Positions 1 to 64,000 of a stretch of DNA of 64,000 nucleotides are shown piece after piece (within the stretch, counting starts at the first letter, position 1; each line of letters starts with the position of its first letter). Position numbers and translations under genes: made by a program. The stretch is from NCBI GenBank assembly GCA_003327435.1, contig QOQV01000002.1, positions 124,001-188,000 of the forward strand. The letters are read 5' to 3'. The stretch comes from Ignavibacteriota bacterium. Lineage in GTDB: Bacteria; Bacteroidota; Ignavibacteria; UBA10030; BY39. The notes below the pieces were generated by a model. The model was given only the letters and a program-made list of their open reading frames with translations. It was not told the origin of the DNA and made no database searches.

Positions 1-330
1 GGTAAGTTTGGTGAAATTAAGACGTTGGTCGTTTTCAATGTGGTGTTTTACAAAATTTAGAGAAAAAATGTTTTCTCTTAAGTGGTTTTTAATAAAGTGA
101 TTATCATTTGCTTTAACAATTATGAAATTTGAGCAACAATGTTCAATCGATTTTGTAATTTTTTTTTGAGTACTATCAGTATCGTTCTTATGGCACATTG
201 AACATTGTTCGGCTGAGAATGAGTGCATCATTTTACAGTAGTGTAAAACTACTGGTAACCCAAAATTAAAAATAGAGAATATCACAATAAATGCGATAAT
301 TATGGATTTATATGTTGGCAAAATTCTCAT
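1..330 (-). CDS. HYC_CC_PP-like small protein (3' end cut by window edge)
   Basis: The frame is open from an ATG at 330 down to base 1, giving 110 codons with no stop, so the C-terminus lies outside the window. Residues 9-29 form one hydrophobic segment, a signal peptide or membrane anchor. His30-Tyr31-Cys32 follows directly, then Cys43-x2-Cys46 and Cys65-Cys66. HYC followed by CC is the signature of the small Bacteroidota HYC_CC_PP family; the closing Pro-Pro pair would lie beyond the edge. The function of the family is not settled, and members often sit near metal or TonB transport genes, so metal binding in the envelope is an inference. The gene lies 63 bases downstream of bshB1 on the same strand and may share its transcript. 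Confidence 0.6.
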   Translation of the reverse strand, partial: MRILPTYKSIIIAFIVIFSIFNFGLPVVLHYCKMMHSFSAEQCSMCHKNDTDSTQKKITKSIEHCCSNFIIVKANDNHFIKNHLRENIFSLNFVKHHIENDQRLNFTKLT

Positions 331-393
331 ACTACCCGTATAACATAACACAAATTATTTAAGTTTCAAAATTAATCCAAATAAAATGTTTAA

Positions 394-1122
394 TTATCTT
401 TGTAAGAATTTTAGATCAAATAAATTTGAAATACCAAGTGGTTTGGGAGAATAAAGGGGTTCGGCGTACTCTACCCCAATTAACTGTCCATAATACTTGG
501 CGCGAGTATCCAAAAAATCAAGAAAAGATTTTTTGCTTAGTAAAGTTTCGGGATCTTTTGATTTTGGATTATAAAATTGTGATTTATATGCTCTGACAGC
601 TTTTAAGCGTATATGATACACATCGCTTATGTCCAGAATAATACTGGGGATGAATTCCAATTTCATCATATAGTTGAAATAGGTTAGTGGTCTCCATGCT
701 GATTGTAATTTTCCATTGTCGGTAGTTTTGACATTTGCCAAACCTGAATAGTACCATGCTTGTTTACATAGTTGATGTGCATTTGTGTGGTCTGGATGCC
801 TATCATGCCAGTGTGGAAATAACAATATTTTAGGTCTGTATTTTCTGATTACTTGTATTAGTCGGTAAAGATTTTCTCTGTTTAGTTCAATATTTGTATC
901 TGGTATTTTCAAGTTCAGACGAGTTTTAACCCCAAGTATTTTTGCAGCTGATGTAGCTTCTTTGGCTCTTATCTCTCTTGAACCTCTTGTTCCAAGTTCA
1001 CCTTCTGTTAGATCAACTATCACTGTATTGTAACCTAACTTAGTTAACTTGGCAATAGTACCAGAGCAACCGAGTTCAACATCATCTGGATGTGCACCAA
1101 TGGCAAGTATATCTACTTTCAT
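394..1122 (-). CDS. bshB1: Bacillithiol biosynthesis deacetylase BshB1
   Basis: BshB1 is a zinc-dependent LmbE/PIG-L-type deacetylase that removes the acetyl group from N-acetylglucosaminyl-malate in the second step of bacillithiol synthesis. The family metal motif AHPDDVE is at residues 10-16, TEGELGTRG follows near residue 40, and HDRHPDH in the middle supplies the further metal-binding histidine. The length of 242 residues is normal. AAAGAG sits just upstream of the ATG as ribosome binding site. No bshA or bshC lies in the window, so the rest of the pathway must be elsewhere. Bacillithiol is the usual low-molecular-weight thiol in Bacteroidota and Firmicutes, which fits the inferred host. 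A related LmbE deacetylase such as a mycothiol-type enzyme is the only alternative, and the motifs favour BshB1. Confidence 0.9.
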   Translation of the reverse strand: MKVDILAIGAHPDDVELGCSGTIAKLTKLGYNTVIVDLTEGELGTRGSREIRAKEATSAAKILGVKTRLNLKIPDTNIELNRENLYRLIQVIRKYRPKILLFPHWHDRHPDHTNAHQLCKQAWYYSGLANVKTTDNGKLQSAWRPLTYFNYMMKLEFIPSIILDISDVYHIRLKAVRAYKSQFYNPKSKDPETLLSKKSFLDFLDTRAKYYGQLIGVEYAEPLYSPKPLGISNLFDLKFLQR

Positions 1123-1146
1123 CTCTTTATTCCATATTTTTTGTAA

Positions 1147-1175
1147 AATATAAGTATCATTGTTATTTATTTCAA
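1147..1175 (-). promoter_or_regulatory. Candidate sigma-70-type promoter of bshB1
   Basis: Read on the minus strand, TTGAAA (1175-1170) and TATATT (1152-1147) are separated by exactly 17 bases. The -10 element lies about 25 bases upstream of the bshB1 ATG. It is arranged back to back with a similar element serving the hydrolase gene. AT-rich DNA yields chance matches, so this remains a prediction. Confidence 0.5.
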
Positions 1176-1188
1176 ATTTTCAATAAGA

Positions 1189-1217
1189 TTGTATTTCAAA
1201 GTTATTTTTAATATATT
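1189..1217 (+). promoter_or_regulatory. Candidate sigma-70-type promoter of the hydrolase-bioY unit
   Basis: TTGTAT (1189-1194), a 17-base spacer and TATATT (1212-1217) precede the ATG at 1242 by about 25 bases. Together with the minus-strand element at 1147-1175 this makes a divergent promoter region between bshB1 and the hydrolase. Confidence 0.45.
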
Positions 1218-1241
1218 TTTACAGATTTAAATGTATTACAT

Positions 1242-2096
1242 ATGAGATGTGAAGAAATTGCGGTTTTAAATTCCAACGGTGAACCATTTAATATTGATTT
1301 AAGATATCACGAAAGCAATAAGTTCTTTGACTATAAAAATTTTGTTATTATTTGCCCTGGATTTATGGCATTTAAAGATTGGGGTCCTTTCCCTTATATT
1401 GGAGAAAAAATTGCTGATTTTCATTTTGCTACAATCGTAATGAATTATTCGCATAATGGTATTAATGAAAATCGATACAAGATAACAAATTTTAAAAAGT
1501 TCTTTGAAAATACAATATCAAAAGAATTAGATGATATTGAGAGTGTCTTAAGCTGGTTATATGGCAATTTTAAAAAAAGTGATAAAGATAATAAAATTAT
1601 ACTGATGGGACATTCTCGTGGAGCAGCAAATAGCATATTGATAGCTGCAAATTCAAATGTGAATGGCATAATTACTATTTCACCAATTGCTAATTATGAT
1701 CGGTGGAATGATCATCAAAAATCTTTATGGCGCTGTAAAGGTTACCTTCCACTCTCGAGTGAAAGTTCTAATTCTATTTTGAAGATTGGTATTGAATACT
1801 TAAATGATCTTGAAAATAATCGAGACAAATACGCTATCGAGTCATCCGCTGCTAAATTGAAAATTCCCTGGCTAATTATCCATGGTGAAAATGATTTAGT
1901 AGCTAAAATAGATGAAGCTGAAAAATTGTATAATTTATCAAATAAAAATTTAACAGATTTGTTTATTATACCCAATATGGGTCATCTATTAGGATATAAT
2001 CAATATCCTGATAATCAAAAAAATATTTTTATAAACAAAATCATAACAATCATAAAAGAATGGTTAAATAAAAATTTCAGGAGCGAAAATGAATAA
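1242..2096 (+). CDS. Alpha/beta-fold hydrolase of unknown substrate
   Basis: This 284-residue protein has the alpha/beta-hydrolase layout: an oxyanion strand near residues 33-41 (FVIICPGF), the nucleophile elbow GHSRG with Ser125, an acidic residue in HGENDLV near 217 and the catalytic histidine in NMGH near 248. No signal peptide is seen, so it is probably cytoplasmic. It resembles the BAAT/dienelactone-hydrolase and acyl-peptidase-like group, but the sequence does not identify the ester or peptide cut. Its stop codon overlaps the start of bioY by 8 bases, so the two are translationally coupled. A role with biotin or its esters is possible, by analogy with the esterase BioH, but this is only context. 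Confidence 0.75.
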   Translation: MRCEEIAVLNSNGEPFNIDLRYHESNKFFDYKNFVIICPGFMAFKDWGPFPYIGEKIADFHFATIVMNYSHNGINENRYKITNFKKFFENTISKELDDIESVLSWLYGNFKKSDKDNKIILMGHSRGAANSILIAANSNVNGIITISPIANYDRWNDHQKSLWRCKGYLPLSSESSNSILKIGIEYLNDLENNRDKYAIESSAAKLKIPWLIIHGENDLVAKIDEAEKLYNLSNKNLTDLFIIPNMGHLLGYNQYPDNQKNIFINKIITIIKEWLNKNFRSENE

Positions 2097-2649
2097 CAAC
2101 AATTTTATAACTCAGAAATTAGTTTTAGTTAAATCGGAGAATTTGATAAAAGACATTGCTGTAATATTGTTATTTTCTGTTCTTACGGCAATTGGTGCAT
2201 GGATTGAAATTCCGACAAAACCGGTACCGTTTACGTTACAAACATTTTTTGTTTTACTTTCTGGAGCAATCTTAGGTGCGCGCAAAGGATTTTACAGCCA
2301 ACTTATTTATTTATCGATGGGATTAATTGGATTACCAGTATTTGCTGGCTTTTCTGCTGGTATATTAAAAATGATAGGACCTACCGGTGGTTATCTGTTG
2401 AGTTTTCCCCTGTCGGCTTTTATAACTGGTTACTTAATTAATAAAAGGAATAGTTATTTCTGGGCACTGTTTTCAGTTACAGTAGGTATGATTTTAGTAT
2501 TTTTATTAGGAACAATATATTTAAATTTTGTTTACTTTAAGGATATTTATAAGTCGATAGCGTATGGGTTTGTAATTTTCTCCTGGTGGGATGCTATAAA
2601 AATCATTGCCGTGGCTTCTATATATAAAAAATTTATTGGAATTAAATAA
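2089..2649 (+). CDS. bioY: Biotin transporter S component BioY
   Basis: BioY is the integral membrane substrate-capture protein of biotin ECF transporters. The family signature is clear: IPTKPVPFTLQTF near residue 41, GARKGFYSQLIYL near 64 and GPTGGYLLSFPL near 97, within about six hydrophobic segments over 186 residues. The start overlaps the hydrolase gene by 8 bases. No EcfA ATPases or EcfT scaffold are encoded here, so it either works alone, as some BioY proteins do, or borrows a shared energising module from elsewhere. The identification is firm; the mode of energisation is unknown. Confidence 0.92.
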   Translation: MNNNNFITQKLVLVKSENLIKDIAVILLFSVLTAIGAWIEIPTKPVPFTLQTFFVLLSGAILGARKGFYSQLIYLSMGLIGLPVFAGFSAGILKMIGPTGGYLLSFPLSAFITGYLINKRNSYFWALFSVTVGMILVFLLGTIYLNFVYFKDIYKSIAYGFVIFSWWDAIKIIAVASIYKKFIGIK

Positions 2650-2669
2650 TTGCTTTAAATAAGAAAAAT

Positions 2670-2692
2670 GTGTATATTTATACACTTTATTT
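2670..2692 (+). terminator. Weak hairpin after bioY
   Basis: GTGTATA (2670-2676) and TATACAC (2679-2685) form a 7-bp AT-rich stem with a 2-base gap, followed by a broken T-run. Such a tight loop would open by a pair or two. It may be a weak terminator or attenuator before cmk. Confidence 0.25.
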
Positions 2693-2711
2693 TTAAGATT
2701 TTTCGCAAAAT

Positions 2712-3386
2712 TTGAAGAAAATTGTAATTGCAATCGACGGACCTGCAGCAGCAGGCAAATCAACGACCGCTAAATTAGTAGCTGAAAAATTAAACTATTT
2801 ACATATCGATACCGGGGCAATGTATCGAGCTTTAACTTACAAAATTCTGAGAGATGGAATCGACCCCGAAAACGAAGCCGCTGTTGTGGAAGCACTTAAA
2901 GATAGTAAGGTTGATCTTAAAAAAGAGAAAAACGAAATAAAAGTTTTCCTGGATGATGAAGACGTAAGTAAGTACTTAAGAAGCGCTGAAGTTACAAATG
3001 CAGTTAGTGCTGTTAGTAGTTATAAACAAGTTCGTGAAATGATGGTTGAACTTCAACGTCGAATCAGCAATGAAGGCGGTGTTGTTCTTGAAGGTAGAGA
3101 TATAGGAACCGTTGTTATACCTGATGCGGATCTCAAAATTTTTATGATTGCAGGAATTGAAACAAGAGCTAAACGCCGTCAAAAAGAATTAGCTGAAAAA
3201 GGATTGATGATCGATTATAATAAAATAGTTAATGAAATAATCGAAAGAGATAATAAGGATTCAAAAAGAAAAGAAAGTCCATTGCGTAAAGCTGACGACG
3301 CAATCGTTTTAGATACATCAAATTTGTCGATTGAAGAGCAAGTAAATTTCATAGTAAACAAAGCGTTAGAAATTATTGAAAATTAA
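2712..3386 (+). CDS. cmk: Cytidylate kinase
   Basis: Cmk phosphorylates CMP and dCMP using ATP in pyrimidine nucleotide supply. The P-loop IDGPAAAGKST is at residues 8-18, HIDTGAMYRALT follows, and GRDIGTVV and the lid arginines (RAKRRQKE, ERDNKDSKR) are present. The length of 224 residues is standard. No ATG precedes the conserved N-terminus; the best start is TTG at 2712, which gives MKKIVIAIDG. The gene begins the cmk-ispH-rpsA order and overlaps ispH by 11 bases. Confidence 0.95.
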   Translation: MKKIVIAIDGPAAAGKSTTAKLVAEKLNYLHIDTGAMYRALTYKILRDGIDPENEAAVVEALKDSKVDLKKEKNEIKVFLDDEDVSKYLRSAEVTNAVSAVSSYKQVREMMVELQRRISNEGGVVLEGRDIGTVVIPDADLKIFMIAGIETRAKRRQKELAEKGLMIDYNKIVNEIIERDNKDSKRKESPLRKADDAIVLDTSNLSIEEQVNFIVNKALEIIEN

Positions 3387-4269
3387 TATAGATAAAAACT
3401 CTGGATTTTGTTGGGGTGTTGTGCGAACCATCAATATGGCTGAAGATGAGCTTAGAACTGATCCTCAGCTTTATTGTTTAGGTGAAATTATCCATAACCC
3501 CTCAGAAATTAAAAGATTAGAAGCACTCGGACTCAAAACGATTAAAAGAGAAGATTTTCCGAATATACCTAATTCCCGAGTGTTGATAAGAGCTCATGGC
3601 GAACCACCGGAAACTTACGAGCTGGCAAAAAAATACAATATAACCCTGATAGATGCAACCTGTCCTGTCGTGACAAAAGTTCAGGAAAGAATAAGGAACT
3701 ACGACAAGCTGGGATATCAGATTGTAATTTTTGGAAAACAGAACCATGCTGAGGTTATTGGCCTTTTAGGTCAGATCAAAGGTATTGGAGTTGTGATTGG
3801 CTCCTTGGAAGAAATTGAAAAAGTTGATGTTTCTAAAAATACTGTTTTGTTTTCACAGACAACGATGGATAAGAATATGTTTTATAAAATTCGGGATGAA
3901 CTGAAGAAAAGAGTTAAAGAATTGATTGTTGATACATTTGAGACGCAGGCTGTACAGTTCATTACAAAAGATACGATATGTGGTCAGGTATCTGGAAGAG
4001 ATGTAAAGTTGCGTGAGTTTGCAAAACAAAATGATGTTGTTCTTTTTGTCGCAGGAAAATCAAGTTCGAATGGAAAAGTTCTTTATAATATTTGTAAAGA
4101 AGTTAACCCCAAAACATATTTTATTGAAAACGAAACTGAAATTAATTTTGATTGGTTTAATGGTGCTAAAACAATCGGTATAAGCGGTGCAACTTCAACC
4201 CCCCAGTGGTTAATGGAAAAGATTAAAAATAAAATTGAAGAAAAGTATAAAGAATGTGTTTCTATATAA
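3376..4269 (+). CDS. ispH: 4-hydroxy-3-methylbut-2-enyl diphosphate reductase IspH
   Basis: IspH carries out the last step of the MEP pathway, reducing HMBPP to IPP and DMAPP on a [4Fe-4S] cluster. The three cluster cysteines are visible: Cys12 in GFCWGV, a second in DATCPVV near residue 96 and a third in DTICG near 202. The substrate-binding HAEVIGL and KSSSNG motifs are also present. The start is TTG at 3376, inside the end of cmk; no better start keeps the conserved N-terminus. The length of 297 residues is normal. The protein needs reduced ferredoxin or flavodoxin and Fe-S assembly, which links it to the suf operon at the end of the window. Confidence 0.95.
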   Translation: MKINIDKNSGFCWGVVRTINMAEDELRTDPQLYCLGEIIHNPSEIKRLEALGLKTIKREDFPNIPNSRVLIRAHGEPPETYELAKKYNITLIDATCPVVTKVQERIRNYDKLGYQIVIFGKQNHAEVIGLLGQIKGIGVVIGSLEEIEKVDVSKNTVLFSQTTMDKNMFYKIRDELKKRVKELIVDTFETQAVQFITKDTICGQVSGRDVKLREFAKQNDVVLFVAGKSSSNGKVLYNICKEVNPKTYFIENETEINFDWFNGAKTIGISGATSTPQWLMEKIKNKIEEKYKECVSI

Positions 4270-4270
4270 A

Positions 4271-4406
4271 AGCCATCAGTAATAAAATAAACAATAACAA
4301 AAAACAAATCTTTCTGTTTACGAAACTCAGTTTTGATGGCTGGCTGAGAATCGCAAACAGTAAAGATAATTCTGTGCTTGCCACAGAATGAACCTTTAAG
4401 GAGGTT
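4271..4406 (+). promoter_or_regulatory. Structured leader of rpsA (possible S1 autoregulatory element)
   Basis: The 139 bases between ispH and rpsA contain several inverted repeats. AGCCATCA (4271-4278) pairs perfectly with TGATGGCT (4334-4341). A competing stem, CTCAG (4326-4330) with CTGAG (4344-4348), encloses the same segment. ATTCTGTG (4369-4376) and CACAGAAT (4382-4389) form an 8-bp hairpin with a 5-base loop. AACCT (4391-4395) can pair with AGGTT (4402-4406), covering part of the AAGGAGG Shine-Dalgarno sequence. rpsA translation is known to be autoregulated through leader structure in gammaproteobacteria; that it happens here is inferred. Confidence 0.45.
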
Positions 4407-4408
4407 TA

Positions 4409-6250
4409 ATGACAGAAGATTTAAATGTTAAAAGTGATTCAAATGTAACAACTGCATCTGATGAACTGGTAATGAAAAAAACAACAAAAAATAATTCATA
4501 TAATTCTATCAGTCGGATTATTGAAAAAGAATATGATGAGAAAGAATTTCATGAATTAGAAAAATTTTATGAACCTACACTAAGTACTATTACAGCCAAT
4601 CAGTTAGTCAAGGGAAGAATTATAGCAATCGGAGAAAACGAAGTCTCAATTGACATCGGTTTTAAGTCGGAAGGTGTCGTACCTATTAGCGAGTTTCCCA
4701 ATATTGATGAATTAAAAGTTGGCGATGAGGTGGAAGTCTTCCTTGAAAGTATCGAAGATAAAGATGGTCAATTAGTATTATCCCGCAAACGTGCGGATTT
4801 TATGCGTGTTTGGGAAAAAGTTACCAAAGCATATGAAACAGGCGAAGTAATCCAAGGAAGAATATTAAGAAGAATCAAAGGTGGTCTTGTTGTGGATATC
4901 TGGGGTATAGAGGCATTCTTACCTGGTTCACAGATAGATGTAAAACCAATTCGCGATTTTGATCAGTTTATTGATAAAGTGATGGATTTCAGAATTGTTA
5001 AAATTAATCATGCTGCAGAAAATATAGTCGTTAGCCATAAAGTTCTGGTTGAAGAAGAAATGGCTGATCAGAGAAATGCTATATTAAATTCGATAGAAAA
5101 AGGTCAAATCTTAGAAGGTACAGTAAAAGCTATTGCCGATTTTGGTGTCTTTGTGGATTTAGGTGGTGTGGACGGTTTGATTCACATTACCGATTTATCC
5201 TGGGGCAGAATTAATCATCCATCTGAAGTAGTAAAACTTGATCAGGTTATTAATGTAGTTGTCACAGATTATGATCCCGAGAAGAAAAGAATCTCGCTCG
5301 GATTAAAACAGTTGACTCCTCACCCGTGGGAAAATATCGAAGAGAAATATCCTGTGGGAATGAAAGTAACCGGAAAGGTAGTTTCATTAACCGATTATGG
5401 AGCATTTGTAGAAATTGAGAAAGGAATCGAGGGTCTAATTCACATTTCTGAAATGAGCTGGACTCAACACATCAAGCATCCATCACAAGTCGTTTCGATG
5501 GGGCAAATGGTAGATGCTATAATCTTGAGTCTGGATAAAGAGAACAAGAAAATCTCACTTGGAATCAAACAACTGGAACCAGATCCATGGTATAACCTTT
5601 TACAAAAATATCCAGTTGGTTCAAGACACAAGGGTATTGTTAGAAATTTAACCAATTTCGGTGTTTTCGTAGAATTGGAACAGGGTGTTGATGGTTTGAT
5701 CCATATTTCAGATCTATCCTGGACTAAGAAAATCCGACATCCTGGTGAAGTTGTAAAGAAAAATCAACAGATAGATGTGGTCATACTCGGTGTAGATGTT
5801 GAACAGAGAAGAATTTCACTAGGTCATAAACAACTTCAGGACAATCCGTGGGATCACTTTGAGAATGTGTATAAAGTCGGTGTTGAGACAGAAGGTAAGT
5901 TAACAAGAATTATTGAAAAAGGAGTTATAGTTGAGTTACCACTTGGAGTAGAAGGATTTGTGCCTGCATCACAACTCTCTACAGTTCCACTTAAAAACAT
6001 TGCTGAGTCATTCAAAGTAGGAGATGTTCTCCAGCTAAAAGTCATAGAATTTGATAAGGACTCCAAAAAAATAGTACTTTCTGCAATAGAATATCTCAAA
6101 GGTAAGGATCAAAGATTGGTTGAAGAATATATAAGTCAACACAAGCTACCTCATATGAATATCAAGGATGCGGTAAAAGGTCCTCAACCATCCGAGATAG
6201 CATCATTTGAGGAGTTAGACAAAGCTCCCGGTCCTGATGAGATTATATAA
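4409..6250 (+). CDS. rpsA: 30S ribosomal protein S1
   Basis: S1 binds mRNA at the platform of the 30S subunit and helps unfold structured or weak ribosome binding sites. The 613 residues hold six S1/OB domains after an acidic N-terminal stretch of about 60 residues. The repeated core ([24 protein letters not shown] type) is clearest in domains 3-5, around residues 230-490. A strong AAGGAGG lies 5-11 bases before the ATG. The gene follows cmk and ispH and ends at a strong terminator. Six domains match the full-length form of Gram-negative bacteria rather than the shorter Firmicutes protein. Confidence 0.95.
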
Positions 6251-6272
6251 GATTAGAAACTAAAAGTTAAAT

Positions 6273-6306
6273 AAAAGAGTTAGTTCATATGAACTAACTC
6301 TTTTTT
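6273..6306 (+). terminator. Rho-independent terminator after rpsA
   Basis: AAAAGAGTTAGTTC (6273-6286) pairs perfectly with GAACTAACTCTTTT (6291-6304) around a 4-base loop, and the T-run continues to 6306. It closes the cmk-ispH-rpsA unit just before mtaB. Confidence 0.85.
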
Positions 6307-6316
6307 AATATCAAAA

Positions 6317-7618
6317 ATGAAAAAAGCATCTTTTTATACATTAGGTTGCAAGCTTAATTTTGCAGAAACCTCAACTATTGCCAGAACATTTGCAGAAAAT
6401 GGCTTCTTAATTACTAAGTTTGAAGATAAGTCCGACGTTTATATAGTAAATACCTGTACAGTATCCCAGCGTGCAGATAAGGAGTGTAGAAAAATAATCA
6501 GAAGTATAATCCGCCGTTCACCTGATGCTTATATAATAGTTACGGGATGTTATGCACAACTAAGACCAGAGGAAATTGCATCAATCGAAGGTGTAGATTT
6601 AGTACTTGGTACAAAAGAAAAATTTCAGATACAAAATTTCCTCTCCAGTTTGGATAAAAAAAAATCACCACAAATTTATGTCTCTGAACTTTCTGATTCA
6701 AACGATTTTGGAATTGCTTATTCAGGTGATGTTGATGATAGAACAAGAGCTTTTCTAAAAATTCAAGATGGTTGCGATTTCCATTGTTCATTTTGCACTA
6801 TTCCTCTTGCCAGAGGTGAGAGCAGAAGTCAACCAATTGATTCGATAATCAATCAGGCAAAATATTTATCTGAGAAAGGCTTCAAAGAAATAGTCCTATC
6901 AGGTGTTAATGTTGGAGATTATGGTAAGAAGATTGGAGAAAATTTACTAAATCTTTTAGAAAAGCTTGTACAAATTCATGGTATTGAACGTATCAGAATA
7001 AGCTCAATTGAACCAAACCTTTTAAGCAATGAACTCATAAATTTTATTTTACAGAATGAAAAATTATGTAATCATTTCCATATACCATTACAAAGCGGTT
7101 CTGATGAAATACTTAAATTAATGCGCCGGAGATACAAAGTGGAAGATTATAAAAAACTTGTAGAATACATTAAAACTAAAGACCCTGATGCTGCAATTGG
7201 TGCAGATGTTATTGTTGGTTTCCCTGGCGAAACGGAAATGCATTTTCAGGAAACTTATAAATTTTTGTTAGATTTACCGATTTCATATTTGCATGTATTT
7301 ACTTATTCTGAAAGACCTAATACTCCGGCAGCACAATCTCAGAATCAGATAGAACCAAGAATTAGATTCGAAAGGAACAGAAAACTCAGGTTGCTTGGTA
7401 AAAAGAAAAAACTTAACTTTTACTCAAAATTCTTAACACAATTTATACCGGTACTTTTTGAATCCAACCATGATGATGGATATATGTATGGTTTTACAAG
7501 AAATTACATACGAGTTCGTGTCGATTATGATGAATCTTTAGTGAATAAAATTGTACCAGTTAAAATTATCTCTGTTGATGATGATGTGTGTTTAGGTAAT
7601 TATCTATATGAACCTTAA
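6317..7618 (+). CDS. mtaB: tRNA t6A37 methylthiotransferase MtaB
   Basis: MtaB converts t6A to ms2t6A at position 37 of ANN-decoding tRNAs. It is a radical-SAM enzyme with two [4Fe-4S] clusters. The N-terminal UPF0004 domain opens with TLGCKLNFAETS and carries its further cysteines in NTCTVS and VTGCYAQ. The radical-SAM motif CDFHCSFC (CxxxCxxC) follows near residue 153, and the C-terminal part is TRAM-like. The length of 433 residues fits. GCKLN rather than GCQMN near the N-terminus favours MtaB over MiaB or RimO. The tsaC/sua5 gene in this window makes the t6A precursor. Confidence 0.88.
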   Translation: MKKASFYTLGCKLNFAETSTIARTFAENGFLITKFEDKSDVYIVNTCTVSQRADKECRKIIRSIIRRSPDAYIIVTGCYAQLRPEEIASIEGVDLVLGTKEKFQIQNFLSSLDKKKSPQIYVSELSDSNDFGIAYSGDVDDRTRAFLKIQDGCDFHCSFCTIPLARGESRSQPIDSIINQAKYLSEKGFKEIVLSGVNVGDYGKKIGENLLNLLEKLVQIHGIERIRISSIEPNLLSNELINFILQNEKLCNHFHIPLQSGSDEILKLMRRRYKVEDYKKLVEYIKTKDPDAAIGADVIVGFPGETEMHFQETYKFLLDLPISYLHVFTYSERPNTPAAQSQNQIEPRIRFERNRKLRLLGKKKKLNFYSKFLTQFIPVLFESNHDDGYMYGFTRNYIRVRVDYDESLVNKIVPVKIISVDDDVCLGNYLYEP

Positions 7619-7630
7619 AATTATAAAAAA

Positions 7631-8386
7631 ATGAAAGATATTTTTATGAGACAAATTAAATTTGTTTTTTTGTTTGTTTTTTTATTACAGTTTACTTATT
7701 CTCAGACCGAGAACAATATTCTCATCAATAAAGAGATAGAATTTTTTAGGGTGTATAAAAATCAATTTTATAGTATTGACGGAAGTGATTATAACTATAC
7801 AGAAAGCGCAAAAAAATCTGTACCACTTGCAGTGGGATTATCGTTATTGTTTCCGGGAATGGGCGAATTATATGTGGGTGATTATAGAATTGGTCGTTAT
7901 CTTACGGGAGCTGAGGCAACACTCTGGTTGACTTATGCATCTCTGAATTATTATGGTCGATGGATTCGAGATGATGCACGCACTTTTGCAAGCATCAATG
8001 CAAATGTCAACATTTCTGGGAAGGATGATAAATTCTTTGTTAATATTGGCAATTATTCTGATGTTTATCAGTATAATGAGAGAAAACTTCAGGATAGAAA
8101 AGAAGAACAATTATACGATCCCCAATCGGACTATTATTGGAAATGGAATAATGAATCAAACAGGTTGAAGTATAGAAGTTTAAGAATAAAAAGCGATGAT
8201 GTACTTAACAGCACTCAGTTTGTCTTAGGTGCAATTTTGGCAAATCATATTATTAGCGCGGTTAACGCTGGAAGGTTGGCAATAAAGTATAATGAAGCTA
8301 CCAATACTGCATTTCACATTAATACTAATGTAAAAGGTACGGTAGATTTCCCGGTATTAGTTTTAACCATTTCAAAAAATTTTTAA
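7631..8386 (+). CDS. DUF5683-like envelope protein
   Basis: The 251-residue product starts with a signal peptide; the more typical start would be the second ATG at 7646 (MRQIKFVFLF...). The mature part has a hydrophobic region with LLFPGMGELYVGDYRIGRYLTGAE near residues 63-86, the pattern of the Bacteroidota DUF5683 family in which a P-G-x-G-x-x-Y segment precedes a glycine-rich helix. A second hydrophobic helix (FVLGAILANHIISAVNAG) lies near residue 197. The function is unknown; the envelope location follows from the signal peptide. It lies between two tRNA-modification genes, with which no functional link is evident. Confidence 0.5.
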   Translation: MKDIFMRQIKFVFLFVFLLQFTYSQTENNILINKEIEFFRVYKNQFYSIDGSDYNYTESAKKSVPLAVGLSLLFPGMGELYVGDYRIGRYLTGAEATLWLTYASLNYYGRWIRDDARTFASINANVNISGKDDKFFVNIGNYSDVYQYNERKLQDRKEEQLYDPQSDYYWKWNNESNRLKYRSLRIKSDDVLNSTQFVLGAILANHIISAVNAGRLAIKYNEATNTAFHINTNVKGTVDFPVLVLTISKNF

Positions 8387-8388
8387 AA

Positions 8389-9117
8389 TTGCATAATATA
8401 AAACTGAAAATTGAGTATGATGGTACGGAGTATGTAGGTTGGCAATTTCAACCGAATGGCAAAAATATACAAAACGAAATTGAGAAATGCTTAAAACAGA
8501 TATTGCAGGAAGAGATAACACTTATTGGGGCTGGTAGGACCGATAGTGGGGTTCATGCAAGAGGTCAGGTCGCAAATTTCAAAACGAATAAAACTATCGA
8601 CTTAAAAAAAATTCAAAACAGTTTGAATTCTTTATTACCAGATGATATTAAAATTTTGGATGTTCAAGAAGTATCATTGGATTTTCATTCAAGATACAGT
8701 GCCAAATCAAGATTTTATACATATTATATTTCAACATATCCAACAGCATTATTCAGAAACTTCTCCTGGTATTTAAAATATGATTTAAATTTTGAATTAT
8801 TAAATGAATGTTGCAAATTAGTCTTAGGTACTCATGATTTTGAAGGATTTTCTAAATTGGATGAAAATAATGAACATTATCTCAGCAATGTTTATATTTC
8901 TCGATGGATTTTTAGAAAGAGGTTTTTGAAGTATCAAATAGAAGCGAATAGATTTTTATATGGTATGGTACGCGGATTGGTAGGCTCAATGATTGATGTA
9001 GCAAGAGGGCATATGACCTTAGATGATTTTATTGCCGTTTTAGATAAAAAAGATAGAACAAAAGCAGGTCAATTTGCACCTGCTCGAGGGTTATTTTTAG
9101 AAAATATTAAATATTAA
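8389..9117 (+). CDS. truA: tRNA pseudouridine(38-40) synthase TruA
   Basis: TruA makes pseudouridine at tRNA positions 38-40. The catalytic aspartate lies in GAGRTDSGVHARGQVANF (residues 47-64), and the N-terminal IEYDGTEYVGWQ and the later FLYGMVRGLVGSM motifs are also characteristic. The 242-residue length is typical. The start is TTG at 8389; no ATG is available before the conserved first strand. The gene begins 3 bases after the preceding envelope gene. Confidence 0.95.
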   Translation: MHNIKLKIEYDGTEYVGWQFQPNGKNIQNEIEKCLKQILQEEITLIGAGRTDSGVHARGQVANFKTNKTIDLKKIQNSLNSLLPDDIKILDVQEVSLDFHSRYSAKSRFYTYYISTYPTALFRNFSWYLKYDLNFELLNECCKLVLGTHDFEGFSKLDENNEHYLSNVYISRWIFRKRFLKYQIEANRFLYGMVRGLVGSMIDVARGHMTLDDFIAVLDKKDRTKAGQFAPARGLFLENIKY

Positions 9118-9133
9118 AATTAAAGGAGGGATT

Positions 9134-9949
9134 ATGAAAAATTATATAACTTTAGCAGTTCTGGTTTTTTGGCTAACAGTATTTAGTTTCATGTGTGCAA
9201 GTCTTGCTTTTAACATTTTTTCTGATCAGGATGATGTGAAGCTTGGACAGCAATTAGATGAAGAAATAAGAAGCAAACCTCAGGAATATCCAATTCTTCA
9301 AAACCGAAGTGATGTAAAAAATTATGTTGAGCAAATTGGGCAAAAAATTTTAAACTCACCCAATGTAAAAAAGCGTGGTATATATGCTTATAAATTTGAA
9401 ATCATCCATGATGATAGTACCATCAACGCTTTTGCCACACCTGGTGGATATATTTATGTTTATACAGGTTTGCTAAAATTCGTCGACAATGAAGCGACAT
9501 TAGCCGGTATAATTGGACATGAAATTGCACATGCTGAAAGAAGACATGCTACACAACGATTAACGAAATATTATGGAGCAAGTATTCTGTTATCAATAGT
9601 ACTTGGTGAGAAACCTTCTCAATTAGCTGAGATCGCCGCAAACCTTTTTACAGGTCTCGCTTTCCTGGCAAATAGTAGAGCAGATGAAAAAGAATCTGAT
9701 CAATATTCTATCCTGTATTTAAAAGATACTGAATATTATCCAGGTGCGATCAAATATTTCTTTGACAAAATTATGGCAGAAAAAGGCGTTAGAGGAGGCA
9801 GTATAGAGCGGCTTCTTTCTACCCATCCATTACCTCAGGATCGTGTTGATTTCGTTACACAGGAAATGCAAAAAATGGGCAACCCACAACCAGACGAAAG
9901 TAATCTGTTTGCTAAAAGATACCAAAATTTCAAAGCTACTTTACCTTAG
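9134..9949 (+). CDS. Periplasmic M48 family metalloprotease
   Basis: This is a gluzincin of the BepA/LoiP (YggG) type, which degrades or chaperones misassembled envelope proteins. Residues 1-26 form a signal peptide or anchor. The zinc motif HEIAH is at 129-133, and the third ligand is the glutamate in ADEKESD about 55 residues later. TPGGYIYVYTGLL, just upstream, is the usual edge strand. AAAGGAGGG precedes the ATG closely. The 271-residue length indicates a bare catalytic domain without BepA's TPR tail. Cys21 is not in a good lipobox, so a lipoprotein form is doubtful. Confidence 0.85.
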   Translation: MKNYITLAVLVFWLTVFSFMCASLAFNIFSDQDDVKLGQQLDEEIRSKPQEYPILQNRSDVKNYVEQIGQKILNSPNVKKRGIYAYKFEIIHDDSTINAFATPGGYIYVYTGLLKFVDNEATLAGIIGHEIAHAERRHATQRLTKYYGASILLSIVLGEKPSQLAEIAANLFTGLAFLANSRADEKESDQYSILYLKDTEYYPGAIKYFFDKIMAEKGVRGGSIERLLSTHPLPQDRVDFVTQEMQKMGNPQPDESNLFAKRYQNFKATLP

Positions 9950-10018
9950 TTTGCTTATGTTTGTTCTTTGTTTTAAATTTTATTTAAACATAATGTATAA
10001 CCAATAGAAAAGGTATTT

Positions 10019-11329
10019 TTGAGTTTTATTCTACCAATTTTAATATTGTTATTTTTAACGGGAATGAGCTCTGCTTGTGAAAGCAGTATTTTAACCGTAC
10101 CTAAGAGTATTCTTAAAGATCTAATTAAAGAAAAAAATAAAGCTGCAATTTTAATTGAAAAATTACAATCTAATCCGGAATCTGTTATAGCTGTTTCAAA
10201 AGTTAGCTTTATTGTTTGTTTAAGTTTAGCAGCTTTTTTGTCCGGTTTGTTTTCGCTGGAAACACTTTCTCCGATTTTACAATCCTCTTCTATTAAATTA
10301 TTTCAGACATATTCTGATGTTATATCTGTTGTGATTTTTGTACCAGTTCTGTCATTTATTGCAATAATAATGGGCGATTTAATCCCTAAATCAATCGCAA
10401 TGAAATTTCCTTTACAGGTAGCAAGAATTCTTGTTTTTCCATTTTACTATTTTATGATTGTAACAATTCCCTTTACTAATTTACTTACCAAAATTACAAA
10501 TATTATTTTGAAACCATTTAAAGACCAAACAAGTTTTACCGAATCAAGAGTATCGGAAGAAGAATTTAAAATTCTACTCGAAGAAGGACGAAAAACTGGA
10601 ACAATAGATAAAACCGAGCAGGAATTAATTACAAGCATATTTGAATTTACTGATACAATTGCAAAAGAAGTAATGATTCCAAGGACAGATGTTGTTGCTA
10701 TTGATATTAACACACCAAGAGAAAAACTTGTTAATATTGTGCTTGAAGAAGGATATTCTCGTATACCTGTATATTCTGGCTCAATCGATAATATCGTTGG
10801 AATAATTTACACAAAGGATTTAATAGGATTGTTAGAACATCGCGAAGTAATTGTTTTATATGATATCATCAGGCCTGCATATTTTGTTCCCGAAACAAAA
10901 AAAATTAGTGTGCTATTACGCGAACTCCAACAACATAAAATTCATATGGCAATCGTTATAGACGAATTCGGAGGGACTGAAGGAATCATAACTCTGGAAG
11001 ACATTATTGAAGAAATTGTGGGCGAGATCCACGATGAATACGATGAAGAACTGAAAGAAATAGAATCTGCTTCGGATGGAACTTACCTTGTTAATGCAAG
11101 GATTAATATCAAAGATTTTAACCAGAGATTTCAAGTTAATATTCCAGAAAACCCCGATTATGAAACTTTAAGTGGTTTCCTTCATAAAATATCCGGAAAA
11201 ATACCAGAAATGGGAGAAGAAATATTCTATGAAGAAATCAAGTTTGTAATTGTTAAGAAGAGTTTAAGAAGAATCCGACAAGTTAAGGTCATTTTCCTTC
11301 CAAAACAAACACAACCTATATCAGAGTAA
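10019..11329 (+). CDS. CNNM/CorC-type membrane protein (DUF21, CBS pair, CorC_HlyC domain)
   Basis: The protein has three recognisable parts: an N-terminal DUF21 membrane domain of about four helices (residues 1-165), a pair of CBS domains (about 215-335, with MIPRTDVVAID and HMAIVIDEFGGTEGIITLEDIIEEIVGEI) and a C-terminal CorC_HlyC domain (about 345-430). Relatives include bacterial CorC/CorB magnesium exporters and the gliding-associated GldE of Bacteroidota. The start is TTG at 10019. Divalent cation efflux is the best general guess. Nearby genes for flippase and glycosyltransferases give no further clue. Confidence 0.8.
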   Translation: MSFILPILILLFLTGMSSACESSILTVPKSILKDLIKEKNKAAILIEKLQSNPESVIAVSKVSFIVCLSLAAFLSGLFSLETLSPILQSSSIKLFQTYSDVISVVIFVPVLSFIAIIMGDLIPKSIAMKFPLQVARILVFPFYYFMIVTIPFTNLLTKITNIILKPFKDQTSFTESRVSEEEFKILLEEGRKTGTIDKTEQELITSIFEFTDTIAKEVMIPRTDVVAIDINTPREKLVNIVLEEGYSRIPVYSGSIDNIVGIIYTKDLIGLLEHREVIVLYDIIRPAYFVPETKKISVLLRELQQHKIHMAIVIDEFGGTEGIITLEDIIEEIVGEIHDEYDEELKEIESASDGTYLVNARINIKDFNQRFQVNIPENPDYETLSGFLHKISGKIPEMGEEIFYEEIKFVIVKKSLRRIRQVKVIFLPKQTQPISE

Positions 11330-11336
11330 TTAATTG

Positions 11337-12926
11337 ATGAGCATAGAAGAATTTAAACCGCCCGAAAGATTTCCTCAAAAGATTGTAAAAAACACGATTT
11401 ACAATATTATTGGAAATTTTACTCTGCTTATTATTGGTTTTATTTTGGTACCATACATTATTAAACATATTGGTGTAAATGTTTATGGCAATATTTGGGT
11501 CGTTGCAATAATTATTATATCATTTTCACAACTATTCGATTTTGGTTTTGGTAGTACCTGCACTAAGTATGTTGCCGAATATCATACTAAAGCAGAAATT
11601 TTAAATCTTAATAAAATTATTAACTCCGTTTTATTTTTTTTTCTGATATTATGGATAATTATTTTTCCTCTAATCGTTTTTTTCAAAGAAGAAATTGTCT
11701 TATTATTGGGTACAAGTGCAGACCTAAAATCTGAAATGTATTTCGTGCTTTTTATTACTACAGGAATAGTAGCTGTTAACCATATTACTTCACCATTCTA
11801 TGCGAGCATTAATGCAATTCAACGATATGACCTGCTCAATATAGCAATTATTTCAGGTGCTATATTCAATCTAATTCTAATAATTATTCTATTTAACACA
11901 GGCTTCGGAGTAAATGGTTTAGCTGTTAGTTATTTTTTGTTTTATTTACTCATCGCAATTTCTGTTACTGTTTATTCATTTAAATTATTACCTGGACTTA
12001 AAATTAATTTCAAATATGTAAGTATAGAAACTTTAAAAAAGGTTTTTTCTTTTGGTACAAATCTGCAGATTAATAGAATTGCACAAGTATTAGTATTCCA
12101 GCTTGATAAATTTTTAGTTCTGAAATTTTTTGGAGGTAATTATGCAGCTTACTACGAGATTGGAACAAAGATCACAGGATTTGCCAGAAGCATTCCTTTA
12201 TTACTGGTTTCGGCTGTGGTACCAGCAGCCTCGGAACTGGATGCAAAAGGGGAAAAATTAAAATTAAATATTTTATTTGAAACCGGTACAAGATACCTTA
12301 TTATAGGAGGATTATTAATTGGTGGATTTATTTTTACACATGCGAATTTACTAATACAATCGTGGGTTGGTAAGAAATTAACAGTTGAAGGAATTTCAAT
12401 TGCTTCATCAATTATTAGATTGATTATCCTGGGATATTTTGCAAATATGATAACCGGTGCAATGAGTTCAATTGCGCTCGGTTTTGATAGAACAGATTTT
12501 GAGAGGCGTGCTGGCATTATCACAATTATAATGTTTCCTATATCGGTACTTATATTTTTACCATATTTTGGTTTCTGGGGTATTCCTATAAGTGTAGCAT
12601 TTACGATAATTGTTTCTGCTGTTTACTATATGCTCACATTTGTAAGATTTGTAGATTATAGGTTTCAGAATATTTTAATAATGTTAATAAAGCCTTTTAT
12701 AACTACTGTTGTAAGTGGATTTTTAACTTATCTATTATTCCAGATTTTCCCTGTCAATTTAATTGAAAAGAGAATTGGTGGAATAATCGCAGTTTCAGTA
12801 TTGTTTTTATTTTACTTTGTGATCTTTTCGGGTTCGATTATATTTTTAAAGGGTTATACGAACACTGATTTGCTGGTTTTGAAAATGTTTATAGAAAAAT
12901 TAAGATCTGTTAAATCAAAAATTTAA
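11337..12926 (+). CDS. Polysaccharide flippase (Wzx/MATE-like, MOP superfamily)
   Basis: About 529 residues with 12-14 predicted membrane helices and the MOP-superfamily opening NTIYNIIGNFTLLIIGFILVP. Such proteins move lipid-linked oligosaccharides across the inner membrane. It is followed by two glycosyltransferases, which supports a role in surface polysaccharide export. A TTG at 11334 directly precedes the ATG at 11337; the ATG is chosen as start. Which glycan is moved cannot be read from the sequence. Confidence 0.85.
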   Translation: MSIEEFKPPERFPQKIVKNTIYNIIGNFTLLIIGFILVPYIIKHIGVNVYGNIWVVAIIIISFSQLFDFGFGSTCTKYVAEYHTKAEILNLNKIINSVLFFFLILWIIIFPLIVFFKEEIVLLLGTSADLKSEMYFVLFITTGIVAVNHITSPFYASINAIQRYDLLNIAIISGAIFNLILIIILFNTGFGVNGLAVSYFLFYLLIAISVTVYSFKLLPGLKINFKYVSIETLKKVFSFGTNLQINRIAQVLVFQLDKFLVLKFFGGNYAAYYEIGTKITGFARSIPLLLVSAVVPAASELDAKGEKLKLNILFETGTRYLIIGGLLIGGFIFTHANLLIQSWVGKKLTVEGISIASSIIRLIILGYFANMITGAMSSIALGFDRTDFERRAGIITIIMFPISVLIFLPYFGFWGIPISVAFTIIVSAVYYMLTFVRFVDYRFQNILIMLIKPFITTVVSGFLTYLLFQIFPVNLIEKRIGGIIAVSVLFLFYFVIFSGSIIFLKGYTNTDLLVLKMFIEKLRSVKSKI

Positions 12927-12959
12927 TTAAATATTTTTCACAGGTGGTTTATTATTAAG

Positions 12960-13790
12960 GTGAGTGTTTTGGTATCGGTCATAATAATCAATTATAAAAG
13001 ATTAGATTTATTGAGAAATTGCCTTCAATCATTGTTTAAATATAATGATAATAAATATTTCGAGGTCATAGTAATAGATAATAATTCAGAAGACGAAAGT
13101 ATTGAGAATTTGAAAAATGTTTTTTCAAACCTAAAAATAATCAAATTATCTGAGAATGTCGGCTTTGGGCGTGCAAATAACATAGCTACGGAACAATCTG
13201 AAGGTGAGTATTTTTTGTTTGTGAATAGCGATGTTCTGTTTCTAGAAAATTCAATAGAAAAAATGTTGAAATATTACAACACTGATCATAGTATTGGTGT
13301 GATAGGACCTAAATTATTAAACAGGGATTTGTCATTCCAATTGTCAGCAGGGAAGTTACCCAATTTTTTTATAGAAATTAAGGATAAAATTATATATTCA
13401 TTATCTAAAAAGTCCAGGCATATTAATTCACTAATCGAAAGATATTTCTTTAATAAAATCAAAGAAGTTGAATGGGTTACTGGAGCCTGTATGTTTATCG
13501 ATAAAAACACATTCAATCGTGTAAATGGTTTTGATGAAAATTTCTTTTTGTACTTTGAAGACAAAGATTTGTGTGCACGAGTTCGAAATATGAATAAAAA
13601 AATTATTTACTATCCACAAACATCAGTAGTGCATTTACTGGGTGGTAGTTCCAGTACAAAACATCAGAAAGAAATTAAGGCCATATATAGAAATAGTCAA
13701 ATTTACTACTATAAAAAACATCTAAAAGCTTTTCAAAATATTTTATTAAAATTTTATCTGCATTTTAATGAAAAATCAGGAAAAAATTAA
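12960..13790 (+). CDS. Family 2 glycosyltransferase (rhamnosyltransferase-like)
   Basis: A GT-A fold enzyme of 276 residues. The N-terminal strand VSVIIINYKRLDLLRNCLQS is typical of GT2, ENVGFGRANN binds the nucleotide sugar region, and FVNSDVLF carries the metal-binding DxD-like element. FFLYFEDKDLCARVR near residue 197 matches the WbbL-like acceptor loop. No membrane segments are seen. The start is GTG at 12960, and the gene overlaps the next one by 23 bases. It probably adds a sugar to a lipid-linked precursor; donor and acceptor are unknown. Confidence 0.82.
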   Translation: MSVLVSVIIINYKRLDLLRNCLQSLFKYNDNKYFEVIVIDNNSEDESIENLKNVFSNLKIIKLSENVGFGRANNIATEQSEGEYFLFVNSDVLFLENSIEKMLKYYNTDHSIGVIGPKLLNRDLSFQLSAGKLPNFFIEIKDKIIYSLSKKSRHINSLIERYFFNKIKEVEWVTGACMFIDKNTFNRVNGFDENFFLYFEDKDLCARVRNMNKKIIYYPQTSVVHLLGGSSSTKHQKEIKAIYRNSQIYYYKKHLKAFQNILLKFYLHFNEKSGKN

Positions 13791-14916
13791 AGTACTTGAA
13801 TTGATAGATGAAGCAAAGGTTGGCGGTGGACAGATCCATCTCTTACTTTTGACAAAGTATCTGGATAAAAATAAATACGATGTATATGTTGCCTGTGAAC
13901 CTGAAGGATTTTTAGTCGATGAATTAAAAAAAATACAAATTCCTGTTTTACCGATATATATTTCCAACAAGTTGAGAATCTCGAGTATAAAATGCTTGAT
14001 ATCAATTTATCAAAAATATAATTTTGATATTATTCATACTCATGGTGGAACAGCCGGCTTTTGGGGGAGGTTAACTGCTTTGTTTGTAAGGAGAAAACCA
14101 ATATTGATTCACACTTTTCATGGTATACACTATTTAAATTTAAATATTTTTAAAAAATACATCTTCATTTTAATTGACCGTATTTTAAGCAAAATTACAG
14201 CAAAAAATATTTTTGTCTGTGAATCAGATTATAAGAAAGGAATTGAAGCCAAAATATCCAGTCAAAAAAATAGTATTGTTATTCAAAATGGAATTGATGT
14301 AGAGAATTATATTAAGAAAATTGACAGGAATACAGCGAGGGCGAAGTTTGCTTTTAAGGATGAGTTTGTATTTGGTAATGTTGGAAGATTACACAAACAA
14401 AAAGGTCAGATGTATTTGATAAAAGCATTCGCAGAACTTCGTAAAAAATATTCCAATGTACTGCTTGCAATTGTTGGTGATGGAGAGCTTTACAAAGAAT
14501 TGCGAAAATTAACAAAGGATTTAAAAATTGATGATAAAGTTTTGTTTTTAGGTAGCAGAAATGATGTAGCTGATTTTTTGTATGCTATAGATGTATTTGT
14601 TTTACCCTCCCTCTGGGAAGGGCAACCTTTAACAATTTTTGAAGCAATGGCAGCATCAAAACCGATAATAGCTACTTCTATTGATGGTGTCCGGGAAATA
14701 TTAACTGATATGAAAAATGCGTTGTTATGTCCTCCTTCGGATGTAAGAGCACTATCAGAATCAATGGAGCGATTATATAAAGATAATGAATTGGCGAACG
14801 AACTTGCTCGGGAATCTAGGAAGAATGTAATTAACGGATATTCTGCGCATCATACAGCAGAGAAGATATCTAATTTGTATCTTCAGCTTTACAGAAAATT
14901 TAAAAATTTAGCATAA
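13768..14916 (+). CDS. Family 4 glycosyltransferase
   Basis: This 382-residue GT-B enzyme has the N-terminal GGGQIHLLLLTKYL, the central FGNVGRLHKQKG and the C-terminal retaining motif PSLWEGQPLTIFEAMAA (the E-x7-E element, near residue 275). It belongs with the flippase and the GT2 gene as a small surface-glycan set and overlaps the GT2 gene by 23 bases. The sugar donor is not identifiable. Confidence 0.85.
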   Translation: MKNQEKIKVLELIDEAKVGGGQIHLLLLTKYLDKNKYDVYVACEPEGFLVDELKKIQIPVLPIYISNKLRISSIKCLISIYQKYNFDIIHTHGGTAGFWGRLTALFVRRKPILIHTFHGIHYLNLNIFKKYIFILIDRILSKITAKNIFVCESDYKKGIEAKISSQKNSIVIQNGIDVENYIKKIDRNTARAKFAFKDEFVFGNVGRLHKQKGQMYLIKAFAELRKKYSNVLLAIVGDGELYKELRKLTKDLKIDDKVLFLGSRNDVADFLYAIDVFVLPSLWEGQPLTIFEAMAASKPIIATSIDGVREILTDMKNALLCPPSDVRALSESMERLYKDNELANELARESRKNVINGYSAHHTAEKISNLYLQLYRKFKNLA

Positions 14917-14935
14917 TATTGTTATATTTAAACAA

Positions 14936-15673
14936 ATGAGAAATAAAAATTCTATAGTTTTACTAACAAGAGAATTTAATATTCAGCGCAATATTACTGA
15001 TTCTCCTTTCTCTGGTTTATCCTGGGAAGATACAGAAATGTTATCAATAGCGATTCTAAACGATATGTTAATGGGGTTTTCAGAGATTCCAGAAACTGAT
15101 GTAATTCTTTTTATAAAAAACTCAGAATTTAAGAAGAATTATATCCAATATCCGTTTGAAAATTTTATTGTAATTGATACTCAGGCAGTTAATGATAATC
15201 AAATGCTGAATTATGCAATTAATTATGTTTCGGATAATGGCTACCGGCGTAACATCATCACGATGAATTATTATCCCATATGTGATACAACATTTTATAA
15301 AAATGTTTTATTGTTTTTAGCAGATGAGCAAGAATATTTATTTATTGCTCCATTAAAGGATCTAACATTGGGCATGGTCGCACTTAGAGATATTCACAAA
15401 AACATATTTAATAATATAACTGAGGTTCAAGCAAATGAAATTGAAAAATTTGTAGAATATTTTATCTCTAATGACTTATATCTTATCACTCCTGGAATAA
15501 TTCCCTCTATTATGGATGTGAGTGATATAATTGATTTGAAATTTGCAATTGAGAAATTAATTAGGTTAAAGCTAAAATATCCCCAGAACACTTATAATTT
15601 GTTAAGACAATTTGAGAAAAAACATATAATTAAGAAGAATAATGAAACTCGGAATATTCGGCGGTACTTTTGA
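14936..15673 (+). CDS. Unknown protein, possibly a degenerate GT-A/DUF2064-like fold
   Basis: I do not recognise this 245-residue protein with certainty. Its plan recalls DUF2064 (glycosyltransferase-A-like) proteins: an opening strand SIVLLTREFN, a central strand NIITMNYYPICDTTFYKNVLLFL where DUF2064 has GxDxPxL, then EYLFIAPLKDLTLGMVALR where DUF2064 has a PAxDGGYYLIGL-like motif. The diagnostic acidic and glycine residues are mostly missing, so catalysis is doubtful. It follows the GT4 gene and overlaps nadD by 32 bases, so it is part of the same transcription unit. A soluble, possibly non-catalytic partner of the glycosyltransferases is one speculation. Confidence 0.5.
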   Translation: MRNKNSIVLLTREFNIQRNITDSPFSGLSWEDTEMLSIAILNDMLMGFSEIPETDVILFIKNSEFKKNYIQYPFENFIVIDTQAVNDNQMLNYAINYVSDNGYRRNIITMNYYPICDTTFYKNVLLFLADEQEYLFIAPLKDLTLGMVALRDIHKNIFNNITEVQANEIEKFVEYFISNDLYLITPGIIPSIMDVSDIIDLKFAIEKLIRLKLKYPQNTYNLLRQFEKKHIIKKNNETRNIRRYF

Positions 15674-16217
15674 TCCGCCTCATATTGGACATTTAATTGT
15701 GGCTGATAATGTGAGAGAGCAATTGGGATTGGAAAAAATAATTTTTATTCCATCGTATCAACCCCCACATAAGCTTGAAACAAATACTGCCCAACCAATT
15801 CAACGGTTCGAGATGGTTGAGTTATCTATAAAGAATAATAAAGATTTTCAGGTTTATGATATAGAAATTCAAAGAAAGGGAAAATCCTATACAATCGATA
15901 CGATTAATACCTTAACTCTAATCCACCCGCAGGCAAAATTTTATTTGATCATTGGAATGGATAACTTGTTAGAATTCCCCCAATGGAAATCTCCGCATGA
16001 AATTCTTTCCCGAGTGGAATTGATTGTTATGAACAGACCTGGATATGATAAGCCTCTGAAATCCGAATTTAGCCGGTATGCTACATTTGTTCGCGTACCA
16101 AATATTGATATTTCATCCTCAGAAATCCGAAGAAGAATAAAAATGGGTAGAACAATTCGATATCTTGTTCATCCAGATGTTGAAAAATATATCAACATTA
16201 AAGGCTTATATAGATGA
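15642..16217 (+). CDS. nadD: Nicotinate-nucleotide adenylyltransferase NadD
   Basis: NadD transfers AMP from ATP to nicotinate mononucleotide in NAD synthesis. GIFGGTFDPPHIGHL (residues 4-18) includes the nucleotide-binding TFDPxHxGH element, IPSYQPPHK follows, and SSSEIRRRI near residue 164 is the second ATP motif. The 191-residue length is usual. The start lies inside the preceding gene and the stop overlaps the receiver gene by 4 bases (ATGA). Confidence 0.95.
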   Translation: MKLGIFGGTFDPPHIGHLIVADNVREQLGLEKIIFIPSYQPPHKLETNTAQPIQRFEMVELSIKNNKDFQVYDIEIQRKGKSYTIDTINTLTLIHPQAKFYLIIGMDNLLEFPQWKSPHEILSRVELIVMNRPGYDKPLKSEFSRYATFVRVPNIDISSSEIRRRIKMGRTIRYLVHPDVEKYINIKGLYR

Positions 16218-16606
16218 ATAAGTCCCAGTTTATAGCTGGCAAGTGGATACTAATTGTCGAAGATGATCCAGAAATATCGGAACTGCTTGAGATTCTTTTA
16301 ATTAGTAACGGCTACAATGTTGTCAGAGCTTCTGATGGTAATGAAGCATTTGAAATATATCGGTCGCATTCACCTAAATTCGACCTGGTGATCAGTGATC
16401 TTGGATTACCATCACTCGGTGGATTGGAGTTATTTCAGAAAATTTTTTCGATAGATAACTCAGTAAAGTTTATTGCATCAAGTGGATATAATCATAAAAA
16501 TTTTTCCGAAGAACTTAAAATACAGGGAATAAGAGCATTTCTTCCGAAACCATATCATGCTGAAAGTTTGCTTCAAACTATAAAAAAGATTTTAGAAGAA
16601 GATTAA
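16214..16606 (+). CDS. Stand-alone response regulator receiver protein
   Basis: A CheY-like single receiver domain of 130 residues. The acidic pocket is in IVEDDPEI, the phospho-acceptor aspartate is in LVISDLGLPSLGG, and the switch lysine is in FLPKPY. There is no output domain, so it acts by protein contact or as a phosphorelay member. No histidine kinase is adjacent; the gene is wedged between nadD and the GH57 enzyme. Confidence 0.88.
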   Translation: MNKSQFIAGKWILIVEDDPEISELLEILLISNGYNVVRASDGNEAFEIYRSHSPKFDLVISDLGLPSLGGLELFQKIFSIDNSVKFIASSGYNHKNFSEELKIQGIRAFLPKPYHAESLLQTIKKILEED

Positions 16607-16624
16607 TAAGAGGTTTTAATTTCA

Positions 16625-18820
16625 ATGAGTGATATTTATCAAAGTCCAGGGAAAACAATTTATCTAATGTTACTGTTTCATCAGCATCAACCTTTCTATT
16701 ACGACCAAGATATGATGAAGCTTGTTGCTCCCTGGGTTCGCACACATACAACGAAAGATTATCTTTTCATTCCATCTCTTCTAAAAAAATATCCTAATGT
16801 TCACATAACCATAAATCTGTCACCATCTTTGTTAGTGCAAGTTCAAGAGAAATATGTCAAAGGTTTAAAAAAATTTATTGATATCAAAGCAAAAAAAATA
16901 AGAAATATTAAAAATATTCCAGAGATAGAAACGCTTTTTTATTTGTTAATAAAACCAACAAAGTATTTCACTAAACAGGATATTTTGTGTCTATACCACT
17001 GTCATTATAGCGCATTAAGTGTTAATGATGTAATCCGTCATTACTTTCCAGAATGTGAAAGAGTATATCAGATATTTAATGAAGCAAGGCAAAAAAATAT
17101 TATAATTAAAAACACTCAACTTTTAAGAGAATTAAAATTCTGGTTCACTCTTATGAATTTTAATCTTGATATTCTTGAGGGTCCAGTTAAGTTACCGGAT
17201 AATACAATTATTGATTTGTCGGATCTTGTGTCCAGGAAATCCGATAATAAATATTATTTGAACAAAAAAATCGATGAACAGGATTGTGAAAGATTGTTTA
17301 TTGAAACCTATCGGATAATGTGTAATTTTCTGGATGCTCATAAGCAATTAGTTTATCATCCAACCAATAATACTGGTCAGATTGAGTTAAGTACATCGCC
17401 ATATAGCCATCCAATAGTACCGCTTTTATATGATACGGAGTCAGCAAAAGAATGTATGGAAGGTTATAATTTACCTCGTAGGTTTCACTATCCAGAAGAT
17501 GCAAAATTACAGGTTAAAATGGGACTTGAGGTTTTTGAAAAATATTTCGGATACAGACCTTCTGGTATTTGGCCTTCAGAGGGTGCAGTTAGTGATGATG
17601 TGGTGAGAATATTTGCAGAAAATAAATTGCAGTGGTTTGCAACTGATATGCAAATATTAAATAAAACTCTTAAGGGCAAAGCATCGCACCTTAAACCATA
17701 TAATGTAAACACTGATGGTAAAAATGTTGTGGCATTTTTTAGAGATACAATGTTATCAGACAAAATTGGTTTTAAGTATCAAAGTTATGATGGCGAAGAA
17801 TCAGCAGACGATTTTATTCATCATCTACTTTCATACGCGGATGTTCATGAAGAAAAAGTTGTAAGTGTAATTTTAGATGGTGAAAATGCCTGGGAATGGT
17901 ATCGCAAGGATTTTGGAGCTCGCGAATTCTTTAATGCTTTATTTAGAAAGCTGGAAAAACTATATCACTCAAGGAGAATTATTACAGTAACACCGTCTGA
18001 ATATTTAAACGGTAACCTTATTCGTGGAATTTCACCTCATCCGATAGAGGAGTTGCCCAGCCTTAAGCACATTTCCTGTGGTTCCTGGATTCATGGAGAT
18101 TTTAGTAAATGGATTGGTAGTAAAGAAAAAAATTTTGCCTGGGAGGTATTACTTGATGCAAGAAAAAATCTTGAAAATACAGGAATATCATTTGAATATT
18201 TGAGAAAAAAGAAGAAAAAAACAAAGAAGGAAAAATATATTTTTAGGGCTTATGAATATTTGTTCATTGCTGAGGGTTCAGATTGGTTCTGGTGGGCTGG
18301 TGAGGATCAGGAATCTTACACTGGTAAACCGTTTGATGAACTCTTCTTGAGTTATATTTATCAAATATTTGTAAATTTATCGAAAGCAGGTTTTCGGGTT
18401 AAAATTCCAGATTTTAAAATGTTGCCAAAACCACAAAAATCTGAAAAGATTTCAGTCCAGAAAATTGGTACAATGAAAATTGGCCAGAAAATTGTAACTG
18501 TAAAATTTATATGTGATGCTAATGATACAGTTGTACCTGATGCAATCTATATCACTGGAAATATCAAAGAATTAGGTGAATGGATACCAAATGTTATCCG
18601 TATGAAGAAGATAAAACAAAAAGGTAGATTAAATTTAAATCTTTGGGAATATGAAGTTAAAGTACCTGAGGGTTTAGAGCTACATTATAAATATACAAAC
18701 AGCGGAAAACCTGGTGAATGGGAAGGAAGCGAAGAGTTCCCTGCACTCAATCGAACTTTTATCGTAAAAGAGAATGAGAAGGATTCTGTAATAATTAAAG
18801 ATAAATTTGGAAAATTATAA
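16625..18820 (+). CDS. GH57 alpha-glucan hydrolase or transferase with C-terminal CBM20
   Basis: A two-part enzyme of 731 residues. Residues 1-540 are a GH57 domain beginning with the family opener [11 protein letters not shown]. The retaining nucleophile is probably Glu319 in WPSEGAV and the acid/base Asp418 in [12 protein letters not shown]. Residues about 620-731 form a starch-binding CBM20 domain, shown by [14 protein letters not shown] and the HYKYTN and [14 protein letters not shown] motifs. No signal peptide is present, so it acts inside the cell, probably on storage glycogen. GH57 members range from amylases to branching enzymes and transferases, and I cannot choose among these from sequence alone. 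Confidence 0.85.
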
Positions 18821-18836
18821 AATAAGGAGAAATTAT

Positions 18837-19250
18837 ATGAAATTTCACACTGAATATATCTGGATGAACACTAAAAAACATCGTGACTACATCAACATTA
18901 CACAGGATGTTGATGATATATTGCAAAGGAGTGGAATCAAAGAAGGTATAGTACTTGTATCTGCAATGCATATAACTGCTGGTGTGTATATTAATGATGC
19001 AGAAAGCGGCTTAATTCAGGATATTGATGAGTGGTTGGAAAAATTAGCTCCATTTAATATCAATTATAAACACCACCGCACTGGAGAAACAAATGGTGAT
19101 GCACACTTAAAAAGTTTGTTGATTCATCATGAGGTAATTGTTCCAGTTACTGGTGGCAAGATGGATTTTGGACCATGGCAACAGATTTATTATGCTGAAT
19201 TTGATGGACAGCGAAGAAAAAGAATTATTGTGAAAGTAATGGGTGAGTAG
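18837..19250 (+). CDS. yjbQ: YjbQ family protein (UPF0047)
   Basis: The ATG at 18837 is chosen because AAGGAG lies 8-14 bases upstream; an in-frame TTG at 18807 lies within the GH57 gene. The 137-residue product has the family histidines in [13 protein letters not shown] and [17 protein letters not shown] and the C-terminal [13 protein letters not shown]. YjbQ proteins have weak thiamine-phosphate synthase activity in E. coli and a small beta-barrel fold. The physiological role is uncertain. Confidence 0.88.
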
Positions 19251-19252
19251 TT

Positions 19253-19281
19253 TTGTAAAATTGTAAGGTTTAAATTATATT
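19253..19281 (+). promoter_or_regulatory. Candidate sigma-70-type promoter of the GWxTD gene
   Basis: TTGTAA (19253-19258), a 17-base spacer and TATATT (19276-19281), 25 bases before the ATG at 19307. Confidence 0.4.
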
Positions 19282-19306
19282 AAAATAAACAATCAAAGGC
19301 AATAGA

Positions 19307-20695
19307 ATGAAAAAAACAATCATATTAATATTTAGTTTGATTTTCCTGAATTTAACCACATTATCAGAGATTATACAACCTAAAAATAATTTACAACTCA
19401 GTATCGATTTTGCTAGATTTTTTGGAGACGAAGAAAGGGTGTTTCTTGAAACATATTATAGCTTCCGAACTGACGAAATAACTTACGTCTTAGATAATGA
19501 AAAATATGTTGGTGGAGTAAATATTTACCTTCAGATTAAAGAGGGTGAAAAAATTATAGAATCACAGGAATGGACTGTACCAAGTGTTGAAATAGATACA
19601 AATATTATCAAAGTCGGAAAAACTCTTGTGGGTTTAAGAGCCTTCTTTCTTAAGTCAGGAACTTATAGTATGTCAATACTGGCTGTTGATTTCAATAACC
19701 CGGATAGGAAAGATAGCATTTATTACCCACTTCATATAGCACAGTTTCCACAGGATAGAGATGCGATTAGTGATCTTGAATTATGTTCATCAATTAAGCA
19801 AATTCCAAAAGATGATAATAATATTTTTTATAAAAATACACTGGAGGTGATTCCGAATGCGAGCTTATTATATGGTAGTGGACTGCCGATAATATATTAC
19901 TATTTTGAAGCTTATAATTTATTGAACGAGCCCAAAACTGATAAGTACATTGTACGAACATCTATAATTGATGCTATGGGTAAGGAAGTATTTTCAACAG
20001 AAAAAACTAAGAACAGAGTTAACAATTCTTCGGTTGAGGTTGGAACTGTAAATACAACTACATTAAAAGGTGGTACCTATGTTATAAAAGCAGAGATAAT
20101 CGATACAGTGAAAAAAACATCAGCAGTTTCAGCAAAAAGATTTTTTATTTACAAACCTTCTCAAACTGATTCAATGGTTTTATTATCGACAGGAGCATCC
20201 GTGACTGGTGAGTACGCAGTTATGACTGAGGATGAAATTAAATATGAATTTGAAGTTGCTACATATATAATGAACGATGCAGAAAAAAAACAATTTTCTA
20301 ATTTAATAGAATTGGATGCAAAGAGAAAGTTTATGTATGATTTCTGGAAAAAAAGAGATATTGATCCAATGACTCAGGAAAATGAGTTTAAATCCGAATA
20401 TATGAAACGGGTCTCTTACGCCAATGAAAATTTTACAAGCGCATTCAGGAAAGGTTGGAGTACAGATAGAGGAAGGGTGTATATAGTATATGGTCCACCA
20501 GATGATATTGAACGCTATCCAAGTTCATATGATGCTGAACCGTATGAGATATGGAATTATAATTCTTTACAAAATGGTGTAATCTTTATTTTCATTGATA
20601 GAACAGGACAGGGTGACTACAGATTGGTTCATTCCAATCATCGAAATGAATTACAGGATGAAACCTGGTATAGTAAAATTAAAAAAGCAAGATAA
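19307..20695 (+). CDS. GWxTD domain-containing secreted protein
   Basis: A 462-residue protein with a signal peptide (about residues 1-20). The middle part is beta-rich and repeats an extracellular-style strand pattern. The C-terminal GWxTD domain starts at GWSTDRGRVYIVYGPPDDIE near residue 384 and runs to Tyr/Trp-rich segments (YEIWNYNS, GVIFIFIDR). The domain is typical of Bacteroidota/FCB and Acidobacteria genomes and its function is unknown. The protein is expected in the periplasm or at the cell surface. Confidence 0.85.
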   Translation: MKKTIILIFSLIFLNLTTLSEIIQPKNNLQLSIDFARFFGDEERVFLETYYSFRTDEITYVLDNEKYVGGVNIYLQIKEGEKIIESQEWTVPSVEIDTNIIKVGKTLVGLRAFFLKSGTYSMSILAVDFNNPDRKDSIYYPLHIAQFPQDRDAISDLELCSSIKQIPKDDNNIFYKNTLEVIPNASLLYGSGLPIIYYYFEAYNLLNEPKTDKYIVRTSIIDAMGKEVFSTEKTKNRVNNSSVEVGTVNTTTLKGGTYVIKAEIIDTVKKTSAVSAKRFFIYKPSQTDSMVLLSTGASVTGEYAVMTEDEIKYEFEVATYIMNDAEKKQFSNLIELDAKRKFMYDFWKKRDIDPMTQENEFKSEYMKRVSYANENFTSAFRKGWSTDRGRVYIVYGPPDDIERYPSSYDAEPYEIWNYNSLQNGVIFIFIDRTGQGDYRLVHSNHRNELQDETWYSKIKKAR

Positions 20696-20744
20696 TGCGG
20701 TAGATATATTAAGGAGATGATGTTATTCCTCTATTTTATTTGAA

Positions 20745-21635
20745 ATGAAAAATTATTTAGAATACTTTCTTGTATTGTTATTAATAAATTTTGTTAGTTT
20801 ATTTCCATTAAATCCCGCCCGTAGAATAGGTATTTTTCTTTCAAATATTTCATATATTTTTCTATTTAAACGCCGAAAGATTACAATTGAAAATCTTGCA
20901 AATTCATTTCCCGAAAAAAGTATAAAGGAAATCAAAATTATTGCAAAAAAAGTTTTCCAGAATATAGGTATTACATTTATAGAGTTCGCCTTATTTCCTA
21001 AATTAAATAAAAAAATTACAGATTTGGTCAAATATAGAAATCTTGATTTGATGTTTGAAAAATGTAAGTTAGGTAAAGGACTTATTATGCTATCAGGGCA
21101 TTTTGGTAATTGGGAGTTAAATGCATTCTCAACGGGTTACATTTCTGGCTATCCACTCACGATTATTGTAAAAACTCAATCAAATAAATTGGTAGATAAG
21201 TTAATCAATAAACACCGAACTTTGTTGGGTAATAAGGTTGTACCTATGCAGAATTCTGTCCGGGAAATTTTAAATGTATTGAATACAGGTGGAGTCGTAG
21301 CTATGTTAGCTGATCAAAGTGCGCCCAAAGAGAGTGTATTTATTAATTTTTTCAATAGAGAAGTAGCAACTTTTCAAGGACCTGCAGTTTTTGCATTAAA
21401 AACAAAAGCCCCGTTGTTAATGGGATTTATTATCAGAAATGAAGATTTCACTTATGAAGTTATTTTGGAAGAAATCCAAACAAATGATCTTGATGATTAT
21501 AATGAACAAAATGTGAAAATACTGACACAAAGACACACTGCATTACTCGAAGAATATATTCGTAAATATCCTCATTTATGGATGTGGACTCACCGTAGAT
21601 GGAAAAATGTAAAGGTAAAACAATCGACCAGCTGA
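20745..21635 (+). CDS. LpxL/HtrB-type lysophospholipid or lipid A acyltransferase
   Basis: A 296-residue inner-membrane acyltransferase of the late lipid A type. An N-terminal membrane segment is followed by the catalytic GHFGNWEL motif (His-x4-Glu, near residue 118) and by VVAMLADQSAPKES near 185. The C-terminal HLWMWTHRRWK is characteristic of the family. Such enzymes add secondary acyl chains to Kdo-lipid A; some homologues make other acyl lipids. The gene overlaps a heptosyltransferase-like gene by 37 bases, which supports LPS assembly. Confidence 0.82.
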   Translation: MKNYLEYFLVLLLINFVSLFPLNPARRIGIFLSNISYIFLFKRRKITIENLANSFPEKSIKEIKIIAKKVFQNIGITFIEFALFPKLNKKITDLVKYRNLDLMFEKCKLGKGLIMLSGHFGNWELNAFSTGYISGYPLTIIVKTQSNKLVDKLINKHRTLLGNKVVPMQNSVREILNVLNTGGVVAMLADQSAPKESVFINFFNREVATFQGPAVFALKTKAPLLMGFIIRNEDFTYEVILEEIQTNDLDDYNEQNVKILTQRHTALLEEYIRKYPHLWMWTHRRWKNVKVKQSTS

Positions 21636-22681
21636 AATTAAAAAAATTTCTTGTTGTGCAAACTGCATTTATCGGAGATGTGATTTTAACACTTCCACTT
21701 GTTCAGTTGATTAGAGAAAATATTTTAGATGCTCATATCGATTTTTTAACGATCAGCCGTTCGGCAGAAGTTTTGAAAAACCACCCTGACATCAACTCAG
21801 TCATTATTTATGAGAAGCACAATGAGGATAAAGGGATAGAAGGTTTCAAACGGATACTAAAAACTTTAAAACAGAAAAATTATGATATTGCCATCGTACC
21901 ACATAGATCTTTCAGAAGTGCATTACTTGTATATTCAGCTGGTATTCCGATAAGAATTGGCTTTGATAGAAGCGCAGGTAGATTTCTTTTTACAGATATC
22001 ATCCAATACCAGTATTCAATTCATGAGATAGAAAGAAATATCTCTTTACTAAAAACCTTATTTGAAATTCCAGTCGATACTAAAGTTTATCCTAAGCTTT
22101 ATCCAGATATATCTGATATTAAAAGAGTTGAGAAGATCTTAGCTGAACAAAATATTCAGCACGATAATAAGTTTATCTGCGTTGCTCCTGGTTCGGTATG
22201 GAATACAAAAAGGTGGACAAAAGAAGGATATATTGAACTTATTGCAAAACTAATCAAAAAAGATTATATAATTTTCTTAGTTGGCTCGAGATCTGATTTT
22301 GAGTTATGTGATTTTATATGTAAGTGTGTAAATAATTCGAAAGTAATAAATGTGTCAGGAGAATTAAGCATATTGCAATCTGCAGAATTAATCAGGCAAA
22401 GTGTTTTATTGATTTCGAATGATAGTGCCCCTGTGCATATTGCGACTGCAGTAGGAACACCTGTAATAGCATTATTTGGTCCTACTACACCAAGGTTTGG
22501 ATTTTACCCATATCGCGAAAGGAGCAGGGTAATAGAAGTTAATGGCTTAAAATGTAAACCATGCAGAATTCATGGCAGCAGGAAGTGCCCTACAGGCAAG
22601 TTTGAATGTATGACAGGTATTACTCACGAAGTTATAATAAAGGAGGTTGAAGCTATAGCAGGTAAATTTGAAAAAGTTTGA
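21599..22681 (+). CDS. Family 9 glycosyltransferase (LPS heptosyltransferase II-like)
   Basis: A GT-B enzyme of 360 residues. FLVVQTAFIGDVILTLPL near residue 18 is the N-terminal signature, APGSVWNTKRWTKEGY near 197 the donor-domain opener, and NDSAPVHIATAVGTPVIALFG near 278 the nucleotide-sugar site. It closes with CKPCRIHGSRKCPTGKFECM, the cysteine-rich tail of WaaF-like enzymes. It probably adds a heptose or similar sugar to the LPS core. Confidence 0.82.
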   Translation: MEKCKGKTIDQLKLKKFLVVQTAFIGDVILTLPLVQLIRENILDAHIDFLTISRSAEVLKNHPDINSVIIYEKHNEDKGIEGFKRILKTLKQKNYDIAIVPHRSFRSALLVYSAGIPIRIGFDRSAGRFLFTDIIQYQYSIHEIERNISLLKTLFEIPVDTKVYPKLYPDISDIKRVEKILAEQNIQHDNKFICVAPGSVWNTKRWTKEGYIELIAKLIKKDYIIFLVGSRSDFELCDFICKCVNNSKVINVSGELSILQSAELIRQSVLLISNDSAPVHIATAVGTPVIALFGPTTPRFGFYPYRERSRVIEVNGLKCKPCRIHGSRKCPTGKFECMTGITHEVIIKEVEAIAGKFEKV

Positions 22682-22713
22682 TAATTTTCTTAATTTTTAA
22701 AGAATTTCAAAAT

Positions 22714-22787
22714 GCGCCCGTAGCTCAGCTGGATAGAGCGGCAGCCTCCGGAGCTGTAGGCCGCGCGTTCGAATCGCGCCGGGCGTA
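22714..22787 (+). tRNA. tRNA-Arg (anticodon CCG)
   Basis: A complete cloverleaf of 74 nt. Acceptor GCGCCCG (22714-22720) pairs with CGGGCGT (22780-22786) with a G-U first pair, and A22787 is the discriminator. The D stem is GCTC/GAGC, the anticodon stem is GCAGC/GCTGT around loop CTCCGGA, and the T stem is GCGCG/CGCGC. Anticodon CCG at 22748-22750 reads the arginine codon CGG. The 3' CCA is not encoded and must be added after transcription. Confidence 0.95.
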
Positions 22788-22827
22788 CAATAATTAACCA
22801 AATATCAATAACTAAACAGGAAACAAT

Positions 22828-23517
22828 ATGCTTCGTCCTAAAAAGAAAATAACAAAAAAAGAGATTAAAGTCGATCCGTTGGTATCAAGCTACACTAAGT
22901 TTTTAAACTTCTATGAAGAACATAAAAAACAAATATCGTATGTAATTACAGGAATTATAATAGTTGTAATAGGTGTGATAATTTATATCAACAATCTATC
23001 AGCAAACAATGAAAGAGCAGCAGCTGAGCTTGGTAAGATATTCCCTTACTATGATCAGGAAAACTACCAGTTAGCTATAAATGGCGACTTAAACAAAAAC
23101 CTACCTGGTTTGAAGAAAATTGTTGATGAATATGGTGGCACAAAATCAGGAAAACTTGCGCGTTTTTATCTTGCAAATGCCTATTATGAAATAGGAGAAA
23201 CTGATAAAGCACTGGAAGAATTTGATGCACTTAGTTTTTCAGACGACCTACTTCAGGCATCTGTTTATGCAGGAATAGGGGCCTGTTATGAGAGAAAAGG
23301 TGATTATAATAAAGCAGCCAAGTATTATGAAAAAGCAGCTTCACAAAGCTCAGAAAATGTATTAAATCCAGAATATCTTATTATAGCTGCCCGTAATTAT
23401 GGAACCGCTGGAGATAAAGAAAAAGCTCTGAATATATTAAATAAAGTTAAGAAAGAATATAAAGAAAGTGCTGCTGTTAGAGAGATTGATAAATATATCT
23501 CAGCTTATTCGAATTAA
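22828..23517 (+). CDS. Membrane-anchored TPR protein (YfgM-like)
   Basis: A 229-residue protein with a basic cytoplasmic N-terminus (residues 1-38), one membrane helix (about 39-58, YVITGIIIVVIGVIIYI) and several TPR units in the periplasmic part, for example AYYEIGETDKALEEFDAL and GACYERKGDYNKAAKYYEKA. This topology matches YfgM, the SecYEG-associated envelope chaperone partner, but TPR sequences diverge quickly and the assignment rests on layout. It lies alone between the tRNA and a strong terminator. Confidence 0.7.
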   Translation: MLRPKKKITKKEIKVDPLVSSYTKFLNFYEEHKKQISYVITGIIIVVIGVIIYINNLSANNERAAAELGKIFPYYDQENYQLAINGDLNKNLPGLKKIVDEYGGTKSGKLARFYLANAYYEIGETDKALEEFDALSFSDDLLQASVYAGIGACYERKGDYNKAAKYYEKAASQSSENVLNPEYLIIAARNYGTAGDKEKALNILNKVKKEYKESAAVREIDKYISAYSN

Positions 23518-23533
23518 TTTTTGAAGATGTTGT

Positions 23534-23567
23534 GAACCCACTCGATACTCGAGTGGGTTCTTGTTTT
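23534..23567 (+). terminator. Rho-independent terminator after the TPR gene
   Basis: GAACCCACTCGA (23534-23545) and TCGAGTGGGTTC (23549-23560) form a perfect 12-bp stem with a TAC loop, followed by TTGTTTTTT. It ends 8 bases before the MATE gene. Confidence 0.88.
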
Positions 23568-23574
23568 TTAAAAT

Positions 23575-24927
23575 ATGATTAAATTTTTTCCAAATAAAAA
23601 TCTTTTCAAAGAGATAATGGACATCGCCGTTCCTGTTATAGGTGGTCTGGCAACACAATTGTTTTTGTCTATTATTGATACAGCAATGGTAGGACGACTT
23701 GAAAATGCACAAATTGCATTAGCTGCACAGGGAATTGCACTACTGGCATCATGGGCACTAATTAGCTTCTTTTCAAGTATAAGTACAGGAACTCATGTTG
23801 TAGTTGCAAGAAGACAGGGTGAGGGTGATTATCTTGGGGTTGGCAATGCGCTTAATAACTCAATTATATTATCTTTGATATTGGGTTTTGTTTTTGCAAT
23901 TATTGGTTATTTTGTTGCTGGCTCAGTTATGGATTTCTTTTCAAAAGATATAGCAGTTGCCAGAGAAGGTACTGGTTATATGATATTCAGATTTTTCAGT
24001 TTGCCCTTCTTCTTGATGATAGTTTCATATCGTGGTTTTTTTTATGGAATTGGACATTCAAGGATAGTACTTATTTCAGCGATTGTTACAATGGTTGTAC
24101 ATATTGTTTCCAACTTTTTGTTTATTTTTGGTAATTTAGGCTTTCCAAAACTTGGTCTTACGGGTGCAGGAGTTTCATCATTTATCAGTTTAATTGCTGG
24201 ATGGTTTATTCTTTTCTCTGTAACTTTTCTTCCTTCATATCGAATAACATATGGACTTTTTAAAGGATTTAAATTAAATAAGGAAGTGATACAAAAAATA
24301 TTAAAAATATCTGCACCTATATCTATACAAAATGTGCTAATTCTATTAGGATTTCTTGTATTTATCTCAATTGTTGGAATTATAGGAACAATTGCTCAGG
24401 CAGCAAGTCAGGTTGTGATTAGTGCTCTTTTTATTTCATTTATTTTTTCTTTTGGACTTGGAGCCGCTGCTCAAACTTTAGTCGGTCAGTCAATTGGTAA
24501 AGGCAATTATTCCAGAGCTCAAATATACGGTTTTGAAACTGCTAAAATAGGTACATATGTAACTTTTTTCATCGGGGTGCTCTTTATTGTTTTCCCGTCG
24601 GATATTCTGAGTTTAATAACAAACGATAAACTTATCATCCTCACAGCTAAACCTCTTTTACAAATTGCCGGTTTATCTCAAATACTATATAGTGCAGGTA
24701 TTATTCTGGCTCACTCATTACAAGCTGCAGGTGCAACGATATATGTGATGATTGTTGAGATTTTAACTCACTGGTTCATATTCTTACCTTTGACATATGT
24801 ATATGGAGTGATATTGCATGGTGGAATCGTTGCTGCCTGGTGGGCTTTACCAATTTATGTTTTAATGTTTCTTTCTCTTAACTATTTAAAATTTCACTCA
24901 AAAAGTTGGGTGAAGATTAAATTATAA
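23575..24927 (+). CDS. MATE family efflux transporter
   Basis: A 450-residue protein with about 12 membrane helices. The N-terminal half has IIDTAMVGRL and the second half AQTLVGQSIGKGNYSRA, both MATE signatures. MATE proteins expel cationic drugs or metabolites against Na+ or H+. It most resembles the DinF/NorM side of the family. No regulator or substrate gene is adjacent, so the substrate is unknown. It begins directly after a terminator and is followed 3 bases later by the membrane PP2C gene. Confidence 0.88.
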   Translation: MIKFFPNKNLFKEIMDIAVPVIGGLATQLFLSIIDTAMVGRLENAQIALAAQGIALLASWALISFFSSISTGTHVVVARRQGEGDYLGVGNALNNSIILSLILGFVFAIIGYFVAGSVMDFFSKDIAVAREGTGYMIFRFFSLPFFLMIVSYRGFFYGIGHSRIVLISAIVTMVVHIVSNFLFIFGNLGFPKLGLTGAGVSSFISLIAGWFILFSVTFLPSYRITYGLFKGFKLNKEVIQKILKISAPISIQNVLILLGFLVFISIVGIIGTIAQAASQVVISALFISFIFSFGLGAAAQTLVGQSIGKGNYSRAQIYGFETAKIGTYVTFFIGVLFIVFPSDILSLITNDKLIILTAKPLLQIAGLSQILYSAGIILAHSLQAAGATIYVMIVEILTHWFIFLPLTYVYGVILHGGIVAAWWALPIYVLMFLSLNYLKFHSKSWVKIKL

Positions 24928-24929
24928 TA

Positions 24930-27056
24930 ATGGTAAATTTTCGAAAAAATTTCAGTAAATTATTCAATTTAATATTAGCTGTAGCTTTCTTCATTTTTGG
25001 TTTATTGGTAGACATTATAGGAAAGAATTTTGAAACCCAGCCAATATACAAAGATGTATTTAAAATTTTAGCTTTTCTATTTTTCTTTTTCTATATCAAG
25101 GTTAACTGGAAAAGGGAATCCATACCATTAAGAAGGCTGGTTGCAATCCTAATTTTGGGTGTGGTGCTGATAACACTAACACTCACATTATCAATTTTAT
25201 CTGTTAATTTCGAGTTTCAGGAAAAATCAAATATCTTGATTCCTGTAAATTTTCTCACAATCTTTATATCAAATCTGGTTACTTTAATTGTAGGAGTATC
25301 ATCTCTAATTCTGCTGTTCGCCATAAGAGATATTTTTTATTATAAACAGAAGAAAAACACTGCACGAAATTTTTTAATATTAAATCTTCTTTTAATAGCA
25401 ACTGCAATATCAAGTTTTAATATCGACCCACTTGACTCGAGATTGTTAACAAAAATTCTTTTTGGGTTGTTTATTTTTTCAACTTTTATTTTTTCCTTTA
25501 AAATGCCATGGATTGTCTATCTCACAAAAAAAGATAAAGCCCTGACAATCTTATTTTCATTTCTGGTTATAGTATCTTTTTCTGTATTGAGTGTTTTATA
25601 TCAGGATAGTTCGCAAACCGGCAAACTGGTTCTGTATTATTCTCCTGTAATTTATAATTTCACAAAGGGGATATTTTCATTAATAGTTATTTATTCTATA
25701 ATTGCTTTCCTGAGCACGATATTTCATCTACCAACTGCAGATGCGTTTGATAAAAAAATGAATGAAATTAGCTCACTTCATAATTTGAGCAAACTTATAA
25801 CTCAAGTGCTCGATTTTGATGAGCTGGTAAGTACAGTTACTAAAACAACTCTTGAAGTTTGTGAAGCTGAAGCTTCCTGGTTGGAAATAAACAAAACATT
25901 TTTAAAACCAAATCATAAATACAAGAGCTTTGAAACTGACTCAAGCTTCGCTGTGATCGCACATTTAAATATATCACCTCAAGATATTAAGGTAATTAAT
26001 GAAAGTTTAATAATTAATTTGCGCGAAAAAATAGCAACGGACCGAAAACCATTGATTATTCAAAATTTTAAAATGGAATCCTCAGGTAAAGAAAATAACA
26101 GTAAAGTAGGATCATTGATTGCGGTTCCACTTATCACAAGAGATGAACTTTTTGGAGTATTGTATGCTACAAAAAGTATGGAATACGGTTTTGATCAGGA
26201 GGATCTTGATATAGCTTCAGCATTTGCAGACCAGGCTGCAATTGCTATTGACAACTCAAAGCTTATAGAAAAATCTATAGAAAGAGAAAGATTAGTTCGA
26301 GAAATGAGTTTAGCTCAGGGAATGCAACAGAAGTTATTACCTCAACGCATTCCGGAAATTAAAGCAATCGAAATAGAAGCGTTTTTTTCACCAGCGTTTG
26401 AAGTTGGTGGCGATTATTATGATTTTTTAATGATTGATGAGCAAAATTTAGCGATTGTAATTGGTGATGTTTCTGGAAAAGGAATATCAGCAGCTTTTTA
26501 TATGTCGGAAATGAAAGGAATTTTTCAATCCTTGTGCAAAATATTTCCGTCTCCAAAACAATTCCTTGTTAAAGCAAACGAGGTCATATCTGCTAGTATA
26601 GATAAAAAGTCGTTCATAAGTCTTGTGTATGCAACATTAAATCTTGAAACTGGTTTGTTAAGAGTTGCAAGAGCAGGTCATTGCCCGATAATTCATTCTT
26701 CTGGAACTGAAGCAAAATATATTAGGCCAAATGGTATCGGGCTTGGGATGGGAAATAATAAATTGTTTGAAAAATTTATCAGCGAAGTGGAAATTAAACT
26801 TTCAAATAATGATGTTCTGGTTTTTTATACGGATGGAATTACAGAAGCCCATCCCACAGGTGGTGAAGAATATGGATATACACGTTTGCTCGAAACAGTC
26901 AAAAGGAACCAGAGTAAGTCAGCAATTGAAATTAGAGATGAAATTATTTCAAGTGTTAATCAGCACACAAACAACGAACCTCCGTTTGATGATATAACAT
27001 TAATTATATTAAAATGGTTTGGAAAAAAAATAGGAGATAAGGATGAACGATTTTAA
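24930..27056 (+). CDS. Membrane PP2C (SpoIIE/RsbU) phosphatase with GAF domain
   Basis: A 708-residue sensor phosphatase. Residues 1-265 hold about eight hydrophobic segments; residues 285-445 form a GAF domain; 455-465 is a linker helix; and residues 480-700 are a SpoIIE-type PP2C domain with GGDYYDF (493-499) and GDVSGKG (512-518), whose aspartates bind the metals. It would dephosphorylate a STAS-domain antagonist, and such a protein is encoded next with a 14-base overlap. The signal sensed by membrane or GAF domain is unknown. Confidence 0.88.
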   Translation: MVNFRKNFSKLFNLILAVAFFIFGLLVDIIGKNFETQPIYKDVFKILAFLFFFFYIKVNWKRESIPLRRLVAILILGVVLITLTLTLSILSVNFEFQEKSNILIPVNFLTIFISNLVTLIVGVSSLILLFAIRDIFYYKQKKNTARNFLILNLLLIATAISSFNIDPLDSRLLTKILFGLFIFSTFIFSFKMPWIVYLTKKDKALTILFSFLVIVSFSVLSVLYQDSSQTGKLVLYYSPVIYNFTKGIFSLIVIYSIIAFLSTIFHLPTADAFDKKMNEISSLHNLSKLITQVLDFDELVSTVTKTTLEVCEAEASWLEINKTFLKPNHKYKSFETDSSFAVIAHLNISPQDIKVINESLIINLREKIATDRKPLIIQNFKMESSGKENNSKVGSLIAVPLITRDELFGVLYATKSMEYGFDQEDLDIASAFADQAAIAIDNSKLIEKSIERERLVREMSLAQGMQQKLLPQRIPEIKAIEIEAFFSPAFEVGGDYYDFLMIDEQNLAIVIGDVSGKGISAAFYMSEMKGIFQSLCKIFPSPKQFLVKANEVISASIDKKSFISLVYATLNLETGLLRVARAGHCPIIHSSGTEAKYIRPNGIGLGMGNNKLFEKFISEVEIKLSNNDVLVFYTDGITEAHPTGGEEYGYTRLLETVKRNQSKSAIEIRDEIISSVNQHTNNEPPFDDITLIILKWFGKKIGDKDERF

Positions 27057-27396
27057 AATTAAAATTCGTGAACAATCTGATGTTCAAATAATAGATCTTA
27101 AGGGATATCTGGATGCTCATACGGCTTCAGAATTTGAACAAACAATGCAAAAGTTAATCAATGAAAAAAAGTTTAACATTTTGGTCAATTGTAAAAATTT
27201 ATCCTACATAAGTAGTGCAGGACTTGGCGTCTTTATGGCTTACATTGAAGAAGTCAGAAAATATAAAGGGGACATTAAGTTAGCAAATATGCCACCCAAG
27301 ATTTACAATGTTTTTGATATACTTGGGTTTCCCTTGATATATGAAATATACAACAACGAAGAAGAGGCGCTCAAAAAATTTTTGAAAAAATCCTGA
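27043..27396 (+). CDS. STAS-domain anti-sigma factor antagonist
   Basis: A single STAS domain of 117 residues in the SpoIIAA/RsbV mould. The phosphorylatable serine lies in YISSAGLGVFMAYIEE near residue 58, followed by LANMPPKIYNVFDILGF. In partner switching the dephospho form binds and sequesters the kinase encoded next, with which it overlaps at a shared base. The two neighbouring PP2C genes are the likely phosphatases. Confidence 0.9.
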   Translation: MNDFKIKIREQSDVQIIDLKGYLDAHTASEFEQTMQKLINEKKFNILVNCKNLSYISSAGLGVFMAYIEEVRKYKGDIKLANMPPKIYNVFDILGFPLIYEIYNNEEEALKKFLKKS

Positions 27397-27833
27397 TGAA
27401 ACATCAAAAAGATAAAATAGTAAAATATCTTAAAATTCAAAGTCGAACTGAAAATTTATCGAAGGTAAGGAAATTTGTGTCAGATGCAGCAAAAAAGTTT
27501 GGTTTTGATGAGGATGAAATAAATCATATTGCGCTTGCAGTTGATGAAGCTTGCACTAATATAATACGCCATGCGTATGAGAATCAAGGAGATAAGATTA
27601 TCGAAATTCATTTATTGACATCCAATAATAGCTTTGAAGTGAGAATAATTGATTATGGAAAACCATTCGAACCTGAAAAAATCAGGAAACCTGATCTTAA
27701 ACATCATCTTGAAAGATACAACAAGGGTGGATTAGGGATGTTCTTGATGCGTTCGCTTATGGATAAAGTTGAATACCAAATAAATAAAAATAATCATAAT
27801 GAAGTTCGATTGATTAAAAAACTCAACAAATGA
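27396..27833 (+). CDS. Anti-sigma-type ATP-binding serine kinase (RsbW/SpoIIAB-like)
   Basis: A HATPase_c_2 domain of 145 residues. The N box is DEACTNIIRHAY, the G1 box is DYGKPFEPEKI, and the G2 box is GGLGMFLMRSLMD. Such proteins phosphorylate the STAS antagonist and hold a target protein, usually a sigma factor. No sigma factor gene is nearby, so the target is encoded elsewhere or is not a sigma factor. It overlaps both neighbours by 1-4 bases. Confidence 0.88.
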   Translation: MKHQKDKIVKYLKIQSRTENLSKVRKFVSDAAKKFGFDEDEINHIALAVDEACTNIIRHAYENQGDKIIEIHLLTSNNSFEVRIIDYGKPFEPEKIRKPDLKHHLERYNKGGLGMFLMRSLMDKVEYQINKNNHNEVRLIKKLNK

Positions 27834-29539
27834 AAAAATTAAATTTAATTCAAGAAAAAACAAAAATTGATGTCAGGTCGTTATTTGAGTTTAGTAAAGT
27901 AGTAAATCAAGATGTGAGCATTGAGTTTGTTATAAATTTTTTATTGCTCACACTTATGGGGAAGCTTGTGTGTAACAGGGCAATCGTGTTTTTAAAAAAT
28001 GAAAATGAGGAATTTTATATAAAACTTGCGAAGGGAGTGGAATTCAAAGAAAATTCACCCAAATTTAAATTTATCAAGAATAATTTGAAGTTGTTTTACA
28101 CAAGTGCAATAAGGGAAACCAAAAACACATTTATTAAATATTTAAAGAGAAATGGAATACAATTTGTAATTCCGCTTGTATACAGAAGCAATGTTCTGGG
28201 TTATGTGGGCTTGGGTAGGTTTCAAGAGCGCAGAATATCCAAAGAGGAAGAAAATTATTTAAATTCAATAGTCAATATTGCAGCTTCTGCCATTCAACAA
28301 AAGTCAAACAGGGAAGAATTACTCCGGCTTAATAGGGAACTGGATAAGAAAATTCATCAGATGAATACACTGTTTGATTTGAGTAAGGAATTTGCTTCTA
28401 TACTTGATAAGGAAAAATTACTGAAACTTTTTACTTTATCGCTAATGGGACAGATAGGGATATCGCGTTATGGTATATTTTTAAAAGAGAAAGGTTTAAT
28501 GAAAGTAATGTCATCTCGTTTGCCGGAAAATATTGATTGTGAGTTTTTAAATGGGATTTGTAATTTTAGGAAACCAACACTTACAACAAATATATCAGAA
28601 CCTTCAATAAGAAAATACCTTATGAAAATTGGTATTCAGGTTATAGTACCAATGGCACTTCGAGATGAAGTTCGAGGAATACTTATGCTTGGTGAAAAAA
28701 TGAATAAATCGGATTACTCAGATTCTGATTTAGAATTTTTATATTCCCTGGGAAATGTTGCTATCATATCACTCGAAAATACCAGGTTATTTCAGGAAGC
28801 TATCGAAAAACAACGAATGGAAGATGAATTATTGATTGCAAAAGAAATACAGCAAGGACTACTTCCTAAATCAGTTCCTGAACATAAATGTTTAGATATA
28901 TCAGCAGTTAACATTTCTTCAAAAATTGTAGGAGGTGATTATTACGATGTAATCAGATTAACTGAGGATAGTTTCGTTTTTGCAATTGCGGATGTATCAG
29001 GTAAAGGTACACCAGCATCGCTGTTGATGGCAAGTATTCATGCAATGTTTCATACACTAATACCACTTGGGATGCCTCTCTCAGAACTTGTTAAAAGAAT
29101 GAACGATTTAATTTATGATAACACTTCAAACGATAGGTTTATTACATTTTTCTGTGGTATCTTAGATGTGAAGACAAAAAGCTTTAAATATGTTAATGCA
29201 GGGCATAATTTACCGATACTATTAAAAGGTAATGGCAACATAGTTCGTCTTGATAAGGGTGGTGTATTGTTAGGTATTGCAAAAGAAAATATAACTTATG
29301 AGGAAGGATTTGTTAATTTGGTTAGTGGCGATTTGTTATATATTTTTACAGATGGTGTAACAGAAGCAATGAACTCTGAAAATGTTGAGTTTGGAGAGAA
29401 TAGATTATTAAAAATTCTAAAAGATTATAAGGCATTACCATCGAAAGAAATTCAAAATATTATAATAGATAGTTTAAAAAATTATTGTGGTGAAAACCAA
29501 TCTGACGATATAACAATGTTGATAGTAAAAATTTTATAG
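27830..29539 (+). CDS. Cytoplasmic GAF-GAF-PP2C (RsbU-like) phosphatase
   Basis: A soluble 569-residue relative of the upstream membrane phosphatase. Two GAF-like domains (about residues 10-165 and 190-325) are followed by a linker helix with AKEIQQGLLPKSVPEH and a PP2C domain containing GGDYYDV and ADVSGKGTPAS. Having two phosphatases, one membrane-bound and one soluble, feed one STAS/kinase pair suggests integration of an envelope signal and a cytoplasmic one. The ligand is unknown. The gene ends the partner-switching unit. Confidence 0.88.
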   Translation: MKKLNLIQEKTKIDVRSLFEFSKVVNQDVSIEFVINFLLLTLMGKLVCNRAIVFLKNENEEFYIKLAKGVEFKENSPKFKFIKNNLKLFYTSAIRETKNTFIKYLKRNGIQFVIPLVYRSNVLGYVGLGRFQERRISKEEENYLNSIVNIAASAIQQKSNREELLRLNRELDKKIHQMNTLFDLSKEFASILDKEKLLKLFTLSLMGQIGISRYGIFLKEKGLMKVMSSRLPENIDCEFLNGICNFRKPTLTTNISEPSIRKYLMKIGIQVIVPMALRDEVRGILMLGEKMNKSDYSDSDLEFLYSLGNVAIISLENTRLFQEAIEKQRMEDELLIAKEIQQGLLPKSVPEHKCLDISAVNISSKIVGGDYYDVIRLTEDSFVFAIADVSGKGTPASLLMASIHAMFHTLIPLGMPLSELVKRMNDLIYDNTSNDRFITFFCGILDVKTKSFKYVNAGHNLPILLKGNGNIVRLDKGGVLLGIAKENITYEEGFVNLVSGDLLYIFTDGVTEAMNSENVEFGENRLLKILKDYKALPSKEIQNIIIDSLKNYCGENQSDDITMLIVKIL

Positions 29540-29583
29540 TTTTGATTCTTATTATCATTATTGTTATTTTTATGGAAAAAATT

Positions 29584-30132
29584 ATGAACAGAAATCAAGC
29601 TTTAGACATTTTGCATCAATATGTATCGAACGACGCGTTAAGGAAACATATGTATGCGGTTGAAGCTGCTATGAGAGCTTATGCTCGCAAGTTCAATGAA
29701 GATGAAGAAAAATGGGCAATAGTCGGTTTATTGCACGATTTTGATTATGAGATGTATCCTAATGCACCGGATCACCCGCTAAAAGGATCAGAAATATTAA
29801 GGCAAATTGGTGTTGGTGAAGATGTAATTAAAGCAATTCTCGGCCATGCTTCTTATATGAATGTACCACGAGATACGAAAATGGCAAAAGTTCTTTATGC
29901 TGTTGATGAATTGTGTGGTTTTATAACAGCATGTGCTCTTGTAAGGCCAAATAAAATTTCCGATCTTGAAGCAGGTTCGGTTAAGAAAAAGATGAAAGAC
30001 AAAGCTTTCGCTAAAAATGTTAACAGAGAGGAAATAATTCAGGGAGCTGAAGAATTAGGTGTAGACCTGACTGAACATATAAATTTTGTGATATCAGCAA
30101 TGAAATCAATTTCAAAAGATTTAGGATTATAA
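29584..30132 (+). CDS. HD-domain phosphohydrolase
   Basis: A 182-residue HD-superfamily protein. The metal histidine is His22 in RKHMYAVE, and His51-Asp52 form the HD pair in VGLLHDFDYE; a further histidine lies in GHASYMN. Starts at 29542 (TTG) and 29572 (ATG) are possible, but they add a hydrophobic stretch read from AT-rich spacer; the ATG at 29584 gives MNRNQALDIL, which fits the family start. The substrate is unknown. It is followed by a methyltransferase 1 base later. Confidence 0.8.
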   Translation: MNRNQALDILHQYVSNDALRKHMYAVEAAMRAYARKFNEDEEKWAIVGLLHDFDYEMYPNAPDHPLKGSEILRQIGVGEDVIKAILGHASYMNVPRDTKMAKVLYAVDELCGFITACALVRPNKISDLEAGSVKKKMKDKAFAKNVNREEIIQGAEELGVDLTEHINFVISAMKSISKDLGL

Positions 30133-30133
30133 G

Positions 30134-30793
30134 ATGCTTCCAAGAATTCTGGAACCTGAAGTAATGGACACACTTGAGGATGCATTGGAATACGATGCAA
30201 TGGATTTTACTGAAGTTAATACTGCGTTCGCAGAAAGAGCAGTTGAGTTGCTACCTCAAGAAGGTTTGATATTAGATTTAGGTACAGGAACAGCCCGTAT
30301 TCCGCTGATTATATTAGAATTGAATCCAAAGCTGAAAATTATTGCGACAGATTTGTCGATAAATATGCTTGATGTTGCAAAAACAAATGTTGAAAAATCC
30401 AAACATAAAGACAAAATAACTCTCATCCAAATAGATGCAAAAAAAATACCATACCCCAACCATTTTTTTGATGGGGTCATATCGAACAGTTTAATTCATC
30501 ATATTCCAGAACCGATTCAGGTATTTAGGGAAATAAATCGGGTAGCAAAACCATCAGCTGCAATTTTTCTAAGAGATTTGTTTAGACCTGATAACGATTT
30601 ACAAGTTAAAGCAATTTTAGAAAAGTATGCGGCAGATTGTAACGAGCATCAGAAAAAGTTGTATAGAGATTCTCTGTTAGCCTCCTTAACTATAACTGAA
30701 GTGGAATCATTGATAAAGCAAGCCGATCTAACAGGGTGTATAGTTGTTCAATCTTCTGATCGTCATTGGTCTGTGGAAAGAAAATTTTCATAA
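30134..30793 (+). CDS. Class I SAM-dependent methyltransferase
   Basis: A 219-residue Rossmann methyltransferase with motif I LDLGTGTAR (residues 47-55), the acidic motif II ATDLSINML and post-motif FDGVISNSLIHHIPEP. It resembles Methyltransf_11/25 small-molecule enzymes; the substrate cannot be inferred. It ends the run of genes before the 282-base spacer in front of the hydrogenase locus. Confidence 0.82.
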   Translation: MLPRILEPEVMDTLEDALEYDAMDFTEVNTAFAERAVELLPQEGLILDLGTGTARIPLIILELNPKLKIIATDLSINMLDVAKTNVEKSKHKDKITLIQIDAKKIPYPNHFFDGVISNSLIHHIPEPIQVFREINRVAKPSAAIFLRDLFRPDNDLQVKAILEKYAADCNEHQKKLYRDSLLASLTITEVESLIKQADLTGCIVVQSSDRHWSVERKFS

Positions 30794-30830
30794 CTTTAAA
30801 TAACCTGTAGTAGAGGGAGGATATTAATAG

Positions 30831-30849
30831 TTGTTGAATATTTCAACAA
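30831..30849. promoter_or_regulatory. Perfect dyad resembling a Rex-type operator
   Basis: TTGTTGAA and TTCAACAA form a perfect inverted repeat with a 3-base centre. Seen as 7-base half sites TTGTTGA/TCAACAA it resembles Rex (NADH/NAD+ sensor) operators of the TTGTTAA-N4-TTAACAA type, but the spacer is one base longer. It lies in the 282-base spacer 30794-31075, about 120 bases upstream of the candidate promoter of the hydrogenase locus. Function is inferred only. Confidence 0.35.
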
Positions 30850-30967
30850 AAATTTCAAAAATGAAAAATTACCTACGTTTTTTTACATAAATAAGAAACT
30901 TTAAAATATAAAACCTCAATAATACTTCGAAATTTCCAATAAACTAAAGAAATTTTTGGCATTGAAG

Positions 30968-30996
30968 TTGACGAGTTTATATTGATTTAATATTAC
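30968..30996 (+). promoter_or_regulatory. Candidate promoter of the hydrogenase locus
   Basis: TTGACG (30968-30973), a 17-base spacer and TATTAC (30991-30996) precede the protease gene by 80 bases. The -10 match is mediocre. The remainder of 30794-31075 is AT-rich and shows nothing else apart from the dyad at 30831. Confidence 0.3.
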
Positions 30997-31075
30997 TTAT
31001 ATTTCACCTGCTCTCAATCATCTTTCATATAGTTCTCTTCAAAATTAAATTAAAGTGTAATTCTTAAGTATCAGA

Positions 31076-31621
31076 ATGGAAAAAAAGATAATAATTATCG
31101 GTTTAGGTAATGAATATATATCTGATGACGGTATTGGTATTAGAGTCGTCAGAGAGTTACAAAAGAAAATTGAGAACGATGATAGAATTCCTTTCTGGTA
31201 TAAAATAAAATTTGAGGAACAAGCTGTTGGTGGGTTAGGAATTTTAGATATAATATTAGGATACGATATATGTGTTATCATTGATGCGATGTATACAAAA
31301 GAAAAAAGAGTTGGTACCTTATATCGATATTTTCAAAAAACAGATAAAGAATTAATTAATATAAAATCATCACACCAAATCAGTTTATCTCAAGTTCTTT
31401 CGTTAGCAAAATTGTTAAATTATAAACTTCCTTCAGTTGTAGTAGTTTATGGTATTGAAGTAGAAGATGTAACTACTTTCGGCGAGAGTTGCACTCCTGA
31501 AGTTGAAAGAAATATAAAAAATTTAACCACTCTCGTATATAATGATTTAGTTGACTTTAATGTTGAAAGATTATCCGAAAATCCTTTATCAGTTTATATT
31601 GAAGAAGAATCAATAAATTAA
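31076..31621 (+). CDS. [NiFe]-hydrogenase maturation endopeptidase (M52 type)
   Basis: The protease cuts the C-terminal extension of a [NiFe]-hydrogenase large subunit once nickel is in place. The 181 residues open with the family motif GLGNEYISDDGIGIRV (residues 9-24, with the metal-binding Glu and Asp), followed by VIIDAMYTK and SSHQISLSQVL. The likely substrate is the MvhA-like subunit encoded 14 kb downstream at the other end of the locus, whose tail runs 27 residues past its last metal motif. The length is slightly greater than usual. Confidence 0.85.
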   Translation: MEKKIIIIGLGNEYISDDGIGIRVVRELQKKIENDDRIPFWYKIKFEEQAVGGLGILDIILGYDICVIIDAMYTKEKRVGTLYRYFQKTDKELINIKSSHQISLSQVLSLAKLLNYKLPSVVVVYGIEVEDVTTFGESCTPEVERNIKNLTTLVYNDLVDFNVERLSENPLSVYIEEESIN

Positions 31622-31639
31622 ATAAATTCAGGAGAACAT

Positions 31640-32326
31640 ATGGCACATTTATCAATTCAATCTGCTGGTTATATGAGTAAGAATGAAGCGGAGCTAAGGA
31701 GAATATTTCTTGAACAGGTTAATTTCATTCCTGCAGGGGAGAGGATTAAAAGGTGTATTCAGTGTGGAACCTGCACTGGATCCTGTCCTGTAAGCTATGC
31801 AATGGATATTTCACCACGCCAGCTTATTGCACTTTTCCGTGCAGGGGAAATGGAAACTATAATGAAAAGTCGAACAATCTGGATTTGTGCATCCTGTTAT
31901 GCCTGTACAACCCGATGCCCCTCCGGAATCAAAATAACGGATATTATCTACGCACTCAAGAGAACAGCAATGGAGAAGAATTATTTATCACAGGCAAAGC
32001 ATGTTCAGATTTTAGCAAATCTTTTTGTGAGCAACTTAATGAAGTACGGGCGGTTACACGAAGGTACGCTGATTAGAAATTATTATCTTAAAGTTGGTTT
32101 CTGGAAATTGTTTAAACTCATTCCTTTAGCAAAAAAACTGTATCAGACAAAGAGATTGTCTTTATTTCCTAAGCGAATAAATGCTTACCATTCTTTATCG
32201 AAAATAATCAAAAAAGCCCAGGAAATTGATTTAAGAATTACTGCGCCACCACTGGAGTATTCAACTGATTATGTCGGCTATAGAGCATTAGGCGAAATGA
32301 AACTCGAACAAAGGAAAGGAGAATAA
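31640..32326 (+). CDS. hdrC: Heterodisulfide reductase subunit C-like iron-sulfur protein
   Basis: A 228-residue protein with two cubane [4Fe-4S] motifs, CIQCGTCTGSCP near residue 39 and CASCYACTTRCP near 82, in the spacing of HdrC. HdrC passes electrons from HdrA to the HdrB active site. AGGAGAA precedes the ATG. The C-terminal 100 residues are basic and helical. It lies directly before hdrB (no gap) and 18 bases after the protease gene. Confidence 0.88.
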   Translation: MAHLSIQSAGYMSKNEAELRRIFLEQVNFIPAGERIKRCIQCGTCTGSCPVSYAMDISPRQLIALFRAGEMETIMKSRTIWICASCYACTTRCPSGIKITDIIYALKRTAMEKNYLSQAKHVQILANLFVSNLMKYGRLHEGTLIRNYYLKVGFWKLFKLIPLAKKLYQTKRLSLFPKRINAYHSLSKIIKKAQEIDLRITAPPLEYSTDYVGYRALGEMKLEQRKGE

Positions 32327-33208
32327 ATGAAATACGCATACTACCCAGGATGCAGCCTGGAAAAAACTCAAAGGGGTTATGATGAATCTGTTAGAGAAAT
32401 TTTTAAAACACTTGAACAGGAATTGATTGAAATTGAGGACTGGAATTGTTGTGGAGCCACTATTTATATGTCGGTTAAAGAAACTGTTTCTCTGGCTGTT
32501 TCTGCACGAAACCTTGCCCTCGCAGAGAAGATGGGACTTGATATAATTGCACCGTGCAGTTCTTGCTTTACAATTCTTGCAAAAACCAATAGAATTTTAA
32601 GTCAAATCCCGGAAATGCATAAAAATGTTAATGAGGCTTTAGCTGAAAGTGGGTTAAGTTATAGTGGAAAAACTCGAGTTCGTCACCCCCTGGATATTTT
32701 AGTTAACGATATCGGAATTGAATCAATAATCCATAAAGCAAAAAGAAGTCTGAATGGACTCAAAGTGGCACCTTATTATGGTTGCCAGATAGTTAGACCT
32801 GAGAAAGGGTTTGACGATAGAGAAAATCCAATATTGATGGATAAATTATTCAGTAAATGTGGTGCAGATATCGTTTATTATCCAATGAAAGTAAGATGCT
32901 GCGGTGGAATGTTAATGACTACATTTGAAGAGACAGCACTTAAACTTAACAAGGAATTGTTGGAATGTGCTGAAAAACATCAGGCAGATGTAATTGTGAC
33001 AACCTGTCCACTGTGCCATATGAATCTTGAAGGTTATCAGGATAAAATTAATGAAATTTATAATACTAATTTTAAAATTCCGATATTATATTTTACACAA
33101 CTGCTTGGAATTGTATTGGGATTATCAGAATCAAAATTAGGATTAGATTCTGCTTTTATCCCGGTTACTCCTAAATTGAAATCTATAATGGAGGTTCAAT
33201 ATGTATAA
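32327..33208 (+). CDS. hdrB: Heterodisulfide reductase subunit B-like protein (two CCG domains)
   Basis: HdrB holds two noncubane [4Fe-4S] clusters that split a disulfide. Both CCG domains are complete in these 293 residues: YYPGCSLEKT, NCCGATIY and PCSSCFT in the first, YYGCQIVRP, RCCGGML and TTCPLCHMNLE in the second. All the expected cysteines are present, so the catalytic site looks intact. In methanogens the substrate is CoM-S-S-CoB; the bacterial substrate is unknown. Its stop overlaps the hdrA N-terminal gene by 8 bases. Confidence 0.88.
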   Translation: MKYAYYPGCSLEKTQRGYDESVREIFKTLEQELIEIEDWNCCGATIYMSVKETVSLAVSARNLALAEKMGLDIIAPCSSCFTILAKTNRILSQIPEMHKNVNEALAESGLSYSGKTRVRHPLDILVNDIGIESIIHKAKRSLNGLKVAPYYGCQIVRPEKGFDDRENPILMDKLFSKCGADIVYYPMKVRCCGGMLMTTFEETALKLNKELLECAEKHQADVIVTTCPLCHMNLEGYQDKINEIYNTNFKIPILYFTQLLGIVLGLSESKLGLDSAFIPVTPKLKSIMEVQYV

Positions 33209-34073
33209 AGAAACAACAGAAGGTAACGGTCAAGTTAAAATTGGCGTCTATATTTGCCATTGCGGAGTAAACATAGCTGCAACTGTTAATGTAGCTGCTG
33301 TAAGAGATTTCATAGCTAAACAACCTAATGTTGCAATTGCACGGGATTATAAATTTATGTGCTCTGATCCCGGACAGGATTTAATAAAGCAAGATATTAA
33401 AAATCTTGGCATTAATAGGGTTGTTGTAGCTGCATGTTCACCATTGATGCATGAGTTAACATTTAGAGTTGCTGCAGAATCAGCTGGATTGAATCGTTAT
33501 CTTGTACAAATAGCAAATATTAGAGAACATTGTTCCTGGGTGCACGATGATCGGGATGCGGCAACTGAAAAAGCAAAAGCTCTTGTTAATGCAGCAGTGA
33601 AACGTGTTGCACTCCATAAAGAACTTCAAATTACAAAACAACCTCTAAATAAAAATACATTAATAGTCGGTGGTGGAATTGCTGGAATTCAAGCAGCTCT
33701 TGAGATTGCGAATGCTGGATATCATGTATATCTGGTAGAAAGAGAACCGTCTATTGGCGGTAAAATGGGGCAATTTGATAAAACATTTCCAACACTCGAC
33801 TGCGCCGCATGTATATTGACTCCAAAAATGGTATCAGTAGGCCACCGTAAAGATATCACGCTTTTAACATATTCTGAAGTAGAAAGTGTTTCGGGATATA
33901 TTGGTAACTTTAAAATCAAAGTGCGTAAAAAAGCTCGATATGTAGATACTGAAAAATGCACAGGATGTGGCCAATGCTGGAGTAACTGTCCAGCAACTCG
34001 AATACCTTCAGGCCGCGCAATTTATTTTGGAGATAAGTTAGTAAATGAAATATCTACTAAACCCAAAGAATAG
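33201..34073 (+). CDS. N-terminal half of HdrA (free-standing flavin-binding half)
   Basis: The 290 residues match only the first half of HdrA, normally about 650 residues. Visible are the N-terminal ICHCGVNIAATVNV, KFMCSDPGQ and AACSPLMHELTF segments, the FAD Rossmann motif GGGIAG (157-162), EREPSIGGKMGQFDKTFPTLDC, the CAAC pair (201 and 204), and one ferredoxin motif with Cys253, 256, 259 and 263. It then stops, right where HdrA continues with an AIYxP segment. The second half is fused to another protein at 40584-42344. The next gene is an unrelated DRTGG protein, so this is not a local frameshift. The FAD site would be completed by the partner polypeptide. Confidence 0.85.
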   Translation: MYKETTEGNGQVKIGVYICHCGVNIAATVNVAAVRDFIAKQPNVAIARDYKFMCSDPGQDLIKQDIKNLGINRVVVAACSPLMHELTFRVAAESAGLNRYLVQIANIREHCSWVHDDRDAATEKAKALVNAAVKRVALHKELQITKQPLNKNTLIVGGGIAGIQAALEIANAGYHVYLVEREPSIGGKMGQFDKTFPTLDCAACILTPKMVSVGHRKDITLLTYSEVESVSGYIGNFKIKVRKKARYVDTEKCTGCGQCWSNCPATRIPSGRAIYFGDKLVNEISTKPKE

Positions 34074-34075
34074 AA

Positions 34076-34468
34076 ATGTTACTTTCTGAAATTGCAAAAA
34101 TATTGTCATGTGAAATATTTTCGTGTAGAGAAAATCTAGATTGTGAAATTCAATATGGTTGCGCTTCTGATTTAATGAGCGATGTACTTGCTTTTTCACA
34201 ACCTGGCGCTGTGTTGCTAACAGGACTTGTAAATCCTCAAACAATTCACACGGCATATATATCAGAGATAAAAGCAATAGTTTTCGTAAGAGGTAAAAAA
34301 CCCCAGGAAGATGTTACTGAATTAGCTGAAAGCAAATCTATACCTTTGTTATCTACAAATTATTCAATGTATGAGGCATGTGGATTACTTTATAAAGCCG
34401 GTTTAGAGTCAACTATGGAATATATACCACCAAATTCATCAAAGAAATCATTTAATAGTTCTTCTTAA
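34076..34468 (+). CDS. DRTGG-domain protein
   Basis: A 130-residue single DRTGG-type domain, recognisable by GCASDLMSDVLAFSQPGAVLLTGL near residues 33-56 and VFVRGKKPQEDV. In other bacteria such small proteins are encoded in [FeFe]-hydrogenase clusters. The role is unknown; a regulatory ligand-binding domain is likely. A second copy flanks the hydrogenase-like gene at 36219. It overlaps the HATPase gene by a base. Confidence 0.75.
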   Translation: MLLSEIAKILSCEIFSCRENLDCEIQYGCASDLMSDVLAFSQPGAVLLTGLVNPQTIHTAYISEIKAIVFVRGKKPQEDVTELAESKSIPLLSTNYSMYEACGLLYKAGLESTMEYIPPNSSKKSFNSSS

Positions 34469-34893
34469 TGAATGAAGTTTTTTCACAAACATATGAAATT
34501 AGAGGTAACGATTTTCAAAATGCGGGTAAAGTTTCAACAGACATTAAAACTTTACTAAAACAATTAGGAATAAGACCAGAAATCATCAGAAAAGTTGCTA
34601 TTGCCTGTTATGAAGCTGAAATGAACATCGTTATGTATGCTAAGATAGGAACAATGAGAATGGATATTGACACAGAAAAAATTAAAATTACAGTTTCAGA
34701 TCAAGGTCCAGGAATTGCGGACATTGAGCTTGCAATGACAGAAGGATACTCCACTGCGACGCAAGAAATGAGAGAAATGGGCTTTGGAGCTGGAATGGGT
34801 CTGCCAAATATTAAAAAGAATTCTGATGAATTTAAAATTGAATCTACTTTAGGAATTGGTACCAAACTTGAAATTACAATTTTTATCAATTAA
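34468..34893 (+). CDS. RsbT/RsbW-like ATP-binding protein
   Basis: A 141-residue HATPase with N box YEAEMNIVMYA, G1 box DQGPGI and G2 box GFGAGMGLPNIKKNS, closest in layout to RsbT-type serine kinases. It lies between a DRTGG gene and the [FeFe]-hydrogenase-like gene. It is a possible output of the hydrogenase-like sensor; its partner is unknown, but the STAS protein at 27043 is a candidate. Confidence 0.82.
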   Translation: MNEVFSQTYEIRGNDFQNAGKVSTDIKTLLKQLGIRPEIIRKVAIACYEAEMNIVMYAKIGTMRMDIDTEKIKITVSDQGPGIADIELAMTEGYSTATQEMREMGFGAGMGLPNIKKNSDEFKIESTLGIGTKLEITIFIN

Positions 34894-34895
34894 AA

Positions 34896-36218
34896 ATGCA
34901 GAACGATTTTAGATCAATAAAGATTGACAGAGAAAAATGCCAGGGTCGAATGGCTTGTATGCGTATCTGTCCCACACAGGCAATAAGGGTCAGGAATCGC
35001 AAAGCCACGCTTTTGAATGATAGATGCATCGATTGTGGAATGTGTGTAAGAGTATGTCCAAATAATGCAGTAGTTCCACAGACCAGTTCTTTCAGTGATT
35101 TTACAAGATTTAAATATACGATTGCATTACCTTCACCTGTTTTGTATTCTCAATTCAGAGGCGAATTTACGCCAGGTGCAATATTAAACGCTTTTAAGAA
35201 AATCGGATTTGATGATGCATATGACGTTGCCTGTGCATCAGAAGCTGTTAGCATTGCAATTCAAGAGTTTCTTGATAATAGTACCTTAAATCAAACATAT
35301 ATTTCTCCATTCTGCCCTGTGATTGTTAGGTTAATTCAAATCAGGTATCCTAATTTATTGGAAAATCTGATACCGATAGATTCCCCGATGGAGATTGCAG
35401 CTCGTGAAGCTAAAAATCTAAAAATGAAAGAAACAGGCTTAAATGCCAAGGAAATCGGAGTAATATATATTACACCATGTCCAGCTAAAATGATTGCTAT
35501 AAAAAATCCACCAAGAAAAAAATACTCTTTCGTTGACGGAGCTATTTCAATAGCACAAATTTATCCAAATTTATTACAAGCACTTAACCAACAGGATACT
35601 GTTGGAGCTAAAGAGGTTAAAGGTATTGGTTTGGGCTGGCCAATATTGGGTGGACAGGTATCCACTTTGAGAGCACACGACACAATTGCTATTGCGGGAA
35701 TAATGGAGGTAATTAGAATTTTTGAAGATTTAGAAAATGGTAAACTTAAAAATATCAAATATATCGAATGTCATTCCTGCAGTACTGCATGTGTTGGTGG
35801 ATCCTTAAATGTAGAAAATCCTTATATGTCCAGAAATCGTGTTATAAAATTGTTAGAAAAATATGGAAATACTCCCTGTCAGGATAGAGATTATGTAAAA
35901 AACCTGATACAAAAAAATTTCTTTTCTTTACCCGGCAAAATTGATGCTACACCTATTGCTCCTATTGATAGTGATATCTCTCAAGCTTTGAAAAAAATGC
36001 AAGAGAAAGTCACAATTTATGAAAAATTACCAAAAATTGATTGTGGGGCTTGCGGTTCACCAGATTGTAATACATTTGCTGAAGATATAATTACAAATAA
36101 TGCTGAGATTGAGGATTGTATTTTCGTGGCTATGAAAAAATTTGAGAACCTATCAGTAGAACTAATAGATATCGTAAAAAAACATTCAAATAAAATTTAT
36201 AGGAACATTAATATATAA
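34896..36218 (+). CDS. Divergent [FeFe]-hydrogenase-like protein (putative sensory type)
   Basis: The 440 residues contain two N-terminal ferredoxin motifs, an H-cluster domain and a C-terminal CGACGSPDC Fe-S motif (383-391). H-cluster ligands are kept: Cys140 in SPFCP, Cys195 in TPCPAK, Cys295 and Cys299 in HSCSTAC. The proton-relay cysteine before Cys140 is Phe139. The first ferredoxin motif has Arg18 in place of its second cysteine (Cys15-x5-Cys21-x3-Cys25). The N-terminal dicluster, C-terminal motif and lost relay cysteine fit the group C/D, putative sensory hydrogenases. Maturases HydE, F and G are not in the window. It sits between signalling genes, which supports an H2-sensing role. 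Confidence 0.75.
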   Translation: MQNDFRSIKIDREKCQGRMACMRICPTQAIRVRNRKATLLNDRCIDCGMCVRVCPNNAVVPQTSSFSDFTRFKYTIALPSPVLYSQFRGEFTPGAILNAFKKIGFDDAYDVACASEAVSIAIQEFLDNSTLNQTYISPFCPVIVRLIQIRYPNLLENLIPIDSPMEIAAREAKNLKMKETGLNAKEIGVIYITPCPAKMIAIKNPPRKKYSFVDGAISIAQIYPNLLQALNQQDTVGAKEVKGIGLGWPILGGQVSTLRAHDTIAIAGIMEVIRIFEDLENGKLKNIKYIECHSCSTACVGGSLNVENPYMSRNRVIKLLEKYGNTPCQDRDYVKNLIQKNFFSLPGKIDATPIAPIDSDISQALKKMQEKVTIYEKLPKIDCGACGSPDCNTFAEDIITNNAEIEDCIFVAMKKFENLSVELIDIVKKHSNKIYRNINI

Positions 36219-36563
36219 ATGAAATTAGAAGAAATTATTAGAATACTAAATTTGAAAATCATAACAAGCGAGAAGTTTTTAAACAGGACAATCACTGGTG
36301 GTTATGCAAGCGATTTATTGAGCGATGTAATTGCCAATGCTCAAAGTGGCAATTTATGGATTACAATGCAAACTCATATCAATATCGTAGCTGTGGCTGT
36401 ACTTAAAGAGTTATCGGCAATTATCATTGTCAATGGTAGAAACCCTGCAGATGATACTATAAAGAAGGCAGAAGAGCAGGGTGTAGTAATTATGTGCAGC
36501 GATTTGCCCGCATTTAAATTATGCGGGAAGTTATATGAATTAGGTATCGGCAAAGATAATTAA
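36219..36563 (+). CDS. Second DRTGG-domain protein
   Basis: A 114-residue homologue of the DRTGG protein at 34076: GGYASDLLSDVIANAQSGNLWITMQ aligns with the same segment, and INGRNP-like VNGRNPADDT follows. Its stop overlaps the PHP gene by a base. The two copies flank the HATPase and hydrogenase-like pair and may form a heterodimer. Confidence 0.72.
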   Translation: MKLEEIIRILNLKIITSEKFLNRTITGGYASDLLSDVIANAQSGNLWITMQTHINIVAVAVLKELSAIIIVNGRNPADDTIKKAEEQGVVIMCSDLPAFKLCGKLYELGIGKDN

Positions 36564-37312
36564 TGTCAAAAATTTATAAGGCAGATTTGCATATTCATAC
36601 ATGCTTATCGCCTTGCGGTGATTTAAAAATGTCACCCAAGAATATCATAGAGCAGGTTCTTAAAAATAACATCGAAATTATAGCTATATGTGATCATAAT
36701 TCTGCTAAAAATATTCCAGCTGTTATTAGAGCAGCTCATAATAAAAATGTGTGTGTAATACCAGGAATGGAAATATCAACAATTGAAGAAGTTCATATAC
36801 TTGCGCTCTTTGAAAACATCGAATTTGCAAATGAAATGGAAAAGCTCGTTTACGAAAATCTTGAAGGACTCAATGATCCAGATTTATTCGGTATGCAGGT
36901 AATAGCCAATGAATTCGATGAAGTTGAAGGTTTTGAGGAAAAATTGCTTATCGGTTCAGTTAATTTGAGTATTGAGCAAGTAGTTGATTATATACACAAA
37001 TTTAACGGGCTTGCCATAGCAAGTCATATTGATAAGCAACATTACAGTATAATTAGTCAGTTAGGTTTTATCCCTGAAAATCTTCAGCTTGATGCTCTGG
37101 AAATTTCTAAAAATCTGGATCAAACTGAAACAAAGCTTATTATGAGTAAATATAGCAGATTTCCATTTCTCAAGAATTCCGATGCACATTTTATTGAAGA
37201 TTTAGGAAATGTTTTTAATGAGTTTCTTATAGAACAACCCACTTTTGAAGAAATTAAAAAAGCTCTTCAAGGTGAAGCTGGAAGAAAAGTAAATATTGGT
37301 CGGGTTATGTGA
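36563..37312 (+). CDS. PHP-domain phosphoesterase
   Basis: A 249-residue PHP (polymerase and histidinol phosphatase) domain. The metal motif is DLHIHTCLSPCGDL (residues 6-19), with further ligands in ICDHNS, EVHILALF and IASHIDKQ and the closing NSDAH. It is likely a phosphatase or nuclease-like hydrolase of a small nucleotide. PHP genes of this kind recur beside [FeFe]-hydrogenase genes in Firmicutes and Thermotogae. The substrate is unknown. Confidence 0.78.
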   Translation: MSKIYKADLHIHTCLSPCGDLKMSPKNIIEQVLKNNIEIIAICDHNSAKNIPAVIRAAHNKNVCVIPGMEISTIEEVHILALFENIEFANEMEKLVYENLEGLNDPDLFGMQVIANEFDEVEGFEEKLLIGSVNLSIEQVVDYIHKFNGLAIASHIDKQHYSIISQLGFIPENLQLDALEISKNLDQTETKLIMSKYSRFPFLKNSDAHFIEDLGNVFNEFLIEQPTFEEIKKALQGEAGRKVNIGRVM

Positions 37313-37313
37313 T

Positions 37314-37865
37314 TTGGAAGATTTATCTTTACATATATTGGATATAGTTGAAAATTCTATAAGAGCTGGTGCAAGAAATGTTAAAATTAAGATTATTATA
37401 GATAAAAAAAATGATTTGTTAAATTTAGAAATAGAAGATGATGGTAAAGGAATGACGCAAGATGAAGTAAATAAAATATTTGACCCTTTTTACACAGGTC
37501 AAAACAAGAAAACAGGTTTAGGACTATCGCTTTTAAAAGATTCGGTAGAAAAAGCTGAGGGTCAGATTAATGTTTTTTCTAAAGTTAATACAGGCACAAA
37601 AGTAGTTGCAAACTTTAAATTAAGTAATCCAGATATGATACCGATTGGTGACATAAGTGAGACAATGTTAGTTTTAGCAATCAGTAATCAGGATGTCCGC
37701 TTTAAATTGAATCATATTTGCAATGGAAATGAATTTGTTTTTGACACGGATGAGTTTAAGGAAGCAAGAAATGATTCATTAAATTTTTTGAAGGAAGTTA
37801 AGAACAAATTAGAAAATTATAAGAAATTTTTAGCAACCATAAAAGGAGATTTATATGGAATATAA
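37314..37865 (+). CDS. Histidine-kinase-like ATPase domain protein
   Basis: A lone HATPase of about 183 residues. From TTG at 37314 it begins MEDLSLHILDIVENSIRAGA, the usual opening of this family; an upstream TTG at 37296 would add six residues. N box ENSIRAGA, G1 box DDGKGM and G2 box KTGLGLSLLKDS are present. It lacks the phospho-acceptor domain of a true histidine kinase. The gene begins 2 bases after the PHP stop and overlaps the NuoE-like gene by 11 bases. Confidence 0.75.
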   Translation: MEDLSLHILDIVENSIRAGARNVKIKIIIDKKNDLLNLEIEDDGKGMTQDEVNKIFDPFYTGQNKKTGLGLSLLKDSVEKAEGQINVFSKVNTGTKVVANFKLSNPDMIPIGDISETMLVLAISNQDVRFKLNHICNGNEFVFDTDEFKEARNDSLNFLKEVKNKLENYKKFLATIKGDLYGI

Positions 37866-38322
37866 CGCAACAGAAGTCGCAAAAAAAATTGCTGCTCGAT
37901 GGGGCAACAAACCTGAAAACATTATTGAAATGATGCACGATATTCAAACTGAATTAAATTATTTACCAAAAGATGTTTTATATGAGGTATCAAAGTTTGC
38001 AAGTGTTCCGATTAGTAAAATATATAATATTGCAACTTTTTATAATGCCTTCAGTTTAAAGCCAAAAGGAAAATACAAAATTTGTGTTTGTATGGGTACG
38101 CCTTGCCATGCTTTAGGTGCGCCAAGAATAGTTAGTGCACTTGAGAGAGAACTTGAAATTAAATGTGGTGACACCACTAAAGATATGAAATACAGTCTTG
38201 AAATTACCGGATGTGTCGGTACTTGCGGTTTAGCTCCTGTTGTTGTGATAAACGAAGACCTATATGGACCAGTGCAGGTTTCAGGTGTCCAAAAATTAAT
38301 TAAAAAATATGATTCAAAGTAA
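37855..38322 (+). CDS. NuoE/HydC-like [2Fe-2S] diaphorase subunit
   Basis: A 155-residue thioredoxin-like ferredoxin. The [2Fe-2S] ligands are in CMGTPCHALGA (C-x4-C) and TGCVGTCGLAP (C-x3-C). NuoE and HydC sit against the FMN subunit and take part in electron transfer from NADH. AAGGAG precedes its ATG within the HATPase gene. The next two genes are the ferredoxin-like and NuoF/HydB-like subunits, the standard HydC-HydB order. Confidence 0.9.
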   Translation: MEYNATEVAKKIAARWGNKPENIIEMMHDIQTELNYLPKDVLYEVSKFASVPISKIYNIATFYNAFSLKPKGKYKICVCMGTPCHALGAPRIVSALERELEIKCGDTTKDMKYSLEITGCVGTCGLAPVVVINEDLYGPVQVSGVQKLIKKYDSK

Positions 38323-38334
38323 GGAGATGATAAG

Positions 38335-38718
38335 ATGGGAAAATTAAAAATTGAAGACTTAGATAAAATTTCAGAAAGTGTACGTAAAAGAATTAGTTTA
38401 AGAGAAGGTGCTGGAAAAGTTAAAATAACCGTTCATATGGGAACTTGCGGTATTGCCGCAGGTGCAAGAAATGTGATGACTGCTTTTTTAAACGAAATTG
38501 AAATCCACAATGCAAAAGATATTATTGTTGTTACATCAGGATGTGCGGGTTTATGTAGTAAAGAACCAATGGTTACTATAGAATATGAAAATCAAGCACC
38601 TGTTAAATATATAGAATTAAATGAGGAAAAGGTTAAAAAAATTTTTGATGAGCATGTATTACACGGAAAAATTGTACCTGAATATGCTCTTTCGATTGGA
38701 AGTGAAAGAATTCAATAA
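38335..38718 (+). CDS. Thioredoxin-like [2Fe-2S] ferredoxin
   Basis: A 127-residue protein with MGTCGIAAGAR near residue 38 and SGCAGLCSKEP near 63. Homologues lie between NuoE and NuoF genes in many [FeFe]-hydrogenase operons. Only three or four cluster cysteines are evident, the first pair being reduced to a single cysteine in GTCG, so cluster binding needs checking. It is expected to be part of or partner to the diaphorase module. Confidence 0.8.
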   Translation: MGKLKIEDLDKISESVRKRISLREGAGKVKITVHMGTCGIAAGARNVMTAFLNEIEIHNAKDIIVVTSGCAGLCSKEPMVTIEYENQAPVKYIELNEEKVKKIFDEHVLHGKIVPEYALSIGSERIQ

Positions 38719-38736
38719 ATTATAGGAGAATTCAAA

Positions 38737-40569
38737 ATGAAGAATTACAGATTACAACTTATGGTGTGTGCTGGTACTGCCTGTGTATCAAATCATTCTT
38801 TGGAAATCAAGGAAGCACTGGAAAGAGAAATTAAAAATCATAATTTGGAAAATGAAGCGCAGGTGGTTCAAACGGGTTGTAATGGTTTTTGTGGAGCTGG
38901 TCCAATATTGGTAGTACAACCAGATGGAATTTTTTATCAGCTACTAAAAGTTACAGATGTAAAACAAATAGTTGAGGAACACCTAATAAAAGGAAGACCG
39001 GTAAAGAAACTTTTATACACACCACCAGAAGAAAAAACACCTATTCCAAAGTTATCCGATATTCCATTCTTCGCTGAGCAAACACTTATTGCTTTAAGGA
39101 ATAGGGGTTTAATCGATCCAGAGAATATTGATGATTATATCGCTCGAGGTGGTTATAAGGCGCTTGCAAAAGTTTTAACTTCGATGACGCCTGATGAGGT
39201 GTTAAATGAGATTAAAATATCCGGCTTGAGGGGTAGAGGAGGTGGAGGATTTCCAACAGGTGTAAAATGGGAATCCTGTAAGAAAGCACACGGAGATGAA
39301 AAATATGTAATTTGTAATGCCGATGAAGGTGATCCAGGAGCATTTATGGATAGATCAATAATTGAAGGAGATCCACACTCTGTAATAGAAGGTATGATTA
39401 TCGGTGCATATGCTATAGAAAATGTTAAACAGGGTTATATTTATGTTAGAATGGAGTACCCGCTTGCGATAAAACGGTTTCAGATAGCCATCAATCAAGC
39501 AAGAGAATATGGATTATTGGGTCAGAACATTTTTGATAAAGGTTTTGACTTTGATATAGAAATTCGACGTGGTGCAGGTGCATTTGTCTGTGGAGAATCT
39601 ACTGCATTAATGGCTTCGATCGAAGGTAAACCAGGTGAACCAAGAGCAAAATATATTCACACGGTTGAGAAAGGTTTATGGGATAAACCGACTTGTTTGA
39701 ATAATGTTGAAACCTGGGCAAATGTGCCACAAATAATTTTACGAGGTGGGAAATGGTTTGCAAGCATCGGAACAGGAGATGTTTCGGAAGATCCCTGGGG
39801 TGGTAGCAAAGGAACTAAGGTTTTCTCTCTGGCTGGAAAAGTAAACAACACTGGCCTCGTTGAAGTCCCTATGGGAATTACACTACGTGATATAATCTTT
39901 AGAATAGGCGGTGGGATTAGAGATGGTAAAAAGTTCAAAGCTGTACAAACTGGTGGTCCATCTGGTGGTTTTATCCCTGAAAGTTTAATAGATTTACCTG
40001 TTGATTATGAAGAATTGACAAAGGTTGGCTCAATGATGGGTTCCGGTGGAATGGTTGTAACTGATGAAGATAATTGCATGGTTGATATGGCAAAGTACTT
40101 CCTGGCTTTCACCCAAGCAGAATCCTGCGGTAAATGTATTCCATGTCGAGAAGGTACAAAGAGGATGCTTGATATTTTAGAAAAAATCACTGCTGGACAG
40201 GGGACTGAAGAAGATTTGGTATTATTAGAAGAATTATCAAATGCTATTGTAGAATCCTCTTTATGTGCACTTGGTGGTTCGGCACCCAATCCAGTTCTCA
40301 CCACCTTAAAATATTTTAGAGATGAATATGAAGCACATGTAAAAGATAAAAAATGCCCAGCTCATATCTGTCGCCAGTTAAATACATATAAAATTAATGA
40401 AAAAATATGTCTTGAAATTGGACATGGTTGTGATGTATGTAAAAAATATTGTCCTGATGGAGCAATCATTGGAGAAAGGAAAAAAGTTCATTACATAGAT
40501 CCGGCAAAGTGTGGTAAATGTGGTGCTTGCTATGATGTATGTAATTTTAATGCAATTTACATCGAATAA
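38737..40569 (+). CDS. NuoF/HydB-like NAD(P)H-binding flavoprotein
   Basis: A 610-residue subunit with four parts: a thioredoxin-like [2Fe-2S] domain (Cys11, Cys16 and QTGCNGFCGAG), the NuoF FMN/NAD core with GLRGRGGGGFPTGVKWE (about 164-180) and NADEGDPGAFMDR, the [4Fe-4S] motif ESCGKCIPCREG, and a C-terminal pair of ferredoxin motifs (CDVCKKYCP, CGKCGACYDVC). This is the layout of HydB from electron-bifurcating hydrogenases, which joins NAD(H) to the iron-sulfur chain. Next comes the HydA/HdrA fusion, at a 14-base gap. Confidence 0.92.
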   Translation: MKNYRLQLMVCAGTACVSNHSLEIKEALEREIKNHNLENEAQVVQTGCNGFCGAGPILVVQPDGIFYQLLKVTDVKQIVEEHLIKGRPVKKLLYTPPEEKTPIPKLSDIPFFAEQTLIALRNRGLIDPENIDDYIARGGYKALAKVLTSMTPDEVLNEIKISGLRGRGGGGFPTGVKWESCKKAHGDEKYVICNADEGDPGAFMDRSIIEGDPHSVIEGMIIGAYAIENVKQGYIYVRMEYPLAIKRFQIAINQAREYGLLGQNIFDKGFDFDIEIRRGAGAFVCGESTALMASIEGKPGEPRAKYIHTVEKGLWDKPTCLNNVETWANVPQIILRGGKWFASIGTGDVSEDPWGGSKGTKVFSLAGKVNNTGLVEVPMGITLRDIIFRIGGGIRDGKKFKAVQTGGPSGGFIPESLIDLPVDYEELTKVGSMMGSGGMVVTDEDNCMVDMAKYFLAFTQAESCGKCIPCREGTKRMLDILEKITAGQGTEEDLVLLEELSNAIVESSLCALGGSAPNPVLTTLKYFRDEYEAHVKDKKCPAHICRQLNTYKINEKICLEIGHGCDVCKKYCPDGAIIGERKKVHYIDPAKCGKCGACYDVCNFNAIYIE

Positions 40570-40583
40570 TAAAGGAGAGAAAA

Positions 40584-42344
40584 ATGGTTACTATAAAAAT
40601 TGACGATATCGAAGTTCAGGTTCCAGAAGATACCCCGATACTTAAAGCTGCCGAAAAAGCGGGAATATGGATACCAACAATGTGTTATAATGATCTTATC
40701 GAACCATATGGAGTATGCCGTCTCTGTAGTGTAGAAGTTATTAGGGGTAAACGCAGTAGAGTTGTTACATCCTGCAATTATCCTGTTAGAGAAGGAATTT
40801 CCGTACGCACAAATTCTGAAAAAATTAAATGGATAAGAAAAGTTATAATGGAGTTAATGGTCTCCAGATGGCCTAATGTTAAAGTTGTACGCGAAATGGC
40901 TGAAAAACTCGGAATCGAAAAACCGCGATTTGAGTCATTGGAAAAGGATGAAGCTCCAGATGCTTGTATACTATGTGGACTTTGTGTAAATGTATGTCGG
41001 GATCTGGTTGGTGCGAGTATCCTCGGTTTTGCTTATAGAGGTATTAAAAGAGAAGTAGTTTTACCTTTCGATGAAATAACAGATAAATGTATTGTCTGTG
41101 GTGCTTGTGCTCATGTTTGTCCTACTGGACATGTTAAAATGATAGTTGAAGATTATAAGGGAAAGAAACCTGAATTTACATTAGGCCCAAAAACTGCAAT
41201 ATATGTTCCATCAATGCAGGCAGTACCTCGTGTTCCCGTTATTGATCCAGAATCATGTATTCACTTTAAAACAGGCGGTTGTGAAACCTGTGCTAAAGTT
41301 TGTGAACCTAAAGCAATAAATTATGAAATGAAAGACGAAGTTGTTGAGATAGATGTTGGTCAAATTCTTGTAGCCACTGGTTACGACTTGTTTGATGCTT
41401 CACAAATGGCTCAATATGGATATGGAAGATATGACAATGTATATAGTTCACTTGAATTTGAAATGATGTTAAATTCCACCGGTCCAACAGGCGGTAAAGT
41501 TTTAACGAAAGATGGTAAAGAACCTCGTGCGGTGGGTATTATCCATTGCATCGGCTCCCGAGATACAAATTATCATCCATATTGTTCGCGGGTTTGTTGT
41601 ATGTATGCGTTAAAATTTGCTCACCTTGTGCATGATCGAACAAATGCGGCAATATATCAATTCTATATTGATATGAGAGCTTTTGGAAAAGGATATGAAG
41701 AATTTTATTCGAGGTTGTTGGATGAAGGTATAAATATGATTCGTGGTAAAGCAGCAGAGGTGGTCGAAGCTCCTCCTGTAAATGGTCAGCAAGGTAACCT
41801 TTTAATTAGATGCGAGGATACATTGATTGGCAAGTTTAGAGAAATTCCTGTTGATATGGTAATCCTTTGTAATGCAATTGAACCTAAGCGCGACAGTGAT
41901 ATAATTCGCAGATTGTTCTCCATCAGTAAAAGTCCAGATGGATTTTTCCTCGAAAGACATCCAAAACTTGATCCTACTGCAACTACAACTGATGGTGTCT
42001 ATATCGCAGGTTGTGCACAGGGTCCAAAGGATATTCCTGATACCGTTGCACAGGCAAGCTCTGCAGCAGCGAGAATATTGACATTAATTTCCAGAGGTGA
42101 AGTAGAAATTGATCCGGTACGCGCAATGGTTATGGATGAGTATTGCTCTGGATGTAGAATATGTAATAATTTATGTCCTTATGGCGCCATTGAGTTTCTC
42201 GAAGATAAGAAAATATCACATGTAAACGAAGCCCTCTGTAAGGGATGCGGTACCTGTGTTGCTGCCTGTCCATCGTCAGCAATGACAGGTCAGGGTTTCA
42301 CAGACGCACAAATTCTATCTGAATTAGAAGGTTTATTGATTTAA
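40584..42344 (+). CDS. HydA/NuoG-like Fe-S domain fused to C-terminal half of HdrA
   Basis: A 586-residue chimera. Residues 1-75 form a [2Fe-2S] domain (Cys34, 45, 48, 64). Residues 125-185 carry two [4Fe-4S] motifs (128-138 and 169-179); the His-Cys cluster usual between them in NuoG/HydA is absent. From about residue 200 the sequence is HdrA's second half: AIYVPSMQAVPRVP, Cys225/233/236/240, IDVGQILVATGYD (FAD domain), GSRDTNYHPYCSRVCCMYA, DMRAFGKGYEEFY, and two final ferredoxins (521-531 and 552-562). It begins where the 33201-34073 protein stops, so the two should make one HdrA-like unit. No H-cluster domain is present, unlike HydA. It likely wires NADH diaphorase to the Hdr/Mvh side. Confidence 0.85.
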   Translation: MVTIKIDDIEVQVPEDTPILKAAEKAGIWIPTMCYNDLIEPYGVCRLCSVEVIRGKRSRVVTSCNYPVREGISVRTNSEKIKWIRKVIMELMVSRWPNVKVVREMAEKLGIEKPRFESLEKDEAPDACILCGLCVNVCRDLVGASILGFAYRGIKREVVLPFDEITDKCIVCGACAHVCPTGHVKMIVEDYKGKKPEFTLGPKTAIYVPSMQAVPRVPVIDPESCIHFKTGGCETCAKVCEPKAINYEMKDEVVEIDVGQILVATGYDLFDASQMAQYGYGRYDNVYSSLEFEMMLNSTGPTGGKVLTKDGKEPRAVGIIHCIGSRDTNYHPYCSRVCCMYALKFAHLVHDRTNAAIYQFYIDMRAFGKGYEEFYSRLLDEGINMIRGKAAEVVEAPPVNGQQGNLLIRCEDTLIGKFREIPVDMVILCNAIEPKRDSDIIRRLFSISKSPDGFFLERHPKLDPTATTTDGVYIAGCAQGPKDIPDTVAQASSAAARILTLISRGEVEIDPVRAMVMDEYCSGCRICNNLCPYGAIEFLEDKKISHVNEALCKGCGTCVAACPSSAMTGQGFTDAQILSELEGLLI

Positions 42345-42362
42345 ATTTTTAAAAAAATTCCT

Positions 42363-42539
42363 ATGCAATTAACAATAAATGAAAATGAAAAGCAATTACT
42401 TGAAGAAGTTATAATCAGTGAAATAGATGAAGTAAAAGAAGAAATTCACCATACAGATGATTTTGATTTTAAGGAAAAATTGAAAGTAAGATTGGAAATT
42501 CTTGAAAAGCTACTAAATAAGATTCGTATGTTGGTTTAA
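42363..42539 (+). CDS. Small acidic coiled-coil protein (58 residues)
   Basis: An ATG at 42363 opens 58 codons ending in TAA at 42539, in the 200-base gap between the fusion gene and the PflX-like gene. The product is charged and heptad-like (EKQLLEEVIISEIDEVKEEI, then FKEKLKVRLEILEKLLNKI) with an EIHHTDDFDF turn, so a helical hairpin is predicted. Small proteins of this pattern occur in various anaerobes; I know no function. Its place suggests a complex assembly factor or subunit, which is inference. Confidence 0.6.
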   Translation: MQLTINENEKQLLEEVIISEIDEVKEEIHHTDDFDFKEKLKVRLEILEKLLNKIRMLV

Positions 42540-42544
42540 TTTAT

Positions 42545-43471
42545 ATGATACCATCTTATATAAAATTGAAAAATTCTAATGAGTTATCTCTGAGAGTTGA
42601 TAAATTATACGAATTAATGAAAGAATGTAAATTGTGTCCAAGAAACTGTAAAGCGAAAAGATTCGAAAAGAGATATGGTGTGTGCCGTTCGACTGAACAA
42701 ATATATGTTTCAAGTTTGATGACGCATTTTGGTGAAGAAACTGTTTTAGTTGGCTGGAATGGTTCAGGAACCGTTTTTTTTACAAATTGCAATCTCTGGT
42801 GCCTATATTGTCAAAACTATGATATAAGTCATTTAAAAAATGGAGAACCGGTAAGCGTACAACAATTAGCTGAAGCTATGTTATCACTCCAGCAATTAGG
42901 TTGTCATAATATTAATCTGGTGACACCAACCCATTATGTTCCAATGATTGTAGAATCATTAAATATTGCAGCTGAAAAAGGGTTAAACATACCGATTGTT
43001 TACAATTGTGGTGGTTATGAATCAGTCGAAACCCTAAAATACCTGGACGGAATTATTGATATCTATATGCCAGATATAAAATATTCAGATAATCGTAATT
43101 CGAAGAAATATTCTGGAGTTAAGGATTATTGGGATGTTGCTCGAAAAGCTGTGATTGAAATGCATCGTCAGGTTGGAGATTTAAAAATTAACAATTTTGG
43201 TATCGCCGAAAGAGGTCTATTGGTGCGTCATCTTGTTCTACCAAACAATATATCAGGTTCAGAAAAAGTATTGGAGTTTATAGCAAATGAAGTTTGTATC
43301 GATACTTATGTGAATATAATGGATCAGTATAGGCCGTGTTTTAAAGCAAAATTCTTTCCAGAACTAAACAGAAGAATAACCGAATCAGAATATCAATATG
43401 TTTTAGATTATGCTGAATCATTAGGTTTACACAGAGGATTTGGCAAATATGAAAAATTATTAATAACATAA
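42545..43471 (+). CDS. Radical-SAM protein, PflX/AmmeMemoRadiSam-like
   Basis: A 308-residue radical-SAM protein with the cluster motif CNLWCLYC (CxxxCxxC) near residue 84, preceded by a cysteine-rich N-terminus (CKLCPRNCKAKRFEKRYGVC) typical of the PflX group (COG1313). These relate to pyruvate formate-lyase activases but have no proven role. Sitting between the HdrA fusion and mvhD, it may modify or mature a complex subunit, which is speculation. Confidence 0.82.
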   Translation: MIPSYIKLKNSNELSLRVDKLYELMKECKLCPRNCKAKRFEKRYGVCRSTEQIYVSSLMTHFGEETVLVGWNGSGTVFFTNCNLWCLYCQNYDISHLKNGEPVSVQQLAEAMLSLQQLGCHNINLVTPTHYVPMIVESLNIAAEKGLNIPIVYNCGGYESVETLKYLDGIIDIYMPDIKYSDNRNSKKYSGVKDYWDVARKAVIEMHRQVGDLKINNFGIAERGLLVRHLVLPNNISGSEKVLEFIANEVCIDTYVNIMDQYRPCFKAKFFPELNRRITESEYQYVLDYAESLGLHRGFGKYEKLLIT

Positions 43472-43486
43472 AGAAAGGTAATTACA

Positions 43487-43918
43487 ATGGCTTTTGAACC
43501 AAAAATAATTGGCTTTTTATGTAACTGGTGTTCATATTCAGGAGCAGATCTTGCGGGTGTATCAAGGATTAAATCTGCACCCAATGTAAGAGTTATTCGT
43601 ACGATGTGTAGTGGCAGAGTTGATCCTACATTTATATTAAAAGCATTTCAATTAGGAGCAGATGGGGTAGTTGTCATGGGATGCCACCCAGGCGATTGTC
43701 ATTATCAAGAGGGAAACTACAAAACAATGCGGCGAATACCATTCCTTAAAAAGCTTATAAAAGATTTCGGTATTGAACCAGAACGTTTAAGATTGGAATG
43801 GGTGAGTGCATCAGAAGGAGATCGATATGCTACAGTTGTGAATGAGTTTACTGAGGAAATTCGAAAACTTGGCCCTATAAAACACCCTTCATGTAAAGTA
43901 AAACTTGAACAAATATAA
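43487..43918 (+). CDS. mvhD: MvhD-like [2Fe-2S] subunit of F420-nonreducing hydrogenase
   Basis: A 143-residue protein with the family pattern FLCNWCSYSGADLAG, RTMCSGRVDP, GCHPGDCHYQEGN. MvhD joins the hydrogenase to HdrA in methanogen MvhADG-HdrABC complexes through its [2Fe-2S] cluster. Placement directly before mvhG and mvhA matches that role here. It stops 10 bases before the chosen mvhG start. Confidence 0.92.
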   Translation: MAFEPKIIGFLCNWCSYSGADLAGVSRIKSAPNVRVIRTMCSGRVDPTFILKAFQLGADGVVVMGCHPGDCHYQEGNYKTMRRIPFLKKLIKDFGIEPERLRLEWVSASEGDRYATVVNEFTEEIRKLGPIKHPSCKVKLEQI

Positions 43919-43928
43919 GGAGAAAGAT

Positions 43929-44891
43929 ATGGATAAACCAAAATTAGCATTATACTGGGCAGCAAGCTGTGGTGGATGCGAAATCGCAGTCCTCGATATT
44001 CAGGAAAAAATATTAGATGTAGCAAACGCTTTTGATATAGTATTCTGGCCCGTAGCAATGGATTTTAAATATGATGATGTCAGAAAAATGGAAGATAAAA
44101 GTATAGATATTTGCCTCTTTAATGGGGCGATAAGAAATTCTGAAAACGAAGAAATTGCACATTTGCTTAGACAAAAATCAAAAGTATTAGTGGCATTTGG
44201 CTCCTGCGCATATGAAGGTGGAATACCTGGTTTAGCAAACCTGAGTACAAAAGAAGAAATGTTAAACTTTGTTTATAAAGAATCACCTTCAACTATTAGT
44301 AATAACAATGGGTTACCTCAAACACATTATAAAGTAAATGAAGGTGAAATTGAAATTCCCGAATTGTATGAATATGTAAAACCCTTGAAGGATGTAGTTG
44401 ACGTAGATTATTATATTCCAGGTTGTCCGCCACAACCTGAACAAATCTGGAATGTTATTGAATATATTTTAAGCGGTAAACCATTGCCACCTGCTGGCTC
44501 AGTGTTAGGTGCTGGTGATAAAACTTGTTGCGACGAGTGTCCGCGTGAAAGAAAAGAGAAGAAAATTAAGGAGTTTCATCGTCCATATGAAATCATTCCA
44601 AATCCTGACGAATGTTTGTTAGATCAGGGCATTATTTGTATGGGACCAGCAACCAGAAGCGGTTGCGGAGCATTATGTGTAAAAGCCAATGTTCCGTGCC
44701 GTGGTTGTTACGGAGCACCACCAAACTGTCTGGATCAGGGAGCGAAAATGATCAGTGCTCTTAGTTCCGTTATTGATGCACATTCACCTGAAGAAATTGA
44801 ACAGATCCTTGGCACAATTACTGATGCTGTGGGTACATTTTATAGATTTTCGTTACCATACTCAATACTTAAAAGGAGGGTTGTACAATGA
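43929..44891 (+). CDS. mvhG: [NiFe]-hydrogenase small subunit (MvhG-like, group 3c)
   Basis: A 320-residue small subunit carrying three iron-sulfur clusters from the [NiFe] site to MvhD. The proximal motif is AASCGGCEIAV (Cys14, Cys17), GSCAYEGGIPG supplies the third ligand and IPGCPPQPEQIW the fourth. A ferredoxin-like C-terminal region with several cysteines (CCDECPRE, GCGALCVKANVPCRGCYG) follows. The ATG at 43929 is chosen because AAGGAGA lies just upstream; an ATG at 43905 overlaps mvhD. No twin-arginine signal is present, so the enzyme is cytoplasmic. Confidence 0.92.
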   Translation: MDKPKLALYWAASCGGCEIAVLDIQEKILDVANAFDIVFWPVAMDFKYDDVRKMEDKSIDICLFNGAIRNSENEEIAHLLRQKSKVLVAFGSCAYEGGIPGLANLSTKEEMLNFVYKESPSTISNNNGLPQTHYKVNEGEIEIPELYEYVKPLKDVVDVDYYIPGCPPQPEQIWNVIEYILSGKPLPPAGSVLGAGDKTCCDECPRERKEKKIKEFHRPYEIIPNPDECLLDQGIICMGPATRSGCGALCVKANVPCRGCYGAPPNCLDQGAKMISALSSVIDAHSPEEIEQILGTITDAVGTFYRFSLPYSILKRRVVQ

Positions 44892-46354
44892 AACATATTA
44901 AGATAGATCCAATCACACGACTTGAAGGTCATGGAAAGATAAATATATTTTTAGATGAAAATGGAGAAGTTGCAAATACATATTTTCAAATTCCAGAACT
45001 CCGCGGATTTGAGACTTTCTGTATTGGCAGACCAGTAGAAGAAATGCCTCGCATTACAACTCGAATATGCGGTGTATGTCCAGAAGCACACCATATGGCA
45101 TCAGCAAAAGCTTGCGATGCTGTTTTTAAAGTTGAAATCCCATCAGCTGCGAAGAAATTGCGAGCATTGCTCTATAATGTGTTCTTCGCAGGTGACCATA
45201 CGACACATTTCTATGCACTTGGTGGGCCCGACTTTGTTGTAGGTCCTGATGCCCCTCCAGCTGAAAGAAATATTCTTGGGGTCGTAAAAAAAGTTGGACT
45301 TGAAATTGGTGGAAAAGTAATCGAGATGAGGAAAAGAACACAGGAAGTGATCAAAACTTTGGGTGGCAAGCAAACTCATCAGGTTACATCCTTACCTGGA
45401 GGTGTTAGTAAAGGTCTTTCAGTTGAAGAAGCAAAAGAAATCGAGAAGCATTGTGAATGGTTCGTTGAGTTTGGTAAATTCACAATAAAAATTTTTAATG
45501 ACATAGTTTTAGCTAACAAAGCTTATGTTGATCTTATACTTTCCGATACATTTACTCATCGAACTTATTACATTGGATTGGTTGATGAAAAAAATAAAGT
45601 CAATTTCTATGATGGAAAAGTAAGAGTCGTTGATCCTGATGGGAAAGAGTTTGCTAAGTATGCACCTTCTGAATATCTTGAGCATATTGCTGAACATGTA
45701 GAACCCTGGACATATTTAAAATTTCCTTTTCTCAAAAAAGTTGGCTGGAAAGGTTTTGTGGATGGAAAAGATAGTGGGGTATATCGTGCAACACCACTTT
45801 CACGACTCAATGCAGCAGATGGAATGCCAACTCCACTTGCCCAGGCTGAATATGAGAGGATGTATTCAACTTTAGGAGGCAAACCTGTTCATGCAACATT
45901 AGCAACACATTGGGCAAGGATAATAGAATTACTTAGTGCAGCTGAAATGGCTCTCGATTTAATTAGAGATCCAGAAATTACAAGTACACATATCAGAAAT
46001 ATTCCTACAGAAATTCCTACCGAAGGCGTTGGTATCGTGGAAGCTCCAAGAGGAACTTTGACTCATCATTATATAACTGATGAAAAAGGTATCTTGAAAA
46101 AAGTTAACCTGATAGTTGGCACCACAAATAATTATGCACCAATTTCGATGTCTATAAACAAAGCAGCAAAAGGGTTAATTAAAAGGGGTGTTCAGGTCAC
46201 AGAGGGATTGCTAAATATGGTTGAGATGGCTTTTAGAGCCTATGATCCTTGTTTTGGTTGTGCTACTCATTATCTCCCCGGTAAAATGCCATTAGAGGTA
46301 CAAATTTATGATTTTAATGGAAACTTAATAGAGGTTATTAGTAGAAATACTTAA
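44888..46354 (+). CDS. mvhA: [NiFe]-hydrogenase large subunit (MvhA-like, group 3c)
   Basis: A 488-residue catalytic subunit. The N-terminal metal motif RICGVCPEAHH holds Cys61 and Cys64; the C-terminal motif DPCFGCATH holds Cys455 and Cys458. A 27-residue tail follows His461 and is the expected target of the maturation protease at 31076. All four nickel ligands are intact, so it should oxidise or evolve H2. The start overlaps mvhG by 4 bases, and a strong terminator follows the stop. Confidence 0.94.
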   Translation: MKHIKIDPITRLEGHGKINIFLDENGEVANTYFQIPELRGFETFCIGRPVEEMPRITTRICGVCPEAHHMASAKACDAVFKVEIPSAAKKLRALLYNVFFAGDHTTHFYALGGPDFVVGPDAPPAERNILGVVKKVGLEIGGKVIEMRKRTQEVIKTLGGKQTHQVTSLPGGVSKGLSVEEAKEIEKHCEWFVEFGKFTIKIFNDIVLANKAYVDLILSDTFTHRTYYIGLVDEKNKVNFYDGKVRVVDPDGKEFAKYAPSEYLEHIAEHVEPWTYLKFPFLKKVGWKGFVDGKDSGVYRATPLSRLNAADGMPTPLAQAEYERMYSTLGGKPVHATLATHWARIIELLSAAEMALDLIRDPEITSTHIRNIPTEIPTEGVGIVEAPRGTLTHHYITDEKGILKKVNLIVGTTNNYAPISMSINKAAKGLIKRGVQVTEGLLNMVEMAFRAYDPCFGCATHYLPGKMPLEVQIYDFNGNLIEVISRNT

Positions 46355-46380
46355 AATATTTCCCTTTTTCGCAAAATTTT

Positions 46381-46414
46381 AAAGCTACCCGATTTTTTTT
46401 GGGTAGCTTTTTTT
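46381..46414 (+). terminator. Rho-independent terminator of the hydrogenase locus
   Basis: AAAGCTACCC (46381-46390) and GGGTAGCTTT (46401-46410) form a 10-bp stem with a 10-base, T-rich loop, followed by a run of T. Confidence 0.85.
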
Positions 46415-46456
46415 GTTATCACACATCACAAAATTTAATGTAATTTAAGAAAAAAC

Positions 46457-46485
46457 TTGACATTTATACTATAAGTTATTATATT
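46457..46485 (+). promoter_or_regulatory. Strong candidate promoter of the T9SS cargo gene
   Basis: TTGACA (46457-46462), a 17-base spacer and TATATT (46480-46485), 30 bases before the ATG at 46516. The -35 is a consensus match. Confidence 0.6.
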
Positions 46486-46515
46486 TACGCAAGTAAAATA
46501 AATATAGGAGATTGT

Positions 46516-48741
46516 ATGAAAAAGTTTTATTATTTCGTAACCATTTTATTGGTTGCAAGTGTTGGTCTTGGATTTAGCAACGTAATTCAACACAAAAAAG
46601 CATTTCCATCTCTCACAGGCACTTATAACACTACTCTGTCAAAATCAACTAGCGGATTGATTACTTATTTTTATGCTTCGAATTCAATCAACGGTCCATT
46701 TACATCACCTGCAGTATTATCTACAAAAGATTCTTTATTTATTAAAATGGACGTGACTCCTGGTGGAACAGTTCAGGTAATTTTCTGGATTGATGCAAAT
46801 TCTAATGATATTATTGATTCAGATGATTTTCCAATTGGTCAGGAATCCTTCACTGATAACGCTCCTGGTGTAGATTTAGATCCTACATCGGGTGTGATTA
46901 TTTCAAATTTAGAAACTGGCTTTTTGCCTTCAATGAAAGTTATAGCACAAGCTAACGAAGGTATGACTTTAGTAACGGGAATTGTGGAATTTGTTAATCC
47001 ACCTGCAATGTTTAGCTTCAATGGCACAGTTTACGATATAAATACTCTACAACCTATTAAGGGTGTTAATGTTTTTGCCTTTACAGGTCCTGATGAGGGA
47101 GTAGGGGATTTAACTGATGTAAACGGAAATTTCGATATCCCATTGGATACAGGTTGGTATTATATTAGAGTTGAACATATGCTCGGTCAGTATCAACCAT
47201 TTGATACTTTGATATATATTGACGGCAATATTTCTCATGATTTTTATCTTGAAACTTTTAATTCATACATCAGAGGATATGTAAAGGATGAGCTTAATAA
47301 TCCGATTCCAAACGTATCTGTTTATGCAAGAGTTGATAATTGGGAAAATGAAACTCTAACCAATTCTAACGGAGAATATTTCCTATTAGTACCCTCTGGA
47401 AATGGAAGAATTGGTTTGGATTCAAGAACATTAATTCCGAATTATATGGTACCTCAAGAACACAATTTTACAATTGGAGAAAATGATTCTATTGTTGATA
47501 ATGAAATTTCAAATTTCACCTGTTACACGGCTAACGCAACTATCACGGGTCGCGTAATTGATAATATACATATGCCCCCAATTCCCCCATATGTTGTTGC
47601 CGCCTGGTCGGGACAATTGGCTAGTTATACAGAAACGTTAACAGATGGAAGTGGAAATTACACATTGCAGGTACATTCCAATAGTACATTACAACCACTT
47701 TACAGTGTATGGGTTCAAACAGAACATTGGCAATTTCCATTCCCAGAAGATGTTTATGTAGACACTTCTTACTGGAATTTACCACCTGGTTCAGTAGCAG
47801 ATTTCAGGATCATACCTGCTGAAACTTCGGCTGTTGATCCTTTTATCGGGAATTTTGTTAATCCAGATCCAATGAAGTGGAATATTTTTTCATTTGGTAA
47901 TCCGTGGGGACCTCAAAGCGAAACTTATGTTTTAAATATTAATGATAAATTAGAAGCAAAATGCAAAAGCAATTTTGGTTTATCGGGTGTGGGTGTAATG
48001 TCTAAAAAGCCATTTAGTCTCAAAAACAGAGAATTTAGAATTTATATCGAAACCCAAGACTTAGGTGCAAATAACACTGCTCATATTATGTTTACAAACC
48101 AACAAAGGTATGACAATCCTGATTATATTAGCAATTGGATTATGTTAAACTGGACAGCAAATGGCTGGAGGTTAGATATCAAAGTAGATAATAATATGCA
48201 AACATTATGGAATACCAACAATCCTGCTGGTGGTCATATTTTATTCCAGTTCTTTGATAATCCAAAGATATTACGTTTAAAAATTGATGGTGATATAAAG
48301 TATGAAGGTTCTTGGGGTAGCCACTTACCTTTTGCATATTATTATGCGTTTACTGAAAATAATTATCCTTACAATGCCACTCCAGTTAAATTTGATGAAT
48401 TTTTCGTAGGTGCAATTGGCTCAACAGGTGTTAAAGAAATTTCTGATAACATCCCAACGGAATTCAAACTCTTCCAGAATTATCCAAATCCGTTTAACCC
48501 AAAATCTTACATCAAGTATCAGCTTCCATTCAATAGTATCGTGAAAATTACTGTCTTTAATTTATTAGGACAGGAAGTTGGTACTCTGTTAAATACTCAA
48601 CAAAAAGCAGGAACTTATGAAATTGAGTTCAACTCAGCCAATCTTTCAAGTGGTGTTTATTTCTATCGGATAAATGCATATGACCCACTAAGTGGAAAAC
48701 AATTATTCGGTGACATAAAGAAAGCTGTTGTACTGAAATAA
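46516..48741 (+). CDS. T9SS-exported protein with carboxypeptidase-regulatory-like repeats
   Basis: A 741-residue secreted protein. After the signal peptide (residues 1-20) come two or three carboxypeptidase-regulatory-like Ig domains (FNGTVYDINTLQPIKGVNVFA near residue 170, IRGYVKDELNNPIPNVSVYA near 250, ITGRVIDNIHMPPIPP near 340), then a lectin/jelly-roll-like region (about 450-630), then a T9SS C-terminal domain with FKLFQNYPNPFNPKSYIKYQ and the closing GVYFYRINAYDP. The C-terminal domain directs export and surface anchoring. Binding partner or enzymatic activity is not evident. Confidence 0.85.
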   Translation: MKKFYYFVTILLVASVGLGFSNVIQHKKAFPSLTGTYNTTLSKSTSGLITYFYASNSINGPFTSPAVLSTKDSLFIKMDVTPGGTVQVIFWIDANSNDIIDSDDFPIGQESFTDNAPGVDLDPTSGVIISNLETGFLPSMKVIAQANEGMTLVTGIVEFVNPPAMFSFNGTVYDINTLQPIKGVNVFAFTGPDEGVGDLTDVNGNFDIPLDTGWYYIRVEHMLGQYQPFDTLIYIDGNISHDFYLETFNSYIRGYVKDELNNPIPNVSVYARVDNWENETLTNSNGEYFLLVPSGNGRIGLDSRTLIPNYMVPQEHNFTIGENDSIVDNEISNFTCYTANATITGRVIDNIHMPPIPPYVVAAWSGQLASYTETLTDGSGNYTLQVHSNSTLQPLYSVWVQTEHWQFPFPEDVYVDTSYWNLPPGSVADFRIIPAETSAVDPFIGNFVNPDPMKWNIFSFGNPWGPQSETYVLNINDKLEAKCKSNFGLSGVGVMSKKPFSLKNREFRIYIETQDLGANNTAHIMFTNQQRYDNPDYISNWIMLNWTANGWRLDIKVDNNMQTLWNTNNPAGGHILFQFFDNPKILRLKIDGDIKYEGSWGSHLPFAYYYAFTENNYPYNATPVKFDEFFVGAIGSTGVKEISDNIPTEFKLFQNYPNPFNPKSYIKYQLPFNSIVKITVFNLLGQEVGTLLNTQQKAGTYEIEFNSANLSSGVYFYRINAYDPLSGKQLFGDIKKAVVLK

Positions 48742-48764
48742 GCTCATTTTATATTTATAATCTT

Positions 48765-48804
48765 AATGCCGTAGATTAGTTCTCTGATCTACGGCATTTT
48801 TTTT
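48765..48804 (+). terminator. Rho-independent terminator after the T9SS cargo gene
   Basis: AATGCCGTAGATTAG (48765-48779) pairs with CTGATCTACGGCATT (48784-48798) around TTCT, with one G-T wobble. Eight T residues follow. Confidence 0.88.
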
Positions 48805-48831
48805 GGATAGTGCTGATTTATTTCATATCTT
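48803..48831 (+). promoter_or_regulatory. Candidate promoter of the M16 protease pair
   Basis: TTGGAT (48803-48808), a 17-base spacer and TATCTT (48826-48831), 36 bases before the ATG at 48867. The -35 begins within the terminator T-run. Confidence 0.35.
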
Positions 48832-48866
48832 TTATTAAAATTTATGTTAATCAAAAAGAATTTATT

Positions 48867-50210
48867 ATGAAAAGAATATTTATCCTATTATTGTTTGCCT
48901 CTCTTTATGCTTTCCCACAAATTAAAATTGATTTTGAGAAATATGTATTACCTAATGGTTTGCAGGTTATATTACACCGTGATACCTCAGTTCCATTAGT
49001 GTCAACTAATATCTGGTACCATGTTGGTTCTGCTCGAGAGAAGCCCGGTAAAACTGGTTTTGCACATTTATTCGAACATTTGATGTACGAAGGTTCAGAA
49101 AATGTTCCAGACGGCAGATATGATGAAATTGTAGACGGCTCGGGCGGATTAAATAATGGTTCAACGAGTAATGACAGAACAAACTATTGGACTATAGTGC
49201 CTAAAAATTATCTTGAACCGGTACTTTGGCTGGAATCTGATAGAATGGGTTATCTGCTGGGAGCTATTACTCAGGAGCGCCTTGATATTCAGAGAGCTGT
49301 AGTAAAAAATGAAAGAAGACAGAGTTATGAAAACCAACCATACGGTATGGCATATAAAATGATTCTGGAAGCAATTTATCCACCTGATTTTCCATATCAC
49401 TGGCTCACTATCGGTTCCCAAGAAGATCTAGACTCGGCTTCGCTTGATGATGTTAAAGAATTTTTTAAAAATTTCTACGGACCTAATAATGCCAGCTTAT
49501 GCATAGGTGGTGATATAGATATTGAAGAAACTAAAAATCTTGTTGATAAATATTTTTCAGATATTCCAACAGGACCACCTGTTCCTAAGTCGCAACCTGT
49601 CGATCTTAAGTTAAATAATACCAAAAGATTAATACTTGAAGATAAAGTCGAACTTCCAAGATTGTATATGTTCTGGCTTTCTGTCCCAGATTTTTCAAAA
49701 GACGATGCCGCATTGAGTTTATTGGGAGAAATTTTAGCAAATGGTAAAAATTCTAGATTGTATAAGAGTTTGGTGTATGAGAAGCAAATTGCTCAGGAAG
49801 TGTTTGCATTTCAGCAGGGTATGGAATTGAGCGGACTATTCGGGATCGTGGTTACTGGAAAACCTGATCAATCTCTTAAAGAACTTGAAGCTGAGGTTCG
49901 TGAACAACTTAATATTTTAATTTCAAAAGGTGTTGATGATAAGGAATTACAGAGGTGCAAAAATATTATCAAGGCGAATTTTCTTTATAGATTACAGCAA
50001 GTTGGCGGATTCGGCTCTAAAACCGATCAACTCAATTATTATAATGTGTTTTTAGGTGATCCTGGAAAATTTAACTATGACCTCGAAAGATATCAAAATA
50101 TTACTAAAAATGATATAAAAATTATCGCAAAAAAGTACCTATTAGAATCCAATGCTGTAATCTTAAGTGTTGTACCAGTTGGAAGAAAAGATTTAAAAGC
50201 AGGAGAATAA
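48867..50210 (+). CDS. M16 zinc metallopeptidase, catalytic subunit
   Basis: The ATG at 48867 gives a signal peptide (MKRIFILLLFASLYAFPQ); an upstream TTG at 48810 lies near the terminator. The inverted zinc motif HxxEH is HLFEH at residues 67-71, and the third ligand is a glutamate near 147 in VVKNERRQSYEN. At 447 residues it is the half-size M16B form, which works with a partner; the partner is the next gene, 1 base away. The pair probably degrades peptides in the periplasm. Confidence 0.9.
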   Translation: MKRIFILLLFASLYAFPQIKIDFEKYVLPNGLQVILHRDTSVPLVSTNIWYHVGSAREKPGKTGFAHLFEHLMYEGSENVPDGRYDEIVDGSGGLNNGSTSNDRTNYWTIVPKNYLEPVLWLESDRMGYLLGAITQERLDIQRAVVKNERRQSYENQPYGMAYKMILEAIYPPDFPYHWLTIGSQEDLDSASLDDVKEFFKNFYGPNNASLCIGGDIDIEETKNLVDKYFSDIPTGPPVPKSQPVDLKLNNTKRLILEDKVELPRLYMFWLSVPDFSKDDAALSLLGEILANGKNSRLYKSLVYEKQIAQEVFAFQQGMELSGLFGIVVTGKPDQSLKELEAEVREQLNILISKGVDDKELQRCKNIIKANFLYRLQQVGGFGSKTDQLNYYNVFLGDPGKFNYDLERYQNITKNDIKIIAKKYLLESNAVILSVVPVGRKDLKAGE

Positions 50211-50211
50211 T

Positions 50212-51633
50212 ATGCTCAGAGTAATTTTCATTATAATGATAATCTTTATCCAATCAATATATGGACAAATTGATCGTTCAATTGAACCAAGACCTAAACA
50301 AGATTTTTCAATGACTATTCCTGAAATTAAAAGAGCAGAGCTGAAGAATGGCTTAAGAATTTTAGTAGTCGAACATCATGAATTACCAATTGTTCAGGTA
50401 ACAATGTTAATTAGATCCGGAGCCGATGCAGATGAAATTGAAAAATTTGGTATTGCAAACCTGACTGCCGATATGCTTGATGAAGGTACAAAATCAAAAT
50501 CTGCACTACAGATTGCCGAAGAATTGGATTTTTTAGGTACCGAACTTACCACTTATGCTAATTATGATGCAACCATTGGAAGTATGCTTACGTTAAAAGA
50601 ACATTTATATAAATCCATGAATATATTAGCAGATGTTTTCTTAAATCCTACTTTCCCAGAGTCGGAATTCATAAGGTTAAAAAATGAGTTGTTGACAGAC
50701 CTATCTGCAAAAAAAACTCGCCCGGACATAATTGCAACAGAAATATTTTATGATAAATTATATGGTTATGATCATCCATATGGAAAATCAACAGAAGGTA
50801 CTGAAGAAACTGTAAGTAAAATAACTGTCGAAGATTTAAAAAGATTTTACTCAGAATATTATGTCCCAAACAATGCTTCCATTATTTTCGTAGGTGATGT
50901 CACACTTAATGAAGCTTACGAATTAGTTTATAAATACTTTAATAAATGGCAAAGAAAAGATTTCATTCAACATAAACTTCTGGTCAAGAACAGAGAAAAT
51001 AATATAGAGATATTTTTAATTAACAAAGATGGCGCCCCACAATCACAGATTAGAATTGGAAATATCGGTATTGAAAGAAATAATCCAGATTTTTATGCTG
51101 TTAATATTTTAAATCAGATTATTGGCGCATCGAATGGTAGATTGTTTTTAAATTTGCGTGAATCAAAAGGTTATACTTATGGCGCATATGCTAATTTTTC
51201 AATGCGTAAATCACCAGGACCATTTATGGCTTATTCAGGTGTTAAAACAGAGGTTACAGATAGCGCATTGATTGAATTCTTCTATGAATTGAACCGTATT
51301 AGAGAAGAGTTGATCGATGAAAATGAATTTAATATGTACAAACTTGCTGTGGTTCAAAGGTTACCAAGAGTTATGGAAACGCCATCACAAATTGCATCTC
51401 AAATTATGGCAATTGAATTATTCAATTTACCGGATAACTTTTTTAATACCTTAATAGAAAATTATAAAAAGGTAACCCGGGAAGATATTTTGAAGGTTGC
51501 AAGAAAATATATACATCCAGAAAGTGCTGTTGTTGTAATTGTTGGTGATGTAGAACAGATTAAATCCAAAGTTGAAAATTTAAAATTAGGTTACATAATT
51601 TTATGCGATGAAAAAGGTAATATTAAAAAATAA
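50212..51633 (+). CDS. M16 peptidase-like partner without zinc motif
   Basis: A 473-residue M16 homologue with a signal peptide. Where the active subunit has HxxEH, this one reads NLTADML near residues 83-89, so it cannot bind zinc. The R/Y substrate-gripping region is kept in GRLFLNLRESKGYTYGAYA near 303-320. This is the usual non-catalytic half of an M16B heterodimer. It ends 11 bases before the tricorn-like gene, so the three proteases are probably co-transcribed. Confidence 0.88.
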   Translation: MLRVIFIIMIIFIQSIYGQIDRSIEPRPKQDFSMTIPEIKRAELKNGLRILVVEHHELPIVQVTMLIRSGADADEIEKFGIANLTADMLDEGTKSKSALQIAEELDFLGTELTTYANYDATIGSMLTLKEHLYKSMNILADVFLNPTFPESEFIRLKNELLTDLSAKKTRPDIIATEIFYDKLYGYDHPYGKSTEGTEETVSKITVEDLKRFYSEYYVPNNASIIFVGDVTLNEAYELVYKYFNKWQRKDFIQHKLLVKNRENNIEIFLINKDGAPQSQIRIGNIGIERNNPDFYAVNILNQIIGASNGRLFLNLRESKGYTYGAYANFSMRKSPGPFMAYSGVKTEVTDSALIEFFYELNRIREELIDENEFNMYKLAVVQRLPRVMETPSQIASQIMAIELFNLPDNFFNTLIENYKKVTREDILKVARKYIHPESAVVVIVGDVEQIKSKVENLKLGYIILCDEKGNIKK

Positions 51634-51644
51634 TGAGGTAAAAA

Positions 51645-54600
51645 ATGAAAAAATACTTTATTCTTACAGCAGTTTTAATAATTTTTTGTAATGCATTTTC
51701 GCAAATAGATGAAGCGAAATTATTACGCTTCCCAGCAATCTTCGGGAATCAGTTAGTCTTTACATATGCTGGTGATCTCTATACGGTATCAGCTCAAGGC
51801 GGAATTGCACGTAAGCTTACATCCTTTGAGGGTTATGAGATGTTTGCCAGATTTTCTCCTGATGGAAAGTTCATTGCATTTACAGGCGAGTATGACGGAA
51901 ATCGGGAAGTTTACTTGATGAGCTCAGAGGGGGGAGAACCAAAACGCTTAACTTACTCAGCTACTTTAAACAGAGATGATGTTGCTGATCGAATGGGACC
52001 AAACAATATTGTTATGGGTTGGAAGAATGATGGAAAACATATAGTATTCCGCTCAAGAATGAGAGAGTTTAATGATTTCAAAGGACAGTTATATCTGGCT
52101 TCGATTGAAGGTGGAATACCTGAACAACTTCCGTTACCAAGAGGTGGATTTTGCTCTTTTTCACCGGATGATAAAAAGTTAGCATATAACCGAGTTTTCA
52201 GGGAGTTCCGAACCTGGAAACGCTACCGCGGTGGTATGGCTGATGATATATGGATTTACGACTTCCAGACAAAGAAAACTGAGAACATTACCAATAATCC
52301 TGCTCAGGATATTATACCAATGTGGATAGGTAATAAAATTTATTTTTTGTCTGACCGTGACGAAAATAAAAGAATGAATTTATTTGTGTATGATTTGAAT
52401 ACTAAACAGACAAAGCAACTTACATTCTTCAAAGATTACGATATAAAATTTCCTTCTAATAGTAGAGAATCTATCGTTTTTGAAAATGGAGGATATATTT
52501 ACAAATTTGATATCTCAAATGAAAAGTATGAAAAAATATCAATCAAGATTGCGAATGATCTCGTAACCGGGCGTAATCAGCTTATAGATGCGAGTAAAAA
52601 CATAACTAACTACGAAATATCGCCCGATGGCAAGCGTGCACTTTTTGGTGCAAGAGGCGATATCTTTACTGTACCTGAAAAATATGGCAACATCAGAAAT
52701 CTAACTCAAACACCTGGTGTTCACGAAAGAAATTCCCTCTGGTCACCTGATGGAAAATATATTGCATATATTTCAGATGCAAGCGGGGAAGATGAAATTT
52801 ACATAATGCAAGCAGATCAAAATGGATCATCTGAACAATTGACTTTTAATTCTGATACATATAAATATCAAATTATCTGGTCACCTGATAGTAGAAAGAT
52901 TATGTGGGCTGATAAAAAACTACGCTTGAGATATGTTGACATTCAAACAAAAAAAGTCACCGATGTTGCACAGGCAGAAGAATGGGAATTTAGCGATTAT
53001 AACTGGTCGCCAGATAGTAAATGGATAACTTACTCAAAACCTGAAGTAGAATCAATGTCAAAAATATATATCTTTTCTGTTGAGAGTGGTAAAACATTCG
53101 AAGTGACAGATGGCTGGTATACATCAACTAAACCAGTATTTAGTTCAGATGGTAAATATTTGTTCTTTGTGTCTGACAGGGATTTCAATCCAATATATGG
53201 TAGAACCGAATGGAATCATATCTACCTGGATATGTCGAGAATTTATCTGATAACTTTAAATAAGGATATCAAATCACCTTTTGAACCTAAAAGTGATGAA
53301 GTAGAGATCCCAAAACAAGAAGAAAAACAAAACAAGGATGTAAAATCCAAAGACCAAAAAGGAACACAACCAGAAAAAAAAGAAATTCAGGTAAAAATTG
53401 ATTTTGATGGAATTAAAAACAGAATCGCCGCATTACCAATAGACCCAGCAGATTATAGAAATCTTGCTTCTGTCGGTGATAAATTGTATTACATAAAACG
53501 CTCAAGCAAAGATACCATAAATTATCTGAAGATGTTTGAATTTGATAAATTAAAAGAAACAGAACTTGGTAACATAGATGGGTTTGAAATATCCGCAAAT
53601 GGAAAGAAAATGTTAGTATCAAAGGATAAGAGGTATGCAATAATTGAGCTCCCATCTTCAAAACTTGAAATTAAGGATTATCTGAATACTTCACCAATGG
53701 AAATGTTCGTTGATCGTAAAGCAGAATGGAAACAAATATTTAACGAATGCTGGCGGCAGATGCGTGATTTCTTCTATGCACCCAATATGCACGGTGTGGA
53801 TTGGAAAGCTGTAAAAGCTAATTATGAACCTCTTGTTGAGTATGTAAACCATAGAGCTGACTTGACATATATTATTGGTGAAATGGTTGGTGAATTAAAC
53901 GCCGGGCACGCTTATGTTGGTGGAGGTGATGTTCCATCACCCAAACGAATACAAACTGGATTACTCGGTGCTCAGGTAGAAAAAGATCCAGCTTCACAAT
54001 ATTTTAGAATCAAGAAAATTTTAAAAGGTGAAAACTGGACTAAAAACATTCGCTCACCATTAACCGAAATTGGTGTAAATGCAAGAGAAGGTGACTATAT
54101 ATTAGCTGTTAATGGAAAATCAACAAAGAATATGGTAGATATATATGAATCTCTTGTTAATACTGTGGGTAAGCAGGTCAAGTTAAAAATAAATTCACAA
54201 CCGAAAGAACAAGGCAGTAGAGAAGTAGTCGTCATACCTATTGCCGATGAAAGTGGTTTGTATTATTACAACTGGGTCCAAAATAATTTAGCGAAGGTCG
54301 AAAAAGCAACAAATGGGAAAGTAGGTTACATACATGTTCCTGATATGGGTGTTACTGGATTGAATGAGTTTGTAAAATATTTTTATCCACAACTGCGTAA
54401 AAAAGCTTTAATAATTGATGTGAGAGGTAACGGTGGTGGCAATGTATCACCTATGTTAATTGAAAGATTACGTCGTGAAATTGTTATGTTTACATTTGCA
54501 AGAAACACAATTGCTACACCTGATCCTGAAGCAATGATATGGGGACCGAAGGTATGCCTGCTCGATGAGTTTTCAGCGTCTGATGGAGATTTGTTCCCTT

Positions 54601-54923
54601 ACAGATTTAAAAAATACAAACTTGGTAAATTGATAGGGAAAAGGTCCTGGGGTGGAGTCGTTGGAATTCGAGGTACACTCCCATTGCTTGATGGCGGTTA
54701 TTTAATGAAACCTGAATTTTCAAGATATGATGATGAAGGTAAAGGCTGGATAATCGAAGGTGAAGGTGTTGAACCCGATATTTATGTTGATAATGATCCA
54801 GCAAAAGAATTTGAAGGTATTGACGAACAATTGGATAAAGCTATAGAGGTAATACTTGAAGAATTAAAAACACAGGAAAAACAAATTCTTCCTATTCCTC
54901 CATATCCTGATAAAAGTAAATAA
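51645..54923 (+). CDS. Tricorn-like protease (beta-propellers, PDZ, S41 core)
   Basis: A 1092-residue secreted tricorn homologue with a signal peptide. The first 540 residues are PD40/WD-like beta-propeller blades (FSPDGKFIAFTG, WSPDGKYIAYIS). A lysine/glutamate-rich linker lies near 550-590, a C1/S41 helical part follows, then PDZ (about 785-860) and the S41 core. Nucleophile Ser979 lies in FSASDGDLFP and His755 in LNAGHAYVGG. Archaeal tricorn has a serine before this histidine; here it is Gly754. It likely trims peptides produced by other periplasmic proteases. Confidence 0.88.
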   Translation: MKKYFILTAVLIIFCNAFSQIDEAKLLRFPAIFGNQLVFTYAGDLYTVSAQGGIARKLTSFEGYEMFARFSPDGKFIAFTGEYDGNREVYLMSSEGGEPKRLTYSATLNRDDVADRMGPNNIVMGWKNDGKHIVFRSRMREFNDFKGQLYLASIEGGIPEQLPLPRGGFCSFSPDDKKLAYNRVFREFRTWKRYRGGMADDIWIYDFQTKKTENITNNPAQDIIPMWIGNKIYFLSDRDENKRMNLFVYDLNTKQTKQLTFFKDYDIKFPSNSRESIVFENGGYIYKFDISNEKYEKISIKIANDLVTGRNQLIDASKNITNYEISPDGKRALFGARGDIFTVPEKYGNIRNLTQTPGVHERNSLWSPDGKYIAYISDASGEDEIYIMQADQNGSSEQLTFNSDTYKYQIIWSPDSRKIMWADKKLRLRYVDIQTKKVTDVAQAEEWEFSDYNWSPDSKWITYSKPEVESMSKIYIFSVESGKTFEVTDGWYTSTKPVFSSDGKYLFFVSDRDFNPIYGRTEWNHIYLDMSRIYLITLNKDIKSPFEPKSDEVEIPKQEEKQNKDVKSKDQKGTQPEKKEIQVKIDFDGIKNRIAALPIDPADYRNLASVGDKLYYIKRSSKDTINYLKMFEFDKLKETELGNIDGFEISANGKKMLVSKDKRYAIIELPSSKLEIKDYLNTSPMEMFVDRKAEWKQIFNECWRQMRDFFYAPNMHGVDWKAVKANYEPLVEYVNHRADLTYIIGEMVGELNAGHAYVGGGDVPSPKRIQTGLLGAQVEKDPASQYFRIKKILKGENWTKNIRSPLTEIGVNAREGDYILAVNGKSTKNMVDIYESLVNTVGKQVKLKINSQPKEQGSREVVVIPIADESGLYYYNWVQNNLAKVEKATNGKVGYIHVPDMGVTGLNEFVKYFYPQLRKKALIIDVRGNGGGNVSPMLIERLRREIVMFTFARNTIATPDPEAMIWGPKVCLLDEFSASDGDLFPYRFKKYKLGKLIGKRSWGGVVGIRGTLPLLDGGYLMKPEFSRYDDEGKGWIIEGEGVEPDIYVDNDPAKEFEGIDEQLDKAIEVILEELKTQEKQILPIPPYPDKSK

Positions 54924-54953
54924 ATGGTATCGAAAGACTAAAAATAAAATAAT

Positions 54954-54982
54954 TTGAAACTTTTTTCAATTTGAGATATCAT
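54954..54982 (+). promoter_or_regulatory. Candidate promoter of htpX
   Basis: TTGAAA (54954-54959), a 17-base spacer and TATCAT (54977-54982). It is about 94 bases before the ATG at 55076, leaving an AT-rich leader in which I see nothing else distinct. Confidence 0.35.
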
Positions 54983-55075
54983 ATAACTAAATCATCATTA
55001 TGTAATTTTGATTATTTTGATGGTTTTTGTTAATTTTATTAACGAAAATATTTGTAAAACTATAAGCAGAGAATT

Positions 55076-55924
55076 ATGAACACTATAAAAACCGTTTTGT
55101 TAATGACATTTTTGACCCTACTGTTAATCTTTATTGGAAATCTAATTGGTGGTAATGGTGGAATGATAATTGCTTTTATATTCGCATTAATTATGAACTT
55201 TACGACCTACTGGTTCAGTGATAAGATTATTTTAAAAATGTATGGTGCACAGCAAATTCTACCTCAGGATAGTCCTGAGCTATTTAGGATTGTTGAAGAG
55301 TTAACTACCAGATCAAATCTGCCACTACCTAAGGTTTATATTATTCCATCAAGTCAACCAAATGCTTTTGCTACTGGGCGGAATCCACGAAATTCTGCAA
55401 TTGCGCTAACCGAAGGTATTATAAAATTGTTGAATCGCGAAGAATTGATGGGTGTGATCGCTCATGAATTGGCGCATGTTAAAAATCGTGATATACTTGT
55501 CGGTACTATTGCTGCCACAATAGCAGGAGCAATCAGTATGCTTGCCAATATGGCTCAATGGGCGATGATATTTGGTGGTAGAGGGAGTAATGATCGTGAA
55601 GGTAATCCAATCGCATTGCTTGTCACAATTATCGTGGCTCCTATCGCAGCTATGCTTATACAAATGGCAATTTCTCGCTCCAGAGAATATATGGCAGATG
55701 AATCAGGTGCTAAAATGGCAACTAATCCACTTTATTTAGCAAATGCTCTAAGAAAGTTACATATAAAAAGCCAACAAATTCCAATGCAAGCAAATGCAGC
55801 AACAGCTCATCTATTTATTGTTAATCCTTTGAATGCAAGCGGAGTGGCTAAATTATTCAGTACCCATCCTCCAATCGAAGAACGAATAAAGAGATTGGAA
55901 TCTATGGTTTATGGTAACTATTAA
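55076..55924 (+). CDS. htpX: Membrane protease HtpX
   Basis: HtpX is an inner-membrane M48 protease in membrane-protein quality control. Two N-terminal membrane helices (about 5-22 and 28-46) precede the zinc motif HELAH (130-134), and further helices follow near 150-170 and 180-200. The third ligand is the glutamate in ADESGAK. 282 residues is the usual length. It is followed by purC at a 9-base gap, an unrelated function. Confidence 0.93.
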
Positions 55925-55933
55925 TAGGAAATT

Positions 55934-56821
55934 ATGCAACCCGAAGTTGTTCTCCAAACGAGTTTAAATAATTTCAAACTTTACAATAGAGGTAAAGTTA
56001 GAGATGTGTATGAGCTCGAAGATAAATTGCTGATTATTTCTACTGACCGTATATCTGCATTTGATGTGGTTTTCCCTAACGGCATTCCTCACAAGGGAAG
56101 AGTGCTCAATTTGATTTCAGCTTTCTGGTTCAAGAAATTTAAAAATATTTTTCCGAACCATTTCATTACAACAGATATTGGTTATTATATACGCGATGAG
56201 CAGAAATTATTAGCAGGTCGGTCGATGATAGTAAAAAAAACTGAACCTATAAAAATAGAAGCGGTGGTTAGAGGTTACCTTGCTGGTTCTGCTTTAAATG
56301 AATATAAAAAAACTGGAAGTGTATGTGGTATTAAATTGCCACAAGGTTTAAAAGAATCATCAAAATTACCCGAACCAATTTTCACTCCATCTACAAAAGC
56401 AGATGTTGGACATGATGAAAACATAACTGACTCTCAAGCAATTAATTTGATGGGGAAAGAATTATTTGAGAAAATAAAAGAAACAAGTTTAAAACTATAT
56501 AACGAAATAGCTGAATATACCTATCACAGAGGTATAATCTTTGCTGATACAAAATTTGAATTTGGTTTGCTTGATAACGAATTAATCCTTATAGATGAAG
56601 TAGGTACACCGGATTCATCCAGGTTCTGGGATCTCTCAACATATAAGGAAGGGTTTTCACAACCATCTTTCGATAAGCAATATGTTAGGGATTATCTAAT
56701 CAAGATTGGTTGGGATAAAAATCCACCAGCTCCCGAATTACCGGAAGATATTGTAAAGGGAACTAGTGAACGCTATTTAACTGCATATAAAATGATTGTA
56801 GGTGAAGAGCTTCAGGTGTGA
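55934..56821 (+). CDS. purC: Phosphoribosylaminoimidazole-succinocarboxamide synthase
   Basis: PurC joins aspartate to CAIR in purine synthesis. GKVRDVYELEDKLLIISTDR (residues 16-35) is the N-terminal ATP-binding signature, VVRGYLAGSALNEYKKTG the substrate loop, and IDEVGTPDSSRFW the C-terminal motif. The 295-residue form is the longer type, as in Bacteroidota and yeast. It overlaps the tsaC/sua5 gene by 4 bases, with purE two genes away. Confidence 0.95.
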   Translation: MQPEVVLQTSLNNFKLYNRGKVRDVYELEDKLLIISTDRISAFDVVFPNGIPHKGRVLNLISAFWFKKFKNIFPNHFITTDIGYYIRDEQKLLAGRSMIVKKTEPIKIEAVVRGYLAGSALNEYKKTGSVCGIKLPQGLKESSKLPEPIFTPSTKADVGHDENITDSQAINLMGKELFEKIKETSLKLYNEIAEYTYHRGIIFADTKFEFGLLDNELILIDEVGTPDSSRFWDLSTYKEGFSQPSFDKQYVRDYLIKIGWDKNPPAPELPEDIVKGTSERYLTAYKMIVGEELQV

Positions 56822-57822
56822 AAACTCAGATAGTAAAAGTATCTTTAGAGAATCCAGAATATAATATCATTCATATTGCAGCGGAGATACTAAAAATTGG
56901 TGGTTTAGTTGCTTTTCCGACTGAAACTGTATACGGCCTCGGTGCAGACGCTTTTAATCCTGATGCTGTAAGAAGGGTCTTTGAAGCAAAAAATCGACCC
57001 CAAGATAATCCTCTGATAGTTCACATATCTGACTATAATCAATTAATGGAGATAACTGACTTCATACCGGAAGTAGGTAAAATTATAACTAACGCATTCT
57101 GGCCAGGCCCGTTGACAATTGTTGTAAAAGCTTCTAAGTTTATACCAACAGTAGTTACCGGGGGGATGGAAACTGTTGCTGTAAGAATGCCGAAGAATAA
57201 AGTTGCACTAAAACTGATAGACAGTTTAGGCAAACCAATTGTCGGACCCAGTGCAAATTTATCAGGTAAGCCAAGCCCAACAACAGCTGAACATGTATAT
57301 CAAGATTTAAATGGTAAAATAGATCTTATTTTGGATGCTGGTCCAACAGAAATCGGTGTGGAATCTACTGTCGTAGATATAACTGTTCAGCCACCATTAA
57401 TCTTGAGATTTGGTGGTCTTACAAGAGAAAAAATAGAACAATTAATTGGTGATGTAGAAACTACGGAGGATCTTAAATACATTAGAAGGTCCCCCGGAAC
57501 AAGATATCGGCATTATGCACCTGAAGCAAAAGTTGTGTTGGTCGAAAGAGGTGATGCACTAACATTTAACCGCTTAGTCCAAAAATATATCGATGAAGGT
57601 TTTAAAGTGGGTTATATAGTATATTCGGATGAAATAAAACCTGATAAAAATTTGGTGGGGAAAATAGTATCAAAAGATATAGAAATCTATGCGAAAGAAC
57701 TATTCCAATCATTGAGAGATTTAGATATGCAAAATGTTGATGTAATTTTGGTCGAAAGTGTTGAAGCTAAAGGTATCGGAACAGCAATAATGGATAGGTT
57801 AATAAAAGCATCAAAACCATAG
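56818..57822 (+). CDS. tsaC: L-threonylcarbamoyladenylate synthase (Sua5 form)
   Basis: The enzyme makes threonylcarbamoyl-AMP, the donor for t6A37 in tRNA; mtaB at 6317 then methylthiolates t6A. The YrdC domain has GGLVAFPTETVYGLGADA near residues 28-45 and GPSANLSGKPSPTTAEHV near 142. The extra C-terminal Sua5 domain (about 220-334, after RSPGTRYRHYAP) distinguishes it from short TsaC. The start is GTG at 56818, overlapping the purC stop (GTGTGA). Confidence 0.92.
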   Translation: MKTQIVKVSLENPEYNIIHIAAEILKIGGLVAFPTETVYGLGADAFNPDAVRRVFEAKNRPQDNPLIVHISDYNQLMEITDFIPEVGKIITNAFWPGPLTIVVKASKFIPTVVTGGMETVAVRMPKNKVALKLIDSLGKPIVGPSANLSGKPSPTTAEHVYQDLNGKIDLILDAGPTEIGVESTVVDITVQPPLILRFGGLTREKIEQLIGDVETTEDLKYIRRSPGTRYRHYAPEAKVVLVERGDALTFNRLVQKYIDEGFKVGYIVYSDEIKPDKNLVGKIVSKDIEIYAKELFQSLRDLDMQNVDVILVESVEAKGIGTAIMDRLIKASKP

Positions 57823-57842
57823 AATAAATATAGGTTAGGAAT

Positions 57843-58364
57843 ATGAAAAAAAAGACAAAAACCAATTTAACTGAAACAAAAAGTTCCACAAGAAAAGTGT
57901 TGGTTACAATTTTAATGGGAAGTGAGAATGATCGTCCAGCAATGGTGGCAGCGGAAGAAATTCTAAAAAACTTTGAAATAGGTTATGAATTAAAAATTAT
58001 ATCTGCACACCGTTTACCTGATAGGTTGAAAGAATATTTAAGCAATATTGAGGAGCGAGGAATAGAAGTTGTGATTGCTGGAGCTGGAATGGCTGCACAT
58101 TTGCCAGGTGTTGTGGCATCACATGTAAAAATTCCAGTAATTGGAGTACCTATTCAAAGTGGGGCTTTGAACGGATTAGATGCATTATTCAGCATTGTGC
58201 AGATGCCAAGTGGGGTGCCGGTTGCCACAATGGCTATTAATGGTTCAAAAAATGCGGCAATTTTTGCAACTCAAATACTTTCATTAAAATATCCTGAAAT
58301 TAGGGAAAAATATATGAAATTTAATAATGAAAATAAACAAAAATTGGAAAAACTCATTAATTAA
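57843..58364 (+). CDS. purE: N5-carboxyaminoimidazole ribonucleotide mutase
   Basis: PurE shifts the carboxyl group from N5 to C4 of the imidazole. MGSENDRPAMVAAEEIL near residue 25, ISAHRLPDRL near 55 and GAGMAAHLPGVVASH near 80 are the family signatures. A lysine-rich 18-residue tail precedes the domain. It follows tsaC/sua5 by 20 bases. PurK is not in the window. Confidence 0.94.
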   Translation: MKKKTKTNLTETKSSTRKVLVTILMGSENDRPAMVAAEEILKNFEIGYELKIISAHRLPDRLKEYLSNIEERGIEVVIAGAGMAAHLPGVVASHVKIPVIGVPIQSGALNGLDALFSIVQMPSGVPVATMAINGSKNAAIFATQILSLKYPEIREKYMKFNNENKQKLEKLIN

Positions 58365-58437
58365 AAAAATATTATGCTTTTAACCTATTGAATTACAATA
58401 ACTTATGTAAAATTAAACATTTATTTTATAAAACTAC

Positions 58438-58466
58438 TTGATAATTTGAAAAAAATTTCGTATAAT
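58438..58466 (+). promoter_or_regulatory. Strong candidate promoter of the zinc-ribbon gene
   Basis: TTGATA (58438-58443), a 17-base spacer and a consensus TATAAT (58461-58466), 85 bases before the ATG at 58551. Confidence 0.6.
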
Positions 58467-58550
58467 ATGAACAAAATTGGTTGTAGAATAGTTGTATAAG
58501 TGAATCAATTAATCGAAAAAATTAAAAATTAAGGATAATATAGAGAAATT

Positions 58551-58748
58551 ATGGAAGTTAAATCGAAAGCAAAAGTAATAGGTCTGGTAATTACGACCTG
58601 TCCTGCATGTCATAATCCGATTAATTTTGATCGGCAAACCACAAAAATTTGTGCTTATTGTGAAACAGAAGTTCAAATTAATCTGGACAAAGTAGAAGTA
58701 AGTTTAAAAAGTCCTATCAATAAAAAAGTAAAACTAAATTTAAATTGA
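58551..58748 (+). CDS. Mini zinc-ribbon protein (65 residues)
   Basis: One CxxC zinc knuckle, TCPACHNPINF (Cys17, Cys20), pairs with CAYCETEVQINL (Cys33, Cys36), giving a treble-clef or ribbon fold. The rest is basic and short. It has its own consensus promoter and a terminator directly after, so it is a single-gene transcript, unusual in this dense genome. Function unknown; nucleic-acid or metal-related roles are typical of such folds. Confidence 0.7.
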   Translation: MEVKSKAKVIGLVITTCPACHNPINFDRQTTKICAYCETEVQINLDKVEVSLKSPINKKVKLNLN

Positions 58749-58750
58749 TA

Positions 58751-58783
58751 AAATATTTCTCCAGAAATGGAGAAATATTTTTT
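58751..58783 (+). terminator. Rho-independent terminator after the zinc-ribbon gene
   Basis: AAATATTTCTCC (58751-58762) pairs perfectly with GGAGAAATATTT (58769-58780) around a 6-base loop; a T-run continues to 58783. Because the alternative upstream start of the next gene (58767) falls inside this hairpin, the later start at 58818 is preferred. Confidence 0.8.
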
Positions 58784-58817
58784 GGATAAAAATTGGACTA
58801 AAATAGTCGTATTTAAT

Positions 58818-59225
58818 ATGTTAAGTTTCTCAAAAAAAATAGAATATGGTTTAATAGCACTTCGCTATATGGCATCACTTGGAGAAGGTGAACTTGTACC
58901 AGCAAAAGAGATATCAGATAAGTATCGGATTTCCTATGAGCTTTTAGCAAAAGTATTACAAAAATTGACCAAAGCTGGGATAATAAATTCTTTTTATGGT
59001 GTCAATGGTGGATATGCACTGGCAAAACCACCTGACAAAATAAAATTATCAGAAGTAATTCAAGCACTTGAAGGGAAATCGCATATTAATATTGTGACTT
59101 GTAATACCACTGATCCTGAGTCGTGTGATATCTTTGATAGATGTACGATAAAAACTCCGCTATCAAAAATTCAGAGTGTTATAAATAATATGTTTAATGA
59201 GATAAGCATTTCAGAGATATTGTGA
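58818..59225 (+). CDS. Rrf2 family Fe-S-responsive regulator of the suf operon
   Basis: A 135-residue winged-helix protein starting MLSFSKKIEYGLIALRYMA. The DNA-reading wing is in YGVNGGYALAKPPDKIKL. Three cysteines near the C-terminus (Cys-x7-Cys-x5-Cys in CNTTDPESCDIFDRC) can hold a cluster, as in IscR/SufR. It is first gene of the suf operon and overlaps the desulfurase start. It probably represses the operon when clusters are plentiful. Confidence 0.85.
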   Translation: MLSFSKKIEYGLIALRYMASLGEGELVPAKEISDKYRISYELLAKVLQKLTKAGIINSFYGVNGGYALAKPPDKIKLSEVIQALEGKSHINIVTCNTTDPESCDIFDRCTIKTPLSKIQSVINNMFNEISISEIL

Positions 59226-60403
59226 TGAAGATGATATATATGGATAATCATGCTACTACTCAACTTGATCCTCAAGTGTTGAAGGAAATGTTGCCATATT
59301 TTACTGAACATTATGGTAATCCAGCAAGTCGGCAACATCGATTTGGTTGGGTAGCTGAGGAAGCCGTTGAATCTGCGAGAAACAAAATTGCAAAAGTATT
59401 GAATGCTGAGCCGAACGAAATTATTTTTACCAGTGGCGCAACTGAATCTAATAATCTTGCAATCAAGGGCATTGCTGAAGCATATGCTCCAAAAGGAAAA
59501 CATATTATTACCGTTTCTACCGAACATAAGTCGGTGTTAGATACCTGTGTTCACCTTAGCAAAGCTGGTTTCCAGGTAACTTTTCTACCAGTTGATGAAT
59601 TTGGTTTAATAGATTTAAATATTTTAGAAAGAGAAATCAGAAACGATACAATTTTGATTTCTGTGATGTATGCAAATAATGAAATCGGAACTATACAGAA
59701 TATTAGTGCTATTTCGAGAATAGCAACTGAAAGAAATGTTATTTTCCATACCGACGCAACCCAAGCAATTGGAAAAATTAAAATAGATTTGAAAAATTCT
59801 AATATAGATTTACTTTCTTTTTCCGGTCACAAAATATATGGGCCAAAAGGTATCGGTGTACTTTACTTTAAAAATAAATTTCCTAAGATTAAGTTAATTC
59901 CACAAATTGACGGCGGTGGACATGAAAGAGGATTGAGGTCCGGTACTTTAAATGTACCAGCAATTGTAGGTTTAGCAAAAGCCCTTGAGCTTTGTGATCA
60001 ACTTATGGATGAAGAAAATCGCCGTTTGTTGGAATATAGAAACAAAATGCAATCAGAATTTTTCGCAAATATTGAGAATGTATTTTTAAATGGACATCCA
60101 ACTCAGAGAATTTCCAATAATTTAAATCTTAGTTTTCTTTATGTTGAAGACACGGCACTTATTATGGCATTAAAAGATGTTGCTGTTTCTTCAGGCTCCG
60201 CATGTACAACTGCAAATGCACAGGTTTCTCATGTATTAAAAGCTTTAGGATTAAGTGATAATAGAATTCATTCAGCTATTAGGTTTGGTTTGGGAAGATT
60301 TAACACTGCGCAGGAAGTCGATTATGTTATTGAAAAAGTGATTACAGAAGTGAAAAAATTACGCAATTTATCATCATACAAAAGTAAAAAGGTTAAAACA
60401 TGA
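59225..60403 (+). CDS. Cysteine desulfurase (IscS/NifS type)
   Basis: A pyridoxal-phosphate enzyme of about 392 residues that takes sulfur from cysteine. The N-terminus YMDNHATTQLDP, the PLP lysine in SFSGHKIYGPKGIG and the active-site cysteine in SSGSACTTANAQVSH are visible. The flexible SGSACTT loop marks the IscS/NifS group rather than SufS, which is notable inside a suf operon. GTG at 59222 and ATG at 59225 both work; ATG is preferred. It overlaps the regulator stop. Confidence 0.92.
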   Translation: MKMIYMDNHATTQLDPQVLKEMLPYFTEHYGNPASRQHRFGWVAEEAVESARNKIAKVLNAEPNEIIFTSGATESNNLAIKGIAEAYAPKGKHIITVSTEHKSVLDTCVHLSKAGFQVTFLPVDEFGLIDLNILEREIRNDTILISVMYANNEIGTIQNISAISRIATERNVIFHTDATQAIGKIKIDLKNSNIDLLSFSGHKIYGPKGIGVLYFKNKFPKIKLIPQIDGGGHERGLRSGTLNVPAIVGLAKALELCDQLMDEENRRLLEYRNKMQSEFFANIENVFLNGHPTQRISNNLNLSFLYVEDTALIMALKDVAVSSGSACTTANAQVSHVLKALGLSDNRIHSAIRFGLGRFNTAQEVDYVIEKVITEVKKLRNLSSYKSKKVKT

Positions 60404-60720
60404 AATCAAAAGAACAATTTTCAGATTTTATCATTTCAAACCAGAAAGAATTTTTAAAGTATTTGAAATCCAAATTCCCAATGTTCCATAAATCGAATAT
60501 CTTTTTGCAGGATCTATATTATGGTATTTACCATTTTTTAAAAGATAAAGGAAAAAAAGTTAAATTTGGTTTATGTGTTGACATCTTTCCAATGATAATA
60601 CAACATTTTGAAAAGGAAAATGTTTTTAAAAAAATCGATAATCGAACCTGGATGTTAAACAATATTGAGTATTTAACTCCACGGGTCAACGAAAAAGTAA
60701 ATTTAGATGTAAAACAATAA
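60400..60720 (+). CDS. Unknown 106-residue protein in the suf operon
   Basis: I do not recognise this protein. It starts with ATGA overlapping the desulfurase stop, and ends 12 bases before sufC, so it belongs to the operon. It is basic, without signal peptide or membrane helix, and predicted alpha-helical with aromatic clusters (FLQDLYYGIYHFLKDKGKKV). It has one cysteine (Cys59, in GLCVDIF). SufE or SufU would be expected at this place, but the sequence shows no SufE/SufU motifs. It might replace that sulfur-transfer step, an inference from position. Confidence 0.6.
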   Translation: MKSKEQFSDFIISNQKEFLKYLKSKFPMFHKSNIFLQDLYYGIYHFLKDKGKKVKFGLCVDIFPMIIQHFEKENVFKKIDNRTWMLNNIEYLTPRVNEKVNLDVKQ

Positions 60721-60732
60721 AATGAGGAAATA

Positions 60733-61533
60733 ATGGAAAAATTATTAGAAATAAAAGATTTGCATGTAGAAGTAGAAAACAAAGAAATACTGAAGGGTTT
60801 ATCCCTTACAATAAATCGTGGTGAAATTCACGCTATAATGGGACCCAATGGCTCCGGTAAAAGTACTCTGGCAAATACTTTAATGGGACATCCTAATTAT
60901 GTTGTCACAAAAGGTGAAATAATTTTTAAAGGTCAGGATATTCTGGAATTGAGTCCTGATGAGAGAGCTGCATTAGGTTTGTTCCTGGCTTTCCAATACC
61001 CACATGAAATACCTGGAGTAACACTGTTCAATTTTTTAAGAACAGCTGTTAACTCAATCCAGAAAAAGAGAACAGGTGAAGATATTGAAAAGGATCGAAA
61101 AAAAGCAGCATCTTCGATTTTGCAATTCAGTAAAAAGTTAAATGAATATATGAAACTATTAGGGATTGATGAGTCCTTCAGTAAAAGATATGTTAATGAA
61201 GGTTTTTCTGGAGGTGAGAAAAAAAGAGCAGAGATATTGCAACTGGCTATGCTGAAACCTGATCTGGCAATACTTGATGAAACGGATTCAGGATTGGATA
61301 TCGATGCTTTAAAAACAGTATCTGATGGCGTGAATAAAATTGTTACACCCGAACAGAGTATCCTTGTTATAACACACTATCAGCGGTTACTTGATTACAT
61401 CAAACCACATTTTGTTCATGTGCTTGTTAATGGAAAATTGGTAATGTCTGATGGACCAGAATTAGCTTTAACATTGGAAGAAAAGGGATATGATTGGGTT
61501 CGTGATCAGGTAGATACAACAATTATAAATTAA
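60733..61533 (+). CDS. sufC: Fe-S cluster assembly ATPase SufC
   Basis: SufC is the ABC ATPase that drives the SufBCD scaffold. Walker A is GPNGSGKST (near residue 37), the ABC signature is [12 protein letters not shown] and Walker [13 protein letters not shown]. The 266-residue length is a little longer than usual. Next comes sufB with a 16-base gap. Confidence 0.95.
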
Positions 61534-61549
61534 TAAATTAGGAGTAGCT

Positions 61550-62962
61550 ATGAATACAGATATATTAAATATAGATCGTAAGGAAACCTACAAAGAAAAG
61601 TACGGTTTCTATGATAAAGACGCATTTGTTTATCGTACTAAAAAAGGATTATCTGCTGATGTTGTTAAAGAAATTTCGGGTTTGAAAAACGAACCTGAGT
61701 GGATGTTGAAATTCAGATTGAAAGCGCTTGAGATTTTTATGAAAAAACCTATGCCCAATTTTGGAGGTGATCTCAGTCAGTTAAATTTTGATGAAATATA
61801 CTATTACATAAAGCCATCGGAACGGAAGGGTAGAACCTGGGATGAAGTTCCGGAAAAAGTAAAAACTACATTTGAAAAATTAGGAATACCAGAAGCGGAA
61901 AGGAAGTTTCTTGCTGGAGTTGAGGCACAATATGATTCTGAAAGTGTGTACAGCAGTTTAAAAGGGCAGTGGGAGAAATTGGGTGTAATTTTCTGTAGCA
62001 CAGATGAAGCTTTGAAAAATTATCCAGATATACTCAAACAATATTTTGGTACAATTATACCACCTGCTGACAACAAATTTGCAGCACTCAACAGTGCAGT
62101 GTGGAGTGGCGGATCGTTTATTTATGTTCCCGCAGGTGTTCATGTGGATATTCCATTACAGGCATATTTTAGAATAAATTCGGAAAGTGCGGGACAATTT
62201 GAAAGAACACTTATAATTGCTGAGCCAGGTAGTTTTGTTCATTATGTTGAAGGATGTACTGCACCCGTTTATGCTGTTGATGCGTTACACAGTGCAGTTG
62301 TAGAAATCATCGTTAAAGAAGGTGCACGCGTCCGATACACAACTATTCAGAACTGGTCTGATAATGTCTATAACCTCGTAACAAAACGCTCTGCAGTTTA
62401 TAAGGATGCAACAATGGAATGGGTCGATGGTAATATTGGCAGTAAACTTACAATGAAATATCCAGCGGTCTATTTAATGGAAAAAGGTGCACACGGAGAA
62501 GTTCTCTCGGTTGCATACGCTGGCGATGGTCAGCATCAAGATACTGGTGGGAAAGCAATTCATTATGCACCACATACATCCTCTATTATTACCTCGAAAT
62601 CAATCAGTAAAGGGACTGGTAGAGCGAGTTATAGGGGATTGTTAAAAGTTATGAAGGATGCCAAAGGTTCAAAGTCGAGTGTGAAGTGCGATGCTCTCTT
62701 ATTAGATGATACTTCTCGTAGCGATACATATCCAAAAATCGAGATTGATGAAGATGAAGTGCAGATTGGTCATGAAGCAACTGTAAGCCGCGTCGGTGAA
62801 GAACAACTTTTTTATCTTCAAAGTCGTGGTTTATCGGAAGAACAGGCAACCGCAATGATTGTAAGTGGTTTTATAGAACCGATTGTTCGTGAGCTCCCTA
62901 TGGAATATGCTGTAGAGCTAAATCGTTTGATTGCTCTTGAAATGGAAGGTTCAGTTGGTTAA
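61550..62962 (+). CDS. sufB: Fe-S cluster scaffold protein SufB
   Basis: SufB is the main scaffold subunit on which the nascent cluster is built. Length is 470 residues. Characteristic are [48 protein letters not shown] with the cluster-related cysteine, and TEDKG-like region [16 protein letters not shown] precedes the ATG. Together with sufC and sufD it supplies clusters for the cell, among them the large hydrogenase locus. Confidence 0.95.
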
Positions 62963-63000
62963 AATAATTGTTTAAATATCAATTAGGAAATTATATAGTT

Positions 63001-64000
63001 ATGATAGTGGATAAAAATATAGTGCAGACGATTTCAAAACTTAATAATGAACCGGAATGGCTTTTAAAAAGCAGAATCGAGGCATTATCTAACAGTGAAG
63101 GTACTTTGTTAAAAAGTTCTCGCCGCCTCGATTATTCCAATTTTAATTTAGAAAATTACAACATTATAAATAACGGTGAGATTCATTTTAATAAAAAATA
63201 TTTGGATGGTAAAATATCAAGTTCTATTTATGAGATTACCAAACGAAGTTCGCTAATCCAAATAGGCAAAACATTTGTAAGTAATTTTACAGCCAAAGAT
63301 ATAATATTCAAAGATATAAAAACTCTTTTGCAGGAAAACCCCTCTATTTTCGAAAAACATTTTATGAATTTCTTTAACAATTCTCATAAAGATAAGCTTG
63401 AATTATTTAATTATGCTCTCTGGCAGAATGGATATTTTCTCTATGTACCTGAAAATACTGAAGTTGAAATACCAATTCAAAATATATTCATTCTAAATAC
63501 TGATGGTAAAGCTATATTCTTGAATAACTTTATTGTTTTAGAGAAAAGAAGTAAGGTTACATTTATAGATTCACAGCTTTCTTATCAAACCAAGGAAGCT
63601 TCACTTGTTAATAATATGCTGAATGTATTTATCGCTGATGATGCACAATTGGATTACATAAGTATTCAGGAATATGATAAAAATGTTAATTCGATAAATA
63701 ATAAAAACTTTTTCCTTCAGAAAGATTCCAGAGCTAATTGGTTCGAGGTTGTATTTGGTGGCAAAGCAACCAAAAACAGTTTGGAAGCAAACCTATACCA
63801 CTCTGGTGCTGAAGTTTATATGCAAGGGTTATATTTTGCAGGAAAAGATCAGCAAATGGAATTTAATACAGCGCAAATGCATCATGTTGGTTATACCAAA
63901 AGTGATTTGCTTTACACTGGAGCTTTAAAAGATAATGCAATCACAAGTTATGAGGGTATGATTCGTGTGAATCAGGGTGCACAAAAGACAGATGCATATC
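63001..64000 (+). CDS. sufD: Fe-S cluster assembly protein SufD (3' end cut by window edge)
   Basis: The frame opens at ATG 63001 and continues to the window edge, 333 codons without a stop. It is a SufB paralogue: EPEWLLKSRIEAL matches SufB's [13 protein letters not shown], and ALWQNGYFLYVPENTEVEIPIQ aligns with the SufB strand [17 protein letters not shown]. SufD helps SufB in iron acquisition. Position and length remaining fit a normal protein of about 430 residues. Confidence 0.92.
   Translation, partial: MIVDKNIVQTISKLNNEPEWLLKSRIEALSNSEGTLLKSSRRLDYSNFNLENYNIINNGEIHFNKKYLDGKISSSIYEITKRSSLIQIGKTFVSNFTAKDIIFKDIKTLLQENPSIFEKHFMNFFNNSHKDKLELFNYALWQNGYFLYVPENTEVEIPIQNIFILNTDGKAIFLNNFIVLEKRSKVTFIDSQLSYQTKEASLVNNMLNVFIADDAQLDYISIQEYDKNVNSINNKNFFLQKDSRANWFEVVFGGKATKNSLEANLYHSGAEVYMQGLYFAGKDQQMEFNTAQMHHVGYTKSDLLYTGALKDNAITSYEGMIRVNQGAQKTDAY

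Follow-up and report, generated by a model that had tools for sequence, protein, structure and literature searches.

A group D-type [FeFe]-hydrogenase homolog, probably without an H-cluster, encoded in an NADH-linked Hdr/[NiFe] operon of Ignavibacteriota

The hydS locus and its conserved cassette

A 64,000-nt stretch of DNA from an Ignavibacteriota bacterium (assembly GCA_003327435.1, contig QOQV01000002.1, positions 124,001–188,000 of the forward strand; hereafter, the window) encodes a HydS-like homolog of group D-like [FeFe] hydrogenases at positions 34896–36218 of the plus strand. The open reading frame runs from an ATG to a stop codon and encodes 440 aa, and no comparable reading was found on the opposite strand. 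Pfam matches to Fe_hyd_lg_C (1.9e-25), to a C-terminal FeS domain (PF04060, 1.3e-12), and to ferredoxin domains outline a protein with two N-terminal ferredoxin motifs, an H-domain, and a C-terminal FeS domain, while comparison with a defence-system library returned no match. An AlphaFold2 model (pLDDT 93.1) matches solved [FeFe] hydrogenases (best E 7.6e-20, TM ~0.65), and by this prediction the H-domain fold is kept.

The initial annotation read this protein correctly at the level of residues. All four H-cluster cysteines (C140, C195, C295, and C299) are present and, together with K198 (K358 in CpI), are invariant across 56 homologs. Phe139 occupies the position of CpI C299, the relay cysteine of group A enzymes, and the first ferredoxin motif (C15-x2-R18-x2-C21-x3-C25) carries Arg18 in place of its second cysteine. 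Position M353 of CpI corresponds to T193, the hydroxyl residue of group D, and a C-terminal [4Fe-4S] motif that had gone unmentioned spans C383-x2-C386-x4-C391-x16-C408. Among eight orthologs from several families of the same taxonomic order, the window protein included, identity to HydS is 63–84%, Phe139 is invariant, and position 18 is R, H, or Q but never Cys. The dN/dS ratio against the nearest ortholog is ~0.06, an approximate value given the high dS, and HydS is under strong purifying selection. With such identities and such a ratio, sequencing error or decay can be dismissed. The R18 site may plausibly hold a [3Fe-4S] cluster or no cluster at all. In the Ignavibacterial homologs L088, L100, and L118, position 18 is Asp or Glu, and such a side chain could supply a carboxylate ligand of the type known from some Asp-ligated ferredoxins.

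The surrounding genes all lie on the plus strand. Upstream are genes for a [NiFe] hydrogenase maturation protease of the HycI family (31076–31621), an HdrC-like 4Fe-4S protein (31640–32326) and an HdrB-like CCG-domain protein (32327–33208), both further supported by conserved gene order, the N-terminal part of HdrA as a separate gene (33201–34073, HdrA2 profile 1–256), a first DRTGG-domain protein (34076–34468), and, directly preceding hydS, a GHKL ATPase resembling SpoIIAB/RsbW anti-sigma factors (34468–34893). Downstream follow a second DRTGG-domain protein (36219–36563; scoring under the Pfam cut-off, yet found at a conserved position), a PHP-domain phosphoesterase-like protein (36563–37312), a second GHKL ATPase (HATPase_c, 37296–37865), a NuoE/HydC-like [2Fe-2S] subunit (37855–38322), a thioredoxin-like [2Fe-2S] ferredoxin (38335–38718), and a NuoF/HydB-like NADH-binding flavoprotein (38737–40569). 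The series continues with a NuoG N-terminal [2Fe-2S]/ferredoxin region fused to the C-terminal part of HdrA (40584–42344, HdrA2 profile 240–638), an MvhD (FlpD) subunit (43487–43918), and the small (VhuG/MvhG-like, 43905–44891) and large (VhuA/MvhA-like, 44888–46354) subunits of a [NiFe] hydrogenase. HdrA is thus split over 33201–34073 and 40584–42344 with the regulatory cassette between its parts, an order conserved across phyla.

The cassette itself (DRTGG, SpoIIAB/RsbW-like GHKL ATPase, HydS, DRTGG, PHP, GHKL ATPase, NuoE, 2Fe-2S, NuoF) also keeps its order across phyla. Its flanks differ: an [FeFe] HydA comes next in Firmicutes, whereas in Ignavibacteria, Aminicenantes, Acidobacteria, and others, genes for HdrC, HdrB, and the HdrA N-terminal part stand before it and those for the NuoG-HdrA fusion, MvhD, MvhG, and MvhA after it. 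At two further loci (L065:145-12985 and L070:4072-12987), the cassette lies near NuoE/NuoF and GcvH-like lipoyl-domain proteins, and searches of these possibly incomplete genomes turned up no [NiFe] large subunit and no other H-domain protein. Because NuoEF stays with the cassette next to [FeFe] HydA, next to Hdr/[NiFe], and also where no hydrogenase was found, its constant partner is the NADH-linked NuoEF rather than a hydrogenase. An upstream partner-switch module (SpoIIE-GAF, STAS, RsbW, SpoIIE-GAF; 24930–29539) adjoins the operon in the same genus and family only and was left out of the system.

Strict synteny with NuoE, 2Fe-2S, NuoF, and HdrA-N, and the several Fe-S sites of HydS, would also suit a protein that serves the NuoEF-Hdr-Mvh complex as a structural or electron-transfer subunit and not as a regulator. 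We regard such a role as improbable: HydS accompanies GHKL ATPases, DRTGG, and PHP proteins and not redox subunits alone, it is less conserved outside the genus than HdrA-N (62–68% vs. 85–92% identity), and its relative TamHydS has been studied as a stand-alone protein.

Descent from group D and loss of its proton relay

In a maximum-likelihood tree (quick search) built without TamHydS and with reference groups A, B, and C assigned by motif and domain layout, HydS and Firmicutes M2e (group D)-like proteins form one clade with 100% SH-aLRT support, apart from the reference sequences of groups A, B, and C. HydS therefore descends from group D (M2e, TamHydS-type) [FeFe] hydrogenases, and the H-domain phylogeny, suggested as a check by the initial annotation, bears out the kinship to the putative sensory groups C/D proposed there. 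Membership of group C (TmHydS type) was rejected, as there is no PAS match in the 440 aa and group C sequences fall in a separate clade. The architecture is that of group D: two ferredoxin motifs, the H-domain, a C-terminal Cx2Cx4Cx16C motif, and no PAS domain. The C-terminal motif is exactly the one described for the sensory groups C and D (PMC8163306, also the source of these architectural features of group D), and HydS shows the loss of C299 (F139), the replacement of M353 by Thr (T193), the four H-cluster cysteines, and the K358 equivalent. Its R31/R33 and E396/D397 match the residues of the salt bridge between N- and C-terminal domains predicted for TamHydS (PMC13104023). HydS departs from group D in the cysteine set of the N-terminal [4Fe-4S] sites, which is incomplete at R18.

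TamHydS has Ala137 at the relay-cysteine position (PMC10407848). Loss of this cysteine, which the initial annotation considered typical of groups C/D, is indeed normal for group D, but alone is neither diagnostic nor remarkable. The relay E252-E289-S249-D265 (TamHydS numbering) is reported to replace the group A pathway in group D, and variants of E252 retained <0.01% of H2 oxidation (PMC10407848). By alignment, the equivalent residues in HydS are Q254, E291, L251, and A267; the group D relay is not present, with the equivalents of both E252 and D265 lost.

Of 85 homologs, 46 retain Glu at the E252-equivalent position, among them nearly all from Firmicutes or in an [FeFe] context, and the other 39 have Q, I, V, M, L, or A; the [NiFe]/Hdr-linked clade has lost the Glu throughout. 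The ferredoxin cysteine is missing only from sequences already without this Glu (33/33) and from none that retain it. Loci adjoining [FeFe] HydA have Cys at position 18 in 25/25 cases and Ala at position 139 in 24/25, while at [NiFe]/Hdr-context loci position 18 is non-Cys in 30 of 33 readable sequences and 20 of 34 carry Phe at position 139 (the others A, S, T, or V). Phe139 was accordingly rejected as the key marker of the clade, which is better separated by the E252 equivalent and Cys18. These traits change only 2–4 times on the tree (three times for E254). Trait loss is associated with maturase loss (Fisher p = 1.3e-4, a value that ignores relatedness; an independent-pairs test has no power at 3–4 changes), and the association of relay loss with maturase absence rests on few independent events.

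Absence of known H-cluster maturases

HydS is the single H-domain protein of its genome, which is 98.6% complete with 0.2% contamination. Searches of this genome with curated cut-offs gave no match to HydG, only weak radical-SAM matches to HydE (best 41.5 bits vs. a cut-off of 254.6), and GTPase-domain matches alone to HydF (best 87.9 vs. 325.55 bits). Such a search for hydE, hydF, and hydG had been proposed in the initial annotation, which held HydS to be an H2 or redox sensor and named absence of an H-cluster as counting against that role; with none of the three above cut-off, that absence is now likelier. As a sensor of this class needs an H-cluster, the H2 half of the proposal, to which the lost group D relay also speaks, finds no support, and the redox half is the better reading.

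A survey of 59 genomes extends this pattern. In the 30 that carry H-domain proteins of the HydS clade only, neither HydG nor HydE was found above cut-off (0/30); completeness is known for the window-order genomes (96–100%, eight used), and other metagenome-assembled genomes may miss genes. Four [NiFe]-type clade members do come from genomes with HydG (L066, L068, L073, and L080), each of which also holds another canonical H-domain protein (301–349 bits) that can explain the HydG. Absence here refers to the known maturase families. Within the open-access literature searched, there was no report on maturase-free group D homologs or on such a clade.

Several observations concern other possible routes to a cofactor. 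One of the 30 genomes, likewise without HydG, encodes a HydE-like protein (G004:C74:41555-42418) that scores 245.9 bits, just below the HydE cut-off of 254.6. The radical SAM protein at 42545–43471 of the window was rejected as a substitute maturase, since none was seen in the operon at the other examined loci. Five genomes (G007, G012, G047, G101, and G107) encode a canonical HydA, yet no HydG was found in them, which makes an unrecognised maturation route conceivable. In three of these (G007, at L142:6017-11531, and, in the same order, G012 and G047), a canonical-looking HydA of 608–612 aa with TSCSPGW and EVMTCPGGC motifs is accompanied by NuoE and a NuoF-pyridine nucleotide oxidoreductase fusion, and these 98–100% complete genomes have no HydG and no HydE over the cut-off despite the HydA. 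The bifurcating HydA at L123 and A. woodii HydA1 (PDB 7q4v) likewise read TSCSPGW where CpI has TSCCPGW, with Ser at the position of the cluster ligand C300. Apo-TamHydS takes up synthetic [2Fe] without maturases (PMC8163306), so another cofactor source for HydS is possible.

HydS could then be a genuine slow H2 sensor whose H-cluster depends on unrecognised maturation or an imported cofactor, as in group D generally. Its group D architecture, the four H-cluster cysteines, the adjoining H2-converting [NiFe] operon, and the relatives with canonical HydA but no HydG all agree with this possibility. So does the retention of T193 and of K198, whose CpI counterpart K358 contacts a cyanide ligand; both are kept as an H-cluster would want, and count against its loss. 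We nevertheless consider an H2 sensor unlikely, given that no HydE, HydF, or HydG exceeds its cut-off, that the E252 and D265 equivalents are lost and a bulky Phe faces the bridgehead, and that the cassette persists in genomes that yielded no [NiFe] large subunit and no further H-domain protein.

A probable redox regulator and its known relatives

We therefore favour, as the probable explanation, a group D derivative without an H-cluster that serves as an Fe-S redox regulator of the NADH-linked Hdr/[NiFe] complex, and give a true H2 sensor a lower probability. That HydS lies within the [NiFe] operon and is not its likely catalyst, as the initial annotation had it, remains part of this explanation. 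From these features we infer the absence of the [2Fe] subcluster, the redox sensing, and the signalling route alike. HydS keeps the H-domain fold and the four cysteines that hold the [4Fe-4S] part, and retains one complete and one altered N-terminal ferredoxin site in addition to the C-terminal [4Fe-4S] site, but probably no longer builds or uses an H-cluster. The [2Fe] pocket may be empty or filled by another cluster, as has been suggested for the Nar1 pocket. The NADH/ferredoxin pool of the NuoEF-HdrABC-Mvh complex would supply the electrons that set the cluster state, making HydS a putative sensor of Fe-S redox state or Fe-S integrity. This state could alter how HydS interacts with the GHKL ATPases, DRTGG proteins, and PHP phosphoesterase encoded alongside it, and these may in turn adjust the expression or the activity of the complex.

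Nar1 offers a precedent, as its H-domain functions in the absence of [2Fe]H and its pocket may hold a [2Fe-2S] cluster (PMC12621388). The same precedent, along with an H-domain that probably lacks [2Fe]H and an altered, possibly labile first ferredoxin site, could suggest that HydS is a Nar1-like carrier or assembly factor for Fe-S clusters. We hold this to be very improbable, as HydS has no link to Fe-S assembly genes, usually occurs in one copy, and is tied to a specific redox operon. The altered ferredoxin site also has a consequence: the C20A variant of TamHydS, in which an N-terminal ligand is disrupted, is destabilised (PMC13104023), so the HydS clade with R18-type sites must have compensated.

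More broadly, it is an evenly balanced question whether a widespread bacterial group D clade has given up H2 sensing for pure redox sensing, with the [2Fe] subcluster gone, a plain or different Fe-S cluster in the pocket, and the cassette carried over when the [FeFe] partner was exchanged for [NiFe]/Hdr or for a non-hydrogenase NuoEF. If so, this clade would be the bacterial equivalent of H-domains of the Nar1 type. The label of H2 sensor that group C/D hydrogenases bear rests mostly on analogy, and a sister clade with the same cassette and cluster ligands, but without maturases and the proton relay, offers a natural experiment to separate the part of the signal that depends on the H-cluster from the part for which [4Fe-4S] clusters suffice. 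The clade is also a warning for metagenomics: PF02906 matches with all four cysteines should not be equated with H2 conversion or H2 sensing before HydEFG and the E252 equivalent have been checked.

Set against known systems, HydS is of the group D [FeFe]-hydrogenase kind, and what is new is probably a variant without an H-cluster tied to an NADH-linked Hdr/[NiFe] operon. TamHydS of Thermoanaerobacter mathranii shares with it the domain order, the C-terminal Cx2Cx4Cx16C motif, the lack of PAS, the loss of C299, the hydroxyl at M353, the R31/R33 and E396/D397 salt-bridge pair, and a nearby gene for a histidine kinase-like ATPase. However, TamHydS combines Ala137 with the relay Glu252 and shows activity with a [2Fe] subsite, whereas HydS has Phe139 and Gln254, and Arg18 where a ferredoxin Cys would stand; its genome yielded no maturases, and its partner is [NiFe]/Hdr rather than [FeFe]. 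TmHydS (group C, M2f) is likewise of a putative sensory class, with the relay Cys lost and a C-terminal Fe-S motif, but contains a PAS domain and belongs to the separate group C-like clade. The eukaryotic Nar1/IOP1 resembles HydS, as read here, in an H-domain with [4Fe-4S] sites and no [2Fe]H cofactor; Nar1 serves cytosolic Fe-S assembly, whereas HydS is a bacterial protein with additional N- and C-terminal Fe-S motifs and a tie to a redox operon. As for the operon, MvhADG-HdrABC (group 3c [NiFe]) and HydABC provide its known components, HdrABC and MvhADG joined with a HydBC/NuoEF module, but unlike either system it encodes HdrA in two genes with a NuoG fusion and places a regulatory cassette between the parts.
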